A stretch of DNA of 64,000 nucleotides from Niabella yanshanensis. GTDB taxonomy: Bacteria; Bacteroidota; Bacteroidia; Chitinophagales; Chitinophagaceae. The number at the start of each line of letters is the position of its first letter. The first letter of the stretch is position 1. Below are positions 1 to 64,000 of this stretch, piece after piece. Where the stretch lies: assembly GCF_034424215.1 (NCBI RefSeq), contig NZ_CP139960.1, forward strand, positions 620,001-684,000, read 5' to 3'. The position numbers were made by a program, and so were the translations under genes. The notes under the pieces are model-generated. The model had not been told where the DNA came from, ran no database searches, and saw only the letters and a list, made by a program, of their open reading frames with translations.

Positions 1-627
1 AAGCAGGACGCGCGTATCTATTTTAGGGAAGGAGTTAGTGTAGAATACTCATTTACTGCAGAGCCGCCAAGCGTTATTACAGACACGCTCTTCATTCCTT
101 TACGTATCATGGGTTCAGCTACCGATCGTGACAGAACATTTAAAATCATTATCGACGACAGCTCTACTGCAAAACCAGGCTATCATTTCCAGTTTGGTCC
201 TTTGATTATCCCGGCCAATACCTACGAGCTTTCTTTACCGGTATATATATATCGCAGGGCCGGTCTGAAAGACAGCGTTGTAAATGCCTATTTAACCATA
301 GGAGAATCAGTCGACTTTAAACCGGGCTATATCGATAAATCGAATTCCATAAACCCATATAATAAACAGCACTACCGAATATCCTTACATGATCAGCTGT
401 TGAAGCCTTCTACCTGGGACACGCGCTGGGCGGCCTATTTCGGTACTTATTCAAAAACCAAGCACCAGTTTATCAATCAGATTTATGGCAGTGCCAGCTG
501 GCCGGCTGTAAACTTCCCGCAGGATATCAACTTCGTGGTGCAAACTATGAAACTGGCTTTGTATAACTATGAGCAGGCCAATGGCCCTTTAATTGACGAA
601 AATGGCGAGCGTGTTGTTTTCCTTTAA
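1..627 (+). CDS. DUF4843 domain protein (5' end outside window)
   Basis: The reading frame is open from the first base of the window, so the N-terminus (presumably a lipoprotein signal) is missing. The visible part has the pattern of DUF4843 proteins: an 'IYF' strand near the start, 'DTLFIPLRI', then 'ATDRDRTFKI' and an 'STAKPGYHFQF' stretch, followed by a C-terminal region rich in W and Y. DUF4843 proteins are encoded downstream of SusC/SusD pairs in Bacteroidota and are probably surface lipoproteins; their exact role is unknown. The gene is followed 16 bases later by a PKD-like lipoprotein and then a TlpA-like protein, a common order at the end of such loci. The upstream SusC/SusD genes are inferred, not seen. 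Confidence 0.75.
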   Translation, partial: KQDARIYFREGVSVEYSFTAEPPSVITDTLFIPLRIMGSATDRDRTFKIIIDDSSTAKPGYHFQFGPLIIPANTYELSLPVYIYRRAGLKDSVVNAYLTIGESVDFKPGYIDKSNSINPYNKQHYRISLHDQLLKPSTWDTRWAAYFGTYSKTKHQFINQIYGSASWPAVNFPQDINFVVQTMKLALYNYEQANGPLIDENGERVVFL

Positions 628-643
628 CCCCAAATTATTAAAA

Positions 644-2164
644 ATGAAAGCTGATTTTATAAAATACATTCAGATAGCAATACTAATGGCCGCTACGGCG
701 CTCACCGGCTGCTACAAAGACAAGGGCAATTATGACTATAAAGACATTAACGAAATAAGGGTCACGGATATAAATGCCGCTCAACGCATTTATGTGAACC
801 CCGATGACACGTTGCGGCTAAACCCCTCTATAGTTCAGTCACAGCCGTCTGATGATCTGTCCTATGCCTGGTTTATGTATAATAATTCCCCCAACAGCTC
901 TTATGTAATGCCCCGGGATACTATTGCAAGAACGCCTAATCTTGCGTTTAGAGTAACCGGTGATTTATTTGTTTTGGGAGAAAACTACAGGGTAACACTA
1001 AAAGTTACAGACAACAAAACCGGTATTTCAGCGGTACGGCAGTATGATATAACAGTAGCCAATAAATACGCACAGGGATGGATGTTTTTAGAGGAAAAGC
1101 CTACAGGTGCTGATCTCTCAATGATATTGCCTGACAACAGCGTGGAACACAACATCTATTCCCTGTTAAATCCCACAGCAGCTTTGGGAAAACCCAAATC
1201 GATAACAGCTACAAATTTTGATGTAACCGATGATCTCTCAACACCTAACCGGCGTATATATATTCAAACTGAAAATGATGCTATAGAGTTGAGCAGCCTG
1301 ACGCTGACTAAGAAATTTGATATCGGCTATCTTTTCTTTACCAGGCCCCAAACGGTAAAACCCTCCTTCATAGGCTGGGCTGCTTATATGTCCGGCTCCA
1401 ATCCCTGGCAACGGATGGGTATTGCTATCAACAACGGGCAGGTACATACCAATATGGTGGGTGGTTTTCCGGGCATCAAAAAATGGGGTGAAGCTATTGT
1501 GAATCCGGCGGGTGTTTACGACTATGATATAGCACCCTATCTCGCGGGTGGCAGTACTTATGCAGCTACCTACCAGGTGATAGTGTATGATAAAAAATAC
1601 AGGCGGTTTTATTCCGTAGGAATGAATGCGCTTACGGCCTTTCCGTCGGCAGCCAGTACGGTCTTTAACATGAATGACGTTGGTATGGACCTGCTGTTAC
1701 TGGATTCTGCTAATGTCTTGGACCGTTACAATGCCGTAATGAAAGACGGTGAAACGCCTTACCTGTTACAATTCAGGACCGTAGTTTCAGCAGATGATCC
1801 GGTTGTTACAATCGCTAAAACAGCTATGAATGCCCCGGGTATTGTAAACGCCGCAGCGTTGGCCTCATCCACACTTACTCCCCATATTTTTTACGCAGTG
1901 GGAAACAAATTATTTAAATACGAGACTACGTCCAATATAACCACCGAAGCATTTAATCTTCCTGCAGCTGAAACGGTTACCAGAATAGACTATGTGCGAG
2001 CAGCTTCCGGTACAGGTTTGCAACGGTTGGTTGTCGCTACCTGGAACGGGACAGAGGGTAAGGTGTACTACTTTAACATTTCGCCGGTCGGAGACCTGGG
2101 CAGCAATTACACCCATGTATTCAACGGGTTCAAAAAGATAATCGATTTTGTTTATAAATATTAA
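644..2164 (+). CDS. PKD-like family lipoprotein
   Basis: A protein of 506 residues from ATG 644. An in-frame ATG at 593 exists but overlaps the upstream gene, and only the 644 start puts a signal peptide at the N-terminus. The signal ends in a lipobox (LTGC-YKD), so the mature protein is probably an outer-membrane lipoprotein. Residues of about 30-150 resemble a PKD-like beta-sandwich; the rest is a beta-rich domain beginning near 'QGWMFLEE'. This architecture is typical of the PKD-like proteins that accompany DUF4843 and TlpA-like genes at SusC/SusD loci. It is co-directional with both neighbours and likely shares their transcript. It may bind the polymer or peptide handled by the upstream transporter; no substrate can be read from the sequence. 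Confidence 0.75.
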   Translation: MKADFIKYIQIAILMAATALTGCYKDKGNYDYKDINEIRVTDINAAQRIYVNPDDTLRLNPSIVQSQPSDDLSYAWFMYNNSPNSSYVMPRDTIARTPNLAFRVTGDLFVLGENYRVTLKVTDNKTGISAVRQYDITVANKYAQGWMFLEEKPTGADLSMILPDNSVEHNIYSLLNPTAALGKPKSITATNFDVTDDLSTPNRRIYIQTENDAIELSSLTLTKKFDIGYLFFTRPQTVKPSFIGWAAYMSGSNPWQRMGIAINNGQVHTNMVGGFPGIKKWGEAIVNPAGVYDYDIAPYLAGGSTYAATYQVIVYDKKYRRFYSVGMNALTAFPSAASTVFNMNDVGMDLLLLDSANVLDRYNAVMKDGETPYLLQFRTVVSADDPVVTIAKTAMNAPGIVNAAALASSTLTPHIFYAVGNKLFKYETTSNITTEAFNLPAAETVTRIDYVRAASGTGLQRLVVATWNGTEGKVYYFNISPVGDLGSNYTHVFNGFKKIIDFVYKY

Positions 2165-2173
2165 AACACTCAA

Positions 2174-3622
2174 ATGAAAAAAAATGCCATTTTAGCGCTC
2201 GCACTGCTGATAGCAGGAGGAATCAATGCCCAGAGCGGGGCCGGTTCAAAGGGCCAGATTTTCGGGGAGATCTTTGAAAAAGGGACTGAAGCCCAGAAAG
2301 ACTCGTTGGTAAAAGCAATTGTCGCTGATGCCAAAGTCACCGAAAAAGAAGAAGACCTGCAACTCTATTATAATTTCCTGAGCTATCGCAAACAGACCGA
2401 AGATGCAGCAGCGGTTGAAAAGCGTGCCCTCAAATTGCATCCGAAAGGTAGGATGGCCAGGAGCAAGGAGATCTCCAAATATTATGATCTGAAAGAGCTG
2501 AAAGATAAAGAGAAGCTGTATAATACTATTCTGAAAAAATTCCCGATGAGTCAATTTCCTGAGGATGGAATTGTGTATGATTATGTTACGTCTGCTCTCG
2601 CCAGGGATTTAATGAAAGAAGGTAAAAAGGAACAAAGCCTGAAACTGCTCAATAATATGCAGGAGAAATTCTGGCGCGCCCAGGGCTATATTCCTATTGC
2701 AGAAGAGCTGCTGAAGCAAGGCGATACAGCCGCCGCAGTTCCTTTGATTCAGAAAAGTATTGACGATGCACTGGGCTTTATCAATAGCAATGACCAAAGC
2801 AATAAAGCAAAATTCGCAGCAGTAGGCTATCCGGGTTATGTTCAAACTTATGCAGCGGTTTTACTCGCCCGCGGCCAGTATAAAGAAGCGCTGGACTACC
2901 TGGAGCAAGCCAGGAAGATTGTACCGGATAGAACAAAAGATTTTGCACCGGGCTACGCTAAAGCACTACAAAAGGTAGGCAGGGATCTGGAAGCTTTCAC
3001 TCAATATACGACCCTTTATAAAGATGGGCAGTTTGGATATGAAAAACCGTTGGAAGAGTTATACCTAAAGTTGAATAAGGGAGCACGCACAGGATTTGAC
3101 GGCTATATTGATGGACTAAAAGCTGAATTAAATGATGATATCAAAAATCACCTGTCGCAGATCATCACCGAAAAGGAAACGCCTTCCTTCAAGCTGCGAA
3201 ACCTGAAAGGAGAAATAGTGGATTCCAAATCTCTATTGGGTAAAGTAGTGGTACTCGATTTTTGGGCCACCTGGTGCAGCCCCTGTATTCGCTCATTCCC
3301 CGGTATGCAAAAGGCCGTAACAAAATATGAGAAAGATCCGGATGTGGTATTCTTATTTATCGATACCTGGGAGCGTGATGAAGATTATGAGAAAAAAGTA
3401 AATGAGTTTATCGACAAAAATAAATACACGTTCAATGTATTGTTTGACGACAAAAAGAATGACGATGAAATCGCGCCTAAATTTGGCATTAAAGGAATTC
3501 CTGCAAAATTTGTAATTGATAAAAAAGGAAAGACCCGCTTTTTCCTGACTGGTTCCTCTCCATACCCTGATTACATACTGATGGAATTGACTCAAATGAT
3601 CGAAAGAGCTAAAAAAGGTTAA
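2174..3622 (+). CDS. TlpA-like thioredoxin-fold protein with helical N-terminal region
   Basis: A protein of 482 residues with a signal peptide (about residues 1-19, ending NAQ). Residues 25-330 are helix-rich and TPR-like. Residues of about 335-480 form an AhpC/TSA-TlpA thioredoxin domain with a WCSPC redox motif near residue 368 and the cis-proline region 'GIKGIPAKF'. Such proteins reduce or protect disulfides in the periplasm or on the outer membrane. The gene starts 9 bases after the PKD-like lipoprotein and is probably the last gene of that operon; TlpA-like genes often close SusC/SusD-DUF4843-PKD loci. Both active-site cysteines are present. The helical half could be a protein-binding module. 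Confidence 0.85.
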   Translation: MKKNAILALALLIAGGINAQSGAGSKGQIFGEIFEKGTEAQKDSLVKAIVADAKVTEKEEDLQLYYNFLSYRKQTEDAAAVEKRALKLHPKGRMARSKEISKYYDLKELKDKEKLYNTILKKFPMSQFPEDGIVYDYVTSALARDLMKEGKKEQSLKLLNNMQEKFWRAQGYIPIAEELLKQGDTAAAVPLIQKSIDDALGFINSNDQSNKAKFAAVGYPGYVQTYAAVLLARGQYKEALDYLEQARKIVPDRTKDFAPGYAKALQKVGRDLEAFTQYTTLYKDGQFGYEKPLEELYLKLNKGARTGFDGYIDGLKAELNDDIKNHLSQIITEKETPSFKLRNLKGEIVDSKSLLGKVVVLDFWATWCSPCIRSFPGMQKAVTKYEKDPDVVFLFIDTWERDEDYEKKVNEFIDKNKYTFNVLFDDKKNDDEIAPKFGIKGIPAKFVIDKKGKTRFFLTGSSPYPDYILMELTQMIERAKKG

Positions 3623-3702
3623 AATAATTAATTAAATATCTGGTGCTTTTTTCATGGGTCGGTTTTTTACTGGCCCATGAATATTTATACACTTCAATTC
3701 AT

Positions 3703-5346
3703 ATGAGCTTTATAAAAAATATTACGTTACTGTTGCTGGTTCCGCTGAAAGGCCCTGCTCAGGACCAGAGTATGCCGGTTGAGGGGCAGCTACAATCAGT
3801 TTATGCTAAAGTTGCTCCTGCATGTGTAAGATCTTATGGGATAGACTCGTTCTCAGGTGCGCAAAACAGCGCACAGTTTAGTGCCGTTGTTGTTAGTTCC
3901 GATGGTATCATACTAACTGTGGCTCACGCCGTCAAGCCTGGTCATTGGTATAAAATCAGTTTCCCGGATGGAAGAACCGGGACCGCGAGAGCGCTGGGAC
4001 GAATTGCCACCGATCCACAAACGCTTCTCCCGGATGTGGCGATGATGCAAATGACCGGTAAAGGTCCCTGGCCTTTTGCTGAAATGGGGCGTAGTAGTTC
4101 ACTGCATACCGGACACTATTGTTTCGGGATTTCTTATCCCGAAAGCCAGAACCTGCTGGCGCCAATGCTGAGACAGGGCCATATCATTCACGCATTAAAC
4201 GAATGGGGGTTTGTGGAAAGTTCCTGTATTATGGAAACCGGCGATTCCGGCGGGCCTTTGTTTGATGAACAGGGGAAAGTGATTGGACTTCATTCGCGTA
4301 TTGACAAAGCCGAAGGAGCCAATTATGAAGTGCCTATTGATACTTATAGAAAATACTTTACTGCATTGCAGGTAGTAAAAAATTATGACAGTCTTCCTGA
4401 AAAAACTGATCGGCTACAGGTCGACAAAATGAAGCCTGTTCTTACATCAAAAATGGAGGTACAGTCATCGGTCAATAACCTATTTGTAAAAACAAAGAGC
4501 GAAGCGGTTGTGACAATCTACAGCCCGGGAGACACCATTCTCGGAACAGTTTTTCAGTTAAAAAATGGAGCACAGGTTGTTGTCAGCAAAAGTAGCGAGG
4601 TGAGTGATTCTGCATTTATTAATTTCAAGGGTAGCAATATCCTTTTAAAACTGCTGAAGCGGGACAGGGCAACTGATCTCGTAGCATTCACTGTGTCACA
4701 CCAGTTTTCGCAACCGGTTAGAGTGGACAGCTTAAAAGTACTACCTGTAACCGATAGCAGTTTGATTGGCCGGTTTCTATATACAGTATTACCTGGCAGT
4801 AAATCAAAGGCCAGTATTGGAGGATTGCTGGTAAAGGAATTGCCCAACAGGTTTAGTTCCGGAGGCTTCAATGCTAACCTGCAGGAGCTAAATGGTTGTC
4901 CTACCGTTGTTAAACTAGATTCGGGTGGTACTGCTGCCAAAGCCGGCTTAAAAGCGGGCGACTGCGTGATGCGTATTAATAATGTGAAGGTAAACGGGGC
5001 AAAGGATTTTAATAGCGAAATGATGAAATATTATCCGGGGGACAGCGTGTGTTTTACTATTGGAAGGCAATCAGATACATTAGCTCTTACATTTGTTCTT
5101 GTTCCACGTATGTTAAGAGAACAGCCTCACCCTATGAATCATTTCGAGGGCGGTAAATCTTTGCGCCGGGATGGTTTCAAAAATGTGATCCTGCATGATG
5201 CAAGAATCCGTTCCTACGAATGCGGAAGTCCCTTATACGACTTAAAAGGAGACCTGGTGGGATTGAATATTGCAAGATTTAGTCATACAACCACCATCGC
5301 TCTAAACCTTTCAGAGCTAATGTCGTTTATCAATACCATTCATTGA
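3703..5346 (+). CDS. Secreted trypsin-like serine protease with PDZ domain
   Basis: A protein of 547 residues from ATG 3703. An upstream in-frame ATG at 3643 would add residues before the hydrophobic signal, so 3703 is preferred. The first domain has a complete trypsin-like triad: His75 (TVAHA), Asp111 (LPDVAMM) and Ser182 (GDSGGP). A second, protease-like beta region follows (about 245-390), then a PDZ domain (about 396-460, with 'GLKAGDCVMRINN'). The C-terminal tail has 'ECGSPLYDLKGDLVGLN', which looks like a protease serine loop whose GDSGGP core has decayed. DegP/HtrA-like periplasmic quality control is a reasonable guess, but the domain order is not that of DegP. It converges on the Lrp gene with 11 bases between the stops. 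Confidence 0.75.
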   Translation: MSFIKNITLLLLVPLKGPAQDQSMPVEGQLQSVYAKVAPACVRSYGIDSFSGAQNSAQFSAVVVSSDGIILTVAHAVKPGHWYKISFPDGRTGTARALGRIATDPQTLLPDVAMMQMTGKGPWPFAEMGRSSSLHTGHYCFGISYPESQNLLAPMLRQGHIIHALNEWGFVESSCIMETGDSGGPLFDEQGKVIGLHSRIDKAEGANYEVPIDTYRKYFTALQVVKNYDSLPEKTDRLQVDKMKPVLTSKMEVQSSVNNLFVKTKSEAVVTIYSPGDTILGTVFQLKNGAQVVVSKSSEVSDSAFINFKGSNILLKLLKRDRATDLVAFTVSHQFSQPVRVDSLKVLPVTDSSLIGRFLYTVLPGSKSKASIGGLLVKELPNRFSSGGFNANLQELNGCPTVVKLDSGGTAAKAGLKAGDCVMRINNVKVNGAKDFNSEMMKYYPGDSVCFTIGRQSDTLALTFVLVPRMLREQPHPMNHFEGGKSLRRDGFKNVILHDARIRSYECGSPLYDLKGDLVGLNIARFSHTTTIALNLSELMSFINTIH

Positions 5347-5357
5347 AGGATCATTAA

Positions 5358-5819
5358 TCAGATGGGATAAGCGGTGACACTCTTGGTCTCTGATAAGGCA
5401 AAATAGCTGTTCACCGTAGTAATATTGGGAAGTTTTGCCAGTTTATAGCGGTAAAATTCGTGGTACTCCTCCATATCCCTGGTTGATATACGAAGAAGGA
5501 AATCGAAAGAACCGGTCATCTGGAAGCATTCCAGCACTTCAGGGAACTTCTTTACTGCTTTTTCGAATTGCTCAAGCACCTCTGTAGTATGTTGATTGAG
5601 CAGCACATGGCTGAATGTGAGAAGCCCTTTACCGATCTTTTTGCGATCAAGAACAGCAACGGATCTAAGGATCACACCTTCCTGTTTTAACCTGGATATA
5701 CGGTCGTGGATCGTAGTAATGGAACGTCGTAAAGTTTGGGCAATCTGGCGATGCGTAACAGATGCATCCACCTGTAAGATCCTGAGTATTTGTTTATCCA
5801 GTTCATCTATCTCAAACAT
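5358..5819 (-). CDS. Lrp/AsnC family transcriptional regulator
   Basis: A protein of 153 residues, the usual Lrp length. Residues 4-60 are the winged HTH ('ILRILQVDASVTHRQIAQ', 'SITTIHDRISRLKQEGVI'), and 65-145 are the RAM ligand-binding domain. The family senses amino acids and binds DNA as dimers or octamers. The gene diverges from the DsbD/cysteine-synthase-like operon across 5820-6046, where a nested inverted repeat is found, so it likely regulates that operon and itself. The redox and cysteine neighbours suggest that cysteine or a related amino acid could be the ligand; this is inference. Confidence 0.9.
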   Translation of the reverse strand: MFEIDELDKQILRILQVDASVTHRQIAQTLRRSITTIHDRISRLKQEGVILRSVAVLDRKKIGKGLLTFSHVLLNQHTTEVLEQFEKAVKKFPEVLECFQMTGSFDFLLRISTRDMEEYHEFYRYKLAKLPNITTVNSYFALSETKSVTAYPI

Positions 5820-5850
5820 ATTTTTTCACTTTAGTGTTTTATGTGCAATA

Positions 5851-5906
5851 CCGAAAAAATTGCGAATTATATATAAATCACGAGCTCAAAGTGATTTATT
5901 TTTCGG
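5851..5906. promoter_or_regulatory. Nested inverted repeat between lrp-like gene and dsbD operon
   Basis: ATAAATCAC (5873-5881) and GTGATTTAT (5891-5899) are perfect 9-base inverted arms separated by 9 bases. Outside them, CCGAAAAA (5851-5858) pairs with TTTTTCGG (5899-5906). A third small palindrome, CACTTTAGTG, lies at 5827-5836 just upstream of the Lrp start. The position between divergent genes suits an Lrp-type operator; binding is inferred. Confidence 0.5.
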
Positions 5907-6046
5907 TTTACGACGCAAATAATAAATAAAATTCCGGCATTTTACCCAAATATCAATACAAAAAATAAGTAAAAGATCTTTGAGCCGTGTTTTTGCATAC
6001 CTCAAATACCCTTTCCATCACCAAAAACAAAAAAATAGCAAAAATC

Positions 6047-6499
6047 ATGAGGCATTTATTTTTAACAGTTGTAGCATTTGCAAGTACTTTGTTGTGCTTT
6101 TCCCAGGTCAAACAGCCCGCTAAATGGAGCTTCTCCGCAAAGAAGATCAACGCAACCACCTATGAAATTCATCTAATGGCCAGCCTGGAAGGGGGTTGGC
6201 ATATTTACTCGCAAACAACACCTGCGGGAGGGCCTGTAGCTACTAAACTTAAGTTTACCCCCAATCCTTTGATTACCGTTGAAGGTGTGTCAAAAGAAAT
6301 AGGAAAATTAGAGAAAAAACATGAAGCCATATTCGGGATAGATGTAAAGCAGTTTTCAAATACTGTAGACTTTGTGCAGGTGGTGAAGTTAAAAGGAAAA
6401 GTAAAAACCAATATTACGGGCAGTATCGACTATATGACCTGCAATGACAGGGAATGCCTGCCACCCACCCAGCAAAAATTTTCTATCGCCCTACAATAA
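6047..6499 (+). CDS. Free-standing DsbD N-terminal (alpha) domain protein
   Basis: A protein of 150 residues starting at ATG 6047, where a typical signal peptide begins (cleaved near CFSQ); the longer frame from 5987 only adds a hydrophilic extension. The mature part matches the DsbD N-terminal immunoglobulin-like domain, with 'GWHIYSQTT' near the start and the conserved cysteine pair in 'TCNDRECLPPT' at the end. In DsbD this domain receives electrons from the membrane domain and passes them to periplasmic partners. Here it is a separate protein, 9 bases before a complete DsbD that has its own N-terminal region, so it may be a dedicated electron-delivery partner. Confidence 0.85.
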   Translation: MRHLFLTVVAFASTLLCFSQVKQPAKWSFSAKKINATTYEIHLMASLEGGWHIYSQTTPAGGPVATKLKFTPNPLITVEGVSKEIGKLEKKHEAIFGIDVKQFSNTVDFVQVVKLKGKVKTNITGSIDYMTCNDRECLPPTQQKFSIALQ

Positions 6500-6508
6500 G
6501 TACCTTTT

Positions 6509-8527
6509 ATGAAGAAAAGATTATTTGCATGCCTGGCTGTATGGTTACAATGCATCGTTTTTACAGCATCAGCAGCGGACACCACCGATATACGTTTTGA
6601 ATATAAAGCTGAACGTATCAACGATAAAGAAGCGACGCTTTCGGTTACTGCCCGCCTGTCAACCGGTATTCAACTTTATGCAATACAGCAAAGCGACACG
6701 GACCTATTGTATTCAACCATTCTTTTTGATACTACGGCTACGAGGCACTACACCGGACCGGTAACCGAAAAAGGAGCAAAGCAGTCAGAGTATGACACAT
6801 CAGTAAGTGCAACGGTTCATTTTTATACCGACTCTGTAGTCTGGCAGCAAAAAATCAATTTGGCAGAAAACGATAGTTTATTAAGCAGGGTACAGGTGAA
6901 TTATTTGTATAAAAAAGGCGACGCTTATTTACCAGGTGAGGAAACCGGGAAATTTTATATCGAGCCGGTCTCAGTCGTTTCACCGGTTGCAGATATGGCC
7001 GATCGCTCACTGCTATGGATCTTTCTAACGGCATTTGGCGGTGGATTGCTGGCCTTATTAACGCCCTGTATTTACTCAATGATCCCGGTAACTGTCTCTT
7101 TTTTTACCAAGCGCAGCAAGACAAAGCTGGAAGGCAGAAAGAATGCAGTTATTTATTCCTTGTCCATTATATTCATATTTACATTTATAGGCTTTCTGAT
7201 CACCCTGATCTGGGGGCCAACCGCTTTGAATGATATTTCCACGAATTGGATCTTTAACCTGTTTATTTTCCTGGTCTTCGTTGTATTTGGTATTTCTTTT
7301 TTAGGCGCTTTCGAAATAACCCTGCCTGCATCCTGGTCTAATAAGGCCGACTCCAAAGCCAACGCTTCCAGCTTTCTGGGTATATTCTTCATGGCGCTGG
7401 TACTGGTGGTAGTATCATTCAGTTGTACGGGTCCAATACTAGGTCTTTTGCTACCCGTCATTTTTAAAGGAGGATATGCCGGACCACTGGTTGGATTTTT
7501 TGGTTTTTCGCTGGCGCTTTCTATTCCATTTGCCTTATTTGCCTTCTTCCCATCCTGGTTAAATAGCTTGAGTAAACCGGGGGGGTGGATGAATACGATA
7601 AAAGTTACACTTGGATTTATTGAACTGGCCCTGGCGCTTAAATTCCTGTCTAATGCGGATCTGGCGAGGGGCTGGAGATTATTAGACCGGGAAATATTCA
7701 TTGCCGCATGGATCGTAATCTTTATATTACTGGGTATTTACCTGCTTGGCAAGCTGAAGTTTCATCACGATGATGAATTGCCAAAAAATGATTTTGGCAT
7801 ACCCTACCTGTCTGTAACAAGGCTATTGTTTGCCACAACTTCCCTGATCTTCGCAGTATATATGATCCCCGGATTATGGGGTGCTCCTTTAAAAGGTATT
7901 TCAGCATTCGTTCCCCCAATGGGCACACAGGATTTCAATGCAGACGACCTGCCTTCCGGTTTTAATTTTTCATCAACAGGACGCACCGGCAATACGAATA
8001 GCCACAGCGCAGATGGTTTGCCTAAGCCGGAAAAGTACTATGAGGAGATGAGGAAGAATGAGCCGGATGTGGTGGTCAACAACGGTATGGTCACCTACTT
8101 TGATTATCATGAAGCGCTTGCGGTTTCGCGTAAATTAAAAAAGCCGTTGATGCTGGATTTTACGGGCATCAATTGTGTAAACTGCCGCAAAATGGAAGGC
8201 CAGGTATGGAGCGACCCAAAAGTAATGGAGCGTTTAAAAAATGATTTCGTGATCGTATCTCTTTACGTAGATGTACATAATGTTTACATACCTCAACAGG
8301 AACAATATTTTTCAAAAACATTAGACAGGCAGGTTGAAACATTGGGAGACCTGAATGCAGACATGCAGGTTACAAAGTTTGGTGCCAATACACAACCCTA
8401 TTATTTCTTCCTGGATGGCAACGGGCAACGCTTGCGGCCTGATGGTTATGGCTATGACCCTGATATCAATAAATTCATCCGTTTGCTCGATGAAGTAAAG
8501 GCCACTTTTCAGAAAGGTAATCCATAA
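6509..8527 (+). CDS. dsbD: Thiol:disulfide interchange protein DsbD
   Basis: A protein of 672 residues. It has a signal peptide (about 1-22), a periplasmic N-terminal domain (to about 150), a DsbD/CcdA-type membrane domain of about eight helices (about 165-430), and a C-terminal thioredoxin domain (about 540-670) with a CVNC motif. The membrane domain carries the two conserved cysteines in '[12 protein letters not shown]' and '[12 protein letters not shown]'. DsbD transfers reducing power from cytoplasmic thioredoxin to periplasmic thiols. The N-terminal domain of this copy lacks an obvious cysteine pair, whereas the preceding small gene has one, which suggests division of labour. It sits in an operon with a cysteine-synthase-like gene. 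Confidence 0.9.
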
Positions 8528-8555
8528 TAATATTTTACCCTATCACATTAATAAT

Positions 8556-9650
8556 ATGAAAACGGCAATAGCTGAAACATCAAAAGATATAGAAGACTGC
8601 GGTTGTTATAACGGATCTGCAGGTAATGCAGAAGAGCAACTTAAAAATAAGTTAGCGCACCTTTGGCATATGGTAGGTAATACTCCCTTGCTGGAGATTT
8701 CTTATCGCTATAAGGGCAAATGCAGAAAAGTGTATGTGAAATGCGAGCATTATAATCTTACCGGTAGTATCAAAGACCGAATGGCACTTTATATTCTCCA
8801 AAAAGCATACTCGGAGAAATTAATTCAGCCAGGGAATACTATAGTAGAAGCAACCAGTGGCAACACAGGTATTGCTTTTTCTGCCATAGGCAGAGCGCTC
8901 GGTCACAACGTAAAGATCATTATGCCCAACTGGCTGAGTAAAGAGCGGGTAGACATTATAAGCAGCCTGGGCGCTGAAGTAATATTGATCAGTAAAGAGC
9001 AGGGTGGCTTTCTCGGAAGTATAAAATTGTCTGAAGAAATGGCGCAAACGGATACTTCGGTTTTCTTACCGCGTCAGTTCGAGAATCTATATAATTGTGA
9101 AGCACATGAAAAAACAACCGGCAAGGAAATATGGATGCAGCTACAGTCTATCGACAAAACGCCGGATGCATTTGTGGCAGGCGTAGGCACAGGCGGTACT
9201 ATCATGGGAGTTGGTAACTATTTAAAAAGCCGCAATCCGCGTGTTCGCATTCATCCACTGGAGCCGGCTGAATCTCCCACCTTATCCACCGGCTATAAAG
9301 TAGGTTCTCATCGTATCCAGGGTATTTCTGACGAATTCATTCCAGCTATAGTAAAGCTGGATCAATTAGACAAAGTAGTTAAAGCATCAGACGGCGATTC
9401 TATTATCATGGCTCAGCAATTGTCCCGGAAACTGGGTTTGGCGGTAGGCATATCTTCGGGTGCTAACATGATAGGAGCGATTCAACTACAGGAGGAGCTG
9501 GGTGATCAGTCTGTAGTGGTAACTGTATTTAGCGATAGTAATAAAAAATACCTGAGTACCGACCTCATGAAAGAGGAACCGGTAAAAGCCGGCTATTATT
9601 CAACAGACGTTGAGTTGTTGGATTACCGGGGTATCGGAAGGTATTATTAA
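8556..9650 (+). CDS. PLP-dependent cysteine synthase family protein
   Basis: A protein of 364 residues of fold-type II PLP enzymes (CysK/CBS family). The PLP lysine is K73 in 'NLTGSIKDR'; the substrate loop '[11 protein letters not shown]' and the phosphate-binding '[10 protein letters not shown]' are present. An N-terminal extension of about 30 residues with two close cysteines (DCGCYNG) is not seen in standard CysK. Likely reactions are beta-replacement on O-acetylserine or a related serine derivative, or cysteine breakdown; the sequence does not decide. It is 28 bases downstream of dsbD and shares its probable Lrp-controlled promoter. The inverted repeat 9671-9705 follows. Confidence 0.8.
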
Positions 9651-9670
9651 CCTTAAATTACACAATCATG

Positions 9671-9705
9671 TCATACAACTGAGAGGCATTTTATAAGTTG
9701 TATGA
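9671..9705. terminator. Inverted repeat between convergent genes, possible bidirectional terminator
   Basis: TCATACAACT (9671-9680) and AGTTGTATGA (9696-9705) form a perfect 10-base stem with a 15-base loop. It lies between the 3' ends of the cysteine-synthase-like gene and the LytS-type kinase gene. No clear T-run follows on either strand, so termination is a guess from position. Confidence 0.4.
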
Positions 9706-9752
9706 TTTACCGGGCAAGCATATCAGTTGGTTTGTTAGGTTCGGAATTGTTA

Positions 9753-11669
9753 TTATGCCATAACCGGGATATACAAAATAACGGTTGTACCATTTTCACT
9801 GATGGTGGTGGAAATACCTGCATTTTTTCCCAACAAACTCATGCGTTCACGGCTGATGGTGCCTGACAGGGAGCGATGAGCAGCTTCACTAACCTCAGTT
9901 GTTTTTTTACCGCTGTCTGTTATAGATACCTTTACAATTTCATCTTTCAAAGAAAAATCAACATTAACCCGTCCTTCGCCAGAATTCAGGTCAATTCCAT
10001 GTAGGATGGCATTTTCTACAAAAGGTTGTATCAACATGGGTGGTATCATTACCGCATCCCAGTCAGATCCCTGCTCCCGGTTAATATTGTATTCAAATGC
10101 ATTTTCGAACCGCATTTGTTGAAGATTGAGATAGTTTTCCAGGGTTTCCATCTCTTCGCATAAGGGCACTAATCGTTCACGGCTTAATTCTAAACTGCTG
10201 CGGAGTAGCCGGCTGAAACGGTTCAAATATTTAATGGCAGCTTCTTTTTTATCCAGCCGCACAAAGCTTTGTACAGCAGCAAGCGTATTAAAAATAAAAT
10301 GAGGCTCCATTTGAGTACGCAACAATTGCTGTTGTAATAATACCTTTTCCTTTTCCTGAACAGCGCGACGTTGGCGATAATTGTAGTAGAAAAAAAGCAG
10401 GCCCGATGCCAGCAAAACAGATACTAATATTACAATAACCAGCCATAGCCTGTTTTGCTGCAATTGTAGCTGGTTGATCTTCATATTTTCGTTTAGCGCC
10501 ACAATTGACCTGTCTTTGGCCTGTAGCTGATAGAGCGCATTCATCTCTGTAACTGCCTGGGTATTTTCAGTTTCATAATTTCTTTTCTGTAAATCCAGAA
10601 CCTCGCTCAAAAGGTTCAGCGCCCCTTTGTTATTTCCCTGCAGTTCGTATAAAGAAGCCAGGTTGCTTTTATAGATAACCTGTTGACCGATTGCTATGTC
10701 CTCAGGATGCTTATTCATCAACTGCGCTGCCTTCTGTAGGTAAAAGGAGGCCTGGCTGCCAGTTTTCAGCTCCACATACGCGCCACCAATATTCATGTAG
10801 TCAACAAAAAGATTGACAACAGCCGTGTTCGAGCCTGGCATGGCCTGGTACTTTTCCTCATCAATGGCACTTTTTAAAAGTTGATAGTGTAAAATAGAAT
10901 CAGTTTGATGCATTGCTTCAAAATACTTCACCTTACATTCATATAGATAGCTGTCGTCGTAGCCATCAGGATATTGATGGTGCAGGATCTCCAGTTTCCT
11001 TAAATAAAAAGCAATACTATCGGCTGGCTTATGTTGCGCATTAAGCGTCTGGATAATTTGTACCAATACCCGTTGCTGGTTGATATTACCGGGTGGCAGC
11101 TGTGGCGATAATAGCAATACAGCACGATTCATTTGCTGAGCCAGCTCATATTGGTACAAAAGGGTATTGCTTTGTGCCGCAGATAAAAGCATAATGCTAC
11201 GGCTAAGCGGAGAGAGGTTAATTGTACTGTCTGCCAATATAATTGTGGCTGCCTTGTTATAATAATAGTTGGCCTGATGCTCGGTAGTGTCGTTGCTTCG
11301 TATATTGCCCATGCCGTTATAAATACGTGCTTTTAATTCCAGGTTTCCCTGGGTAGGCTCAATCAGCTCCAGCGCTTTTGCTATATACCTTTCTCCCGAA
11401 TCGCTACCTGCCATTGCGTACAAACGGGCAATATTGTAATTGGTTTTGGCGAAAAGTGTGGCATCCTTTTGAAGTTCGGTTGTATTGCTTAATGATAACC
11501 ACACCTGTAGTAACGAATCATTGTTGGCAGGTGATGATTTTACGTCTTCCAACTCGCTTACCTGCCGCGTTAAAACCAGGATTAGAGGTGCCTCGTTGGC
11601 TTCATTTTTACAGGCGCAAAACAAAGCTACTATCAGGACGGAAAAAGCATAATAGGATCGTAATTTCAT
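9753..11669 (-). CDS. LytS-type sensor histidine kinase with TPR sensor region
   Basis: A protein of 638 residues. A lipobox-like signal (LFCAC-KN) opens the sequence, followed by about 360 residues of TPR-like repeats predicted to face the periplasm, one membrane helix (about residues 407-430), a short coiled coil and a His_kinase/HATPase domain. The phospho-acceptor is near His457 in 'EPHFIFNTL', and the ATPase N-box 'FVENAILHGID' is present. Its ATG overlaps the stop of the upstream LytTR regulator by four bases (ATGA), so the two are translationally coupled and form a two-component system. The signal detected is unknown. Confidence 0.9.
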   Translation of the reverse strand: MKLRSYYAFSVLIVALFCACKNEANEAPLILVLTRQVSELEDVKSSPANNDSLLQVWLSLSNTTELQKDATLFAKTNYNIARLYAMAGSDSGERYIAKALELIEPTQGNLELKARIYNGMGNIRSNDTTEHQANYYYNKAATIILADSTINLSPLSRSIMLLSAAQSNTLLYQYELAQQMNRAVLLLSPQLPPGNINQQRVLVQIIQTLNAQHKPADSIAFYLRKLEILHHQYPDGYDDSYLYECKVKYFEAMHQTDSILHYQLLKSAIDEEKYQAMPGSNTAVVNLFVDYMNIGGAYVELKTGSQASFYLQKAAQLMNKHPEDIAIGQQVIYKSNLASLYELQGNNKGALNLLSEVLDLQKRNYETENTQAVTEMNALYQLQAKDRSIVALNENMKINQLQLQQNRLWLVIVILVSVLLASGLLFFYYNYRQRRAVQEKEKVLLQQQLLRTQMEPHFIFNTLAAVQSFVRLDKKEAAIKYLNRFSRLLRSSLELSRERLVPLCEEMETLENYLNLQQMRFENAFEYNINREQGSDWDAVMIPPMLIQPFVENAILHGIDLNSGEGRVNVDFSLKDEIVKVSITDSGKKTTEVSEAAHRSLSGTISRERMSLLGKNAGISTTISENGTTVILYIPVMA

Positions 11670-12412
11670 TCGGCAGGGAAAAGTTGGTTGAGAATAAAAT
11701 TTTTTCTGCGAAGAGAAATGGGAATTTCCTCTTTACTCTTTAGCACAATATACTCCGACCGGTTTACGCCTGAAATATATTTTTTGTTAACCAGGTAAGA
11801 TTGATGAGATCTTAAAAAATGAGGAGCTTTCAGCAATTCTTCATAAAACTTAAGTGGTTTAGACACCAGTTCTTTTTCCCCACTGTTTAAATAAAAAAAA
11901 GTATAAGGTCCATCTCCTTTACAATATACAATGTCCTGTACATTAATAATACGAACATGGTTAATTGAATGCAAGGCGATACTTTCCGGCAATACCACTT
12001 CCTCCTTTAATAATTGCTGTGTTAATGAGAGTTGCTGCATCCATTGCGAATTATTATCGCGGCGGCGGCGGTATCTTTCCAATCCCTCTTTTAATTCAAC
12101 CTGGTCGATGGGCTTTAAAAGATAATCTAATGCCCCATATTTAATAGCACGTATAGCAAACTGATTGTAAGCAGTGATAAAGATAATATTCTCTGGAATG
12201 GGAGTTAGCTGTTTCAAGATATCAAAAGCAGTGCCATCGCGCAGCTGTATATCCATTAATATTACATCAGGCTGCTTTTCCTTTATAAGAGTAAGTGCTG
12301 TTTTTACACTATCACTCCAGCCAACCAGTTCAGTGCCTTCTTCCTGCTGCACGAGGTAAGTAATTTCTTTACGTACCGCGGGCTCATCTTCAATTATAGC
12401 TATAGTTATCAT
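11666..12412 (-). CDS. LytTR family response regulator
   Basis: A protein of 248 residues with a receiver domain (about 1-120; phosphorylation site Asp54 in 'VILMDIQ', switch lysine in 'LLKPID') and a C-terminal LytTR DNA-binding domain (about 145-245, with 'FLRSHQSYLVNKKYI'). It is the first gene of a two-gene operon with the LytS-type kinase and is the probable partner of that kinase. LytTR proteins bind direct repeats upstream of target promoters; no target is evident in the window. Confidence 0.92.
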   Translation of the reverse strand: MITIAIIEDEPAVRKEITYLVQQEEGTELVGWSDSVKTALTLIKEKQPDVILMDIQLRDGTAFDILKQLTPIPENIIFITAYNQFAIRAIKYGALDYLLKPIDQVELKEGLERYRRRRDNNSQWMQQLSLTQQLLKEEVVLPESIALHSINHVRIINVQDIVYCKGDGPYTFFYLNSGEKELVSKPLKFYEELLKAPHFLRSHQSYLVNKKYISGVNRSEYIVLKSKEEIPISLRRKNFILNQLFPAE

Positions 12413-12508
12413 GCTTATTAATAGGTTGTAAAGATATTAACAGAGACGGGAGTGTGTACTTTTATTTTCACCATTAAGTGACGTATATCCGCAAAAATAT
12501 TTTCGGGG

Positions 12509-13360
12509 CTATTCTTCCATGGGTTCAGCTCTTGAATTCACCCATTCCAGTTTGCCATTTTTAAAGCGCCACACATCATGCCACCAGCGCGCGCCGCCCC
12601 TGCAGGAGGTTGTAAGCTCTTTCTTTTTCTCGTCTACTGCTACATCACAAAGACAGCTGCATTTGACTTTTTCGTTATACTCCGGCTCCTGCAGCCGGTC
12701 AAATTGCTGGTATTTGGGATTATATAAGTAAATAACATATTGCTGATAAACACCCATTCCCGCGTCAGCAACCGAAAACCCTACATCGTCATAACCATCA
12801 AAATTATAGTCTGCAATATGACTTTGCCTGGCACCACCTGGTTGTATAATTTCTGGTAATATCAGCACGCTTACCGTTTTGTTTGGATACCTGAATATAA
12901 GGGTGTCATTATAAAAGTGATTAAATTCAACAAGGGTACCGTGAAGCAGGTATTTGCCAACACCATCATATTCTTCTTTTTTTTCCGGTTCCTCTAAATC
13001 GAATTTACGGTTGTCTCTGCCCCGCAGGTACCATGCGCCTGTAATATATCTCAGGCCCTCTCTCAAACTATAAGTACCTGAAGTTTTTCCATCAACAATC
13101 TCATTCCAAACATATACCTGCTCATCTGGTTGACCATACTCCCGGTCTGTACTATCGAGCTTATAGCTTTTTAGCCGGAGCGGAATAATGCCTTTTTGTC
13201 CTGAATATTGAACAAAGGCTCCTTTCCCTTTTGAACCGTAGTATACTTTAAGGCTAAAAGATGGTTTTGTTTTTGATTTCAGTAAAAATGGCTGAGCCAT
13301 CGATTGTGTAAGGCTGCTATATATGATCAGTAATAACAGGATAATAGGTTTACTCATCAA
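12509..13360 (-). CDS. Secreted XAC2610-like protein
   Basis: A protein of 283 residues with a signal peptide (about 1-22, ending SMAQ). The second half resembles XAC2610-related proteins: 'IADYNFDGYDDVGF' (a calcium-loop-like segment), a 'YVIYLYNPKYQQFDRL' strand and the closing 'CRGGARWWHDVWRFKNGKLEW'. In Xanthomonas, XAC2610 is a periplasmic inhibitor that protects against a peptidoglycan-cleaving toxin delivered by a secretion system; whether the Bacteroidota relatives do this is not known. The family call is from motif memory. It overlaps the next upstream gene by a few bases and ends the minus-strand island. Confidence 0.5.
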   Translation of the reverse strand: MMSKPIILLLLIIYSSLTQSMAQPFLLKSKTKPSFSLKVYYGSKGKGAFVQYSGQKGIIPLRLKSYKLDSTDREYGQPDEQVYVWNEIVDGKTSGTYSLREGLRYITGAWYLRGRDNRKFDLEEPEKKEEYDGVGKYLLHGTLVEFNHFYNDTLIFRYPNKTVSVLILPEIIQPGGARQSHIADYNFDGYDDVGFSVADAGMGVYQQYVIYLYNPKYQQFDRLQEPEYNEKVKCSCLCDVAVDEKKKELTTSCRGGARWWHDVWRFKNGKLEWVNSRAEPMEE

Positions 13361-13652
13361 ATTTCGGTTTAAACTTTCTTTTACTTTTTTCTCTGTAGGT
13401 TATAATAAAAAATATTATTATAATAACAAGTATAGTTATTGCAATTGTGCCAATCAGCTGAAAGAAGATCCAGGAGAACTCCGCAGTATCTCCAATACAG
13501 TCAAGTGAATATCCCCAGAATGTTGTTACAGTAGCTCCTCCGGTCGCATTTATGCAGGCGCAGTACTCCGGTAACACCAATAACAGGTCGAATGCTACCA
13601 GTAACAGCAATAATGTGATTAAAATAATATTGACGACCTTAACAAATTTCAT
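13350..13652 (-). CDS. Small membrane protein, two helices
   Basis: A protein of 100 residues from ATG 13652. It has an N-terminal helix (about 8-28), a cysteine-containing periplasmic loop (CACINATGG... and DCIGD), a second helix (about 62-85) and a basic tail (KSKRKFKPK). No family is recognised. It sits between the DUF6688-like membrane protein (9-base gap) and the XAC2610-like gene (short overlap), so it is almost certainly co-transcribed and may function with them. Confidence 0.6.
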   Translation of the reverse strand: MKFVKVVNIILITLLLLLVAFDLLLVLPEYCACINATGGATVTTFWGYSLDCIGDTAEFSWIFFQLIGTIAITILVIIIIFFIITYREKSKRKFKPKFDE

Positions 13653-13661
13653 GAGCAAATA

Positions 13662-14747
13662 TCAACGATACTGTTTTTGAATTCTGGCTTCGGGGTTGAT
13701 ACAAAAAAGATATAACGACAGCAGGAAAGTCCATTCTAATGGCTTCATAACAATGTAAGTAAAATTAGATGCTTTCACTGAATTGATCTTTTGAGACAGA
13801 TTATAGCCATACCTGTCATAAAACTGCCTGATAGACTGATGGAAAGCCGGGGCTATGGCCTGTATATATTCTTCAAACGCATTAGCGATCATTAATTGCC
13901 GGTTGACAATTGCGGGCTGGCCATGTCTGATGCCCACTCTCAACGGTTTTACCAGCTTTGGATTACCCCGGGCTGCTACCGTACACAGGTAATGTCCGCG
14001 GTGATCAAGCGGCGGTGGATGCATTTTTTGTGAAAAGGTCCATGTGGTAGTGTCAGTGAAAACCTTTACCAGCGAGTTGAAATCCTGGCCCAGCAAAATA
14101 AGGATCAGGGTTATAATAAACCACACCGGCAGCAGCAACAGCAATGCCCAGGTTGCCTCATGATAACTGCCAGCCAACAGCGAATTACAATAACGGAGAA
14201 AGGAGTTTTTAAAAGTTCTTTGCCTGGCCAGCCTACGTTCTTCGTTTACCACGTTGGTAATTAATAGTATGCTGATCAATAAATTGAGCAGGGGAGCAGG
14301 TAGTAGCAGCGCAGTTCCATCATTACCTTTATATCTATCTATACTTCCAGTATCATGTGAGCCTACCTGTACTATTACCAAAACATTGACGATGCTACCC
14401 ATAAATAACATTGCCAGCATTAATACCAATGTCAACGGTGGCATCTGTCGTCCCTTCACCCATATAAAGAACAGGGCTACATGGTATAATAAGAAAAAGG
14501 CCAGGAGACTCAGCGTATGTTGATCTCCAAATGGGGAATAACAATTATCTATCGGGTCGATGGCCTGTATATACGGACGATCATGTATCATCATCCCTAG
14601 TACAAATAAAGCAGAGAGCGCTATATACAATACCAATATTATTATTGCGCCCCCGGTTATATGAGGGAATTGTTTCTTTAGAAGCGTCAACGCGATAAGC
14701 GTACTTATTATTAATGCAATTGTGCCAAAGATCAATGTATCCACCAT
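13662..14747 (-). CDS. DUF6688-like membrane protein
   Basis: A protein of 361 residues with about six membrane helices in the first 230 residues. A conserved soluble C-terminal part follows, containing 'DHRGHYLCTVAARGNPKLVK', 'IRHGQPAIVNRQL', 'ANAFEEYIQ' and 'MKPLEWTFLL', a pattern I associate with the DUF6688 family. The function of the family is unknown. It is separated by one base from the upstream lipoprotein gene and lies in the middle of the island of exported proteins. The family assignment is from memory of motifs. Confidence 0.6.
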   Translation of the reverse strand: MVDTLIFGTIALIISTLIALTLLKKQFPHITGGAIIILVLYIALSALFVLGMMIHDRPYIQAIDPIDNCYSPFGDQHTLSLLAFFLLYHVALFFIWVKGRQMPPLTLVLMLAMLFMGSIVNVLVIVQVGSHDTGSIDRYKGNDGTALLLPAPLLNLLISILLITNVVNEERRLARQRTFKNSFLRYCNSLLAGSYHEATWALLLLLPVWFIITLILILLGQDFNSLVKVFTDTTTWTFSQKMHPPPLDHRGHYLCTVAARGNPKLVKPLRVGIRHGQPAIVNRQLMIANAFEEYIQAIAPAFHQSIRQFYDRYGYNLSQKINSVKASNFTYIVMKPLEWTFLLSLYLFCINPEARIQKQYR

Positions 14748-14748
14748 A

Positions 14749-15372
14749 TCAATTGGCTTTTCCTTTTTTAACCAGGTGAATATATTTAAGGTCGCAATCT
14801 CCGAATTTCACATAATAATTCATGGCATTGCCTGTATTTTGAATAGTAATTTCATTTTCATATAATACGCCCTGAACTTCCTGGGGTAAAGCTATGTCTT
14901 CCTGTTCCTTTACTTCCTCTTCATCAAAATTTACGGCACCTTCATATTCGCTCCACTCAATATCCTTTAAAGTGATATAGTAACCGTCCTGCTTTTCATT
15001 GGGCGTTATTATAACATCGCCCTGTAATTGTTTTGTGTTGGTTTTTAACCGGTAATTAAATTGATTTTTATTTGAGTTTATATTTAATTCCATTTTGCAG
15101 CTGGTATGATCAGATTCCAATATATAGTCGCCCGCAATATCAAATAAGTATTCAACACTGTCTTGAGTAGTTGCACTGGCGGATGGGGCCTCAATCGCCG
15201 TATTTATTGTATCACGGGTATTAACAACAGTATCGTCCGGATCATTGATATGCTTTTCACCCGGCGATGTACAGCTGACTAAAAAAAGCAATACAGTGTA
15301 CAGCAATAAGATTTTTTTAAGGGTCATACTCAAAGTTAGATGCATATTATAATGGCGCAAAAGGGTATGCAT
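14749..15372 (-). CDS. Hypothetical lipoprotein
   Basis: Up to 207 residues. Three in-frame starts exist: 15372 (immediately after the stop of the upstream interrupted lipoprotein), 15345 and 15327. The 15327 start gives the most compact signal peptide ending in a lipobox (FLVSC-TSP); the 15372 start would be translationally coupled to the upstream gene. The mature protein is acidic with beta-strand character ('ITLKDIEWSEYEGAVNFDEEE'). No family recognised. It probably sits on the periplasmic face of a membrane. Confidence 0.6.
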   Translation of the reverse strand: MHTLLRHYNMHLTLSMTLKKILLLYTVLLFLVSCTSPGEKHINDPDDTVVNTRDTINTAIEAPSASATTQDSVEYLFDIAGDYILESDHTSCKMELNINSNKNQFNYRLKTNTKQLQGDVIITPNEKQDGYYITLKDIEWSEYEGAVNFDEEEVKEQEDIALPQEVQGVLYENEITIQNTGNAMNYYVKFGDCDLKYIHLVKKGKAN

Positions 15373-15735
15373 TTATAATAATTTATCAATCTGTTCTTTC
15401 CATTTAGAGTTGATGATTTCAAGTTCTGCAGTAAGTTTTCCTTTTTCATCATCGGGTAGGTTCTCTTTCGCCTCCATTAACCGCACAAGCCAGTCAGCAT
15501 AAGCATTGGTCAACTCCGGACGTGCATCCTTATCATCTTTTTCTACCGCAGCTGAAAGTTCATTCTACAATTTTGGGAATCCAGCGATTATTTGGTTAAC
15601 TGTATCATTGGAAGAAGAAGGTAGTTTAATACCCACTTCTGCAAAATAGTTTTTTGCATTAGTTTTCGAGCCACAACCTGACAAGATGATGCTCGTCAGT
15701 AATAATGCAAGAACCAGGCCTCCTAAAAATTTCAT
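15373..15735 (-). pseudogene. Lipoprotein gene interrupted by an in-frame TAG
   Basis: From ATG 15735 the frame encodes a standard lipoprotein signal (MKFLGGLVLALL..., lipobox LSGC-GSK) and runs to a TAG at codon 57 (15565-15567). The same frame then continues without further stops for 63 codons ('NELSAAVEKDDKDARPEL' to 'SKWKEQIDKLL') and ends at TAA 15373-15375. A single base substitution therefore splits a 120-codon gene. The part after the TAG is charged and helical like a normal lipoprotein. Either it is a young pseudogene, or the TAG is a sequencing error, or it is read through. No family recognised. Confidence 0.7.
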
Positions 15736-15759
15736 GTTGATTTATTTATGTGTTTGTAA

Positions 15760-16299
15760 TTAGTGAACCGGCGCTGTCGAAGCAGCCCTGTTGCTATAAA
15801 GCAGGGTATCTATCTTATTCCCCATTATTTTACGGGATCCACGAATGACATGGAAGCCGGTTGCATTAACTATATTTCTTATAATAGGTTGTAATATTTG
15901 TGGTTGGTTATTGGGTTGCAGGTATACTAACAGGTTATTTTGCTTATCATAAATATCAAGTCTGTTAACATTTTTCACATTGAGTTCCAGGCGATCAATA
16001 GCATTAAAATGAATCAACAGATCTTGTTTTCCTTTTTGCCTGATTGTCATTTTCCTATCATCGATATCAACAGTCACTGTCGGATTCAAAAAGCGAAGTA
16101 AAATAAACAGGGGCGCTATTACCGCAATGCCAACAACAAAACCCGCTCCCTTGGCGCTACCCATACTGTTTACTTTATCTGCCATGCCATTAATGCCTCC
16201 AAAGAAAAAACTGGAAAGAGCGAAAATTACAATAAGGTAAATAATAGCTATGGTGATTGACCTGGGAATACTATGTTGTTTGAGATGATATGTTTTCAT
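15760..16299 (-). CDS. Membrane protein with PH-like C-terminal domain
   Basis: A protein of 179 residues. Two membrane helices (about 14-36 and 52-68) are followed by a soluble part with alternating strands ('TVTVDIDDRKMTIRQKGKQD', 'LLVYLQPNNQPQ') and a final helix, reminiscent of bacterial PH-like domains. Function unknown. It starts just inside the end of the frameshifted lipoprotein gene and is followed 24 bases later by the interrupted lipoprotein gene, so all belong to one minus-strand transcript. Confidence 0.6.
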   Translation of the reverse strand: MKTYHLKQHSIPRSITIAIIYLIVIFALSSFFFGGINGMADKVNSMGSAKGAGFVVGIAVIAPLFILLRFLNPTVTVDIDDRKMTIRQKGKQDLLIHFNAIDRLELNVKNVNRLDIYDKQNNLLVYLQPNNQPQILQPIIRNIVNATGFHVIRGSRKIMGNKIDTLLYSNRAASTAPVH

Positions 16300-16592
16300 A
16301 ACAATAGATAATATTAAGCATTAAAAGAAGATGAAATAAAAAAGAAGCAGGCTTTTTACCAGAAGGTTTTACATAGTCGCCCCGTCTGCCTTCTTCTTCA
16401 ACCCAGCGATTGAGTTTTCGGGTTAATTGTAATAAAGCCAGGCTACCCGCATCCTGGTGATTGTTTGCGTACAATTTTAGTGAACTTGTATCTGTAATAG
16501 TTGTTGCAGCAACATGCTGCCTGCTGCCTGTTTACATCCTTACAAGCCGTCACCAGCCAACTACCTAGTAAAATAAAAGCTATTCGTTTCAT
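16271..16592 (-). pseudogene. Frameshifted lipoprotein gene
   Basis: ATG 16592 begins a clear lipoprotein signal (MKRIAFILLGSW, lipobox VTAC-KD). In this frame the product becomes implausible after about 24 residues (AACCCNN) and stops at about 16443. The +1 frame is open through the same stretch and reads naturally ('HVAATTITDTSSLKLYANNH', then 'ALLQLTRKLNRWVEEEG') to about 16271. The switch falls in a GCAGCAGGCAGCA repeat near 16520, a typical slippage spot. The gene is either a fresh pseudogene, phase-variable by slippage, or carries a sequencing indel. Confidence 0.55.
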
Positions 16593-16597
16593 TGGTG

Positions 16598-17392
16598 TCA
16601 GGGAAATGGGATCAATCTATCATTGACCAGGTCGTACTCATACAAACGATGAGTCTCTGAATCGAGATATAACCATTGAATAATATTAGAATGGGTACCC
16701 TGGTCATTAGAAAGCCCCAGCACTACATAATGTCTTCCTTTTTCATCTCTTTCCTCTATGGAGTAAACGAACGTTGTTTGTTCAGGCATTCCAAGGTGCA
16801 ACAGTACCAGCGGTTGTTTGGAATATGCAATATAATATTCAACCAGGAGATAGAGATAATCTTTAAACTCATCCGTGTAGTCGGTGTTCTGCGCGTACCA
16901 GTATCGGATTGGTTTGGTATAATTTTTTCTAAAAGCGGCTACTTTGCCGTCTTTTATTTTCTTTGCACTCACCAGCCGCTCTTTAAAATCCAATCTGTCT
17001 CCATCACCTGCTATCCATATACTGTCCATTTTCCATTGTATGACCAGGGTATCTCCACGCAGGAAATCCAGTTTTCGTTCAACCAGGTCGTCATACACCA
17101 GGGATATCAGCCGGTTTTCCTTTCTTATATAAAAAAGAAAATAGTCTCCATTATCGTCCCGCTCGGCAAATGTTACCGTATCGGTAAATATTTTACCGAC
17201 GGACACTTTGCTACCCGGACTCAGTTCGCTTTTGTATAGTACTTCAGATATGGCATCTTCGACCGGAAGAGAAATGACAGAGCTACTATCCACCGACTTC
17301 TTATTAGCGTCCTTATGCTGAACATTCTTACAGGAATAGAAGATTAACATCCCAAAAGGCAATATCCATTGTTTTATAAACAAAGTTTTCAT
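16598..17392 (-). CDS. Hypothetical lipoprotein
   Basis: A protein of 264 residues with a signal ending in a lipobox-like 'IFYSC-KN'. The mature part is mixed alpha/beta and rich in charged and aromatic residues ('KPIRYWYAQNTDYTDEFKD', 'YYIAYSKQPLVLLHLG'). No family recognised. Its ATG overlaps the stop of the upstream gene by four bases, so the two are translationally coupled; five bases separate its stop from the frameshifted lipoprotein gene. Confidence 0.7.
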   Translation of the reverse strand: MKTLFIKQWILPFGMLIFYSCKNVQHKDANKKSVDSSSVISLPVEDAISEVLYKSELSPGSKVSVGKIFTDTVTFAERDDNGDYFLFYIRKENRLISLVYDDLVERKLDFLRGDTLVIQWKMDSIWIAGDGDRLDFKERLVSAKKIKDGKVAAFRKNYTKPIRYWYAQNTDYTDEFKDYLYLLVEYYIAYSKQPLVLLHLGMPEQTTFVYSIEERDEKGRHYVVLGLSNDQGTHSNIIQWLYLDSETHRLYEYDLVNDRLIPFP

Positions 17393-18471
17393 TTGCCCAG
17401 TTTTCTTTTGCTTTCCATACTTTCCCAGAAATCCATCATACCTGCTTTGTTTTTGGGTTTTTCAAACCGGAAAGTAATAAAACTACCCTGTTCCTTGTTT
17501 CCTGATATAAACAAATGAGTTTCCCATCCGTCAGGCAAGGATAAATGCAAGGCCATACCTTCCTGCTTGTCTTCTCTTATACGACTTGTTTCCAGCTGAT
17601 TTACCCGTGAAATGGCATTATTCATAACTGTTTTAAAAAGCGTATTGTCTTTTAAAAATTGCAGGTTATAAAGTAATGTTTCTTTGATTGCAGATGGATC
17701 CGTTTCCAATGCAGCTTTATATTTAATGGTCTTGCTAAAGTACAGATCCAGTTCTTCACATCCGCTTAATGTGGCCACAAACTTCGAACCGTCGCTCATG
17801 TGTACAATTTCGGTACAGGCTTCATTAAACCGGTCGTCTATTTCCAGCGTACTGTCTATCTTTAGGTTATTATCCTTTTTAAAGATCTGCTTTTTCATAG
17901 ATGCCAGCGGGCAATAAACGTAACGGTCTTCTACGATCTTATTATCCCTGAAAGAAAAACTAACTGCTACATGTTTCAGATTGTCTTCGCCTTCACCATA
18001 AGATCGGGACATAGGGTTTTCATTGTAAGTAGCATATAATTTCCCGTCTTTTACCCGGTCTATTTCAAGGTGACCATAAGAGAATTTGCCACCTCCGAAT
18101 AAAATATACTGATCAATGATCGAACGCTTGTCATCGAGCAGCACCACACGGTAATCGAAACCGTAAGCGTTACCTCCGCCACCTAACCCTTCATCTGTAA
18201 AAAGAAATACTGCATCAGGCCAGCCGTCTTTGTTAAAATCAGTAACCCATTTTTGAGAAGATTCAGCTGACAAACAAGATAAAAAATGTCCGTCTTTATC
18301 ACGAAGACAGTTATCTCCGGGCTTGGTTATTCCTTCTCTGTCTTTCATTTCTATCTTTACTAATTGATCTCCTATTGTATGTAAAGTAACAGAATCCAAT
18401 GCTTGTGCATGAGCACAACTAATAGAAGCTTGCAGAAAAATTATGATAAGTATTCTTAGTTGAATGTTCAT
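17389..18471 (-). CDS. Hypothetical secreted protein with VCBS-like segment
   Basis: A protein of 360 residues with a signal peptide (about 1-22, ending AHAQ). Near residue 75 a loop 'VTDFNKDGWPDAVFLF' resembles the calcium-binding loops of FG-GAP/VCBS repeats, as does the loop in the XAC2610-like protein at the end of the same island. The rest is beta-rich with one cysteine pair region and a charged C-terminal helix. Function unknown. Stop/start overlap (ATGA) couples it to the following lipoprotein. Confidence 0.65.
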   Translation of the reverse strand: MNIQLRILIIIFLQASISCAHAQALDSVTLHTIGDQLVKIEMKDREGITKPGDNCLRDKDGHFLSCLSAESSQKWVTDFNKDGWPDAVFLFTDEGLGGGGNAYGFDYRVVLLDDKRSIIDQYILFGGGKFSYGHLEIDRVKDGKLYATYNENPMSRSYGEGEDNLKHVAVSFSFRDNKIVEDRYVYCPLASMKKQIFKKDNNLKIDSTLEIDDRFNEACTEIVHMSDGSKFVATLSGCEELDLYFSKTIKYKAALETDPSAIKETLLYNLQFLKDNTLFKTVMNNAISRVNQLETSRIREDKQEGMALHLSLPDGWETHLFISGNKEQGSFITFRFEKPKNKAGMMDFWESMESKRKLGK

Positions 18472-18522
18472 GAGCGCATTAAAATTTTAGGGGTGTAATC
18501 ATGGTCCTACCTATTGACAGCA

Positions 18523-20049
18523 CTATTTATGGTGCTGTAATCTTTTAACAATTGCTTTTGCTTCTTCAGCTGAGTAATTCCCGCTGATATCGATACGACC
18601 TTTTGTTATGGGTTCTGCAACAAACGGCATCATGATTACTTTATGATCCGCTACCAGGGCAACCTGGTTTCCAACCTGATCTTTACTGAATTTTTCAAAT
18701 TTAACGGCACCCACCTTATTAAACCGTATCTCTATAATTGATTCCTCGTGTGTCCCGGTTTTACATACTACTGAATCAAAATCTTTTGGCGTTAGCGATG
18801 GATTAGCTGCCAGTACTGTTAAAGTATAGTCATCATTCTTCTTTTCAATAGTATAAAATCCGTCCGGCCTGTTCACAGCAAAAGGCTTTAAAAGGGTAAC
18901 TATTTCATCCGCTTTATTATTATTTATAGAATCCGGTATCGGGTCCTGGTCAGCAATTTTATTAGGATTCGTTTCTAAAAGAGGGGCCGGGCCTGTCACT
19001 ATAAGAGGTATTCTTTCTTCTTCTTTTTTTTCTTCATATGTTACGAATCCCTGGTAACGATAGGGGGGGCGTGTACCTTCTCCGCAAACCACGTAAAAGA
19101 TACTATTATCAGCACCATTGTCTTCTGTAAAATTTGCAGTATCCTTATTTTGTGGTACCAGTTTAATATACTTTCGAAGTAACCGGTCATCCTGGTATTG
19201 GTTGCTCCGGAAATATTCTTCGTTATCATCGGCCTGCCGGCTGATATATTCATTAGCGGCATCGTTAGATATATAGTTCAAGGAATCGGGTGATGGAAAC
19301 AGACGATAGTGTTTATTGGCAAAAACAGCATGAACTGTTGTGGTTTTGGACTCATCGTACTGTTTCTTCCATTCCAGGATTTCCTGCCATTGTTTTTGTT
19401 CTTCTTTGTCGGGTACTTGTTTAATGAATCCTTCCTCACCGCCATAATTAGATAGCTGTAGTATAATTCTGCCATCAACCTTTGCAAATCTGGCAGCAAA
19501 ATTTTCATACTCCCGTTTGGGTTTGTTAAATATTAGAATAAAATCATTGTATTTTTTTGCGGGCCCATATTGCCAGGATGGATTGGGCCTTCCCAAATCC
19601 CACCATACATTTTCTCTGATATAGGAGAGTGTGAAACGGGTTAACTGTTGATCGGTTTCATACACAAAAGGAGCATCAAAGCAATTGGCATCATCATTAA
19701 AAACTCTTTGCCGATTTTCTTCATTGAACTGTACAAATGTTTTACCCTCTTCAAAGCCCGCAAAATTCATCCGGGTACTGTCGCCCAGCGTACTATTATC
19801 ATGAGCATACACTTCAAATAACTCAGGTTTGTCGGTTATGAATTGTAAATCATCGTCTTTAAAGCTGTAAGAACCAAATACCGCAGTTGAATATCCATAC
19901 AACATAAAACGTCCATCGTTAAACAGGCAGACGCCGGAGTTACCGCCATATTTGCCGGCATACTGACGATAGCGATCCTGATTCGCATTTTGCGCAGGTG
20001 TTGCGGATACCATTATAAACAGGGAGATCAATAATAAAACTTGTTTCAT
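18523..20049 (-). CDS. Secreted protein with C-terminal SecDF P1-head-like domain
   Basis: A protein of 508 residues, first gene of the minus-strand island. Signal peptide about 1-19 (ending TPAQ). Residues 25-400 are unlike anything I recognise. The last 90 residues closely resemble the P1 head subdomain of SecD: 'FNKVGAVKFEKFSKDQVGNQ', 'VALVADHKVIMMPFV', 'EPITKGRIDISGNYSAEEAK'. In SecD this periplasmic subdomain contacts emerging preproteins; here it is detached from any membrane channel. The domain call rests on this motif series. A role as a periplasmic binding module is inference. Confidence 0.6.
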   Translation of the reverse strand: MKQVLLLISLFIMVSATPAQNANQDRYRQYAGKYGGNSGVCLFNDGRFMLYGYSTAVFGSYSFKDDDLQFITDKPELFEVYAHDNSTLGDSTRMNFAGFEEGKTFVQFNEENRQRVFNDDANCFDAPFVYETDQQLTRFTLSYIRENVWWDLGRPNPSWQYGPAKKYNDFILIFNKPKREYENFAARFAKVDGRIILQLSNYGGEEGFIKQVPDKEEQKQWQEILEWKKQYDESKTTTVHAVFANKHYRLFPSPDSLNYISNDAANEYISRQADDNEEYFRSNQYQDDRLLRKYIKLVPQNKDTANFTEDNGADNSIFYVVCGEGTRPPYRYQGFVTYEEKKEEERIPLIVTGPAPLLETNPNKIADQDPIPDSINNNKADEIVTLLKPFAVNRPDGFYTIEKKNDDYTLTVLAANPSLTPKDFDSVVCKTGTHEESIIEIRFNKVGAVKFEKFSKDQVGNQVALVADHKVIMMPFVAEPITKGRIDISGNYSAEEAKAIVKRLQHHK

Positions 20050-20280
20050 ACTGTTACTGAGTAGCGTTATAGTATTTCCGATGTCAAAATACTGTAAAAA
20101 ATGTGATCCGTAAGCGTTATTTACAATCCGCTGAAAGCCGTTTATGAAACGTATTGATTAAAGTTATTGATCCAATTATACGTCAGGGATAAAGATATCT
20201 ACAGCTCATAAGTCGAAATTATTGACTTTCCGATACATATATGGTTACAATACAATATTTTTATCGCGGCTTACTGCACA

Positions 20281-21078
20281 ATGAAAGAGGTACAAATAAC
20301 AGGATCGATCGTTTTATATAAGAATGACTATACAATAGTTGAAGCAGCTGTCAAAAGTTTTCTTTCGACGGGTTTAAATGTATTTCTCTTTTTGATAGAT
20401 AATTCACCAGGCCGTGAACTCGAAGCTCTATCAGCAATTGATCCGGTGAGAATTCGTTACATCTTCAGCAACAGTAATCCGGGCTTTGGAGCAGCCCATA
20501 ATACTGCCTTCCGCCACAGTGTTCAATTTAATGCTGCGTACCATTTGGTGTTTAATCCTGATGTCTATTTTGAGGCAGATACGTTGGAACAGCTTTATAA
20601 TTATATGGAAGCGCACAGGAGCACCGGGCAGATAATGCCGCGGGTATTATATCCGGATGGAAGCCTACAATATCTGTGCAGGAAAAACCCAACTTTTTCC
20701 AATTTGTTTTCCCGCAGATTTTTTCCCAGGCAATTACGTGATATTCTGGCAAAGCGGATGGGAAAGTACGAATATAAAGATCATGACTATGGTCAACCCA
20801 TTTACAACGTTCCGTTTCTGTCCGGATGCTTTATGTTTTTGAGAACGGAGGTTTTAAAACAGGTAGCAGGTTTTGACGAGCATTTTTTTCTTTACATGGA
20901 AGACGCCGATTTAACCAGGCGGATATTGCAAAGATCGCAAACTGTCTATTATCCCGCTGTTTCTATTTATCATCATTATACAAAAGGGTCTTATACCAAT
21001 TTAAAACTAACCTGGTATCATTTGCGGAGCGCCATTACCTATTTTAATAAATGGGGCTGGCTTAACTTTAAAGGATAA
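20281..21078 (+). CDS. Glycosyltransferase family 2 protein
   Basis: A protein of 265 residues with the GT-A fold of WbbL-type (rhamnosyl-like) transferases: N-terminal 'ITGSIVLYKND', the acceptor segment 'NPGFGAAHNTAF', the metal-binding region 'LVFNPDVYF', and 'LYMEDADLTRRI' carrying the catalytic acidic pair. No membrane segments, so it likely works at the cytoplasmic face of the membrane on a lipid-linked or surface polysaccharide. No other glycan-synthesis gene is adjacent. The 231 bases upstream (20050-20280) hold the divergent promoters; no box is convincing. Confidence 0.85.
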   Translation: MKEVQITGSIVLYKNDYTIVEAAVKSFLSTGLNVFLFLIDNSPGRELEALSAIDPVRIRYIFSNSNPGFGAAHNTAFRHSVQFNAAYHLVFNPDVYFEADTLEQLYNYMEAHRSTGQIMPRVLYPDGSLQYLCRKNPTFSNLFSRRFFPRQLRDILAKRMGKYEYKDHDYGQPIYNVPFLSGCFMFLRTEVLKQVAGFDEHFFLYMEDADLTRRILQRSQTVYYPAVSIYHHYTKGSYTNLKLTWYHLRSAITYFNKWGWLNFKG

Positions 21079-21091
21079 TGGCATCTGTCGT

Positions 21092-22510
21092 TCAAAGCAG
21101 CAAAGCCAACTCGCGCAACCCTTCTTCCAGTTGTTCTGCAGACAGGGCGCCATAGCTTAAACGTATGCCGTTTATAACTTTACCAAAACTATATTGGTCG
21201 GGAGTGATGATTCCGATACCTTTTTTTTGTAATTGCGTTGCTATATGAACCCAATTACATTTTCGGGAAGGAACGATCCAAAAAGCAAGGCCACCTTCAG
21301 GAATAGTGTAACAGGCCTTCTCACCGATATACTTTATCAGCAAGGCCTCCGTTAAGGCGCGCTTTGCCCGGTAATAATGAGTAGCTTTTTTTAGATGCTT
21401 CTTTATAGTGCCATCGTGAACCAATTGCAGCACCGCCTGTTCCATGATAGCATCTCCCTGCACATCGATGATCTTTCTTAAGGAGCCTATTTTTCCCATA
21501 AGCCCGGGAATGGTTGTTGCCAGATAGCCAATTCTCAATGCCGGTGCCACAACCTTACTCATAGTACCCACATACACGTATCTTATCAACTCGTCAAAAC
21601 TGCATAGAGGTAACACGGGCCGGTAACCAAAATGAAACTCGTTATCATAGTCATCCTCAATAATGGTAAAGCCATATTTGTTGGACAGTTGAATGAGTTC
21701 CAGCCTCCGCTGAAGACTCATCGTTACCGTAGTAGGATACTGATGATGTGGGGTTGTATATAAAGCTTTGATCTTCCGACCCGATTGAAGCAGTTGCTTA
21801 ACATCATGGGTCACCATCCCTTCTTTATCAACATTTACAGGAATCAACCGGGCTCCGGCCTGCTCAAAGGCTTTCCACGCAGGCTTGTATCCCGGATTTT
21901 CGACAACCACCCAATCTCCTTCTTTTAAAAGACATTGAGCTGTTAAGTACATTGCCATCTGGCTGCCTCTTGTAACGCATAGCTGTTGGGTGGCAACCTG
22001 CATGCCGCGGTTATGATTCAGCATACGACCCAATTCCTGCCTGAACTTCCAATCCCCCAATTCGCTCCCGTAGCCCATTAGTTGCCGGCGGGCTTTCCGG
22101 TTGAAAATTTGCCGGTAGGCCCTGGCCAGCTCAGCTATAGGTGCGATTTTACTGTCGGGATAGCCATCATCAAAGTGAATACGCGGAGACAAAGGTTCAG
22201 CAGCCATGCTATCTATTGCAACAGGTACTTTCAGATAATGCGACAAAAGGGGCAATTTGTCCGCCACGAAAGTTCCTTTCCTTTCTTTTGCTACCAGCCA
22301 CTCTTCATTCAGCAACACCTGTAAAGCATCTACTATTGTATTCCGGTTGAGTTTCAGCTCCTCAGAGAGTTTCCTGCTTCCCGGCAGTGCGGTGCCCTGT
22401 TTCAGCCGGCCCGATTGAATGTCGGAGATAATAGCATCGGCGATTTGCAGATAAATGGGTTTATCGCAACCATAATTAATCTTCAGAGATAATTTCCAGG
22501 GCCTTAACAT
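21092..22510 (-). CDS. MocR/PdxR-type regulator (GntR HTH fused to aminotransferase fold)
   Basis: A protein of 472 residues. Residues 10-75 are a GntR-type winged HTH ('YLQIADAIISDIQSGRLKQG', 'GSRKLSEELKLNRNTI'); residues 110-470 are a fold-type I aminotransferase domain with the PLP lysine near 319 ('VGTMSKVVAPALRIGYLA'). MocR proteins use PLP or a PLP adduct as effector and usually control a divergent gene. Here the divergent gene is a thioredoxin-like protein followed by an AAA ATPase and a YggS-type PLP-binding protein. A perfect inverted repeat lies two bases upstream of its start codon. Confidence 0.9.
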   Translation of the reverse strand: MLRPWKLSLKINYGCDKPIYLQIADAIISDIQSGRLKQGTALPGSRKLSEELKLNRNTIVDALQVLLNEEWLVAKERKGTFVADKLPLLSHYLKVPVAIDSMAAEPLSPRIHFDDGYPDSKIAPIAELARAYRQIFNRKARRQLMGYGSELGDWKFRQELGRMLNHNRGMQVATQQLCVTRGSQMAMYLTAQCLLKEGDWVVVENPGYKPAWKAFEQAGARLIPVNVDKEGMVTHDVKQLLQSGRKIKALYTTPHHQYPTTVTMSLQRRLELIQLSNKYGFTIIEDDYDNEFHFGYRPVLPLCSFDELIRYVYVGTMSKVVAPALRIGYLATTIPGLMGKIGSLRKIIDVQGDAIMEQAVLQLVHDGTIKKHLKKATHYYRAKRALTEALLIKYIGEKACYTIPEGGLAFWIVPSRKCNWVHIATQLQKKGIGIITPDQYSFGKVINGIRLSYGALSAEQLEEGLRELALLL

Positions 22511-22511
22511 C

Positions 22512-22555
22512 TGGACTACCGGGTTTTATAAATTCTGTATCAGAACGGTAGTCCA
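22512..22555. promoter_or_regulatory. Inverted repeat, probable MocR operator
   Basis: TGGACTACCG (22512-22521) and CGGTAGTCCA (22546-22555) form a perfect 10-base inverted repeat whose centres are 34 bases apart, in the short space between the MocR gene and the divergent thioredoxin-like gene. The spacing suits a dimer on one face of the helix. That MocR binds it is inference from position. Confidence 0.6.
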
Positions 22556-22612
22556 AAGATAACCTAGTTTTGTATAGCAATAATGCAAGAAACAATTTTA
22601 ATTACAATTATT

Positions 22613-22843
22613 ATGACACAATCTATCTTTTATCATGCCGGCTGTCCTGTATGTATTAGTGCCGAAGAAGCTATTCTCGAACTGATCTCTTCTGATAAAA
22701 TAGCCGTTGTGCACCTGGGTAACGCAAAAGAGAAAATAGCGGAAGCTGAAACAGCGGGTGTAAAATCGGTTCCGGCATTGGTACTTCCCAATGGGAATGT
22801 GCTGCATATCAATTTCGGAGCTTCTATTGAAGACCTGAAGTAA
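22613..22843 (+). CDS. Small thioredoxin/glutaredoxin-like protein
   Basis: A protein of 76 residues from ATG 22613; the longer frame from 22583 adds only a poorly formed extension. It has a CPVC redox motif at residues 11-14 and the cis-proline element 'VKSVPALVLPNG', so it is a minimal thioredoxin-fold protein, probably cytoplasmic. It is transcribed divergently from the MocR regulator and is likely its direct target. The AAA ATPase begins 48 bases downstream. Confidence 0.75.
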   Translation: MTQSIFYHAGCPVCISAEEAILELISSDKIAVVHLGNAKEKIAEAETAGVKSVPALVLPNGNVLHINFGASIEDLK

Positions 22844-22891
22844 TGGTTATACTCCTGTTCTGATACCAGTGCGGGAGTATTTTTTACCTTA

Positions 22892-23626
22892 ATGACAGTT
22901 TTATTAATGAACCCTTTCGATCTTGTAATTTCCGATAAAGAACAGGTTGACTTCGATGAGATTTTCATGAGCGGTGCGAACCGGCAGCAGCTTCTTCAGC
23001 TTATTAAAGAGCATTTTTATGAAGCTGCTTTACGGGAATATGGTTTGACAATTAATAATAAGTTGTTACTATATGGTGAATCCGGTTGTGGCAAAACCCT
23101 TACCGCAAAAGCAATGGCCAAAGCCTTAGGCAAGGCGCTGTTGGTATTAAATTTAAGTAATATTATAAGCGCAAGAATTGGCGAAACCTCGCAGCATCTG
23201 AAACAGGTTTTTGATAAAGCATCGCGGGAACGCGCAGTTCTCTTTCTGGACGAATTTGACCAGATAGGAAAAGCGAGGACCAGCAATGACCGGGAAGTGG
23301 GTGAAATACGCAGGCTAACCAATACGCTTATCCAGCTGATTGATTATTATCCGGGTAATTCTTTGTTAATAGCGGCTACCAATCATAAAGCTATGATTGA
23401 TCATGCCTTGTTAAGAAGATTTCAAATTACTATAAGCTACGATAGGCCCACCAATGCGGAGCTGGATCACTATTACGAACAGATAATAAGAGGATTCCCG
23501 GCCACATTGCGGTCCGTTAATCGTGTATATGGAATATCCTATGCTGAAGCAAGAGACTGTGTCCTCACCCAGGTAAAAAACAACCTTATTCGTCAACTGG
23601 AAAAAGAAAATAAGAACGCTATATGA
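22892..23626 (+). CDS. AAA family ATPase
   Basis: A protein of 244 residues: a single AAA module with Walker A GESGCGKT (62-69), Walker B 'VLFLDEFD' (about 115-122), sensor-1 'LLIAATNH' and arginine-finger region 'HALLRRFQI'. A second possible start (22907) would shorten it by five residues. Small stand-alone AAA proteins of this kind act as remodelling ATPases, but no partner domain is present. It overlaps the YggS-type gene by four bases (ATGA), implying coupled translation. Confidence 0.85.
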   Translation: MTVLLMNPFDLVISDKEQVDFDEIFMSGANRQQLLQLIKEHFYEAALREYGLTINNKLLLYGESGCGKTLTAKAMAKALGKALLVLNLSNIISARIGETSQHLKQVFDKASRERAVLFLDEFDQIGKARTSNDREVGEIRRLTNTLIQLIDYYPGNSLLIAATNHKAMIDHALLRRFQITISYDRPTNAELDHYYEQIIRGFPATLRSVNRVYGISYAEARDCVLTQVKNNLIRQLEKENKNAI

Positions 23627-24354
23627 TAACCCGAAACTTACAAGCCATTAGCCAAAGAATAAAAAACGCATGTACAAAGGCAGGCCGTAATCCACACGAG
23701 GTTAAGATTCTGCTTGCTACGAAAACAGTAGCAGTCGATCGCATTCAATTAGCCCTGCAGGCGGGGTACACATTGATAGCTGAAAATAAAGTGCAGGAAT
23801 TGTCACATAAATATACGGCTCTGCAGCAGTTTCATCCTACCCATCACTTTATAGGCCATTTACAAACGAATAAAATAAAAGATCTTCTAAGATATAATAT
23901 AGCTTGTATTCAATCCATAGACCGCTTCGATCTTGCCTGCAAATTACACCAGCGACTACAGGCCCAGGAAAGAACCATGGATATATTGATACAAGTGAAC
24001 ACCTCTGCGGAGGAAAGCAAATTTGGTGTGGCCCCTGAAAGAACGATAGATCTGGTACAGCAAATCAGCAATTTAACCAGTTTGAAAATTAAGGGATTGA
24101 TGACTATCGGCCTGTTATCGGCCGACAGGGAGCAGGCAAGGCCTTGTTTCCGGCTGCTGAAACAACTTCAACAACAGATCAGGGTTGTTAACATGCCGAA
24201 TGTATCCATGAGTGAGCTCTCGATGGGCATGAGTGCCGACCTGGACATAGCGATCGAGGAAGGAGCCACTATTGTTAGAATCGGAACCGCTGTGTTTGGG
24301 GAAAGAAATTATCCCGACAGCTACTACTGGAACGAGTCGGCCACTATACAATAA
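23623..24354 (+). CDS. YggS/PLPBP-family PLP homeostasis protein
   Basis: A protein of 243 residues with the alanine-racemase-like TIM barrel of YggS. PLP lysine K34 in 'LLATKT'; further conserved elements are 'LIAENKVQEL', 'HFIGHLQTNK', 'IQVNTSAEESKFG', 'MSMG-like' segment 'LSMGMSADL' and the C-terminal 'IVRIGTAVFGER'. YggS proteins buffer free PLP and deliver it; they are not racemases. Being next to a MocR regulator that senses PLP, it suggests a PLP-responsive unit. The gene is complete; the following DNA is decayed. Confidence 0.88.
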   Translation: MITRNLQAISQRIKNACTKAGRNPHEVKILLATKTVAVDRIQLALQAGYTLIAENKVQELSHKYTALQQFHPTHHFIGHLQTNKIKDLLRYNIACIQSIDRFDLACKLHQRLQAQERTMDILIQVNTSAEESKFGVAPERTIDLVQQISNLTSLKIKGLMTIGLLSADREQARPCFRLLKQLQQQIRVVNMPNVSMSELSMGMSADLDIAIEEGATIVRIGTAVFGERNYPDSYYWNESATIQ

Positions 24355-24376
24355 AATTTTATCAGGCAACGAACCA

Positions 24377-25148
24377 ATGCATATTCATTTTGTACAAAAC
24401 GAAGTTTAGAAGCGCCGGAGCCTATAATCTGGTGCCCACGCTTTACACAAAGCTCTTCAGAGCATTCCATATGCGTGGCTATTTGCAATGAGCTTAAATC
24501 GTGGTTATACTACCAGCTTTTCAAAGTTTTATCAATATGAATCTTTGCCCGGTTCAGTAGCTCCAATAGACCTGCTCATCCTGTCAGGCGGGTCGTAAGG
24601 CTTGACATTTCACTAAAAAAGAGTGTCCCTATTTTGATGCTACGGTTGAAAAGAAATTAATTATTAAAGCTATAGATGCCGGAAAAGCCGTGGCAGGGGT
24701 TTGCCTGGGCGCACAATTGATCGACGCAGCTTTAGGGGCTCCGCATCGTCGGAGCTTTAAAAAGGAGAATGGTGTGTTTCGTATTCAGCTCACTGAAGCT
24801 GACTTTGAAGACGAAAAGACACACCATTTGGGTGCCTCTTTAGCGTGGCCACTGGCATGGCGATATGCCCGGTTTAGTAGCCAATAGTAAGGTATTAGCA
24901 ACCAGTAAAGGCCGCCCAAGACAAATTATCGCCTACTCCAACCTTGTTTATGGGTTGCAAAGTCATATGAAATTACTCGGGAATTGATAACGATGCTAGT
25001 TAATGCGGAGACGACATCCTTAAGTGAGCATTATACCAGTAAGTTTGTACCAGCTGTCTATGCAATACTTCCCTATAATTTTACACCTATGAACGAAAAA
25101 TCATGCGGCTTTCCTGATCAATTGATCGTCTCTTACACTTCTTTTTAA
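24377..25148 (+). pseudogene. Decayed class-I glutamine amidotransferase gene
   Basis: Fragments of one protein can be read in shifting frames: 'MHIHFVQNE' at 24377, 'PIDLLILSGGS' near 24570, 'CPYFDATVEKKLI' and 'AGKAVAGVCLGAQLIDAALG' (24630-24740, containing the cysteine nucleophile region), 'FRIQLTEADFEDE', then 'RQIIAYSNLVYGLQSHMKLL' near 24920 (the catalytic histidine region), and a natural C-terminus 'DQLIVSYTSF' at 25148. Several frameshifts and stops separate them. The order and length match a GMP-synthase-like stand-alone amidotransferase, so it is a full-length but dead gene. Confidence 0.75.
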
Positions 25149-26150
25149 AATTAATGAAATATTATCCCATTAATACCTTTACTTCGCGTGGCAATTAGCC
25201 TCATCATCATGACAAAATGTTAGCTTGATTTTGAAGGTTATTTTTTTTGTTACCAAAACCCAATGCCATTCAGGCTTTCAACTTGCTTTGATTTTGTATT
25301 AACAATTTTTAAGAACTGTGGCACGGTATTTTATGTATTAGTATATCAACATAAGAAATTAACGCAAGTAGTCTAATGTATCGCATCTTTCAACCAGGTT
25401 TGCTTGATACTTTCAGTAACTGTGATAATCTGATAATTAAAAAATGAATCGAAGATATTTAAGAGCGTGTTAGTAGGGCTAATACGAAAACCCCAGCTAT
25501 AAAGCTGGGGGAGGGCTTATACCTCCTGTTTCTACAGGAGGTCTTTTATAAAAACCTAATGAATGATAGGTTCTAAATTCTTCATTAGTAATTTTTTAAA
25601 CAATTTCCATGCCTTTTAGCAGAAAAGAAACTTATTCGGTTTTTAATTTTATAATTGTATAAATAATAAACTATATATTATTAAATATCAATTATAAATA
25701 CATTATTTTAATACATATATTGCGGATTATGAGGAGTGATAACGTTGAAATAATCAGCTGTATAATTTGATTGGCAGGCTTCAATAAAACAGCCAGGTCC
25801 CGACCAAAAGGTAACGAATTGCGGCGGCCCCGTCAAAATCAATATATAGCCTAGTCAATCCCTTTGTCTATTGATGTGAATGTATTTTAGATGCAGCCCT
25901 ACCGGAGCTGTAAAAAAATAAGCCGAAACGATTATAATCTGACTGATTGTTACAGAAAGGCTGGCATGGCTGCTCACCATGGGCCGGGCAAAGCAATATC
26001 ACCTGGTAATATTAAACATCTGTAAACATGGTCTTAATAGATTTATGGTAGCTCCGGTCTGTATGAGGAGGTTAAATCATATGTGATAATATTTTTATAT
26101 CTGTTTGATAATAATCTCACCCTGTTATGTTTTTTATTATTTCCTTCTTA
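25149..26150. other. Gene-free, AT-rich spacer with remnants of repeats
   Basis: No credible reading frame on either strand. It holds a twin hairpin (25491-25542), a sequence resembling a sigma-54 promoter (25319-25334), a very AT-rich block near 25650-25730, and two stretches with CCGGAGC/GCTCCGG cores (near 25900 and 26050) that look like pieces of a dispersed repeat. It lies between two pseudogenes and appears to be decaying accessory DNA. Confidence 0.5.
25491..25542. repeat. Twin perfect hairpins
   Basis: CCCCAGCT-ATAA-AGCTGGGG (25491-25510) is followed 10 bases later by ACCTCCTGT-TTCT-ACAGGAGGT (25521-25542) and then CTTTT. Both stems are perfect with four-base loops. Candidates are tandem terminators, the structured end of an IS200/IS605-type element, or a small RNA. 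No transposase or gene is near enough to decide. Confidence 0.55.
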
Positions 26151-26154
26151 AAAA

Positions 26155-26736
26155 GATTTAAATCAAAACTTTGCCGATTTCAGCAGCACGAGTGAAGAGA
26201 AACGAAAAAGAGCCAGGTCGGCAAAGGATATTCCAGCCGCTATATTCAGGCAAATCAATAGCGGAGCCATCGAAACTAGCCAATCTTGTAGAATGGCCGG
26301 CGGTAGACCAGCGTATGTTGCTACAGTATCTTTTAATGGAAAATAAGCAGCTATCTTACCTGGCGCCTATTGTAAAAGCGATCGATCAATTAAAGAAGCA
26401 GACGGTTAATACGATCAACGAAGTTATTGGAAACGGGATCCTGGAAAAATGTCAGAAAAAAAGCGATCATGAATTTTTTCCGACGATAGCCACTCATAAA
26501 GCTGATGTAGTGCGTTGCTGGGCTACCTATACAATCGGTCATAATGCTGCCTTACCTCTTAAAAGCAATTCAGATCCCTCCCGGTACGTGCTGGATAGCG
26601 TAGGCAACTGGCTCAACGATGCCAGTAAATCAAAGCCCGATTTGTACAGCAACTTTGTCAGCGCTGGGAAAAAGAGAGCCCCCACAAGGCAACGGCATAC
26701 ATTATTAAGAAAGCCCTCCAGACCTTTAATAAATAA
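26155..26736 (+). pseudogene. Decayed HEAT-repeat DNA alkylation repair gene (AlkD/AlkC-like)
   Basis: Three pieces of one gene are visible. Piece 1 (from about 26155) reads 'KRKRARSAKDIPAAIFRQIN' up to about 26275. The frame then shifts, and piece 2 reads 'LANLVEWPAVDQRMLLQYL' through 'VVRCWATYTIGHNAALPL', followed directly by 'SDPSRYVLDSVGNWLNDASK'. Family members have roughly 60-75 extra residues between these two segments, so an internal deletion is likely. At about 26658 the frame shifts again to 'QRWEKESPHKATAYIIKKAL', ending at TAA 26734-26736. No ATG starts piece 1. The family identification is from remembered motifs. Confidence 0.6.
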
Positions 26737-26801
26737 CGACCCTTCATCAAGCCATCTTGAAACACCTGAGAAAGGCATAAAGTTTTTTTAAAAAAATATT
26801 A

Positions 26802-26816
26802 TTATGTAGAACATAA
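26802..26816. promoter_or_regulatory. Operator 1 of the sialic-acid regulon
   Basis: TTATGT-AGA-ACATAA is a perfect 6-3-6 palindrome, 34 bases upstream of the esterase start. The identical 15-mer occurs at 29986, and variants occur at 34300 and 52853. The GTN3AC core is the known core of FadR-subfamily GntR operators, and a FadR-type gene lies at the end of the locus. Confidence 0.75.
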
Positions 26817-26850
26817 ATACGTATTTTCATCCTCTTCAAATACGCTTGTT

Positions 26851-27807
26851 ATGAAAAGGAAGTTTTTTCCTGCCTTATTTTTGGGGGCATTGGCCATGGG
26901 CTGCATCTTTTGTCTTTCTCCCATGAACAGCGGGGCTCAACAGATTATCCAGCTGTATAATACCGTTCCTAATGCCATTGAATCAACAGAATTCATAGAA
27001 AACTGGGACACCACTTCTAATGGCAGGATACTGGTCAGGAATGTGACCCGCCCCACATTGACTGCTTATTTACCTGCAAAGGATAAGACCAATGGTACGG
27101 CAGTAATTATTTGCCCCGGCGGTGGTTACTCTTACCTGGTTATAAACCGGGAAGGCAGTGATGTTGCGGAAGTATTTGCCCGTAACGGGGTAGCAGCTTT
27201 TGTGTTAAAATACCGGCTGCCCAACGACCGGATAATGCGCGACAAAACCATCGGTCCGCTACAGGATGCGCAACAGGCCATGAAGCTGCTGAGAGAACGG
27301 GCCTCTGAATGGAATATCAACATTAACAGGATCGGTATTATCGGTTTTTCGGCTGGCGGGCACCTGGCTTCAACGGCTTCCACACATTTTACCACCGCCG
27401 TTACAGCCAACGAAAAAGGAACCAGTTTGCGACCCGACTTTTCTATACTGGTATACCCCGTTATCAGTTTTGGCGATAGCCTGAGCCATAAAGGTTCAAG
27501 AAGAGCGTTGCTTGGTAAAGATACTACCAGCTTACCGGCAACCAGGCTCTATTCCAACGAGCAACAGATCACAGCATCTACACCCCCAACCTTCTTATTG
27601 CATAGTTCAGACGATAAAATAGTGCCCGTTGGCAACAGCATTGCCTATTACCAGGCCTTAATCAGGGCGGGGGTAAAAGCCGAAATGCATATTTACAGCA
27701 CCGGGGGGCATGGATATGGATTACTTAATAAAACCAATAAAGATGATTGGTTTCAACGATGTATGAACTGGATGCAGGCTAACCAATGGCTGCAACCTGA
27801 AAAATAA
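26851..27807 (+). CDS. Alpha/beta-hydrolase esterase, possible sialic-acid O-acyl esterase
   Basis: A protein of 318 residues with a signal peptide (about 1-29, ending SGAQ). The alpha/beta-hydrolase core has the oxyanion segment 'IICPGGGY', the nucleophile Ser167 in GFSAGG, acid Asp254 or Asp255 in 'HSSDDKIVP' and His287 in 'GGHGYG'. It resembles acetyl-xylan/feruloyl esterases (BD-FAE-like). As first gene of unit A in a sialic-acid locus, a role in removing O-acetyl groups from sialic acids is a good guess but is inference. Operator 1 lies directly upstream. Confidence 0.75.
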   Translation: MKRKFFPALFLGALAMGCIFCLSPMNSGAQQIIQLYNTVPNAIESTEFIENWDTTSNGRILVRNVTRPTLTAYLPAKDKTNGTAVIICPGGGYSYLVINREGSDVAEVFARNGVAAFVLKYRLPNDRIMRDKTIGPLQDAQQAMKLLRERASEWNININRIGIIGFSAGGHLASTASTHFTTAVTANEKGTSLRPDFSILVYPVISFGDSLSHKGSRRALLGKDTTSLPATRLYSNEQQITASTPPTFLLHSSDDKIVPVGNSIAYYQALIRAGVKAEMHIYSTGGHGYGLLNKTNKDDWFQRCMNWMQANQWLQPEK

Positions 27808-27830
27808 AGCAAGAGTATAAATATATTGTT

Positions 27831-28949
27831 ATGAATCGGTCCCTGTTTTTTCTTATAATAACTACTTCAATGATTATTGCATCCTGCGAAACAGCAGAAA
27901 AAATCCCTGTTTTCGAATGGTCACAGTTAAGTCCCGTGCCCGATAAAGTAGGATTTGCGGGCTCATTCGCGGGTATAAGCAATAATCATCTTATTGTAGC
28001 CGGGGGGGCACAGTTTCCTGAAGGTACCCGGCCATGGTCGGGCGGAGTTAAGACCTGGAACGATAAAGTGCTCGCGTTAGCCAGCGATGTCAAAGGCTGG
28101 AAGGAGATAGGCAGGCTTCCCAGGGCGATGGGTTATGGTATTTCTCTTAACTGGAAAGATGGGGTTCTGTTAATAGGCGGAGCCAATCAAACCAAACATT
28201 TTCAGGATGTGTATTTTATAAGATATCAAAATGAACAATTATCTATTGATACATTGGCTTCCTTACCACACCCGCTTGCCAACTCCTGTGGGGTGATGAT
28301 TGATAATATCGTATATGTAGCCGGCGGACTTTCATCTCCCGTTGCATCATCGGCTGAAAGCGCTTTTTGGGCGCTCGACCTTAACCAGCCCAGGGAACAG
28401 CAGCAATGGAAAAAGCTTCCTTCCTGGCCGGGCGAAGCAAGAATGCTGGGTGTAGCAGGACAGATCAATGGGGAATTCTACCTGTTAAGTGGAACCAGTT
28501 TATATATACCTGAGGGTGATTCAGTGGTGCACAGACGATATTTACGGGATAGTTTTGTTTTTAACACCGGTAAAGGATGGCGGAAAATTAAAGAACTGCC
28601 CCACCCGGTGGTAGCAGCGCCGACTCCGGCGTATACGAACGCGAATCAGCAGCTATTTATTTTTGGTGGCGACGATGGCAGCCGTGCAGAACAAAATACG
28701 ATCCTCAAAGATAAACATCCCGGTTTTCGTACAGAAACGCTGATGTATGATGCACAGAAAGATAATTGGACTATTACGGGAGCGGTGTTTACGGATCGGC
28801 AACCCAATCCGGAGAACAATCCCGGTGCCAGTACCTGGGCGCCGGTAACAACTCCTCTGGTTGTATGGAACAAGCAGATTGTTATTCCCCAGGGAGAAGC
28901 CCGGCCGGGGGTTCGCACCAACAGGGTTTTAGCAGCCAATCCGCAGTAA
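27831..28949 (+). CDS. nanM: Kelch-repeat lipoprotein, N-acetylneuraminate mutarotase-like (NanM)
   Basis: A protein of 372 residues with a lipoprotein signal (IIASC-ET). The mature part is a six-bladed Kelch propeller, with repeated 'GG' motifs ('LIVAGGAQFPEG', 'LLIGGANQ', 'VYVAGGLSSP', 'LFIFGGDDGS') and the final 'VIPQGEARPGVRTNRV', which resembles NanM (sialic-acid mutarotase/epimerase). NanM speeds conversion of alpha- to beta-Neu5Ac after sialidase release. It lies 23 bases after the esterase and 33 bases before a DapA-family aldolase. The enzyme assignment depends on the context as well as on the motifs. Confidence 0.8.
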   Translation: MNRSLFFLIITTSMIIASCETAEKIPVFEWSQLSPVPDKVGFAGSFAGISNNHLIVAGGAQFPEGTRPWSGGVKTWNDKVLALASDVKGWKEIGRLPRAMGYGISLNWKDGVLLIGGANQTKHFQDVYFIRYQNEQLSIDTLASLPHPLANSCGVMIDNIVYVAGGLSSPVASSAESAFWALDLNQPREQQQWKKLPSWPGEARMLGVAGQINGEFYLLSGTSLYIPEGDSVVHRRYLRDSFVFNTGKGWRKIKELPHPVVAAPTPAYTNANQQLFIFGGDDGSRAEQNTILKDKHPGFRTETLMYDAQKDNWTITGAVFTDRQPNPENNPGASTWAPVTTPLVVWNKQIVIPQGEARPGVRTNRVLAANPQ

Positions 28950-28982
28950 CCCTATTTTGAGCTTACAAGATTAAACAATATC

Positions 28983-29921
28983 ATGGAACCATTAACAAAG
29001 GATACATGCAGGGGTAACTGGGGTACTCTTTTATTACCCATCAACCCCGATGATACTATCGACTTTTCGAGGCTTTCTCATGAGATAGATGTACTGATTG
29101 CCGCTCATGTTGACGGCATCTATTCTAACGGAACAGCCGGTGAATTTCACACTCAAACCGAAGCCGAGTTTGATCAGATTAGTCAGTTGCTAGCCGAAAA
29201 ATGTAATGTAGCCGGGATGCCTTTCCAGATAGGTGTTTCACATTCTGTTCCGGCTATTGTACTGGACCGAATCCGGCGAACGCAAACATTAAAGCCTTCT
29301 GCTTACCAGGTTATACTACCCGATTGGGTGGCGGTAACCAACCAGGAAGCCCGGGGATTTCTCAACAGGATATCAGAAGCAGCCCATCCGGTTCCATTGG
29401 TATTATATAATCCACCGCATGCCAAAAGAGTGTTGCCACCGGCCGGTTATCAGGAATTGGTAGAGACTACTCCAGGACTGATCAGTGTGAAGCTACTAGA
29501 TGGTGACGAGCAGTGGTACGAGCAAATGAAACCTCTGGCTGACCGGATTGCCGTATTTGTACCCGGGCATCATCTGGCTACGGGAGTTGAAAAAGGTGTG
29601 GCTGCGGGCGCCTATTCAAATGTCGCCTGTGTCCATCCTAAGGCCGCTCAGCAATGGTGGCAGATGATGCAAACGGATATAAATGAAGCTTTGCAGGTGC
29701 AAAATACAATCCAGTCGTTCTTTGATGCCTATATACTGCCTTATGCTAAAAAGAACTTCAGTAACCCTGCGTTGGATAAATTGTTGGCAGCTGTTGGAGC
29801 CTGGGCGCCTGTCGGTACACGGCTGAGATGGCCTTATCAATGGATCCCGGAAACAGATGTTGCGGATGTTCGTAAAGGGGCCCACCAGCATTTACCCGGT
29901 TGGTTTTTCGATGCCATTTAA
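28983..29921 (+). CDS. DapA/NAL-superfamily aldolase, second paralogue
   Basis: A protein of 312 residues, class-I aldolase of the dihydrodipicolinate synthase/N-acetylneuraminate lyase superfamily. The Schiff-base lysine is K170 ('ISVKLLDGD') and the catalytic tyrosine Y142 ('LYNPPHA'). The substrate-carboxylate motif is altered to 'SNGTAGEF' (residues 48-55). It is clearly distinct from the NanA-like enzyme at 31944. It could act on a modified sialic acid or a different 2-keto-3-deoxy acid produced by the same locus. It is the last gene of unit A; no hairpin follows. Confidence 0.8.
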   Translation: MEPLTKDTCRGNWGTLLLPINPDDTIDFSRLSHEIDVLIAAHVDGIYSNGTAGEFHTQTEAEFDQISQLLAEKCNVAGMPFQIGVSHSVPAIVLDRIRRTQTLKPSAYQVILPDWVAVTNQEARGFLNRISEAAHPVPLVLYNPPHAKRVLPPAGYQELVETTPGLISVKLLDGDEQWYEQMKPLADRIAVFVPGHHLATGVEKGVAAGAYSNVACVHPKAAQQWWQMMQTDINEALQVQNTIQSFFDAYILPYAKKNFSNPALDKLLAAVGAWAPVGTRLRWPYQWIPETDVADVRKGAHQHLPGWFFDAI

Positions 29922-29977
29922 ATTGCTCATTTCCTGATTTTTTTTCTTGAAAAATTGTGTAATTTGAAATTAATTAA

Positions 29978-29985
29978 TACATTTG
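29978..29985 (+). promoter_or_regulatory. Bacteroidota-type -7 box of unit B
   Basis: TACATTTG matches the consensus TAnnTTTG exactly. A TTG at 29955-29957, about 20 bases upstream, could serve as the -33 element. The box directly abuts operator 2, so a bound repressor would cover the start site. Confidence 0.6.
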
Positions 29986-30000
29986 TTATGTAGAACATAA
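29986..30000. promoter_or_regulatory. Operator 2 of the sialic-acid regulon
   Basis: The same 15-base palindrome TTATGTAGAACATAA as operator 1, without mismatch, 3.2 kb away. It begins at the base after the -7 box of unit B, spanning the expected transcription start. The long leader between here and ATG 30195 (about 195 bases) shows no obvious gene. Confidence 0.8.
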
Positions 30001-30194
30001 GAACTAAACGAAGCTTGTAGATCAATAACCCCACGGACGGCCAATAGATACGAAAGATATTAACAGTAGAAGGAACTGCTTCTATAAAAAGAAGTATTGA
30101 AAAAAGATCAAACAGTATATCACTGCACTGCTCAACATCAGGCAGGTTGATAATTATTGATGGGCAGCAATGCCTGAATATATATGATTTGTTT

Positions 30195-31862
30195 ATGAAC
30201 CTTACACGTATCATCGAATTATTCTTAGCAGCAATAATGATTATCATTGCCCCGAAATCCTTCGGACAGGATATCCGTTTGAACCATAGAAATTTTATGA
30301 TACCGGTTATTAAAGAGCGCGGTGTAATTATTGTATCGAGAAGCGAAATTGTAACTGATCATAATTCCCGTCCCCGTTATCTTAAACAATTGTCGTTAAA
30401 CTTAAACGGCACAACCGATCTGAAAGATATCGTCAATATCAAAATTTATTGCAACTCTGATAGTACTTACCTGACTGAGGAAGTCGCATTAAAGGCCCCG
30501 CTTTTTAATAGTAGCCCAATCATTGCCGGTAACTCTATACTACTGAATGGAAACCTGAGATTATCCTCCAAAAAGAACTATATATGGATCGGTCTTGACA
30601 TAAAGGAATCGGCGATAGTAGGCAATAAAATAAAAATTGGATTATCAGGGTTAGTACTTGACGATATAACCGTTGTAAAGGGTTTGTCCCAGCCCTTCAC
30701 CTATCGTGTGGCTAGCGCTGTTCGGCAGTCCATGCAGGACAATGTGCATACATCGAGGATCCCGGGCCTGGCTACTGCACTTAACGGAGATCTGCTTGCT
30801 GTATACGATGCCCGGTATGAATCCCGACGGGATCTGCAGGGCGATATTGATATTGCCTTAAACAGAAGTACCGACAAGGGTATTACCTGGTTACCCATAC
30901 AGAAGATCATTGATATGGGAAGGTTTAATGATCTGCCTGAGAAATTCAACGGCGTATCGGATCCGGCTATACTGGTGGATCAAAAAACAGGAAACATTTT
31001 TGTAGCAGGGCTGTGGATGCATGGCGTATTGGATGATAAAGGTAAATGGATTGAAGGGCTCACAGATACCAGCACCAACTGGAACCATCAATGGCGCAGC
31101 AAAGGTTCACAACCGGGCTTTGATATAAAGCAAACCTCGCAGTTCCTGATAGTAAAAAGTACCGATAACGGCAAAACCTGGTCGAAGCCGGTAAACCTTA
31201 CCCGGATGTGTAAAAAAGAAGAGTGGTGGCTCTGGGCGCCTGCTCCCGGAAGTGGCTTTACCATGAATGACGGAACATTGGTTTTTCCAACGCAGGGGAG
31301 GGACAAAACCAGCAAGGCTTTTTCCACTATAACTTATAGCAAGGACGGAGGCAAAACCTGGGTAACCGGTACACCTGCTTATGATCTGTCAACGACAGAA
31401 TGTATGGCTGCCCAGTTGTCGGATGGCTCTATTATGCTCAACATGCGAACAAATGCCAATAAGGATCTTGCCGGGACGGGCAATGGGCGCGCAGTAGCAG
31501 TAACAAAAGATATGGGGCGAACCTGGACGATGCATAAAACCTCGCGTAGTGCGCTTCCGGAGCCGGTATGTATGGCTAGTTTATATAAACATGTATACAA
31601 GGCTAAAGATGGCAGTAAAAAAAATGTACTGCTGTTTTTTAATCCTAATTCAACTACTAAAAGAAATCACTTAACATTAAAAGTGAGCCTGGACGACGGC
31701 AATACCTGGCCGGCTGAGAAATTTGTTTTACTGGATGAATTCAGTGGCAGTGGGTATTCCTGTATCACATCGGTTGATAATGATACAATAGGTATTATAT
31801 ACGAAGGCAGTCAGGCCCATCTGACTTTCGAAAAAATAAACATAAAAGAAATCATTCAATAA
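30195..31862 (+). CDS. nanH: Exo-alpha-sialidase with N-terminal domain
   Basis: A protein of 555 residues from ATG 30195; the longer frame from 30147 precedes the signal peptide with a hydrophilic stretch. Signal about 1-28. An N-terminal beta domain (about 35-175) is followed by a six-bladed BNR propeller. Asp-boxes: STDKGITW, STDNGKTW, SKDGGKTW, TKDMGRTW, SLDDGNTW. All catalytic elements of GH33 are seen: RIP arginine (SRIPG), Asp in 'GDIDIAL', Glu in 'TTECMAAQL', the other triad arginines (MLNMRT, TKRNHL) and Tyr in 'SGYSCI'. It cleaves terminal sialic acids in the periplasm or outside. First gene of unit B with nanA and the transporter. Confidence 0.9.
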   Translation: MNLTRIIELFLAAIMIIIAPKSFGQDIRLNHRNFMIPVIKERGVIIVSRSEIVTDHNSRPRYLKQLSLNLNGTTDLKDIVNIKIYCNSDSTYLTEEVALKAPLFNSSPIIAGNSILLNGNLRLSSKKNYIWIGLDIKESAIVGNKIKIGLSGLVLDDITVVKGLSQPFTYRVASAVRQSMQDNVHTSRIPGLATALNGDLLAVYDARYESRRDLQGDIDIALNRSTDKGITWLPIQKIIDMGRFNDLPEKFNGVSDPAILVDQKTGNIFVAGLWMHGVLDDKGKWIEGLTDTSTNWNHQWRSKGSQPGFDIKQTSQFLIVKSTDNGKTWSKPVNLTRMCKKEEWWLWAPAPGSGFTMNDGTLVFPTQGRDKTSKAFSTITYSKDGGKTWVTGTPAYDLSTTECMAAQLSDGSIMLNMRTNANKDLAGTGNGRAVAVTKDMGRTWTMHKTSRSALPEPVCMASLYKHVYKAKDGSKKNVLLFFNPNSTTKRNHLTLKVSLDDGNTWPAEKFVLLDEFSGSGYSCITSVDNDTIGIIYEGSQAHLTFEKINIKEIIQ

Positions 31863-31943
31863 GAGGTAAGGTGCATGGGCTTTCTGCAACTTTCAGAAAA
31901 CATAGATGCTGTTCTACCCACTCATAAAATACAAAAAATTAAG

Positions 31944-32894
31944 ATGAATATAAAAAAACTCGAAGGGCTGCTTGCGGCAACGTTTAGTACATTTGACGAA
32001 AACAAAGAATTGAAACTGGACCTTGTTCCGCAAGTTGTAGAGAAGCTGATCGCTGACGGTGTAAAAGGCATTTTTGTGGGCGGCACCAATGGAGAGGGTT
32101 TAAGTCTTTCAACCGAAGAGCGTATGGCTATTACGGAAGCCTATGTGCAGGCCGCGAAAAAAAGAATACTGATATTTACTCATGTGGGACATAGTTCTAT
32201 AAAAGAGGCACGTAAGCTGGCTGCCCATGCGCAGGAAGCAGGTGCAGACGCTATTTCTGCTGTGTCTGCCTTTTACTTTAAACCACAGTCTGCTGAAAAC
32301 CTGGTCAACTGTATGGCCCAGATCGCAGCCGCAGCACCCGATCTTCCTTTTTACTATTATCATATACCCTCAGTAACAGGATTAACAATAGGGGTGATCG
32401 ATTTCCTGAAACATGCAGAAACAAAAATTCCCAACCTGGTGGGTATCAAATACACCGCCAATACGCTACATGAATACCAGGATTGCCTGAATTATAAAAA
32501 TGGCAAATACGATATTTTATTTGGATACGACGAGTTACTGTTACCCGCCCTGGCCATTGGTGCAAAAGCTGCAATAGGGAGCACCTACAGTTTTGCCGCT
32601 CCTATGTACCAGAGAGTAATAGAGCTTTTTAAACAAAAAAAGATAGAGGAAGCAGCAGCGGCTCAATTTGAATGTATAAAGATGATCAGGGCGCTGGGAA
32701 AATATGCTCCTATTCCTACTCAAAAACAAATTTTAAAATTAACCGGCCTGGATCTGGGCGGCTGCAGGCTGCCACTGGTGGCTTTGGATGAAGGTCAGTG
32801 CAACGACCTGAAGGCCTACCTGGAAGAAATATCATTTTTTGAAACCCTGGATCAGGCCCGGAAATTAAAGGTTGAGTCGGCCCTTGTTGCTTAG
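31944..32894 (+). CDS. nanA: N-acetylneuraminate lyase
   Basis: A protein of 316 residues from ATG 31944; the frame is open to 31875, but the shorter start gives the standard N-terminus ('GLLAATFSTFDENKEL'). It has the NAL-type carboxylate motif 'GGTNGEG' (46-52), tyrosine Y139 in 'YYYHIPS' and Schiff-base lysine K169 in 'VGIKYTA'. It splits N-acetylneuraminate to ManNAc and pyruvate in the cytoplasm. Between sialidase and transporter genes, this is the pathway's key catabolic enzyme. No ManNAc epimerase or kinase is found in the window. Confidence 0.9.
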   Translation: MNIKKLEGLLAATFSTFDENKELKLDLVPQVVEKLIADGVKGIFVGGTNGEGLSLSTEERMAITEAYVQAAKKRILIFTHVGHSSIKEARKLAAHAQEAGADAISAVSAFYFKPQSAENLVNCMAQIAAAAPDLPFYYYHIPSVTGLTIGVIDFLKHAETKIPNLVGIKYTANTLHEYQDCLNYKNGKYDILFGYDELLLPALAIGAKAAIGSTYSFAAPMYQRVIELFKQKKIEEAAAAQFECIKMIRALGKYAPIPTQKQILKLTGLDLGGCRLPLVALDEGQCNDLKAYLEEISFFETLDQARKLKVESALVA

Positions 32895-32935
32895 CAGGTC
32901 ATCGTCATCAACCCGCCCTAAAAACGATATTGCAT

Positions 32936-34171
32936 ATGAATATTGAGAATCCTAAATACAAATGGACGGTAGTAGGCCTGCTCTGGTTCGTTGGGCTCCT
33001 CAACTACCTCGACCGCCAGATGCTTTCGACCATGCGGCCCGCCATGCAGATAGATATTGCCGAACTGCAAAGCGCAGAAACCTTTGGCATATTAATGTCG
33101 ATCTTTTTATGGATCTATGGTTTTATGAGTCCTGTATCAGGACTTATAGCAGACCGGGTTAACCGGAAATGGCTGATCGTTTTCAGCCTCTTTATTTGGT
33201 CTGCCGTTACCTGTCTTATGGGTTTCGCTGATTCGTTTACCGAGCTAAAGTGGCTGCGTGGCATTATGGGCTTAAGCGAAGCGGTTTATATACCCGCAGC
33301 CCTGTCCCTGATAGCCGATTATCATACTTCCAAAACCAGGTCGCTGGCAATTGGTATTCACATGACCGGCCTATATTTTGGCCAGGCATTGGGCGGATTC
33401 GGCGCCACTTTCGCCAAAGAATATTCCTGGCACCAGACTTTTTATCTTTTCGGCCTGGTAGGTATTATTTATGCTATAGTATTGGCCATTCTCTTAAGAG
33501 AAAAGCGGGTAAAAGCCGCTGTAAGCACGATAGCAACAGAACCACGCAACACTAATATGTTAAAGGGTGTGGGATGGCTTTTGAGCAACCTGTCTTTTTG
33601 GGTGATACTATTTTATTTTGCAATGCCAAGCCTGCCCGGATGGGCTACCAAGAACTGGCTCCCCACCTTGTTTTCCGAAAGCCTGGGTATAGATATGGCT
33701 GTTGCAGGTCCTATTGCCACTATTACAATTGCGGCTTCCTCGTTCCTGGGTGTAATTATGGGAGGTATCATTTCAGATAAATGGGTTCAAAGAAATATAA
33801 AAGCCAGGGTATACACGAGCGCTATTGGCGTCTTTTTAACCATCCCGGCTATACTGATACTGGGCTTTGGGGATACCACTTTTGTATTGATACTTGCCGC
33901 CATCCTTTTTGGTGTTGGTTTTGGGATGTTCGATGCCAACAATATGCCCATTCTATGCCAGTTTGTGCCGGCAAGATACAGGGCAACGGCCTACGGACTG
34001 ATGAATATGACAGGCGTATTTTTCGGAGCGTTTATAACCAGCGTGCTGGGCAAGTCGTCAGACGAAGGTCACCTCGGAAGAGACTTTGCATTAATGTCTG
34101 GGGTAGTACTTTTAATATTAATCATACAACTAGCCGTTTTAAAGCCGGCAGTTCAGGAAATGGAAGATTAA
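32936..34171 (+). CDS. MFS transporter, probable sialic-acid importer
   Basis: A protein of 411 residues with twelve predicted membrane helices, starting at ATG 32936. It belongs to the anion:cation symporter type of the major facilitator superfamily: 'LNYLDRQMLSTMRP' in helix 1 and 'GLIADRVNRKWLIV' as the loop 2-3 signature. Bacteroidota import sialic acid across the inner membrane with such MFS carriers. Position after nanA in unit B supports that substrate. The homology alone would also allow hexuronates. Confidence 0.85.
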   Translation: MNIENPKYKWTVVGLLWFVGLLNYLDRQMLSTMRPAMQIDIAELQSAETFGILMSIFLWIYGFMSPVSGLIADRVNRKWLIVFSLFIWSAVTCLMGFADSFTELKWLRGIMGLSEAVYIPAALSLIADYHTSKTRSLAIGIHMTGLYFGQALGGFGATFAKEYSWHQTFYLFGLVGIIYAIVLAILLREKRVKAAVSTIATEPRNTNMLKGVGWLLSNLSFWVILFYFAMPSLPGWATKNWLPTLFSESLGIDMAVAGPIATITIAASSFLGVIMGGIISDKWVQRNIKARVYTSAIGVFLTIPAILILGFGDTTFVLILAAILFGVGFGMFDANNMPILCQFVPARYRATAYGLMNMTGVFFGAFITSVLGKSSDEGHLGRDFALMSGVVLLILIIQLAVLKPAVQEMED

Positions 34172-34296
34172 TACCCGTTTGGAATGATTCAAAAAACAGG
34201 AATGGAAAACGATTGCTGCAGTTGCCGCTGCATAAAGTTTACAATATGATAATTCAATAAGGCATGTGATTTTTAGGAAGAAAGTATACCGGTATT

Positions 34297-34314
34297 TAAT
34301 TTTGTAGAACATTA
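34297..34314. promoter_or_regulatory. Promoter -7 box overlapping operator 3
   Basis: TAATTTTG (34297-34304) fits TAnnTTTG exactly. TTTTGTAGAACATTA (34300-34314) matches the 15-base operator at 13 of 15 positions and overlaps the box by five bases. The large unit C (34405-52814) begins about 90 bases downstream. This is the third copy of the palindrome and again sits on the promoter, which fits repression. Confidence 0.7.
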
Positions 34315-34404
34315 ATACAAAATACAACTAATCCCGGATGCCGGTAACTAACTGTAGTGTTTTGTAGTCACCTGAGTTTTTATAAAGCATAATATTTTTT
34401 ACAT

Positions 34405-36345
34405 ATGGAAATGGTTCGAAAACTGCACGTCATTTTATATGTGTGCCTATCTTGTAGTATATTACTGGGTTCCTGTGCCAAAGAACTTAATCAATATTAC
34501 AACCCTAAAGGTTCCCTGGATAAGAATATTGTAGAAGTGCTGGAAGCAGATGGACGCTTCTCTTTATTTGTTAAAATGATCGAGAAAACAGGCCTCAGAA
34601 AAACACTGGGCGCTTCTGCCATGTACACCTGCCTGGCGCCTAACGATGAACAGGTTACTACCTATTTTTCAAAACAGGGCTATAGTGCTGTTGAATCAGT
34701 TCCGGATGCCATTTTAAGAAGATATATCAATTATCATTTTATTAATGGCATGTACTACGAGTATGATATCAATAAATTATACAACAGTGCCACTTCACTG
34801 ATTAATAAATCGAGGGCAACCAATTTTAGTACCCGCACAGAGGGAACCATTCCAGGTAAACGTATCAGGCTTTTTTCCGGGCCGTTTTTACAGGGCCAGC
34901 AGGATGATTATATTACGCTTTATGGAACACCGGGCGGTGATAAAAAATTCCTGATCGAAGGTATTGTTATTGCAGAACCCGACAAAGATGCCAGCAACGG
35001 TGTAATACATGTATTAGGTGCTCCTTTAGAGATTGCACCGCGTACCGACGAAGCGTTGGCGTCAGATCCTGAAACATCCATCTTCAGCTCATGGATAGAA
35101 AAGCATGTTCAATTTGAGCTGGGGGAGAAGGATGAATTCGGATGGGTGGATACTACTTTGTACAAGTCCTTTTCATTTGGCCGGAACCTCGCCAATGAAT
35201 CCGTATTATCAACGGTATTAGCGCCCACCGATGACGCGATCCGGGCTTACTTCCAACCTTATCTTCAGTATATCGATAATACGATCGATTCGGTGCCGAG
35301 GAGGGTAATGTATACCCTTATACGATCAGCTCTTATAGAAAACCTCTGGTATAAAAGCGATCTGAAAAGATTAGATCCGGATTGGAAATCGATTTCGGGC
35401 TATTCGCGTATCATCGTTGATGTTCCTTCTATTATATCCGGCTCACTTCGCGCCAGCAATAGCTTTATATATAAAGTGAACAAACTGATCGAGTCACCCG
35501 AGATGAGCAGCGTAGCCGGTGGCGTTTACCTGAGGTATAAAAAATACAGCCAGTGGTACTGGATGTTCTTATCTGCCGGCCTGAGCGAGGGCCTCTTCGA
35601 TTGGCAGTATTACCAGCATAGTCCCAAAACCGTACTGATTCAATCTGATGAAGTATGGGGATTCCCCCTGGCTGAAGATATGCTGGAGGCAGACAGGTTA
35701 TATCGTGTGCAACAATGCAAAGCAGGCATCTTTAATATTGATGTCAGGGCTGATGGCGGATTCAGGAAAAAATTCTACCCGACGAACTTTGGATATATTC
35801 TTTATGACAACGGAAAATTCTTTGACTATACCGGGAACAGCGTTAACCTGGTTTCACCTACGCCTGAATGGGAAGCTTCGAATGGTGCTATATATGGTAT
35901 TGACGGCTTCCTGAAGCCACTCGATAAACTAAACGATACAATAACGGTATACAACCTGATGAAAAAGGACCCCGAACTTTCTCTTTATATTTCAGCACTC
36001 GACCGTTCAGGTATTGCTTCGCAGTTGCAGCTCACCGGGTTCTTTACCTATTCAGTGATCGCGCCCAGAAATGCAGCTATTACTGCAGCAGGTATCAATG
36101 TAGCAACGCTCAATGCAACTGAGCTAAGAAACTTTGTTCAGTCTTATATTATCCCCAACCGTTACATTTTTACTGACGGCGACTTTAACGGGCAAATTGC
36201 CAACAAGAACGGTGAGCTACTAACCGTAGGCGGCCAATGGGAGACCTTCGGAGTTACTAACACAGCGGGAAAAACAGTTAAACCCATTGTATCCAATACG
36301 CAGGGAAGTAATGGAGTAATCCACAAAATCAATAGTGTATTCTAA
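34405..36345 (+). CDS. FAS1 (fasciclin) repeat lipoprotein
   Basis: A protein of 646 residues with a lipoprotein signal (LLGSC-AKE); start at 34405 or 34411. FAS1-type domains are visible at about 40-200 ('YTCLAPNDEQVTTYF'), 225-375 ('STVLAPTDDAIRAYF') and 505-646 ('YSVIAPRNAAITAAG', ending 'SNGVIHKINSVF'). The section between (about 375-500) is unassigned and aromatic-rich. FAS1 domains mediate adhesion; in Bacteroidota such lipoproteins sit next to SusC/SusD genes and probably bind glycan at the cell surface. First gene of unit C. Confidence 0.85.
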   Translation: MEMVRKLHVILYVCLSCSILLGSCAKELNQYYNPKGSLDKNIVEVLEADGRFSLFVKMIEKTGLRKTLGASAMYTCLAPNDEQVTTYFSKQGYSAVESVPDAILRRYINYHFINGMYYEYDINKLYNSATSLINKSRATNFSTRTEGTIPGKRIRLFSGPFLQGQQDDYITLYGTPGGDKKFLIEGIVIAEPDKDASNGVIHVLGAPLEIAPRTDEALASDPETSIFSSWIEKHVQFELGEKDEFGWVDTTLYKSFSFGRNLANESVLSTVLAPTDDAIRAYFQPYLQYIDNTIDSVPRRVMYTLIRSALIENLWYKSDLKRLDPDWKSISGYSRIIVDVPSIISGSLRASNSFIYKVNKLIESPEMSSVAGGVYLRYKKYSQWYWMFLSAGLSEGLFDWQYYQHSPKTVLIQSDEVWGFPLAEDMLEADRLYRVQQCKAGIFNIDVRADGGFRKKFYPTNFGYILYDNGKFFDYTGNSVNLVSPTPEWEASNGAIYGIDGFLKPLDKLNDTITVYNLMKKDPELSLYISALDRSGIASQLQLTGFFTYSVIAPRNAAITAAGINVATLNATELRNFVQSYIIPNRYIFTDGDFNGQIANKNGELLTVGGQWETFGVTNTAGKTVKPIVSNTQGSNGVIHKINSVF

Positions 36346-36367
36346 AAACTAAATGCTTTTCAAAATC

Positions 36368-39300
36368 ATGAACGAAAACTTTTTCTATAAAGGTATATTG
36401 GTTTTGGCTCTTCTGGTAGCAGGTCTGGGATCTCAGGCGCAGGATGCTGCCGTTCTGAAGGGAGTAGTTTACGATAAGAAGGGAGGTAAACCGTTGACAG
36501 ATGTATCTGTAATGATCGTAAACGCCAATAACCTTGCACTAAATGGTAATAAAACGAATGAGGAAGGAAAATTCGAGGTGGTAAATTCGAAAGGAGGCAG
36601 TAAGATCGTATTCTCGAATATGGGTTACCAAACCCAGGAAAAGGAGATAGGCGACAAAACCTTTTTTACTATCTATCTATCGGAAGACAGCAGCTCTATG
36701 GAGATAGTAAAAGTGGTTTCTACGGTGCAGAAGAAAGCCGACCTTGGTTTTTTAAGTATCGATAAAAGAGAGTTGTCCAGTGCTGTAGCTTCGGTTGACC
36801 TGGAAAATACCGAGAAGATGCCGGTTGTAAATGTGGAGCAGCTCTTACAAGGTATGGCGCCAGGTTTGCAGGTAGTATCAGCCAGCGGCGATCCAGGTGC
36901 AGCAGCCAGTATACGGATCAGGGGTATCTCCAGTATCTCGGGAATGAACGATCCCTTATGGATCGTTGATGGCGCTGAGATCATTGGTAACAATTACCAG
37001 GTAGCCAGTATCACCGATTTTGGATTCAGTCCCATTGGCGACCTGGATCCGTCAGATATTGCTTCAATCGACATTTTAAAAGATGCATCGGCAACTGCCT
37101 TATACGGATCAAGAGGGGCCAATGGTGTAATTGTTATTCAAACCAAAAGAGGTAAAAAGGGCAAGGCACAGTTACAGGTAAATACTAAATTCACCTTAAC
37201 AGAAGTGCCTCGTACGATACCGATGTTGTCGGGCGATGAGCAACGTATTTATTATATTGAAAAAACTACAGGCGGGCTGGATAATGGAACTTCCTTTCCC
37301 GAGTTGAGAGGTGATCTGACCCGGTCTGATGCCTGGATATTTAATAATAATACGGACTGGACGGATGCTATAACCAGGAAGGGTATATTTCAGCAATATA
37401 ATACCGCGTTAAGCGGAGGCGGCGACCGGATCAATTACTACTGGGGTTTAGGTTATGCCAACCAGTATGGAACCACCAAGGGAACGGGGTACGACCGGTT
37501 CAATACAAGATTCAACTTAAATTATAAGGTATCCGATAGATTCAAAGTTACAGCCGACCTGAACTATACGAATTCGTTAACGGATAAAAGAGGCCAGGAG
37601 CATCCTATCACCAATGGCAACCAGGAGCTCAACCCATTATTGTTGGCACGGCAAATTCCCGCCTATTTCCCGGTATACTCACGCAATGGATTAAATTATT
37701 TCCTCGACCGGAATATCACCATCTCTTCACACTCCAGGTACAACCCGCTCGCCCTCATAGACTATTCTACTTATTTTACAAGAGCCAATCGTTTTATGGC
37801 TTCTACCTCGGTAGATTTTAAAATACGGAGCAATATAGATTTCCGTGCACAGGTATCAACGGATTTCCGGGAATCGGCCGATGAATACTTCCTGCCAGGT
37901 TACGCAACAGATGCTTTACCTGGAGAGATATTATATAATGCTGGCTTGCAAACAGAAGGATACCAGCTAATGATCAACAGCAATAATCGCTTAACCTGGT
38001 CGGCTATAAAAAGGAAAGACCATCGTCTAACTTTTACCGGTGTACTCACTTACAATATAGACCGTAATAATTCTACTGAGATACAATATTATAATAGTGC
38101 CTCGCCTCAACTGAAATCGGCAGACGCCGCCGCAATTATATCAGCAGCTACGGGCAACTATGGAACTTCGAAATACCTGGGGATGTTTGTGCAGGGACAT
38201 TACGCCATGAAAGATCGTTACTTCATCACAGTTACCGGAAAAACAGAAGGAGATTCAAGATATGGGGCCGATAATCCTTACTCTATTTTCCCGGCTATTG
38301 GCGGCGCCTGGGAAATAAGCAGAGAATCTTTTTTAGCGGACGCCGAATGGATCACTTTTATTAAACCGCGGTTTGCCTATGGTGTCACGGGAAATTTACC
38401 GCGATTGAATAACCTGTATGATATCGCCTATGGCACCGGAACCGGTTATCTCGGTCAAACCTATACCTATCCTTCTAAATTCGCCAATGACAATATAAGG
38501 GAAGAACGCACTACGGAATATAATATGGGTATAGACTGGAGCTTTTTTAAAGACCGGCTTACCGGGCAGCTGGATTTTTACTCCAGAACAACCAACAACC
38601 TGCTATTACAGGAGCGACTGTCGTCTACCTTAGGCTATTCATCTCAATATATCAATTTTGGTACCGTACGCAACTCGGGTTGGGAGCTAGGCGTCACCGG
38701 GATTATCCTGAAAGGCAGCGATACCAAACTGCGTTGGAAATCTTTTTTCAATATTGCCACTAACCGTAACAGGATTATAAAATTACCTGAGCTTTTTGAT
38801 GCCAACGCATTTACCGTAAGCCAGTCTGGTTTTACCTCCAAGTTACAGGAAGGCGATGTAGTGGGCGCCTTCTATGGGTACCAGGCGTTGGGCGTATACT
38901 CCCGCGATGATGATGCTATTTTAAAAGATGCCGAAGGCAATACTATTTATGAGGCCGATGGTATTACGCCTAAGTATATGCGTTATGGTTCTTCTACCGG
39001 TCGCCAGTTTAAAGGAGGAGATATGATTTATTCCGACATCAACGGGGACGGGGTGATTAATGAACTGGACCGCGTGCAGATAGGTGATGCCAGCCCGCAG
39101 TTCTTTGGTGGCTGGAACAATACTTTCAACTACAGGAACTGGATCGTAACGCTAAACCTGCAATACCAAACCGGTAATGATATCATTAATGCTACCCGTC
39201 AATACATGGAACGAATGACTGTTTCTCACAACCAGTCGCAATCTGTATTAGCACGGTGGCGGCGCCAGGGAGATGTTACAGATATGCCAAGGGCCCAGCC

Positions 39301-39595
39301 GGATAATTCCTGGAATTCCGCTGCATCAACGCGCTGGGTAGAAGACGGATCTTACCTGCGTTTAAAGACAGTTTCTTTAACCTATACAGCCGGTAAAGAG
39401 CTGGTGAGAAAAATCGGGTTAGGTGTACGTCAACTCAGCTTTTTTGTTACGGGGTACAACCTGTATACCTGGACGCGCTACCTGGGATTGGACCCTGAGG
39501 TACCTATAACCGGTAGTGTGTATTTATTTGGTATTGATAATGCGACCACTGCTCCTCCAAGACAATATACACTGGGATTAAATATCGGGTTTTAG
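36368..39595 (+). CDS. SusC/RagA-type TonB-dependent outer-membrane transporter 1
   Basis: A protein of about 1075 residues; ATG 36368 begins a normal signal peptide (ending SQAQ), and an in-frame ATG at 36353 is possible. Domains: carboxypeptidase-regulatory-like domain (about 28-105), plug domain (about 125-235, with 'ASIRIRGISSISG', 'PLWIVDGAEI' and 'ALYGSRGANGVIVI') and a 22-strand barrel. It imports oligosaccharides with its SusD partner and TonB energy. The partner SusD follows 46 bases later. The locus suggests sialylated oligosaccharides as cargo. Confidence 0.93.
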   Translation: MNENFFYKGILVLALLVAGLGSQAQDAAVLKGVVYDKKGGKPLTDVSVMIVNANNLALNGNKTNEEGKFEVVNSKGGSKIVFSNMGYQTQEKEIGDKTFFTIYLSEDSSSMEIVKVVSTVQKKADLGFLSIDKRELSSAVASVDLENTEKMPVVNVEQLLQGMAPGLQVVSASGDPGAAASIRIRGISSISGMNDPLWIVDGAEIIGNNYQVASITDFGFSPIGDLDPSDIASIDILKDASATALYGSRGANGVIVIQTKRGKKGKAQLQVNTKFTLTEVPRTIPMLSGDEQRIYYIEKTTGGLDNGTSFPELRGDLTRSDAWIFNNNTDWTDAITRKGIFQQYNTALSGGGDRINYYWGLGYANQYGTTKGTGYDRFNTRFNLNYKVSDRFKVTADLNYTNSLTDKRGQEHPITNGNQELNPLLLARQIPAYFPVYSRNGLNYFLDRNITISSHSRYNPLALIDYSTYFTRANRFMASTSVDFKIRSNIDFRAQVSTDFRESADEYFLPGYATDALPGEILYNAGLQTEGYQLMINSNNRLTWSAIKRKDHRLTFTGVLTYNIDRNNSTEIQYYNSASPQLKSADAAAIISAATGNYGTSKYLGMFVQGHYAMKDRYFITVTGKTEGDSRYGADNPYSIFPAIGGAWEISRESFLADAEWITFIKPRFAYGVTGNLPRLNNLYDIAYGTGTGYLGQTYTYPSKFANDNIREERTTEYNMGIDWSFFKDRLTGQLDFYSRTTNNLLLQERLSSTLGYSSQYINFGTVRNSGWELGVTGIILKGSDTKLRWKSFFNIATNRNRIIKLPELFDANAFTVSQSGFTSKLQEGDVVGAFYGYQALGVYSRDDDAILKDAEGNTIYEADGITPKYMRYGSSTGRQFKGGDMIYSDINGDGVINELDRVQIGDASPQFFGGWNNTFNYRNWIVTLNLQYQTGNDIINATRQYMERMTVSHNQSQSVLARWRRQGDVTDMPRAQPDNSWNSAASTRWVEDGSYLRLKTVSLTYTAGKELVRKIGLGVRQLSFFVTGYNLYTWTRYLGLDPEVPITGSVYLFGIDNATTAPPRQYTLGLNIGF

Positions 39596-39641
39596 ATAAA
39601 CAAATATGATTTAACCGCTGGCAAAGCAAAAAAATAAACAG

Positions 39642-41186
39642 ATGACAGCAAGAATAAAATACTGCCTACTGGTTTTAACAATTACCCTGTCTTTCTCCTG
39701 TAATAAACTACTGGAGGTGGATGTACCCGACAACCTCGTTCATAACGAATTCTGGCAAAACCGGGACCAGGTATTTGCTTCCTTAATGGGGTTATACACT
39801 TCTGTACAAGGTAACCTGAACTCGTACCAGGTATGGGGCGACTCGCGCTCCAGTCTTTATGAGCCTGGCCCGGGCGATGCTTTCACTACGAACCACGCTC
39901 AGTTCCTGTCGCATGATATTTACCCGGAGAACGGTTTGCTCTCCTGGAGTAATGTTTATAAATCGATCGGCTGGATTAACTCATTCATTAAAAATGCGCC
40001 ACAGGGCTTAACCAATGACCCCACTTTTAAAGAAGAGGAGCTAAAAACAATGCTGGGGGAAGCCTATGGGCTAAGAGCACTGAATTATTTTTACCTGGTA
40101 AGAGCATTTAAAGAAGTACCCATCATTACAGAACCCTATGAGTCGGACAACCAGCAGGTAAATACCGTTGCTTCGGCCGAGTCTGCTGTATTGGAATTGA
40201 TAGAAGCCGACCTGGCAGTTGCTTTGGCGCAGGCACCCGAAACATTTGAAGAAGTGACTTACCGTTACGGCAGGATCACTAAAAATGCAGTAAGAGCCCT
40301 ATGGGCCGATGTAAAACTCTGGAAGAATGATTACCAGGGCGTATTAACCCTATGCGCGCCTTTGGATCAACAATATCAATCCAGGCTGTTAGCGCCATTG
40401 GAATGGTATAGCATTTTCAACCCCGGCAACGCTCAGGAGGCCATATTTGAATTGCAACATGTACAAACCGGACCTGCTTCACCGGTATATAATTGGTTCG
40501 CTAATTTTTCCACTACCGCAACAGGAGGTGCTACCTGGCTGGGCAATCCCGTTAACCTGATGCTGGCCAACTCGGAGATCTTATATCCAACGGCTCTGCC
40601 TGGCTATATCAGTTCAGATACCATCAGATTTAAAGACCTTGCCAGTTATCGTTTAGGACAGGCTATTGCGAACGGGTATGGCAATGGGGTAGAAGTGTAT
40701 AAATTCCTGGGGCAACAGGCTTACCAGTTATCTTACCGGCCCAATAATGATCGCAGAACGGTAAATTATATTCTGTATCGCTACCGTGAGATCCTGCTGA
40801 TGAAAGCAGAGGCGCTAGCCATGTTAAACCGGTACGCAGAGGCAGAAGAGATGATCAACCTGATCAGGGAACACTGCAATATTCCGAAACTGAACCCTGG
40901 CGAGGGCGGAGAAGGAGAAGAATTCTTTAGCAGGTTATTAATGGAAAGAGAAGCAGAACTTGGATTCGAAGGTAAAGAATGGTTTGCCGCTGTAAGGGTA
41001 TCCAGGAGAGCGGGTTTGCAGAATGTACTGCTTAACAAATCAGCAACCAATAATTCTATGGGATACTCTTACCAGGTTACCCGGGCGAGACTGCTGAATC
41101 CGGAGAGCTGGTTTCTGCCTTATCATCGCACGGAGATTGAGAACAACCCGAAGCTTCAGCAAAAAGATTACTATAAGAATAAATAA
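39642..41186 (+). CDS. SusD/RagB-type outer-membrane lipoprotein 1
   Basis: A protein of 514 residues with a lipoprotein signal (LSFSC-NKLL) and the all-helical TPR-like SusD fold: 'LEVDVPDNLV' start, 'LGEAYGLRALNYFYLVRAF', 'YRYREILLMKAEALAMLNR' and the C-terminal 'ERELGFEGKEWF-like' element (ERE-AELGFEGKEW). It is the lid that captures ligand for the adjacent SusC. Its order after SusC is the usual one. Ligand inferred to be a sialoglycan from the locus. Confidence 0.92.
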   Translation: MTARIKYCLLVLTITLSFSCNKLLEVDVPDNLVHNEFWQNRDQVFASLMGLYTSVQGNLNSYQVWGDSRSSLYEPGPGDAFTTNHAQFLSHDIYPENGLLSWSNVYKSIGWINSFIKNAPQGLTNDPTFKEEELKTMLGEAYGLRALNYFYLVRAFKEVPIITEPYESDNQQVNTVASAESAVLELIEADLAVALAQAPETFEEVTYRYGRITKNAVRALWADVKLWKNDYQGVLTLCAPLDQQYQSRLLAPLEWYSIFNPGNAQEAIFELQHVQTGPASPVYNWFANFSTTATGGATWLGNPVNLMLANSEILYPTALPGYISSDTIRFKDLASYRLGQAIANGYGNGVEVYKFLGQQAYQLSYRPNNDRRTVNYILYRYREILLMKAEALAMLNRYAEAEEMINLIREHCNIPKLNPGEGGEGEEFFSRLLMEREAELGFEGKEWFAAVRVSRRAGLQNVLLNKSATNNSMGYSYQVTRARLLNPESWFLPYHRTEIENNPKLQQKDYYKNK

Positions 41187-41193
41187 ACTGATC

Positions 41194-42648
41194 ATGGTTA
41201 AAACCAATAGCATGAAACGTCTCTCTGTTATACTTATTGTATCCGTTATAGTGTTTGCAGGCAACTCCTGCAAGAGAGAAATGTCGGGTGCCCGCTACGA
41301 TTCGAATGATGAAATGCAGATCATGGATTATATTGACACAAGACAGGACCTGAGCATTTTTAAAGAATTGACAGAATATGTCAAACAACGCAATGTTCTA
41401 AAAACTGCCGGGTCCTATACCGTGTTTATTCCCAATAATGCAGCTTTTGAACAGCTATTCAGGACCTTGTCTGAAACCGGCCAAACGGTAACGTCAATAA
41501 AAGACAAGAGCCCCGAGTTTTGGATCAATTATTTCAGGTATCATTTGCTGAATGAGAAGATCAATGCCAACGAATTCGAATTTGGCCCTTTACCAGCTCC
41601 AACGGTGTTCAACAACAAATACCTGATTGCCGATATCAGCGAATCTTATAATGCTATTAATTTAAATAATGCAGCCACTATTACCGAAAGCAATATTGAA
41701 TTTACGAATGGCTATGTGAACATCATTAATAATGTCTTAAACCCTCCGGTAACATCGGTATACGAAACACTGAAGCAAAGCGGGAAGTACAATACGATGC
41801 TGAATATATTTGAAGAGACCGGTTACGCACGCTATTTGAAGGACAGCACTATAACCTTGTTTGTTGAAAGTGATGAAGCTTTGGCAAGAGCCCGCTTTAA
41901 TAAGGCTGACGTGCCCAATATCGAAGACTGGGTAAAGTATCATATCCTGCCCGATTCCAGTTACTTTCTGAATATACTTAGTGGCAAAAGGTTTTATTCG
42001 TTGTATACCAAAGAGGCGCAAAGCTTCCAGGTAAATGTTTTTGGAAAGTACTTTATCAACGAAACTTTTCCCTTTGACCAATCCAAGGCATTGGGGATTG
42101 ATAAGGTATGCAGCAATGGTATCTATCACACGGTGGATACTGTGCTTCAAATAGTAGCCGCCAAACCGGCAACCATCCGTTTTAATTTGTATCCACCCGG
42201 AAGTCCTTATGGCGCTCAAAACGTGTTTACAGAAGCGCCGGCTTCAATTGTGCTGAACACGGGTACTCAAAGCTATCACCAGAATAAGGAACCCAAAATT
42301 GTTGCATTCAATGCAATGCAGGTTGGCGATTACTTTTGGTTTACCGTGCCGGATGTACCCATAGGTAAGTACAGGATCAGGATGATACACCGGGGCGCAG
42401 CTACGCGCGGAAAGTTCCTGGTCATTTACAAGGATGTGCTGGTTGCTGAAAATATTAATATGGCTGTGAGCAACGGAACATTTGAAGAATGGAATTACCT
42501 GGTATATAACAATTGCGGAGAAATTAATGTAACAGAACGCTCGGATGTAACCCTCTATTTCGCATTTGCCGGATTTGGCAGCAATAATAGCCCTTCCTAT
42601 TGCTGCGATATGCTCATGGATATGATAGATCTGATACCTGTAAACTAA
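41194..42648 (+). CDS. FAS1 lipoprotein with C-terminal beta-sandwich domain
   Basis: A protein of 484 residues; start ATG 41194 or 41212, both leading into a signal with lipobox (AGNSC-KRE). Two FAS1 domains (about 45-190 with 'YTVFIPNNAAFEQLF', and 205-355 with 'GIYHTVDTVLQIV' as its last strand). The remaining 130 residues are beta-rich ('IRFNLYPPGSPYG', 'YFWFTVPDVPIGKYRIRMIH') and look like a carbohydrate-binding sandwich. That would make it a surface glycan-binding protein for the second SusC/SusD pair. Binding is inferred. Confidence 0.8.
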   Translation: MVKTNSMKRLSVILIVSVIVFAGNSCKREMSGARYDSNDEMQIMDYIDTRQDLSIFKELTEYVKQRNVLKTAGSYTVFIPNNAAFEQLFRTLSETGQTVTSIKDKSPEFWINYFRYHLLNEKINANEFEFGPLPAPTVFNNKYLIADISESYNAINLNNAATITESNIEFTNGYVNIINNVLNPPVTSVYETLKQSGKYNTMLNIFEETGYARYLKDSTITLFVESDEALARARFNKADVPNIEDWVKYHILPDSSYFLNILSGKRFYSLYTKEAQSFQVNVFGKYFINETFPFDQSKALGIDKVCSNGIYHTVDTVLQIVAAKPATIRFNLYPPGSPYGAQNVFTEAPASIVLNTGTQSYHQNKEPKIVAFNAMQVGDYFWFTVPDVPIGKYRIRMIHRGAATRGKFLVIYKDVLVAENINMAVSNGTFEEWNYLVYNNCGEINVTERSDVTLYFAFAGFGSNNSPSYCCDMLMDMIDLIPVN

Positions 42649-42664
42649 TATTTAAATAGCAGAA

Positions 42665-45472
42665 ATGAAATACAGCTCAAAATATTTTAGAATGCTTACC
42701 TGGAGCGGCGTAGCGATACTGAGTAACTGGTTCAGTGATGCCAATGCCCAAACTGCCGATGACTCGCTGAATATCGTAAAAATGGATCAACTGGGAATAC
42801 TGGCTCCGGCCGGTTCCATAAAATTCCCCCGGCAAAACGATGCCGTTTCATTTGCTGAATTACTGCCCGGAACACCGGGTGTTCAGGTTACCGAAACGGG
42901 CATTATTGCTGCGGCTCCGTTGCTAATGATCAGGGGCATTAATACAATCAACCTGAAAACAGGACCTACCATTTACATAGATGGTATCCCTGTAAAATAT
43001 TCAAGAGAGCTATCTTCCTTTCTTTCCAACTATGAGCCAACCCGGTTTGGTTTTTTGAATATCAATGATATCAGATCCATTAATGTATTGAAAGATGCTA
43101 AAGATCTGTCGGCATTAGGTGGACGTGGCGCTAACGGGGCTATTTATCTTACTACAGATAGAGGAGAATTTGGTGGCACCAAAATTGAATTTACAGCTAA
43201 TACCGGTTTTTTGCGCGCCAGTTATAAAACAAACAAGATGGGGGGCAACCAGTTTAAAACCTATCTTGCAGCTTATCTGAAAGAGAATGGTGCTTCAGAT
43301 GACGATATTGCCGCTAACCCTATTTTCAATCCTTCATCAGCACCATACAACAACAATACCGATTGGGTGGATATGGTTACACGCCCCGGACGTTATAACG
43401 ACTATCACGTCAAGCTAAAGGGTGGTTCGGGCGATGCCAACTATATGTTTAGTGTAGGTCATATGGGTCGCACCGGCACTATCGAAGAATCAAAATTTAA
43501 CCGGACTACCATGAGGTTTAATCTGGATTATAAATTGTCTTCCAGGTTCGAGATTTCCAATAACCTGAGCTACTCCAATACAGGATCGAGGTATTCGGAA
43601 GAGGGATACAATTGGGGCGTACACCCATTTTTTACAGCAGTTACCAAAGCTCCTTTTATGAACAGTTATTCGTATAACGACGAAGGCGTTCAAACCAGGC
43701 TATTGGCCAATGTGGATGTATTAGGCAAAAGTAATCCCCTTGCATTAGTGCAGAATATGAGAAACAGCAATGAAGAGAACAGGGTAGATGGAATTATATC
43801 GGGCCTGTGGCATATTGAAAAAGGATTATCGCTGAACACTTCCTTATCCGTTAGTTATTATAATATGCGGGAAAGCCAATACAGACCTGCGCTGGGTATT
43901 GTAGCAGACAGGAACAGGATGAGGCAGAATGCCAACCGCAATTCCAGCGAGTTTACTTTTATCTGGAATAGCTATTTGCTTAAAACCGGTAGCTGGTCGG
44001 GCAATATCAACTACAAAGGACAAATAGGCGCATGGTTTGAAACGTATGAAGATAAAGCGTTGTATGCCCGTAAGATCAATGCAGGTACTGATGACTATGA
44101 AACATTGAAACAGGGTATTGTGGACAGTGCTTCCAATATCCGGTTCCGGTCTAATTTAAACCGGCTTTATTTCGATGGTAACCTTGATTTCTTTAACCGG
44201 TTATCCATATCCGCAAACGTAAATGCTGAGGGTTCCTCTAATTTCGGACCTAAAGGGCGATGGGCCTTGTATGGTGGAGCAGATCTGTTATTGGATCTGC
44301 TGGATCGCTCGAAACCCAACCAACTGGCATTACGTGCAGCAGTTGGCCGAACCGGTAATAATGATGTAAGAGGCTACTACCAGGATAACCTGTATTATGC
44401 GATCAGCTATTTTGGGTATGGCGGTGTATACCTGGGTAATGTAGCTAACGAATTGATCAAACCAGAATTTACCAATGCCATTGAGGCGGGTATCAGGCTA
44501 AGCCTGTTCAGGAGAAGACTGGATATTGATGCCGGATACTATCACCGTACCACAAAAAACCTGATAACCTTCCGTAATTATCCTATCGAACTGGGTATCG
44601 ATCCGCAATTTGAAAATAGCGGTACTATCTCCGCAAAGGGTATCGAATTGTCGGTTATGGGGCGCATTATCGACAACAGTAAAATAACCTGGCGTCTATA
44701 CGGCAACCTTTCTACATTGAAAAATACAGTCGATCAACTGGAGAATGGCGATATCATCAGGAGTATGTATAATGTTAGTGGCATTGCCCGGGAAGCAGAG
44801 ACGATCGGCTCCTTTTATGGATACCGTATTAAAGGGGTGTTTCAATCGGCAGCGGATGTCAGTTTGAAAAAGGCCGATGGCACCGCATATAAACCCGGCG
44901 ACTATATTGTAGAAGATCTGAATGGGGATGGTAAGATCAATGAACTCGACAGGCAAATCATCGGCAAGCCGCTACCAGACCTTTACGGCGGCTTTGGTAC
45001 CGGTTTCCGCTATAAACATATTTCTTTGGATGCCGGCTTCTCTTTTGCTTATGGCCAGGACATTTATAATAGTTTTAAACAACAAATGAACTGGATGGGT
45101 GATTACTCCAACCAGTCGCCTGATGTAGCCGGAAGGTGGAAATCTGCCAGTGACCCCGGAAATGGTTTAAGCCGGGCGTCCTATGGAGATCCGTCTTCCA
45201 ACGGAATGGCAGCAGACCTTTGGGTAGAAGATGGAGGGTATACCCGCCTGAAATACCTGACCCTGGGGTATGATCTCCCGCTTAAAACAAAATGGACTTT
45301 TATTAAAGGGATAAAAGTGAACATCACCGGTGAAAACCTGCTCACTTTAACCTCTTACAGTGGCCTGGATCCGGAAGTAATCTCCTCTTCGGATCCATTG
45401 CTGAGAGGGGTTGATTTTGGTGCATCACCTTTACCCAAATCCATTATACTCGGTGTAAAAGTTTCTTTATAA
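42665..45472 (+). CDS. SusC/RagA-type transporter 2, without N-terminal regulatory-like domain
   Basis: A protein of 935 residues. After the signal peptide (ending ANAQ) it goes almost directly into the plug domain (about 55-165: 'LLMIRGINTINL', 'PTIYIDGIPVKY', 'LGGRGANGAIYL') and the barrel, and lacks the carboxypeptidase-like domain of transporter 1. That accounts for much of the shorter length. It pairs with the SusD that follows after 17 bases. It is strongly diverged from transporter 1, so it probably carries another oligosaccharide rather than being a recent copy. Confidence 0.88.
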   Translation: MKYSSKYFRMLTWSGVAILSNWFSDANAQTADDSLNIVKMDQLGILAPAGSIKFPRQNDAVSFAELLPGTPGVQVTETGIIAAAPLLMIRGINTINLKTGPTIYIDGIPVKYSRELSSFLSNYEPTRFGFLNINDIRSINVLKDAKDLSALGGRGANGAIYLTTDRGEFGGTKIEFTANTGFLRASYKTNKMGGNQFKTYLAAYLKENGASDDDIAANPIFNPSSAPYNNNTDWVDMVTRPGRYNDYHVKLKGGSGDANYMFSVGHMGRTGTIEESKFNRTTMRFNLDYKLSSRFEISNNLSYSNTGSRYSEEGYNWGVHPFFTAVTKAPFMNSYSYNDEGVQTRLLANVDVLGKSNPLALVQNMRNSNEENRVDGIISGLWHIEKGLSLNTSLSVSYYNMRESQYRPALGIVADRNRMRQNANRNSSEFTFIWNSYLLKTGSWSGNINYKGQIGAWFETYEDKALYARKINAGTDDYETLKQGIVDSASNIRFRSNLNRLYFDGNLDFFNRLSISANVNAEGSSNFGPKGRWALYGGADLLLDLLDRSKPNQLALRAAVGRTGNNDVRGYYQDNLYYAISYFGYGGVYLGNVANELIKPEFTNAIEAGIRLSLFRRRLDIDAGYYHRTTKNLITFRNYPIELGIDPQFENSGTISAKGIELSVMGRIIDNSKITWRLYGNLSTLKNTVDQLENGDIIRSMYNVSGIAREAETIGSFYGYRIKGVFQSAADVSLKKADGTAYKPGDYIVEDLNGDGKINELDRQIIGKPLPDLYGGFGTGFRYKHISLDAGFSFAYGQDIYNSFKQQMNWMGDYSNQSPDVAGRWKSASDPGNGLSRASYGDPSSNGMAADLWVEDGGYTRLKYLTLGYDLPLKTKWTFIKGIKVNITGENLLTLTSYSGLDPEVISSSDPLLRGVDFGASPLPKSIILGVKVSL

Positions 45473-45489
45473 GAATAAAAAATATTGAT

Positions 45490-47040
45490 ATGAACCAGGA
45501 ACATTTTTTTCTCAAAAAGATCAGCATTTTATGGGGGGGAGCCATGCTTGGGATTCTATGTATTTGCATTACGGGCTGCTCGGGCTTTTACGATGTAAAT
45601 CCTTATTCAGTTGTAAAGGATGAGGACTTCAATAAAAACCGGGATGACCTGAATGCCGCGGCTATGGGTATGTATCAGCCGCTAACCCAGGAAGTACATA
45701 AGTTCCTACTGTGGGGAGATGCGCGTGCAGACATGGTTACAACCGGTCAAAAAGAACCCGACCCTTATATTAACGAGTTTGTGCTCAATGCGGTAAGCGT
45801 ACAAAACCCTTACACCAATTATGCAGGCATTTATAAGACAATTGCACGTTGTAACAGGCAAATGGAAAAAGTATATGATGTGGCAAAACTGGATGACAGG
45901 ATCCTCGACAGGGATGCCGGTGCCTTTTATGCGGAAGCCCTGCTTTTAAGATCCTATGCTTATTTTATACTGGCGAAGAACTTTAAGCAATTTCCTATTA
46001 TTCTTTCAGATGTGGCAGAGAACTTTAAATATGTAAATGAGTCGGGAGATACAGTAATAAGAAAAGCCCAGTCGATGACCAATGCAGAGATCCGGAACGG
46101 GTTTTATTATATGAATAACCGGGAAGATATTTTTCGAATGATCTACAATGATGCCTTAACCGTCTTAGGCATTTTGCCTATTAACTATCAGTGGAACCGT
46201 AACACGCTTCCGGCACAGGAAAGATATGGCCGTGTATCGCAGGCAATGGCAGCAACTTTCGCTTCTGAGCTGGCGTTGTGGCTGGGTGATTACCAGGCTG
46301 CTTCAGCCTTTGCCAACTCACCGGTTCGCAATAATAACCATACATTGGGCACTTCCGGAACCTGGACCAACCAGTTTACCGGATCCTACGCTTCACTGCA
46401 TTCTATGTTTTTACTGGGATACATGTATAACAATGCTTTTGAAGTAAACCGGCTGCAGGAATTTACTTCTTCAGTAGCGAAAGATGGCGGCAAATATTAC
46501 CTGAAACCCGCTTCCCGGGTGATCAAAAATATTTTTTCGTACGAAGGAGGTGATATAAGAACTTCCTTCAGCTATAAAATAGTGAATGGTGATACCGTAA
46601 TATGGAAGTATATAGGTTCTGACAACGTAGCCTCTATGCGGCCTGCTTTTCAAAGCGATGCCAGCTGGAACTTTTACAGGAGCGCCGATGCCTATCTTAT
46701 TAAAGCTATGGCCGACCTGATGCTGAATGATTACGCCACGGCTTTCAATTTTGTGAATATGCTCAGGGTAGCAAGGGGATTAAAAGAACTGGATCCATTA
46801 CAGACTAATTATCGCGACAAAGAATTTATGCTGGACCTGATTTTTAAAGAAAAAGCCAGGGAGAACGCTTTTGAAGGAAAACGATGGTATGACCTGATGT
46901 TATGGTCAAGGCTTTCGGGTAAGAATCAACTGGCCGATGCAGTTGCTGCCAAATACAGTTCACTCCAAAGTGAAAGCATAAAAGCACAATTACAAAACCA
47001 GGATAATTGGTATATACCTATCGATCCTTTGCTATGGTAA
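45490..47040 (+). CDS. SusD/RagB-type outer-membrane lipoprotein 2
   Basis: A protein of 516 residues with a lipoprotein signal (CITGC-SGFY) and SusD features: 'AEALLLRSYAYFILAKNFKQ', 'YRSADAYLIKAMADLML' and 'FKEKARENAFEGKRWYDLM' near the C-terminus. It partners the preceding SusC. It has little visible similarity to SusD 1 outside the fold motifs, in line with a different ligand. Followed by the sialidase-like lipoprotein. Confidence 0.92.
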   Translation: MNQEHFFLKKISILWGGAMLGILCICITGCSGFYDVNPYSVVKDEDFNKNRDDLNAAAMGMYQPLTQEVHKFLLWGDARADMVTTGQKEPDPYINEFVLNAVSVQNPYTNYAGIYKTIARCNRQMEKVYDVAKLDDRILDRDAGAFYAEALLLRSYAYFILAKNFKQFPIILSDVAENFKYVNESGDTVIRKAQSMTNAEIRNGFYYMNNREDIFRMIYNDALTVLGILPINYQWNRNTLPAQERYGRVSQAMAATFASELALWLGDYQAASAFANSPVRNNNHTLGTSGTWTNQFTGSYASLHSMFLLGYMYNNAFEVNRLQEFTSSVAKDGGKYYLKPASRVIKNIFSYEGGDIRTSFSYKIVNGDTVIWKYIGSDNVASMRPAFQSDASWNFYRSADAYLIKAMADLMLNDYATAFNFVNMLRVARGLKELDPLQTNYRDKEFMLDLIFKEKARENAFEGKRWYDLMLWSRLSGKNQLADAVAAKYSSLQSESIKAQLQNQDNWYIPIDPLLW

Positions 47041-47092
47041 ATAGCGGTTCAAATTATTCTAATCACTAAGCACAACGGTTCAAATATATAGT

Positions 47093-49003
47093 ATGAAAAA
47101 GCTTATCATATTTATCATTCCAATCTGTTCACTTTTTTTAATCATGTTCACGAGTGGATGTTATAAGGAGCAACATTTTGATTTCCCCGGGCCTTTCGTG
47201 GATTCAAGTCGCGCGAATATAACCGATTCGCTTCCTTTTCCGTTTGATAAAAACCGCCAGGCAGGTGTTTGGCTGATGAAGGATGGCATGGCCGATCATG
47301 ACAAGATTCTCTTTAAAGGCTTTACAGATTATAAGGCCATGAACGATACGGTATCCTGGGTAAAGGAGAGTTCGGGCATGCGGCTGATTCCGCACCGGAA
47401 CTATTACCCGCTCAGTAATGCAGATCATCTGGGTGGTGATCCCAATAGCTATACCTACAACTGGGCTATGTCTAAATACTTTGTGCCCGTAGGAGCCGGA
47501 AAGAGCTTTTATATGTATGCAAAGGTTACGGTGGGCACCTTTAGTGGTACGGCAGCGGGCCTTGACTTAGGTCGTAGCTGGGAAACAGGGGGTAGCTTTA
47601 TATTTGGATTCGATGGTAACAGCAACGTTGCACCTACCTTTTTCGTCGATCTGTATGGTAAACTGGGGGCATCCGTAAATCCAGATCTGGGTTGGCCCAC
47701 AGCCAACGAAGTAATTGTACCAGGCGTACCTGCAGAAATGGAAGTAGTGATACATGACAACCTGTTTTATATGAAGATCAATGGTACATTATGTTTCCTT
47801 TTCAAGTTATCGCGTGAGAACCTATACTACTTTACCCCAACAATCAGACCCTGGAGAAATTTTATTACGGTACATGACTTTTACCTGGAAAGCAATGATA
47901 TGTATACCGTTAACTATGCCATGCATGAAAATGAAAAGGAGTATGCACGTATACAGGCTCCGGCGCTGGCAAAGGCAGGCAATGAGAACCTGCTGCTTTT
48001 TGCAGAGGGCAGAACCAAACCACAAACAGCTTTTGAACGTGTGGCGCAGAACACCCTGCCAGTTGGCAACACAGATATTATTATGCGGAGATCTGTTAAT
48101 AACGGCGAAACATGGGAGGATAATATCACAGTGATCGCGGGCGAAGGCTCAAACGACACTTATGGTTTTCCGCAGGTGGTTTCAACTGCTGATGGTAAAA
48201 TTATTTTACATTACAACAAGCTAACAACCACTGTAGCAGCCAATGGCAGTTTTAGCTATCCTGCAGAACAAACGATGTTCCAGGTAATATCGGCCGACAA
48301 TGGTGCTACCTGGTCACCGCCGGTTGATATTACAGCTCCCCTGAAAGATGTCAGCCGCGGATTTGTAAAAAGCAGTGCGGGTCATGGTATCCAATTACAA
48401 TCGGCAGCCTACAATAACCGGTTGGTAATGCCCCTGATCTATGGCGGTACTTCCATTAAGATGGCCATATCAGATGATAATGGTACTACCTGGCGAAAGA
48501 GCCAGGATATTGGTGGTACCAATATCGTATCGGGTTCGGTAATAGAGCTGGCAGACAATCGCCTGATGTTAACCCTGTCGCACAGCAATACTGCACCGCA
48601 GAGCAAATTAGTTTGTTACAGCAGTGATGGGGGTGATACCTGGACAACGCCTGTAGCGATAGGGGCAGGTGTTGCAACATCCACCTTTGGTCATATGTAT
48701 GGAGGAGTTACGTTAAAAGATAATGCCGGTAAACTGTACCTGATCAATCCGGTAGGCAGGGAAAAAGATCCGCAGGTGTACAACGGCCCCAACTATGGAG
48801 TTACACCAACCGTATTTGAAAGCAGCAATCATGGTGTATCATTTGTACAGACAGGAGTTTTGTTCAATAAAATAGCCTACAGAGGTTATGCGTCGCCCAT
48901 TGGCAATATGGACGCGGTTTTTGCCAATGACGGAAAGGTAGTGGTTGCTGGAGAGGGTGGGGTAGAAAGCCCTCAGGAAGGTATTATTATTTACAGGAAA
49001 TAA
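47093..49003 (+). CDS. Sialidase-like BNR lipoprotein with N-terminal lectin-like domain
   Basis: A protein of 636 residues with a lipoprotein signal (FTSGC-YKE), so probably at the cell surface. Residues 30-270 look like a concanavalin-type beta-sandwich. The propeller follows, with Asp-box-like motifs SVNNGETW, SADNGATW, SDDNGTTW and SSDGGDTW. Catalytic elements are unusual: RIP is replaced by 'ARIQAPAL', the Glu motif NES is 'GSVIEL', and the 'MxMR' arginine position reads 'LMLTLSHS'. 'NTDIIMRRS' keeps the Asp. It may bind or cleave a modified sialic acid, or be a non-catalytic binder. Confidence 0.75.
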   Translation: MKKLIIFIIPICSLFLIMFTSGCYKEQHFDFPGPFVDSSRANITDSLPFPFDKNRQAGVWLMKDGMADHDKILFKGFTDYKAMNDTVSWVKESSGMRLIPHRNYYPLSNADHLGGDPNSYTYNWAMSKYFVPVGAGKSFYMYAKVTVGTFSGTAAGLDLGRSWETGGSFIFGFDGNSNVAPTFFVDLYGKLGASVNPDLGWPTANEVIVPGVPAEMEVVIHDNLFYMKINGTLCFLFKLSRENLYYFTPTIRPWRNFITVHDFYLESNDMYTVNYAMHENEKEYARIQAPALAKAGNENLLLFAEGRTKPQTAFERVAQNTLPVGNTDIIMRRSVNNGETWEDNITVIAGEGSNDTYGFPQVVSTADGKIILHYNKLTTTVAANGSFSYPAEQTMFQVISADNGATWSPPVDITAPLKDVSRGFVKSSAGHGIQLQSAAYNNRLVMPLIYGGTSIKMAISDDNGTTWRKSQDIGGTNIVSGSVIELADNRLMLTLSHSNTAPQSKLVCYSSDGGDTWTTPVAIGAGVATSTFGHMYGGVTLKDNAGKLYLINPVGREKDPQVYNGPNYGVTPTVFESSNHGVSFVQTGVLFNKIAYRGYASPIGNMDAVFANDGKVVVAGEGGVESPQEGIIIYRK

Positions 49004-49013
49004 GTACAGGTAA

Positions 49014-50459
49014 ATGCAGCTATTTAAATTATATCCCTATTTATTCACTATTCTTTTTCTGACCAGTGGCCTTAACTTGTATAGTCAACCCGTTAACAGG
49101 AAAATGAATGTGCTCTTTATCGTAGCCGATGACATGCGGCCGGATTTAGGATGTTATGGCAATAAAAAAGTGATCACCCCTAATATAGACAGGCTGGCGG
49201 ACGGCAGCATCGTGTTCAACAATGCGTATTGCCAGCAGGCCGTTTGCAATCCTTCAAGAGCATCTGTATTAACGGGGCTTCGCCCGGATCAGACGGGTGT
49301 AACGGATCTGGTTACCCATTTCCGTACTAAGGTTCCCGATGCAGTTACTTTGCCACAGGCTTTTAAAAATGCGGGTTACACCACGATTGGGGTAGGAAAG
49401 ATCTTTCATAATACTAAAAAGACAGTGGATACGGTTTCCTGGTCGTTACCCAATGCCGGAAATGTTTCTGTTAGCAATAAAGAATACTTCCTCGAAAGAA
49501 ATAAAAAAGGAGGTAAAGCCGATGCTTTTGAATTTACCGAAGGGGAAGATGAGAAATACCCGGATGGGCAAATCGCAGGGGCGACCATTCAATTATTAAA
49601 ACGATTTAAAGAATCAGGAGAACCTTTTTTTCTTGCCACAGGATTTAAAAAACCGCATCTTCCTTTTTGTGCTCCTCAGAAATACCTGGACTTATACCGG
49701 GATACCAGGTTTTCAGGTATCAGTAATAAAGAAAGACCTGCCGGGGCACCCGGTATAGCTTTTCATCAATGGCAGGAGCTCAGAGGGTATACGGATATCC
49801 CCGATCAGGGCCCGATAAGTGTACAAAAGGAACAAGACCTTATTAGGGCTCACTATGCGTGTATTAGCTATGTAGATGTACAGATTGGTAAGATCATGCA
49901 GGAATTGGATCGTTTAGGACTGAGAGAAAATACCATCGTTATTTTATGGGGTGATCACGGCTATCATTTGGGAGAGCAGGACCTCTGGTGTAAGTCCACG
50001 AACTTTGAGCTGGACACACGTATCCCATTAATAATATCGGCTCCGGAAATTACTCAAAAGACAGGTAAGACGAACGCAATAGTAGAAGCGGTAGATATTT
50101 ACCCCACGCTGATCGATTTATGTGGTATTGTGTCCGCTTCTAAATTAAGTGGCAAAAGCCTGGCGCCATTACTGCTGAATCCGGGTATGAAATGGGATCA
50201 TGTAGCCTACAGCCAGTTTTGCAGGCCCTATAAAGCGATTACCGCACAGCATCCTACTCATATGGGATACACCGTACGGGATAAAGATTTCAGGTATACG
50301 CTCTGGTACAACTTAAGTACCAATACTGTTGAAGCACGTGAACTGTATGATATGAGGCAATCGAACATTGAAACCGTAAATATTGCAGGACAAAAAAAAT
50401 ATCAGCAGGCAGAAAATAGGCTGACAAAAATGCTGGAAGCATATAAACAAAATCAATAG
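49014..50459 (+). CDS. Secreted sulfatase (iduronate-2-sulfatase-like)
   Basis: A protein of 481 residues with a signal peptide (about 1-25). It is a type-I sulfatase: formylglycine motif C78-N-P-S-R82 ('AVCNPSRASVLTG'), metal ligands in 'IVADDMRPD' and 'LWGDHGYHLGEQ', and the C-terminal 'RELYDMRQS' end. It needs a formylglycine-generating enzyme, not seen here. Closest in pattern to the iduronate-2-sulfatase-like group. In this operon it probably removes sulfate from a sialoglycan (for example sulfated mucin-type chains); substrate is inferred. Confidence 0.88.
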   Translation: MQLFKLYPYLFTILFLTSGLNLYSQPVNRKMNVLFIVADDMRPDLGCYGNKKVITPNIDRLADGSIVFNNAYCQQAVCNPSRASVLTGLRPDQTGVTDLVTHFRTKVPDAVTLPQAFKNAGYTTIGVGKIFHNTKKTVDTVSWSLPNAGNVSVSNKEYFLERNKKGGKADAFEFTEGEDEKYPDGQIAGATIQLLKRFKESGEPFFLATGFKKPHLPFCAPQKYLDLYRDTRFSGISNKERPAGAPGIAFHQWQELRGYTDIPDQGPISVQKEQDLIRAHYACISYVDVQIGKIMQELDRLGLRENTIVILWGDHGYHLGEQDLWCKSTNFELDTRIPLIISAPEITQKTGKTNAIVEAVDIYPTLIDLCGIVSASKLSGKSLAPLLLNPGMKWDHVAYSQFCRPYKAITAQHPTHMGYTVRDKDFRYTLWYNLSTNTVEARELYDMRQSNIETVNIAGQKKYQQAENRLTKMLEAYKQNQ

Positions 50460-50493
50460 AACTATTTTAAAGGTCCACTAAATATTTCAAAAA

Positions 50494-51678
50494 ATGATGA
50501 GATCAGGTATTATAACTATGATTGCTGTAGTATTAATGATGCCTTTGACAGGCTATACACAATCGAAGGGAGGCAACTCCAATATTTACAAATCGGTACT
50601 TTGGGAACAGGGCAAAGGCAAATATAAAAATTACCGGATCCCTGCAGTAATAGCTACTAAAAAAGGAACCGTGCTCGCATTTTGTGAAGCCAGGGAGGCC
50701 GGAGACACCGGCGATATCGACCTTTTGGTAAAACGCTCAAAGGATAATGGTAAAACATGGAGCGAAGAATCAGTAGTATGGAATGATGAGCAAAATACCT
50801 GCGGTAATCCATGTCCGGTTGTTGATATGGAAACAGGTCGTATCTGGCTGGTGACTTCCTGGAATGATGGTAAGGATCATGAAACAGCTATTGTTAATAA
50901 AACATCCAGATCCCCCCGTTTACCTTTTATATGCTATTCTGATGATGATGGCTTAAGCTGGTCAAAACCTGTTAGCATGGGAGCGGCAACCAGAGATACT
51001 TCCTGGGGCTGGTATGCAACCGGGCCTGGTATTGGTATACAGGTTAAAAACGGTGCCTACAAAGGAAGGTTAGTTATTCCTGCTAATCATAGCTACAACG
51101 ATCCTGACGGTAAGATCAGGAAAGGACCTTATGGATATGGTGCTCATGTTTTGTATTCAGATGATCATGGTGCCAGCTGGAAAAAAAGCGAGTCTATAAA
51201 ACCGGGATGTAACGAAAGCCAGGTAACCGAACTTGCAGATGGTACGCTGATGATGAATATGCGTTCTTATAACGAAAAGTTTTCAAGAGCGGTTAGCACC
51301 AGTAAAGACGGTGGCGCCACCTGGAGTGCTATAGGTCATGATTACCAGCTTACCGAATCCATCTGCCAGGCAAGTATCCTTAACTTTGGACAGGTGCAGG
51401 GAAAACCGGCCTATCTCTTTCTTAATCCCGCAGTGTCTGTCGGCAGGACGCATATGACTTTAAAAACCAGTTTCGATAATTGCCGGAGCTGGTCCAACAG
51501 TAAATTAGTTTACGCAGGCCCTTGCGGTTATTCCAGCTTGACCAGGCTGCCCAATGGCAGGGTAGGCATTTTTATTGAAGCCGGTAAGAAGAAATCTTAC
51601 GAGAAAATGATCTTTGTTTCCTTCCCCGCTGAGACCCTGTTTACCGCAGGCGCTATGCTGCAGGAAAATGATATTTAA
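50494..51678 (+). CDS. Exo-alpha-sialidase (compact GH33)
   Basis: A protein of 394 residues with a signal peptide (ending GYTQ) and only the propeller. All GH33 elements are visible: R48 in 'NYRIPAV', Asp74 in 'TGDIDLL', Glu in 'NESQVTELADG', arginines in 'LMMNMRS' and 'VGRTHMTL', and Tyr in 'CGYSSLTRL'. Asp-boxes include SKDNGKTW, SDDHGASW and SKDGGATW. It should release terminal sialic acid. Fully canonical, in contrast to its neighbours at 47093 and 51708, which suggests division of substrate range. Confidence 0.9.
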   Translation: MMRSGIITMIAVVLMMPLTGYTQSKGGNSNIYKSVLWEQGKGKYKNYRIPAVIATKKGTVLAFCEAREAGDTGDIDLLVKRSKDNGKTWSEESVVWNDEQNTCGNPCPVVDMETGRIWLVTSWNDGKDHETAIVNKTSRSPRLPFICYSDDDGLSWSKPVSMGAATRDTSWGWYATGPGIGIQVKNGAYKGRLVIPANHSYNDPDGKIRKGPYGYGAHVLYSDDHGASWKKSESIKPGCNESQVTELADGTLMMNMRSYNEKFSRAVSTSKDGGATWSAIGHDYQLTESICQASILNFGQVQGKPAYLFLNPAVSVGRTHMTLKTSFDNCRSWSNSKLVYAGPCGYSSLTRLPNGRVGIFIEAGKKKSYEKMIFVSFPAETLFTAGAMLQENDI

Positions 51679-51707
51679 ACTAATCTATCTGCAATTTACT
51701 ATAATTT

Positions 51708-52814
51708 ATGCTCCGTCTATTGGTTGTAGTTCTAATATTAGTCATAAAAACCTCATTGGCGCAACAACCTGTTGAGTCTGTTGTTTGGCCACAGGCAACA
51801 CCGGGCGACGCCATTAAAGAGCATTTTGTATATGGATTAACGGTAGCCGCAGATGGTACCCTGTTGGCTTTTTCAGAAGGCAGGTTGAGCCCGGGCGATG
51901 CAAGTCCCCATCATATCGTATTAAAACGAAGCGCCGATAATGGCAAAAGCTGGCAGGCTTCCGCAATAGTGGTAAAAAGTAACGGCACCAGTTGTTATGC
52001 CAACCCAACACCGGTTGTAGATCAAAAGGGAACCATCCATTTGTTGTATGCAGAGAATTTCCGTAACGATTCTTCCGTATTGTATCATATAACCAGCAAG
52101 GATAACGGTACTACCTGGTCTGAACCAACCGTCTTAACTCGCTTATTTGACAGCGACTCTCAAAAAAGAGCTTTTCATCTGCCCGGCCCGGGTCACGGAA
52201 TCCGGTTAAAAAATGGCCGCCTGCTGGTTCAGGTGTGGCATAGGCACAGTATCACCTATCCGCAAATTCAAAGAAACTATGGTGTATCCACTTTGTATAG
52301 CGATGATAATGGCCGAAGCTGGCAGAATAGTGGCTATGTACCCCTGTCAGATAGCTTGCAGGGAAATGAAAGTCGCCTGGTTACTTTGAGCAACGCTGAT
52401 GTTTTGATGGACGCCAGGCCCAGCGGTGTTGCCAGGCAACAAAAAAGATTGATATCCGTAAGCAGGGACAGCGGTAAAACCTGGAGCCCGTTCTCCGAAA
52501 GTTCCAAAGTAGCTTTCACCGCGGTTGATATGGGGCTCAATACAATCCAGTACGGGAATAGCCGTTACCTGCTTTCCAGTTATCCATTGGGACCGGGCAG
52601 GCAAAACCTGGTATTACAGGCCAGCCGTGACCAGGGTAGCAGCTGGTATCAGCCAAAGTTAATTGCTAAAGGCAAGGTAAACTACTCAGATATAGCGGTT
52701 TTAAAAGATGGATCCATATTGGTTTTATATGGCAGGGGAACTCCGAAAGAAGTGGTAGCCTGCAGGTTATCTAAAGATTGGATAAGAACGCATTTGTTGG
52801 AGGTAGAAAGATAA
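51708..52814 (+). CDS. Sialidase-like BNR protein lacking the RIP arginine
   Basis: A protein of 368 residues with a signal peptide (ending SLAQ). Asp-boxes SADNGKSW, SKDNGTTW, SDDNGRSW and SRDSGKTW mark the propeller. Glu ('NESRLVTL'), one arginine ('LMDARPSG'), another ('GPGRQNLV') and Tyr ('NYSDIAVL') are in place. The RIP motif is replaced by 'HFVYGLTV', and the acid region reads 'GDASPHHIVLKRS'. One triad arginine is therefore missing, so the enzyme may act on a ligand without the usual carboxylate contact. Last gene of unit C. Confidence 0.8.
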   Translation: MLRLLVVVLILVIKTSLAQQPVESVVWPQATPGDAIKEHFVYGLTVAADGTLLAFSEGRLSPGDASPHHIVLKRSADNGKSWQASAIVVKSNGTSCYANPTPVVDQKGTIHLLYAENFRNDSSVLYHITSKDNGTTWSEPTVLTRLFDSDSQKRAFHLPGPGHGIRLKNGRLLVQVWHRHSITYPQIQRNYGVSTLYSDDNGRSWQNSGYVPLSDSLQGNESRLVTLSNADVLMDARPSGVARQQKRLISVSRDSGKTWSPFSESSKVAFTAVDMGLNTIQYGNSRYLLSSYPLGPGRQNLVLQASRDQGSSWYQPKLIAKGKVNYSDIAVLKDGSILVLYGRGTPKEVVACRLSKDWIRTHLLEVER

Positions 52815-52815
52815 A

Positions 52816-52857
52816 AAATGATATCTGCAAGCTCAGGTAATGTATCATTTCTTTTTG
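52816..52857 (+). terminator. Stem-loop with T-run after unit C
   Basis: AAATGATA (52816-52823) pairs with TATCATTT (52843-52850), and CTTTTT follows. The stem is AT-rich and the loop is 19 bases, so it is weak. It lies just after the stop codon of the last sialidase-like gene. The T-run runs into operator 4. Confidence 0.4.
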
Positions 52858-52867
52858 TCCTACATAT
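52853..52867. promoter_or_regulatory. Operator 4, probable autoregulation site
   Basis: TTTTGT-CCT-ACATAT has the same 6-3-6 geometry and GTN3AC core as operators 1-3 (10 of 15 identical to operator 1). It lies 49 bases upstream of the regulator gene. A -7-like TACTTTCG (52881-52888) lies between. It is the weakest of the four sites. Confidence 0.5.
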
Positions 52868-52915
52868 TCATAAATAATTTTACTTTCGTTTTATTAAAAA
52901 TTTTCAATATTTCGT

Positions 52916-53632
52916 ATGGCTAATGGAAACCTCAGTAACGACATTCAAAGAATAGAGTCGGCAACAATGGCCGATATGGTGGAACTACGATTAAGAGAAT
53001 TTTTAAAGAAAAAAGCTTTCAAGCCCGGGGATGCGCTTCCCAAAGAGCTGGAACTGGCTGAGGCACTGGATGTAAGCCGCAATGTAGTTAGAGAAGCGCT
53101 AAGCCGACTGCGGATGTTAGGGATGATCGAATCGAAGAAAAAAAGAGGAACCATTTTGGCCGAGCCCGATATTATGAACGGGTTTGAAAGAGTTATGGAC
53201 CCTTTGTTACTGGATCAGAAAACCTTGCAGGACTTGTTTGAATTAAGACTGGTATTAGAGATGGGTTTGGCCGATCTTTTATTTGCACGGATCACCAGCA
53301 AAGGCATCGAAGAATTGGAAAAAATAGTAGAAAAAGAAGTAAATAAAATTCAGCAACCTTTCCGGTTGAAATTTGAAATTGACTTTCATAGCAAGCTATA
53401 CCAGATGACCGGAAATGAAACTTTTTTCCGTTTTCAAAATATACTGTTACCTGTATTTGAATATGTGGTTAAGGAAGAACAAAAATTAACCGGTAAAGCC
53501 AAGGTTGGCAAAGTAACGCATCGTGATCTTTTGGAGTTGATCAAAAAAGGTAAACCGGAAGATTTCAGAAAGGGGATGAAAGAACACCTGGCTCCGCATT
53601 ATGAAAGGGTCAATAAAAGAATAATGTTATAA
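52916..53632 (+). CDS. FadR-subfamily GntR regulator (FCD domain)
   Basis: A protein of 238 residues. N-terminal winged HTH (about 15-80: 'LREFLKKKAFKPGDALPKEL', 'ALDVSRNVVREALSRLRMLG') and an FCD effector domain (about 100-235, with the 'LFELRLVLEMGLA' helix and histidines in 'FHSKLYQM' and 'THRDLLELI'). FCD domains bind organic acids or sugar acids with a metal ion. It follows the sialic-acid genes on the same strand, and the palindromes upstream of all four units have a FadR-type core, so it is the likely regulator. Effector probably a sialic-acid catabolite. Confidence 0.88.
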   Translation: MANGNLSNDIQRIESATMADMVELRLREFLKKKAFKPGDALPKELELAEALDVSRNVVREALSRLRMLGMIESKKKRGTILAEPDIMNGFERVMDPLLLDQKTLQDLFELRLVLEMGLADLLFARITSKGIEELEKIVEKEVNKIQQPFRLKFEIDFHSKLYQMTGNETFFRFQNILLPVFEYVVKEEQKLTGKAKVGKVTHRDLLELIKKGKPEDFRKGMKEHLAPHYERVNKRIML

Positions 53633-53645
53633 CACTCCAATTCGG

Positions 53646-54551
53646 TTAAAACCCGTGCGCATGGTAGTCATGTTCTACTGATCCATTGGCATAAAGTTTT
53701 AATATCGTATAACCTGGCGGTGTCTGTTTAAACCAACCCGGTCCTGCAGATTCATCACCTCCCGGTTCCCACCAATGACCGCTTACAGCGCCGGAGCTGC
53801 AGTAGGTTACTTTATTATAAATGGTTTCGTCCAGCAAGTGGTTATGCCCGCTAAGAAACAGTCTTACCTTATCCTTATGTTGATAAAACAGGTCTTTTAG
53901 CTTACGGAAATCACTATGTCCGCCACCCAGTAACTGAACAGTGGCGCTTAAAACAGGGTAATGCGACATCAGGGCCACATAATGACCAGCAGGTATCAAT
54001 GCCAGTTCTTTTTCCAACCATTGCATCTGTTCTTCATCAAGCATAATGCCCTTATGATTACCATCCAGTATAATGAAATGCCAGTTGCCCCTTTGTACCC
54101 TGAAGTACCGGTGAGGCATATTTAATCTTTTACCCACGTAAGGCTTGCCATACATTTCGTCTTCCTGGTTGGGTGCCTTCCACCAGGGATCATGATTACC
54201 TATACAGGAGTAGATTTCATATTTTTTGTCAAGACTGCTCCAGCATTCATCCCAGATATTCCATAACTGGTGCACTCGGTCTCGTACTACGCTATTGTAG
54301 GAGGCGTCGTATATAGAGTCACCACCATTCAGGAAAAAATCAGGTTTATGTTTTTTTACGATCTGTCTCAGGCTGCTTTTAAAACGATTGGGTGCATCGT
54401 AATCGGGCCGAATATGTACATCTGTTATATGGGCAACAGTCCATAGTTTTTTTGAGTTGCCGGCTGCTTCAAGAGCATGTAAAGTGTTATTGCCGAGCGT
54501 AAGGCCACCGGCAACCATGGCCAGCGATTTTAGTGCATCCCGTCTTTCCAT
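53646..54551 (-). CDS. Secreted metallophosphoesterase with Tat-like signal
   Basis: A protein of 301 residues from ATG 54551. It begins MERRDALKSL with an RR pair, then a hydrophobic stretch, so export by the Tat route is likely. Calcineurin-type motifs in order: 'ITDVHIRP', 'NGGDSIYD', 'CIGNHDPWW', 'LMSHYPVL' and 'SGHNHLL'. It should hydrolyse a phospho-mono- or diester in the periplasm. It converges on the regulator gene with 13 bases between the stops. Whether it belongs to the sialic-acid locus is not clear. Confidence 0.85.
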   Translation of the reverse strand: MERRDALKSLAMVAGGLTLGNNTLHALEAAGNSKKLWTVAHITDVHIRPDYDAPNRFKSSLRQIVKKHKPDFFLNGGDSIYDASYNSVVRDRVHQLWNIWDECWSSLDKKYEIYSCIGNHDPWWKAPNQEDEMYGKPYVGKRLNMPHRYFRVQRGNWHFIILDGNHKGIMLDEEQMQWLEKELALIPAGHYVALMSHYPVLSATVQLLGGGHSDFRKLKDLFYQHKDKVRLFLSGHNHLLDETIYNKVTYCSSGAVSGHWWEPGGDESAGPGWFKQTPPGYTILKLYANGSVEHDYHAHGF

Positions 54552-54557
54552 AATCAA

Positions 54558-55161
54558 TACATTTGGTTACACGAATATACTTGTTTCTATAAACAGAGCT
54601 TGCAAGACCTGATCAAAGGGGTGCAATTCAAATTTTCGCTTATGCTATAGTTCCTTTTGTAGATCCTTTTGAGCCTGTCGGGAAATCTCCAGAGCGATCG
54701 TATCAATTCCTCTTTGTTTGAAACAGAATATATCACTGCTACGCAGCTCAGATAACTGAGGAGTTATTATGGCAGCCATTAATACGATGCCGCTATGCGG
54801 CAATGATCACAATAATAAAAGCAGCATAGCTGCGATATATCAGTAAAACAATAATCACAAAGGGGGTGGAGCTGCATCGCAGCTATATATTAATGATTCA
54901 TGCATCCGCCCGGGGAAATCTCTACTATTTCCGAGACGCCTGCCCGTCCGGTCAGGCGGGCGTACCAGCACGGGCGGGCACTTCGGACGGCATGACTTTA
55001 GCGAAAATTTGAAATACACCTGATCAAAGAATAAAACAGCTAACTAAAAATTAATGATGATATGTTCCGAATATTTTTGAGAATAAAATGTACCTTCCTT
55101 GTGACACCGGCAATATATGGCTTAGGCGCACAATATTTTTTTACTTTAATGAAATCAAACA
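54558..55161. other. Gene-free spacer rich in short palindromes
   Basis: No credible reading frame. Three small perfect palindromes with three-base loops (54788-54802, 54821-54833, 54870-54884) are followed by a GC-rich inverted-repeat block (54937-54990) in otherwise AT-rich DNA. The promoter of the DUF202 gene must be near 55060-55160. Confidence 0.55.
54788..54990. repeat. Cluster of palindromic repeat elements
   Basis: TGCCGC-TAT-GCGGCA, GCAGC-ATA-GCTGC and AGCTGC-ATC-GCAGCT are followed by a block in which CGCCTG (54937) pairs with CAGGCG (54953), TGCCCG (54941) with CGGGCA (54975), and CCGTCCG (54944) with CGGACGG (54984). Such nested pairings are typical of dispersed intergenic repeats in Bacteroidota; copy number in this genome cannot be judged. 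Confidence 0.55.
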
Positions 55162-55539
55162 ATGGATAATCTTCCGGCTAAAAAGACCAACGATCACCTC
55201 GCTAATGAACGAACTTTTCTCGCCTGGATAAGGACGGCGATCGGCATTATGGGTTTTGGATTTGTGGTGGTTAAGTTCTCGCTATTTGTGAAGCAGGTTT
55301 CTATAATGTTGGGCAGGGAAACCGCGATACAGCAAAAAGGTTATTCAGCCATTATCGGTGTTATATTGGTTGCCGTTGGTGCATTGACTTCATTGCTGGC
55401 TTTTATTAATTACAAAAAGGTGAAACGGCAGATCGAAACAGACACATATCATAGTTCACCTGCCTTAATCACGGGTATTACTTTTGGAATTATTCTCGTC
55501 AGCATGTTGCTTATATGGTATTTGATAAAGAGTGTTTAA
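55162..55539 (+). CDS. DUF202 (YidH-like) membrane protein
   Basis: A protein of 125 residues with the DUF202 signature 'HLANERTFLAWIRTAIGIMG' at residues 12-31 and three membrane helices (about 25-48, 62-85, 102-123). Inner-membrane protein of unknown function. Stand-alone gene. Confidence 0.88.
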   Translation: MDNLPAKKTNDHLANERTFLAWIRTAIGIMGFGFVVVKFSLFVKQVSIMLGRETAIQQKGYSAIIGVILVAVGALTSLLAFINYKKVKRQIETDTYHSSPALITGITFGIILVSMLLIWYLIKSV

Positions 55540-55725
55540 TACAAAAGGCCTTATCGATTTATTGCTATAAAATATAAAGGTACCCCCTTTAAGCATCTTT
55601 TTATAAGCCAATTAACCGTGAAAAGCTTTTTTTCACCCGATTCTTAATTTAGTTTTAAAATACCGTTTATCGTTTGTTTTAAGGCTTTATACTGAATTAT
55701 TTAGCTTATTTTTGCCGGCTCTAGA

Positions 55726-55968
55726 ATGGAACATTATTTTGAATTGCCCCTGAAATACAGGGAAGAAGATCGGATGCTGAAGGGAAGACTGGTAACTTTT
55801 GCTTATTCCTATAAGTTCTATATTATAATAGACGGGAAAGAACTGGTTTTTGAAAGAGATGATGAGCATAATTTCCGGGTTGTAGCAACAGAATCTCACC
55901 ATGAAAACATGATAGACCGGGAATTGCTGGCGCATATTATTGAAGCGCTCGAACGACGGGCAGCCTGA
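55726..55968 (+). CDS. Small hypothetical protein
   Basis: An 80-residue cytoplasmic protein rich in E, R and aromatic residues: 'HYFELPLKYREEDRMLKG', 'YKFYIIIDGKELVFERDD', then a C-terminal helix. The beta-strand start and codon pattern look real, and it lies 69 bases before DNA polymerase IV on the same strand. No family recognised. It could be co-transcribed with dinB. Confidence 0.65.
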   Translation: MEHYFELPLKYREEDRMLKGRLVTFAYSYKFYIIIDGKELVFERDDEHNFRVVATESHHENMIDRELLAHIIEALERRAA

Positions 55969-56037
55969 TTTTTCTGCAGCATTCGCAATGATTGGTCTAC
56001 TGGCGTCATCGACCCCCAACGAAAAAGCTTTACCTGA

Positions 56038-57126
56038 ATGGATGCTGCAAAATTCCATCGAAAAATTATTCATATCGACATGGATGCATTTTATGCATCT
56101 GTAGAACAAAGAGACTTTCCTGACTACAAGGGGAAACCACTGGTGGTGGGCGGTTTGCCTGAGGGGCGAGGCGGCGTAGTAGCTACAGCCAGTTATGAGG
56201 CCAGGAAGTTTGGGATACGATCAGCCATGCCGTCTAAAACGGCCCAACGTCTTTGTCCCCAGGCTATTTTTGTATTTCCCCGTTTTGATGCTTATAAGGC
56301 CGTTTCCAGCCATATCAGGGAAATTTTTCACCGTTATACTGACATTATCGAACCCTTATCTTTAGACGAAGCTTATCTTGACGTTACAAGCGACAAGCAA
56401 AATATTGGTTCCGCCCTCGACATTGCCAAACTGATCAAGCAAGCCATCAAAAGTGAGTTAGAACTGACTGCATCGGCAGGCATTTCGATTAATAAATTTG
56501 TGGCGAAAATTGCTTCTGATATGAACAAGCCGGATGGCCTAACCTTTATTGGCCCTTCGCGCGTTGAGCAATTTATGGAAGGCCTGGCAGTTGAAAAGTT
56601 TTATGGTGTGGGAAAAGTAACAGCTACGCGTATGAAAGCAATGGGATTGCATACCGGAGCAGATCTGAAAAAGCTGTCAGAAACAGAGATGATACAATAT
56701 TTTGGCAAGCCGGGTAAATTTTATTACCAGATTGTCCGGGGTATCGACAACCGGGAGGTACAGCCGCAGCGCGAAACAAAGTCTGTAAGTGTAGAAGATA
56801 CTTACCAGGAAGACCTCACCACCAGGGAAACCATGGCTCCGGAGTTGAGCATATTAACAGAAAGACTGGCCAAACGGCTACAGCGCTCTGGTTTGAAAGG
56901 CAAAACCGTAACAGTAAAATTTAAATTTCACGACTTTACATTGATCACCCGGAGCCTTTCAGCAAACAGTTTTATTAACGAAACAGAAGACATACAACAG
57001 GCCGTTATTACTATCCTGAACAATGCACCTATTGAAGGTAAAAGGATACGGCTATTGGGTGTAGGCCTCTCCAATTTTGAAAAAAATAAAGGCAGTGAAG
57101 ATGAGATACAGCTAAAACTGTTTTAG
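56038..57126 (+). CDS. dinB: DNA polymerase IV (Y-family)
   Basis: A protein of 362 residues, full length. Catalytic motifs 'IHIDMDAFYASVEQR' (about 11-25) and 'SLDEAYLDV' (about 113-121), helix-hairpin-helix 'FYGVGKVTATRMKAMG', and a little-finger domain. It ends with QLKLF, a clamp-binding pentapeptide. Performs translesion synthesis. Its stop overlaps the 3' end of the convergent histidine kinase gene by four bases. Confidence 0.95.
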   Translation: MDAAKFHRKIIHIDMDAFYASVEQRDFPDYKGKPLVVGGLPEGRGGVVATASYEARKFGIRSAMPSKTAQRLCPQAIFVFPRFDAYKAVSSHIREIFHRYTDIIEPLSLDEAYLDVTSDKQNIGSALDIAKLIKQAIKSELELTASAGISINKFVAKIASDMNKPDGLTFIGPSRVEQFMEGLAVEKFYGVGKVTATRMKAMGLHTGADLKKLSETEMIQYFGKPGKFYYQIVRGIDNREVQPQRETKSVSVEDTYQEDLTTRETMAPELSILTERLAKRLQRSGLKGKTVTVKFKFHDFTLITRSLSANSFINETEDIQQAVITILNNAPIEGKRIRLLGVGLSNFEKNKGSEDEIQLKLF

Positions 57127-59030
57127 GTAATGGTAACGGGTGCTGAAAGAGGTTCCGGCTCCTCATAGGGTTTGAAGTAAACAATAAACTCACTACCTTT
57201 TCCCAACTGGCTTTTTACCACAATACGCCCCCCGTTTTCATCAATAAATTGTTTGATCAGGAGTAACCCTAAACCCGTTCCTGCTTCTTCATTGGTTCCT
57301 GTTTGCGATATTATCCGGCCAGAAGCCTGGAACAATTTCTCCAGCTTTTTTTCTGTCATGCCCGTACCGGTATCGCAAATGTGAATGGCGGTATAATCCT
57401 GCCCAAAACTATATTTCACTTCAATCAAACCATTATCCGGAGTAAACTTGATGGCATTGCTGATGATATTTTGCAAAATGATCTGTACATGAGTGGGGGA
57501 AGCCGTAACAAATACCTCCTTATCGCATTGATGTTTTAGTACCTGCTTTTTTTGCCCGGCAGCAGCATTATATAATGAGAAAATTTTCTCTGTGGTTGCT
57601 GTAAGATCCACTTTTTCTGGTTGGGCATTGACGCCGGCCTGCAAACTTACTGCCCAAACAAGCAGGTTATTGATCAATTCAGAAACACTGATCACGTGCC
57701 GGTGAAAGTTTTCAAAAATAAAGTCTCTGTCTGCTTCTTCCAATACGCCCGACCGCAATAGTTCCATAGCCTGTATCACCGAAGTGAAAGGGCTGCGCAG
57801 ATCGTGGCCAATCACCGATAAAATACGGTCTTTAACTGCGTTGATGGAAAGCAGCTTTTCTTTCTGCCGGGTAATTTCTTCATTACGCTCCTGCAACACA
57901 CGGTTTAGCACTCTTTTATGACCAATATTTTGCTTCAAAAGGAGCAACATTGCTACTAATACCATCGAAAACAGCGAACCCAATACAATAACGAGCCGGT
58001 TCTTTTTTATCACCTGCTTATTCACCTCAATTTCTGTTTCGAGCTCCGCATTTTCACTTTTTTTCTCCTGCAGATGCAGGTAATTGATATTGTTATCCTT
58101 TTTTTCATTCAACAGGCTATCACGGTACGAACGGGCAATTTCCTTATAATGATAACCTTCTTTATAATTACCTAAAGCTGCGTAGCATTTTGAAAGAATA
58201 TGAGCCGACCGTTCAATATCCCACTTGACATTTAATTTTCGGGCTAAATGGAAGCTTTGTTCGCCATTATTTAACGCAGCTTCATACCGCTTTAACTCAT
58301 AAAGTGTTTGCGCCTTGCCGGAATAGGCAAAACTTTTTTCCCAGTCATCCTGGTAGTCTTTAAAATGTAGCGCAGAATCATAGAATACTAAAGCCTGTGC
58401 ATAATTCTTTGCATTGTAGTTTAATTCTCCAATCCTGTTCAGCGACATTTGGGTGAGATGACCGTTTTTATTTTTAAGGGCCAGCCAAAGTGCCATACGC
58501 AGGTTCCCGAAGGCGCTATCAAATTTTTGAAGGTCGCCCTGGCAAAGCCCTATATTAAAATAGTTGGCAGCCATGCGTAAACTGTCCTTCGACCGCATGT
58601 TAATGATCAACGCCTTTTTAAATTCCTCAATAGCATCTTCAAACCTGTCTTGTCCCAGGTAAACCAATCCCCGCATGTTTACAGCATTAGCCAGGCCGGT
58701 AGGGTAGCTGATGTTCTTAATAATGGCTAACGACGAATCGGTATGAATCAATGATTCGAAGAACGAGCCCTTAATGTAATAAGCCTTGGCCAGGTTATTA
58801 TGAGCTTTCGCAGTTTCTGTAGCTATTCCTGATTGTTTTGCTATCAATAAAGCCTGGTTGCATAAAAGTATAGCGCTGTCAGGATTTTTATAAAAGTATC
58901 CTTCAGCAAGCTTATTGACCGAGACTACCTTACCCGAGTCAGCAGGTTCACCCACCGGCTCTCCCCAGGCAGGCAATGCAATAACGAATGTAAGCAGTAC
59001 AAAAAATATAGACAAGTAGTATTTGAACAT
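57123..59030 (-). CDS. TPR-containing sensor histidine kinase
   Basis: A protein of 635 residues from ATG 59030; the frame extends to 59090 but only 59030 begins a signal-like segment (ending PAWG). TPR repeats occupy about 50-330, then a coiled coil, one membrane helix (about 342-362), a HisKA domain with His near 409 ('VIGHDLRSPFTSV') and a HATPase domain ('NIISNAIKFTPDNG', 'DTGTGM', 'GTGLGLLLIKQF'). No response regulator is adjacent, so it is an orphan kinase in this window. Confidence 0.88.
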   Translation of the reverse strand: MFKYYLSIFFVLLTFVIALPAWGEPVGEPADSGKVVSVNKLAEGYFYKNPDSAILLCNQALLIAKQSGIATETAKAHNNLAKAYYIKGSFFESLIHTDSSLAIIKNISYPTGLANAVNMRGLVYLGQDRFEDAIEEFKKALIINMRSKDSLRMAANYFNIGLCQGDLQKFDSAFGNLRMALWLALKNKNGHLTQMSLNRIGELNYNAKNYAQALVFYDSALHFKDYQDDWEKSFAYSGKAQTLYELKRYEAALNNGEQSFHLARKLNVKWDIERSAHILSKCYAALGNYKEGYHYKEIARSYRDSLLNEKKDNNINYLHLQEKKSENAELETEIEVNKQVIKKNRLVIVLGSLFSMVLVAMLLLLKQNIGHKRVLNRVLQERNEEITRQKEKLLSINAVKDRILSVIGHDLRSPFTSVIQAMELLRSGVLEEADRDFIFENFHRHVISVSELINNLLVWAVSLQAGVNAQPEKVDLTATTEKIFSLYNAAAGQKKQVLKHQCDKEVFVTASPTHVQIILQNIISNAIKFTPDNGLIEVKYSFGQDYTAIHICDTGTGMTEKKLEKLFQASGRIISQTGTNEEAGTGLGLLLIKQFIDENGGRIVVKSQLGKGSEFIVYFKPYEEPEPLSAPVTIT

Positions 59031-59338
59031 GTAGAGAAGCAGTTGTTGAGAAGGAAAGAAGAAGTTATAGTGATCATGACTTCCGGTCATTCTATTTTAT
59101 CAACGATAAAAACCAGTAATGCAAAAGAGGATGTCATAGCCTGTTATTGAAATTAATTACGCCGGTCTGGTAACCACCGGTTCTCATTATCAGTTTAATT
59201 TTGACACTTTGTAACAAAAATAGGTATATATAAGCTTAAGACCTTAATATATAAAGGGTAATTTGCAGAGTCCGGAAACAGTAATTAATATAACCGAGCC
59301 TGAACAGGAAGTAAACTATTGATCGCATTTCCCCGGGC

Positions 59339-60214
59339 TTAATTGATGCGATTGGGTTCCACATGCACCAATACATTGCCCAAATTGGGAATCTGATTTG
59401 TAAGGTAGTCTTTTAGCTGGTGAGCAATATCGTGCCCTTCCCGTACAGAGATGGCTCCGTTTACGATAGCATGAAGATCCACATGGTATCTCATTCCCGA
59501 CTTACGAACAAAACATTTCTCAGTAGCCATAACTCCATCCACCTGCAGCGATTTTGCTCTTATTTCATCAACAAGGTCGTCGTAAACATGTTCATCCATA
59601 ATTTCTCCCAGCGCCGGCCTGACTATATGGTAACAGTTGTATAAAATAAATGCTGATGCTGCGAGCGCCGCCCAGTCATCGGCTGTTTCATAACCTTTGC
59701 CCATTACCAGTGAAATGGTTATACCTATAAATGCGGTAATGGAAGTAATCGCATCGCTACGGTGATGCCATGCATCCGCCTTCAGCGATGAGCTATTGGT
59801 TTGCCTGCTTTTCCGGATAACGATCTGGTAAGAAATTTCTTTCCAGAGTATGATACCACCCAGTACGAATAAGGTCCAGGGTTCGGGCAACTCGTGAGGT
59901 GTATTAATATTCTGAATGCTTTCGTAAGCTATTATGGTAGCAGAAACTACTAGAAAAGCCACTACCAGGAAAGTGATCAGCGGTTCAATACGTCCATGTC
60001 CGTAGGGATGGTTCTCATCAGCGGGTCTTTTAGCATATTTGAGTCCAAGCAATACCAATACCGATGAAAATATGTCAGTTGTAGACTCAATTGCATCGGC
60101 AATCAGCGCATACGAATTGCCAAAAAAACCAGCAATGCCTTTTACTAATGCAAGAAGAGTATTTCCAGCAATACTAAAGTAAATGGTCTTTATAGCAGAT
60201 TGCTCATTACTCAT
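59339..60214 (-). CDS. Cation diffusion facilitator family transporter
   Basis: A protein of 291 residues from ATG 60214 (the frame is open to 60295, but the extra residues precede the typical start). Six membrane helices; metal-site motifs 'YALIADAIESTTD' and 'DAWHHRSDAITS', the 'HPYGHGRIEPL' loop, and a C-terminal cytoplasmic domain ('YHVDLHAIVNG'). Exports divalent cations such as Zn2+ or Fe2+/Mn2+. Divergent from the dipeptide epimerase gene. Confidence 0.9.
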   Translation of the reverse strand: MSNEQSAIKTIYFSIAGNTLLALVKGIAGFFGNSYALIADAIESTTDIFSSVLVLLGLKYAKRPADENHPYGHGRIEPLITFLVVAFLVVSATIIAYESIQNINTPHELPEPWTLFVLGGIILWKEISYQIVIRKSRQTNSSSLKADAWHHRSDAITSITAFIGITISLVMGKGYETADDWAALAASAFILYNCYHIVRPALGEIMDEHVYDDLVDEIRAKSLQVDGVMATEKCFVRKSGMRYHVDLHAIVNGAISVREGHDIAHQLKDYLTNQIPNLGNVLVHVEPNRIN

Positions 60215-60335
60215 TTCAACAATATTTTGCGACGATAGAAGGATTACGGATAAACGGGCATGCAAGATAGGGCTTTGTGCAGTTAAAACCCTCAATAAGT
60301 AAATAACAGTTCTCCCATTAATTCCTTTTCGTTTT

Positions 60336-61400
60336 ATGAAAAAGGAATTGTTTTTTTGCAGGAAACAATATAAAGTGAAGCTGGAATATTACCCCCACAA
60401 TTTAAAATTCAGACACCCCTTTACTATTTCGAAGGGTACCAAAACTCATCAGCCCACATTAATAGTAATGTTAGAGCATTTTGGCATCCGGGGGTATGGG
60501 GAGGCGCCCGCCATCACTTATTATGATATCACCGTTGAAAAAATGATGGAGGACTTACAAGCCAAACATACCCTTATCGAAAGGTTTGCGTTTACCGAGC
60601 CCGACCGTTACTGGCATTTCCTGCATCATCTGTTACCTAAAAACCCATTTTTGGTGTGTGCGCTGGATATGGCCGCCTGGGATATTTTTGGAAAGATGTC
60701 GCGGAAACCTTTGTATCAGCTTTGGAAAGGAAATATTACCAAAAGCCCGTTAACCGATTATACTATCGGTATAGATACCATAGAGAAAATGACGGACAAA
60801 CTGAAAGAACGTCCCTGGCCCATATATAAAATAAAAGTGGGTACGGCCGATGATATTGGTATTGTAAAGGCACTCCGCAACCAAACTGATGCAGTATTAA
60901 GAGTAGACGCCAATGCCGGCTGGGACCTGGAAACGGCCCTGCAACTGATCCCTCAGTTAAAAGATTTAGGGGTAGAACTGGTTGAACAGCCCCTGGCAAA
61001 GGATAACTGGGAGGGTATGAAAGTACTGTTTGAGCAATCAACACTACCGTTGATCGCCGACGAAAGCTGCGTGGCTGAGACGGACGTAGCGAAATGCGAA
61101 GGACATTTTCACGGGGTGAATATTAAACTCACCAAATGCAGTGGTATCACGCCGGCATTGCGAATGATACCCGATGCCCGTAAACGCAATTTAAAGGTAA
61201 TGCTGGGATGCATGAATGAAAGTTCTGTTGGTTCTGCAGCCATGGCACATCTGGCGCCGTTGGTAGATTACCTGGATATGGATGGTCCGTTACTGCTGGG
61301 AGAAGATGTAGCTACAGGTATTGATTATGACAACGGAAAGATTATCTACAACGGGCTACCGGGTTTGGGTATAGGTTATAAAGGTTCCTTCAATAAATAA
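60336..61400 (+). CDS. Dipeptide epimerase (enolase superfamily)
   Basis: A protein of 354 residues. Muconate-lactonising subgroup of the enolase superfamily: base K-x-K in 'IYKIKVGT', metal ligands D ('RVDANAGW'), E ('LVEQPLAK') and D ('IADESC'), and second base K in 'NIKLTKCSG'. This pattern is that of L-Ala-D/L-Glu epimerases, which recycle muropeptides. Substrate specificity within the group cannot be fixed by motif alone. Confidence 0.82.
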   Translation: MKKELFFCRKQYKVKLEYYPHNLKFRHPFTISKGTKTHQPTLIVMLEHFGIRGYGEAPAITYYDITVEKMMEDLQAKHTLIERFAFTEPDRYWHFLHHLLPKNPFLVCALDMAAWDIFGKMSRKPLYQLWKGNITKSPLTDYTIGIDTIEKMTDKLKERPWPIYKIKVGTADDIGIVKALRNQTDAVLRVDANAGWDLETALQLIPQLKDLGVELVEQPLAKDNWEGMKVLFEQSTLPLIADESCVAETDVAKCEGHFHGVNIKLTKCSGITPALRMIPDARKRNLKVMLGCMNESSVGSAAMAHLAPLVDYLDMDGPLLLGEDVATGIDYDNGKIIYNGLPGLGIGYKGSFNK

Positions 61401-61442
61401 ACAGATGGTTTCTTTTGTAGCCGGTTGAACATTAGCCAAGGG

Positions 61443-61787
61443 TTATTTTTTCTTGGAAGCTTTAGCCCTGGGATTATAATCCAGGCAAAGCCTGATCCAG
61501 TATGTAAGAGCTTTTGCGGTTTGCAATACTTCCGGTTCCACATAGCAATAACCCGGCAATTCCTTGCCTCTCATGATCATGGGCTGATAACCCGGCGCTT
61601 CAGCCAATAGGGTATTGAGCGCAGGATCATAACGGCACATGAGCCGGTTGCCGGCAACATTTACACACATTTTGCCATTTACCATAAAAGCCAGCCCGCT
61701 AAACATGGTCTTTTCTTCTACCACTATATCGGACTTTTGTTGCAGGTATTGCCTTACACGGTCGGCCAGGCGGGTATCGTATGCCAT
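61443..61787 (-). CDS. TfoX N-terminal domain protein
   Basis: A 114-residue protein with a single TfoX N-terminal domain: 'VEEKTMFSGLAFMVNGKMC', 'NRLMCRYDP' and 'ELPGYCYVEPEVL', ending in a basic tail (PRAKASKKK). Stand-alone TfoX-N proteins are common in Bacteroidota; their role is not established and differs from the two-domain competence regulator. Convergent with the epimerase gene. Confidence 0.85.
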   Translation of the reverse strand: MAYDTRLADRVRQYLQQKSDIVVEEKTMFSGLAFMVNGKMCVNVAGNRLMCRYDPALNTLLAEAPGYQPMIMRGKELPGYCYVEPEVLQTAKALTYWIRLCLDYNPRAKASKKK

Positions 61788-61862
61788 AAGTGATGATTGA
61801 GATAGCTAAAGTATGCAATTTAAGAATTAGAGATGAGCGATAGCAGACAGATATTGAACTTT

Positions 61863-61932
61863 ACCGCAAAGACGCAAAGTCGCGAAGAAGGCAAATTATC
61901 GAAGTTCCTTGCGTCCCTGCGCCTTCGCGGTT
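61863..61932. repeat. Long imperfect inverted repeat with CGCAAAG core
   Basis: ACCGCAAAGACGCAAAG (61863 on) mirrors a downstream arm of CTTGCGTCCCTGCGCCTTCGCGGT (ending about 61931) with several mismatches. This CGCAAAG-type intergenic element is a familiar dispersed repeat in Bacteroidota. It lies between the TfoX-domain gene and the next gene and could double as a terminator. Confidence 0.5.
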
Positions 61933-62014
61933 AAAAAATTCATTTAGCTATCTTTACGCTACCCAACGGGGTACGTTCTACCTAACCCGCGAATCAGTAT
62001 TTTTACCCATCGTT

Positions 62015-62317
62015 ATGGATCAACGGGAAATCAATCGACAAAAAAACAGCCGTCTGTCGCTGGCGCTTATTGCATTAAACACATTACTGGTATTATGCCT
62101 GGTTGTAACGGGCAACCTTTCGGAAGATGAGTCAGCATTGAACCTATTGCTGGCCGGCATTATGGCTACGTTGCTGCTGGGTATTTTCGCCTTTAGCTAT
62201 AAGGGCAAAGCCTACCGGTTCGGTAAGTGGTTGTTCGGTATTATACTATTGATTACGCTCGGCTACGGTGCTTTGATCTGGTATGCATTTCAGCTGGGTA
62301 AAGCTTTTCAGCATTAA
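62015..62317 (+). CDS. Small membrane protein, three helices
   Basis: A 100-residue protein with a short basic cytoplasmic N-terminus (DQREINRQKNSR) and three hydrophobic helices (about 15-36, 43-65, 75-95). No family recognised. It is 9 bases upstream of the next gene, so the two are likely one transcript. Confidence 0.65.
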   Translation: MDQREINRQKNSRLSLALIALNTLLVLCLVVTGNLSEDESALNLLLAGIMATLLLGIFAFSYKGKAYRFGKWLFGIILLITLGYGALIWYAFQLGKAFQH

Positions 62318-62326
62318 AGAACAGCC

Positions 62327-63016
62327 ATGAAGCTCAACGGCGTTAATAAATTATTTATAGCTATAGCCATTGGTTTAACAGGCCTGCATGTATACCGGGT
62401 GCTTCATTACCGGGCCTGGGATCGTTATTATTACTTTACCAATATCTGCACACCGACCGGTCATCCTGCTTATGTACGCGATGCTTACTTTATAACGGCA
62501 AATGGAGAGGGGCTTAGCACGATCCGCTACGATGAATCTAATCATTTTCAAACCAGCTGGAAGGAATTTTATTTTTTCCCCGAAACCCACGAAAAGGAGC
62601 GTTTACCCCAAAAACTGGTAGTAAAGTATGTGAGCTACCGCGAGAGAAAATTTTACAGGGACACCATCAGTCTGCCGGTTGATACAATAAAGTGGCTGAC
62701 AGATCAGATACTAATGGAAAGAAAAGCCACGGATATTTACTACCGGGGCAGGGACGTGCAGGGAGTCACTTTTTTAGTAGGGATTGCCAATAATGGTAAT
62801 ATTTTGGTATGGTTGAAAGGAGAGGGTGTAGAACACTTGGTGATACGAACCCGAATAAAGCCTATCAGACCTGGTAAAGATGATACCTATTACGATGGCC
62901 AAACCATGACAACAGATGCTTATATAAAACTACATTTTAGGGGGTTGGATGATAGCCTCAAGGCCAGGATATATACAGGATGGCAAGCCGAAGCGAATTA
63001 TAAAGATAGTTTATGA
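62327..63016 (+). CDS. Hypothetical membrane-anchored protein, DUF2931-like
   Basis: A 229-residue protein with one N-terminal hydrophobic anchor (about 8-24). The body contains 'PQKLVVKYVSYRERKFYRDT' and 'VGIANNGNILVWLKGEG', reminiscent of DUF2931 proteins (the 'G-G-V-VWL-G-G' stretch). The match is weak. Function unknown. Follows the small membrane protein at 62015. Confidence 0.5.
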   Translation: MKLNGVNKLFIAIAIGLTGLHVYRVLHYRAWDRYYYFTNICTPTGHPAYVRDAYFITANGEGLSTIRYDESNHFQTSWKEFYFFPETHEKERLPQKLVVKYVSYRERKFYRDTISLPVDTIKWLTDQILMERKATDIYYRGRDVQGVTFLVGIANNGNILVWLKGEGVEHLVIRTRIKPIRPGKDDTYYDGQTMTTDAYIKLHFRGLDDSLKARIYTGWQAEANYKDSL

Positions 63017-63502
63017 TAAGGTAGTTGAAGGGCAGTCTGTAGATATCGTCCAAGGGATACCAGGATTATATCTATACGTAGTATTCAGCGCCGACACCTC
63101 ACTCCGCACAGCCATTATCTGTTTAACCTTCCACCTTCTCCAGGTCACTTACTATTACATCTCGCCGTCCGTTGGCACAATTAGACAAAACAATGAACAA
63201 TATAGTTCCCAGGTATTTAGTTTCTTCGTTTTAACAATAAATTATTGCTTCTAAAGCTTCAATGCATTGTTTGCTGAATGAAATATTGTACTACAGCTTA
63301 GAGAAGACGACGAATTGCCCCGGTAAATAGGAAGTTTATTCAAAACTACACCTGTACGTTACAAGTTATATCAGTCGAATCAATGAAATGACCAGTTATT
63401 ATATCGTTGATGATATATGCTGGAATAATATAGTAATGGGAGAGAGCCCGCCCATTTTGCTAAAACGATTTAGTTATATTTTAAACACAAGACAACGCCA
63501 GT
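63017..63502. other. Gene-free spacer
   Basis: Nothing credible on either strand; short frames present are broken and lack signal or codon structure. The promoter of the IPT/TIG lipoprotein probably lies in its last 60 bases, where TATATTTT (63475-63482) resembles the TAnnTTTG box. Confidence 0.45.
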
Positions 63503-64000
63503 ATGAAATTTGTACAAAAAAGTGCTTGCTTTATCGCCCTGTTTTTATTAGGAATAGGTCTTCTTTCTTCCTGCAAAGACAAGGATATCGTTTCAGGCCA
63601 TCATGATCCGGGTAAGCCCACCGTATTCTCTGATTTTTCTCCTAAAGAAGGGGCCATCCGAACCCGTCTGTATATCAGCGGTGAAAATTTTGGTGATGAT
63701 GTTTCCAAAATACGCGTATTTATTGGCGAGCGGGAGTTGAAAGTGATTGGTTCTACTGGTAAGCAGATTTATTGTTGGGTACCTGGTCAGACTACTACAG
63801 GCAAAGTAAGAGTAGTAATAGATGGCACAACACCTGTAGAGCACACTTTTGCAGAAGATTTCAATTATGTGATCAGTACCAACGTAGGTACACTCGTGGG
63901 AAAAGTGGATGAGAATAACAACTCCGGTATTATCGATGGCCCTTTTGAAATAGCGGGCTTTACCTATTCAGGCTATGTTACTTACGAACCTGGTAGTAAC
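63503..64000 (+). CDS. IPT/TIG-domain lipoprotein (3' end outside window)
   Basis: From ATG 63503 the frame is open for 166 codons to the window edge. A lipoprotein signal (LLSSC-KDK) leads into an IPT/TIG domain ('PTVFSDFSPKEGAIRT', 'LYISGENFGDD', 'WVPGQTTTGKVRVV', about residues 35-125). After it, 'VGTLVGKVDENN' with 'DGPFEIAGF' looks like the start of an NHL propeller. IPT/TIG-NHL lipoproteins commonly precede or follow SusC/SusD pairs in this phylum, so another such locus may begin beyond the window. A competing frame at 63388-63606 is a shadow. Confidence 0.85.
   Translation, partial: MKFVQKSACFIALFLLGIGLLSSCKDKDIVSGHHDPGKPTVFSDFSPKEGAIRTRLYISGENFGDDVSKIRVFIGERELKVIGSTGKQIYCWVPGQTTTGKVRVVIDGTTPVEHTFAEDFNYVISTNVGTLVGKVDENNNSGIIDGPFEIAGFTYSGYVTYEPGSN

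Follow-up and report, generated by a model that had tools for sequence, protein, structure and literature searches.

A second PF00701 enzyme that recurs beside N-acetylneuraminate lyase-type aldolases in distant bacteria

Known sialic-acid aldolases and the layout of the locus

The catabolism of sialic acids is described with one aldolase as its entry step, and to our knowledge hardly anything is known about the nonulosonic-acid sources of soil and plant-associated bacteria. Cleavage of Kdn yields mannose and does not require a ManNAc epimerase. The PF00701 superfamily also includes enzymes with non-aldolase or hydratase-aldolase chemistry, such as KdgD and NahE. The NanA aldolase of Escherichia coli cleaves both Kdn and Neu5Ac (PMC13220900). 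A review reports that a NanA of Sphingobacterium cleaves Kdn and not Neu5Ac, with a decisive role for residue 50 (given as Asp50), and that Kdn-releasing sialidases come from Sphingobacterium too (PMC10017367).

In this study, the window, a stretch of 64,000 nucleotides from the complete 5.54 Mb genome of the soil bacterium Niabella yanshanensis, was found to carry two PF00701 genes 2 kb apart, as a previous sequence-only reading had claimed. The first gene, ALD2 (28983..29921, plus strand), encodes a protein of 312 amino acids of an uncharacterised subfamily with the altered motif SNGTAGEF noted in that reading, together with LPDW, YNPPHAK and the catalytic K170. The second gene (31944..32894, plus strand; PF00701, 196 bits) encodes an aldolase of the N-acetylneuraminate lyase (NAL) type, which contains GGTNGEG and falls inside the NAL clade (SH-aLRT 99), and its closest solved structures are bacterial and human NALs. 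The open reading frame of this gene spans 31875-32894, and the alignment favours the start at 31944, in line with the earlier assignment.

The grouping of ALD2 with an esterase and a mutarotase was borne out by profile matches to two genes upstream on the same strand, which encode an alpha/beta hydrolase of the BD-FAE family (26851..27807, plus strand; PF20434, 80.9 bits) and a NanM-type sialate mutarotase with a kelch propeller (27831..28949, plus strand; PF24996, 125.6 bits). The same reading had placed these genes under an operator of their own. An operator-like palindrome, TTATGTAGAACATAA, does precede the esterase-NanM-ALD2 operon (26802..26816, no strand), but a second exact copy precedes the sialidase-NAL operon (29986..30000, no strand), and the operator is thus shared rather than private. 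This perfect 15-bp palindrome occurs twice in the window against 0.02 copies expected, and palindromes of the same form occur near nanR in many relatives. Its position before both operons suggests that the ALD2 operon and the sialidase-NAL operon are probably under common regulation.

The remainder of this gene cluster for the use of sialic-acid-like sugars lies on the plus strand. SIAL1 (30147..31862; PF13859, 104.6 bits) is a BNR/GH33-type sialidase whose best solved relative is the Bacteroides sialidase 4bbw (E 1.5e-107), and the NAL gene is followed by an MFS transporter that is NanT-like by position (32930..34171; PF07690, 165 bits). Profile matches further identified a SusC/SusD outer-membrane pair (36353..41186), for whose SusD the NanU model was the top NCBIfam scorer, yet under the NanU cut-off, and the BNR protein SIAL2 (47093..49003). 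These are followed by an S1-type sulfatase (49014..50459; PF00884, 173.8 bits), two further sialidase-like BNR proteins, SIAL3 and SIAL4 (50494..52814), and a NanR-like GntR/FCD regulator (52916..53632).

Distribution of ALD2 and its pairing with NAL

Close homologues of ALD2 were rare, being found in 5 of 395 Bacteroidota genomes, 14 of 246 genomes of the source family (Chitinophagaceae) and 11 of 249 genomes from the order of a Neorhizobium genome, and one close and two distant homologues were present among 241 genomes from the phylum of an Opitutae genome. Moreover, ALD2 was located on 146 plasmids, every one from Rhizobium, Sinorhizobium, Neorhizobium or Phyllobacterium, where the gene, if annotated at all, is mostly called a 'dihydrodipicolinate synthase family protein'. 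In the GC-rich loci of Rhizobiales, genes were masked by long wrong-frame open reading frames and were recovered via homology-based calling.

A second PF00701 gene was present near ALD2 in 28 of the 36 loci read from Bacteroidota and alphaproteobacteria, which indicated that the two-aldolase locus is a recurrent architecture; of the other eight loci, two stop at a contig edge. In Chitinophagaceae, a NAL gene lies at most about 10 kb from ALD2 in 12 of 16 ALD2 loci, which shows that the pairing is not chance. The ALD2 and NAL genes are adjacent in several genomes, and ALD2 overlaps or adjoins a sialidase gene in four loci (L016 among them).

The neighbourhoods were of the following four kinds. 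In Bacteroidota, ALD2 and NAL occur with nanR, SusC/SusD, one or more sialidases, NanM or a fusion of NanM with a sodium symporter, and an MFS transporter. In alphaproteobacteria of the TRAP type, the genes are a sulfatase, ALD2, a GntR regulator, NAL and a TRAP transporter; pSymB of Sinorhizobium meliloti carries the compact run nanR-siaPQM-ALD2-nanA, in which siaP is followed by a small and a large TRAP permease, and strain 1021 has the same genes at 98-100% identity. In Rhizobium and Neorhizobium, ALD2 accompanies a GntR regulator and an ABC transporter that encloses another PF00701 gene, with a sulfatase in one case. The fourth kind, a minority of five loci, has no other PF00701 gene and instead has GH36, aldo-keto reductase or HpcH aldolase genes nearby.

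The pairing of ALD2 with NAL in such distant bacteria, S. meliloti included, suggests an undescribed step in the bacterial use of sialic-acid-like sugars (nonulosonates). A gene that follows NAL across phyla points to a reaction missing from the textbook pathway, and the interest of S. meliloti is that this reaction could be tested in a genetically tractable, nitrogen-fixing model symbiont. A literature search with locus tags guessed from coordinates found no paper on the ALD2 genes of S. meliloti or Rhizobium.

Family, active site and possible reactions of ALD2

ALD2 is a weak member of PF00701 (54.6 bits; Pfam cut-off 22.1) and reached no cut-off in the NCBIfam profile search, scoring 47.9 bits against 206 for TIGR00674 (DapA, 4-hydroxy-tetrahydrodipicolinate synthase) and 36.8 bits against 373.95 for TIGR03249 (KdgD, 5-dehydro-4-deoxyglucarate dehydratase). 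In a tree of 84 proteins, built by a quick search with SH-aLRT support only, the 33 ALD2 proteins formed a single clade (96) apart from the clade of 29 NALs (99) and from a third clade of DapA, in which the DapA of the source genome itself was included. The distinctness of ALD2 from both clades is well supported by these data, and its place among the deep groups is unsure, since the tree set holds several long branches.

The active site was read from an alignment of all the sequences. The equivalents of DapA T44, Y133 and K161 are conserved in all 33 ALD2 proteins. In contrast to DapA, the relay tyrosine Y107 is replaced by Trp and R138 by Ala in 33 of 33, with Asp at residue 106 throughout, and T45 is replaced by Ala in 31 of 33. 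ALD2 shares with E. coli NanA and other NALs the PF00701 TIM barrel, the Schiff-base Lys and Tyr, and common gene clusters, but is only about 20-27% identical to them, and differs in NAL numbering by T48 to Ala (giving the carboxylate-binding motif GTAGE), Y110 to Trp and S208 to Asn. Furthermore, the sugar-binding D191/E192 of NAL are deleted in all 33. The strongly conserved set of ALD2 comprises DW, PPHAK, GH, SN and R-x-R-x-PY. Judged from these residues, the pocket that reads the sugar in NAL has been rebuilt and the K, Y and T of imine chemistry have been retained. Within this known superfamily, ALD2 represents a subfamily that is uncharacterised and that repeatedly accompanies NAL; its separate clade and its lack of T48 and of GxDE place it outside the NALs.

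The possibility that ALD2 serves as the DapA of the lysine pathway has only the family name in its favour and was ruled out by the tree, the loss of R138 and Y107 and the TIGR00674 score; moreover, one of the seven PF00701 genes of the source genome, at genome position 1862560, encodes the lysine-type DapA. The probability of this reading is negligible, and the phylogenetic comparison with NAL and DapA called for by the sequence-only reading thus left ALD2 outside the lysine-synthesis enzymes.

The suggestion of a second keto-acid substrate in that reading is the natural interpretation of a separate lineage that is not DapA, has a remodelled active site and recurs as a partner of NAL; a modified sialic acid or a sialidase product, as proposed there, would be candidates for it. 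We consider, with a probability of about 0.5, that ALD2 may work in the cytoplasm as a PF00701 lyase of class I, with Schiff-base chemistry, and cleave a second 2-keto-3-deoxy (ulosonic) acid that enters by the same nonulosonic-acid utilisation system as the substrate of NAL. The drastic changes in the pocket (T45 to Ala, Tyr107 to Trp, D191/E192 deleted) imply, however, that the reaction could differ. A Schiff-base dehydratase, hydratase or isomerase might act on the ulosonic acid, for example in an unsaturated or ring-closed form, before NAL, or on a sugar acid derived from the NAL product. The loss of the relay Tyr and the carboxylate Thr with retention of K and Y would fit such an enzyme, as would the ordinary aldolase that usually accompanies ALD2.

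The predicted structure was also compared with the superfamily. The AlphaFold model (pLDDT 93.1) is a DHDPS-family (beta/alpha)8 barrel with C-terminal helices that matches family members at Z of about 32, and with Foldseek and VIA-align the NALs, DapA, YagE and NahE fell in a narrow band, with YagE and the hydratase-aldolase NahE tied for the best Z. This tie favours dehydratase, hydratase or isomerase chemistry, but the structural Z-scores do not discriminate inside the superfamily, so the fold sets the superfamily and not the substrate. In addition, the KdgD score lies far under its cut-off, and the YagE/YjhH KDG-type aldolases and NahE/KdgD-type enzymes, although of the same superfamily, are about 20% identical to ALD2 with no defining motif in common noted. 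Such chemistry is regarded as the main alternative to the lyase, though rather unlikely.

A redundant or inactive paralogue of NAL, which either would use the same substrate or would join NAL in a mixed oligomer without a catalytic role, would agree with the close linkage of the two genes and their adjacency in several genomes. The catalytic K and Y are nevertheless invariant across phyla, the sugar-binding Asp-Glu of NAL is missing from all ALD2 proteins, the clade is deep and separate, and some ALD2 loci lack NAL, which together make this explanation quite improbable.

Probable substrates of the locus

Two NAL systems were found in Chitinophagaceae. In the sister system, the motif GSTGEG occurs together with the ManNAc epimerase AGE in the cluster (9/9), whereas clusters of the window type never contain AGE and mostly have GTNGEG or GSNGEG. 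The exceptions to Asn in the window type are three ALD2-bearing loci of one genus with GSTGEG and L016, from another family, with GTTGEG. All 22 loci with Asn were free of AGE and all nine AGE loci had Thr (Fisher p 4e-5, only indicative because the genomes are related). The contrast at the locus between epimerase with GSTGE and no epimerase with GTNGE would allow users of Neu5Ac to be told apart from probable users of Kdn, by a simple rule applied to genomes, among soil and plant-associated bacteria.

The NAL at 31944 combines the T-to-N change in the carboxylate motif with an epimerase-free cluster, and these features suggest that it may act on Kdn instead of Neu5Ac. The likely counterpart of this NAL, and not of ALD2, is the Kdn aldolase of Sphingobacterium (Nakagawa et al., as cited in PMC10017367), which is likewise from Bacteroidota and whose decisive residue 50 may be set beside the T-to-N change in the nearby motif. 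From this source we infer that the T-to-N residue could be the defining mark of a Kdn-type NAL. The match is a lead, since Asp50 is reported there and Asn is found in the window-type NAL, the two being compared by description.

A genome-wide check found neither AGE nor NanE in the source genome, and both were also absent from four of the five alphaproteobacterial genomes checked that have ALD2 and NAL. Together with the AGE-free clusters of the window type, this makes it probable that the nonulosonate used by the locus gives no ManNAc on breakdown, and Kdn is the best candidate. We somewhat favour a window NAL system that serves Kdn or another nonulosonate rather than Neu5Ac, with the reserve that E. 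coli NanA cleaves both.

The missing epimerases could alternatively mean that ALD2 itself replaces the ManNAc(-6P) 2-epimerase. In nine window-type NAL clusters from the same family, however, no ALD2 gene occurs within the stretch that was read, which indicates that ALD2 is not essential, and these clusters are likewise without AGE, so ALD2 does not track the loss of the epimerase. Moreover, the chemistry would be far from that of the superfamily and NAL is missing at some ALD2 loci; a replacement of this kind is highly improbable.

If ALD2 is a second lyase, the surface sialidases would free nonulosonic acids, NanM would equilibrate their anomers and the transporter would bring them into the cell, where NAL would split the main acid, here probably Kdn, into mannose and pyruvate. 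ALD2 would take a variant poorly used by NAL, with other substituents, another C4 configuration or another chain length, by means of K170 as the imine lysine and Y142 and T51 as the proton relay. We infer the aldol cleavage, the pyruvate product and the identity of the substrate. The broader proposal that ALD2 opens a new class of lyases for ulosonic acids, giving nonulosonic acids a second, non-NAL entry reaction in Bacteroidota and on rhizobial plasmids, and at the same time that the cluster is a locus for Kdn and not for Neu5Ac, is put forward only tentatively.

A sulfatase accompanies ALD2 in four alphaproteobacterial loci, where the link is strong, and in just two Bacteroidota loci, that of the window and L016. 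Sulfation of the substrate is for this reason no more than a lead. A homologue of the esterase is found in divergent orientation beside the ALD2 loci of Pedobacter.

The NAL motif and the epimerase gene

At the motif position of NAL, the N-acetylneuraminate-lyase-type aldolase, T or N was found to follow the presence or absence of a ManNAc epimerase (AGE) gene in the cluster, as seen in loci L177-L185 of other genomes versus the window, L033-L046 and L166-L174, with T also occurring in the window-type loci L016, L040, L042 and L043. This residue is a possible genomic marker separating Neu5Ac use from Kdn use.

Gene neighborhoods of ALD2 and NAL

In the model symbiont S. meliloti, the second PF00701 enzyme, ALD2, belongs to a compact nanR-siaPQM-ALD2-nanA run (L187 11748-13593, corresponding to positions 304747-306592 of strain 1021 pSymB; L188 6421-11822), and the 24 kb of L187 gave no match to E. 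coli NanE, NanK and AGE queries. The ALD2-NAL clusters of Pedobacter and one Chitinophagaceae genus carry, inside or alongside, a gene for a PhyH-type 2-oxoglutarate dioxygenase (L008 9169-9990; L009 7338-8126; L037 4054-4836). In the Niabella hibiscisoli copy of the locus (L014), many frameshifts, which look like assembly error, break most genes, including ALD2.

Transporter fusion and sulfatases

A sodium:solute symporter (SSF) and the sialate mutarotase NanM are joined in one fusion protein in L033 (12676-15285), L016 (11937-14567), L170 and L171.

In alphaproteobacteria, ALD2 is adjoined or overlapped by a sulfatase gene (L110 8811-11139; L111 9974-12365; L011 9003-11473), the product having no obvious signal peptide. 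In an Opitutae-phylum genome, too, a single region (L113 7497-18791) encodes a distant ALD2-like protein (24% identity), a sulfatase and a further PF00701 protein. The window's cluster likewise holds a sulfatase (49014-50459).
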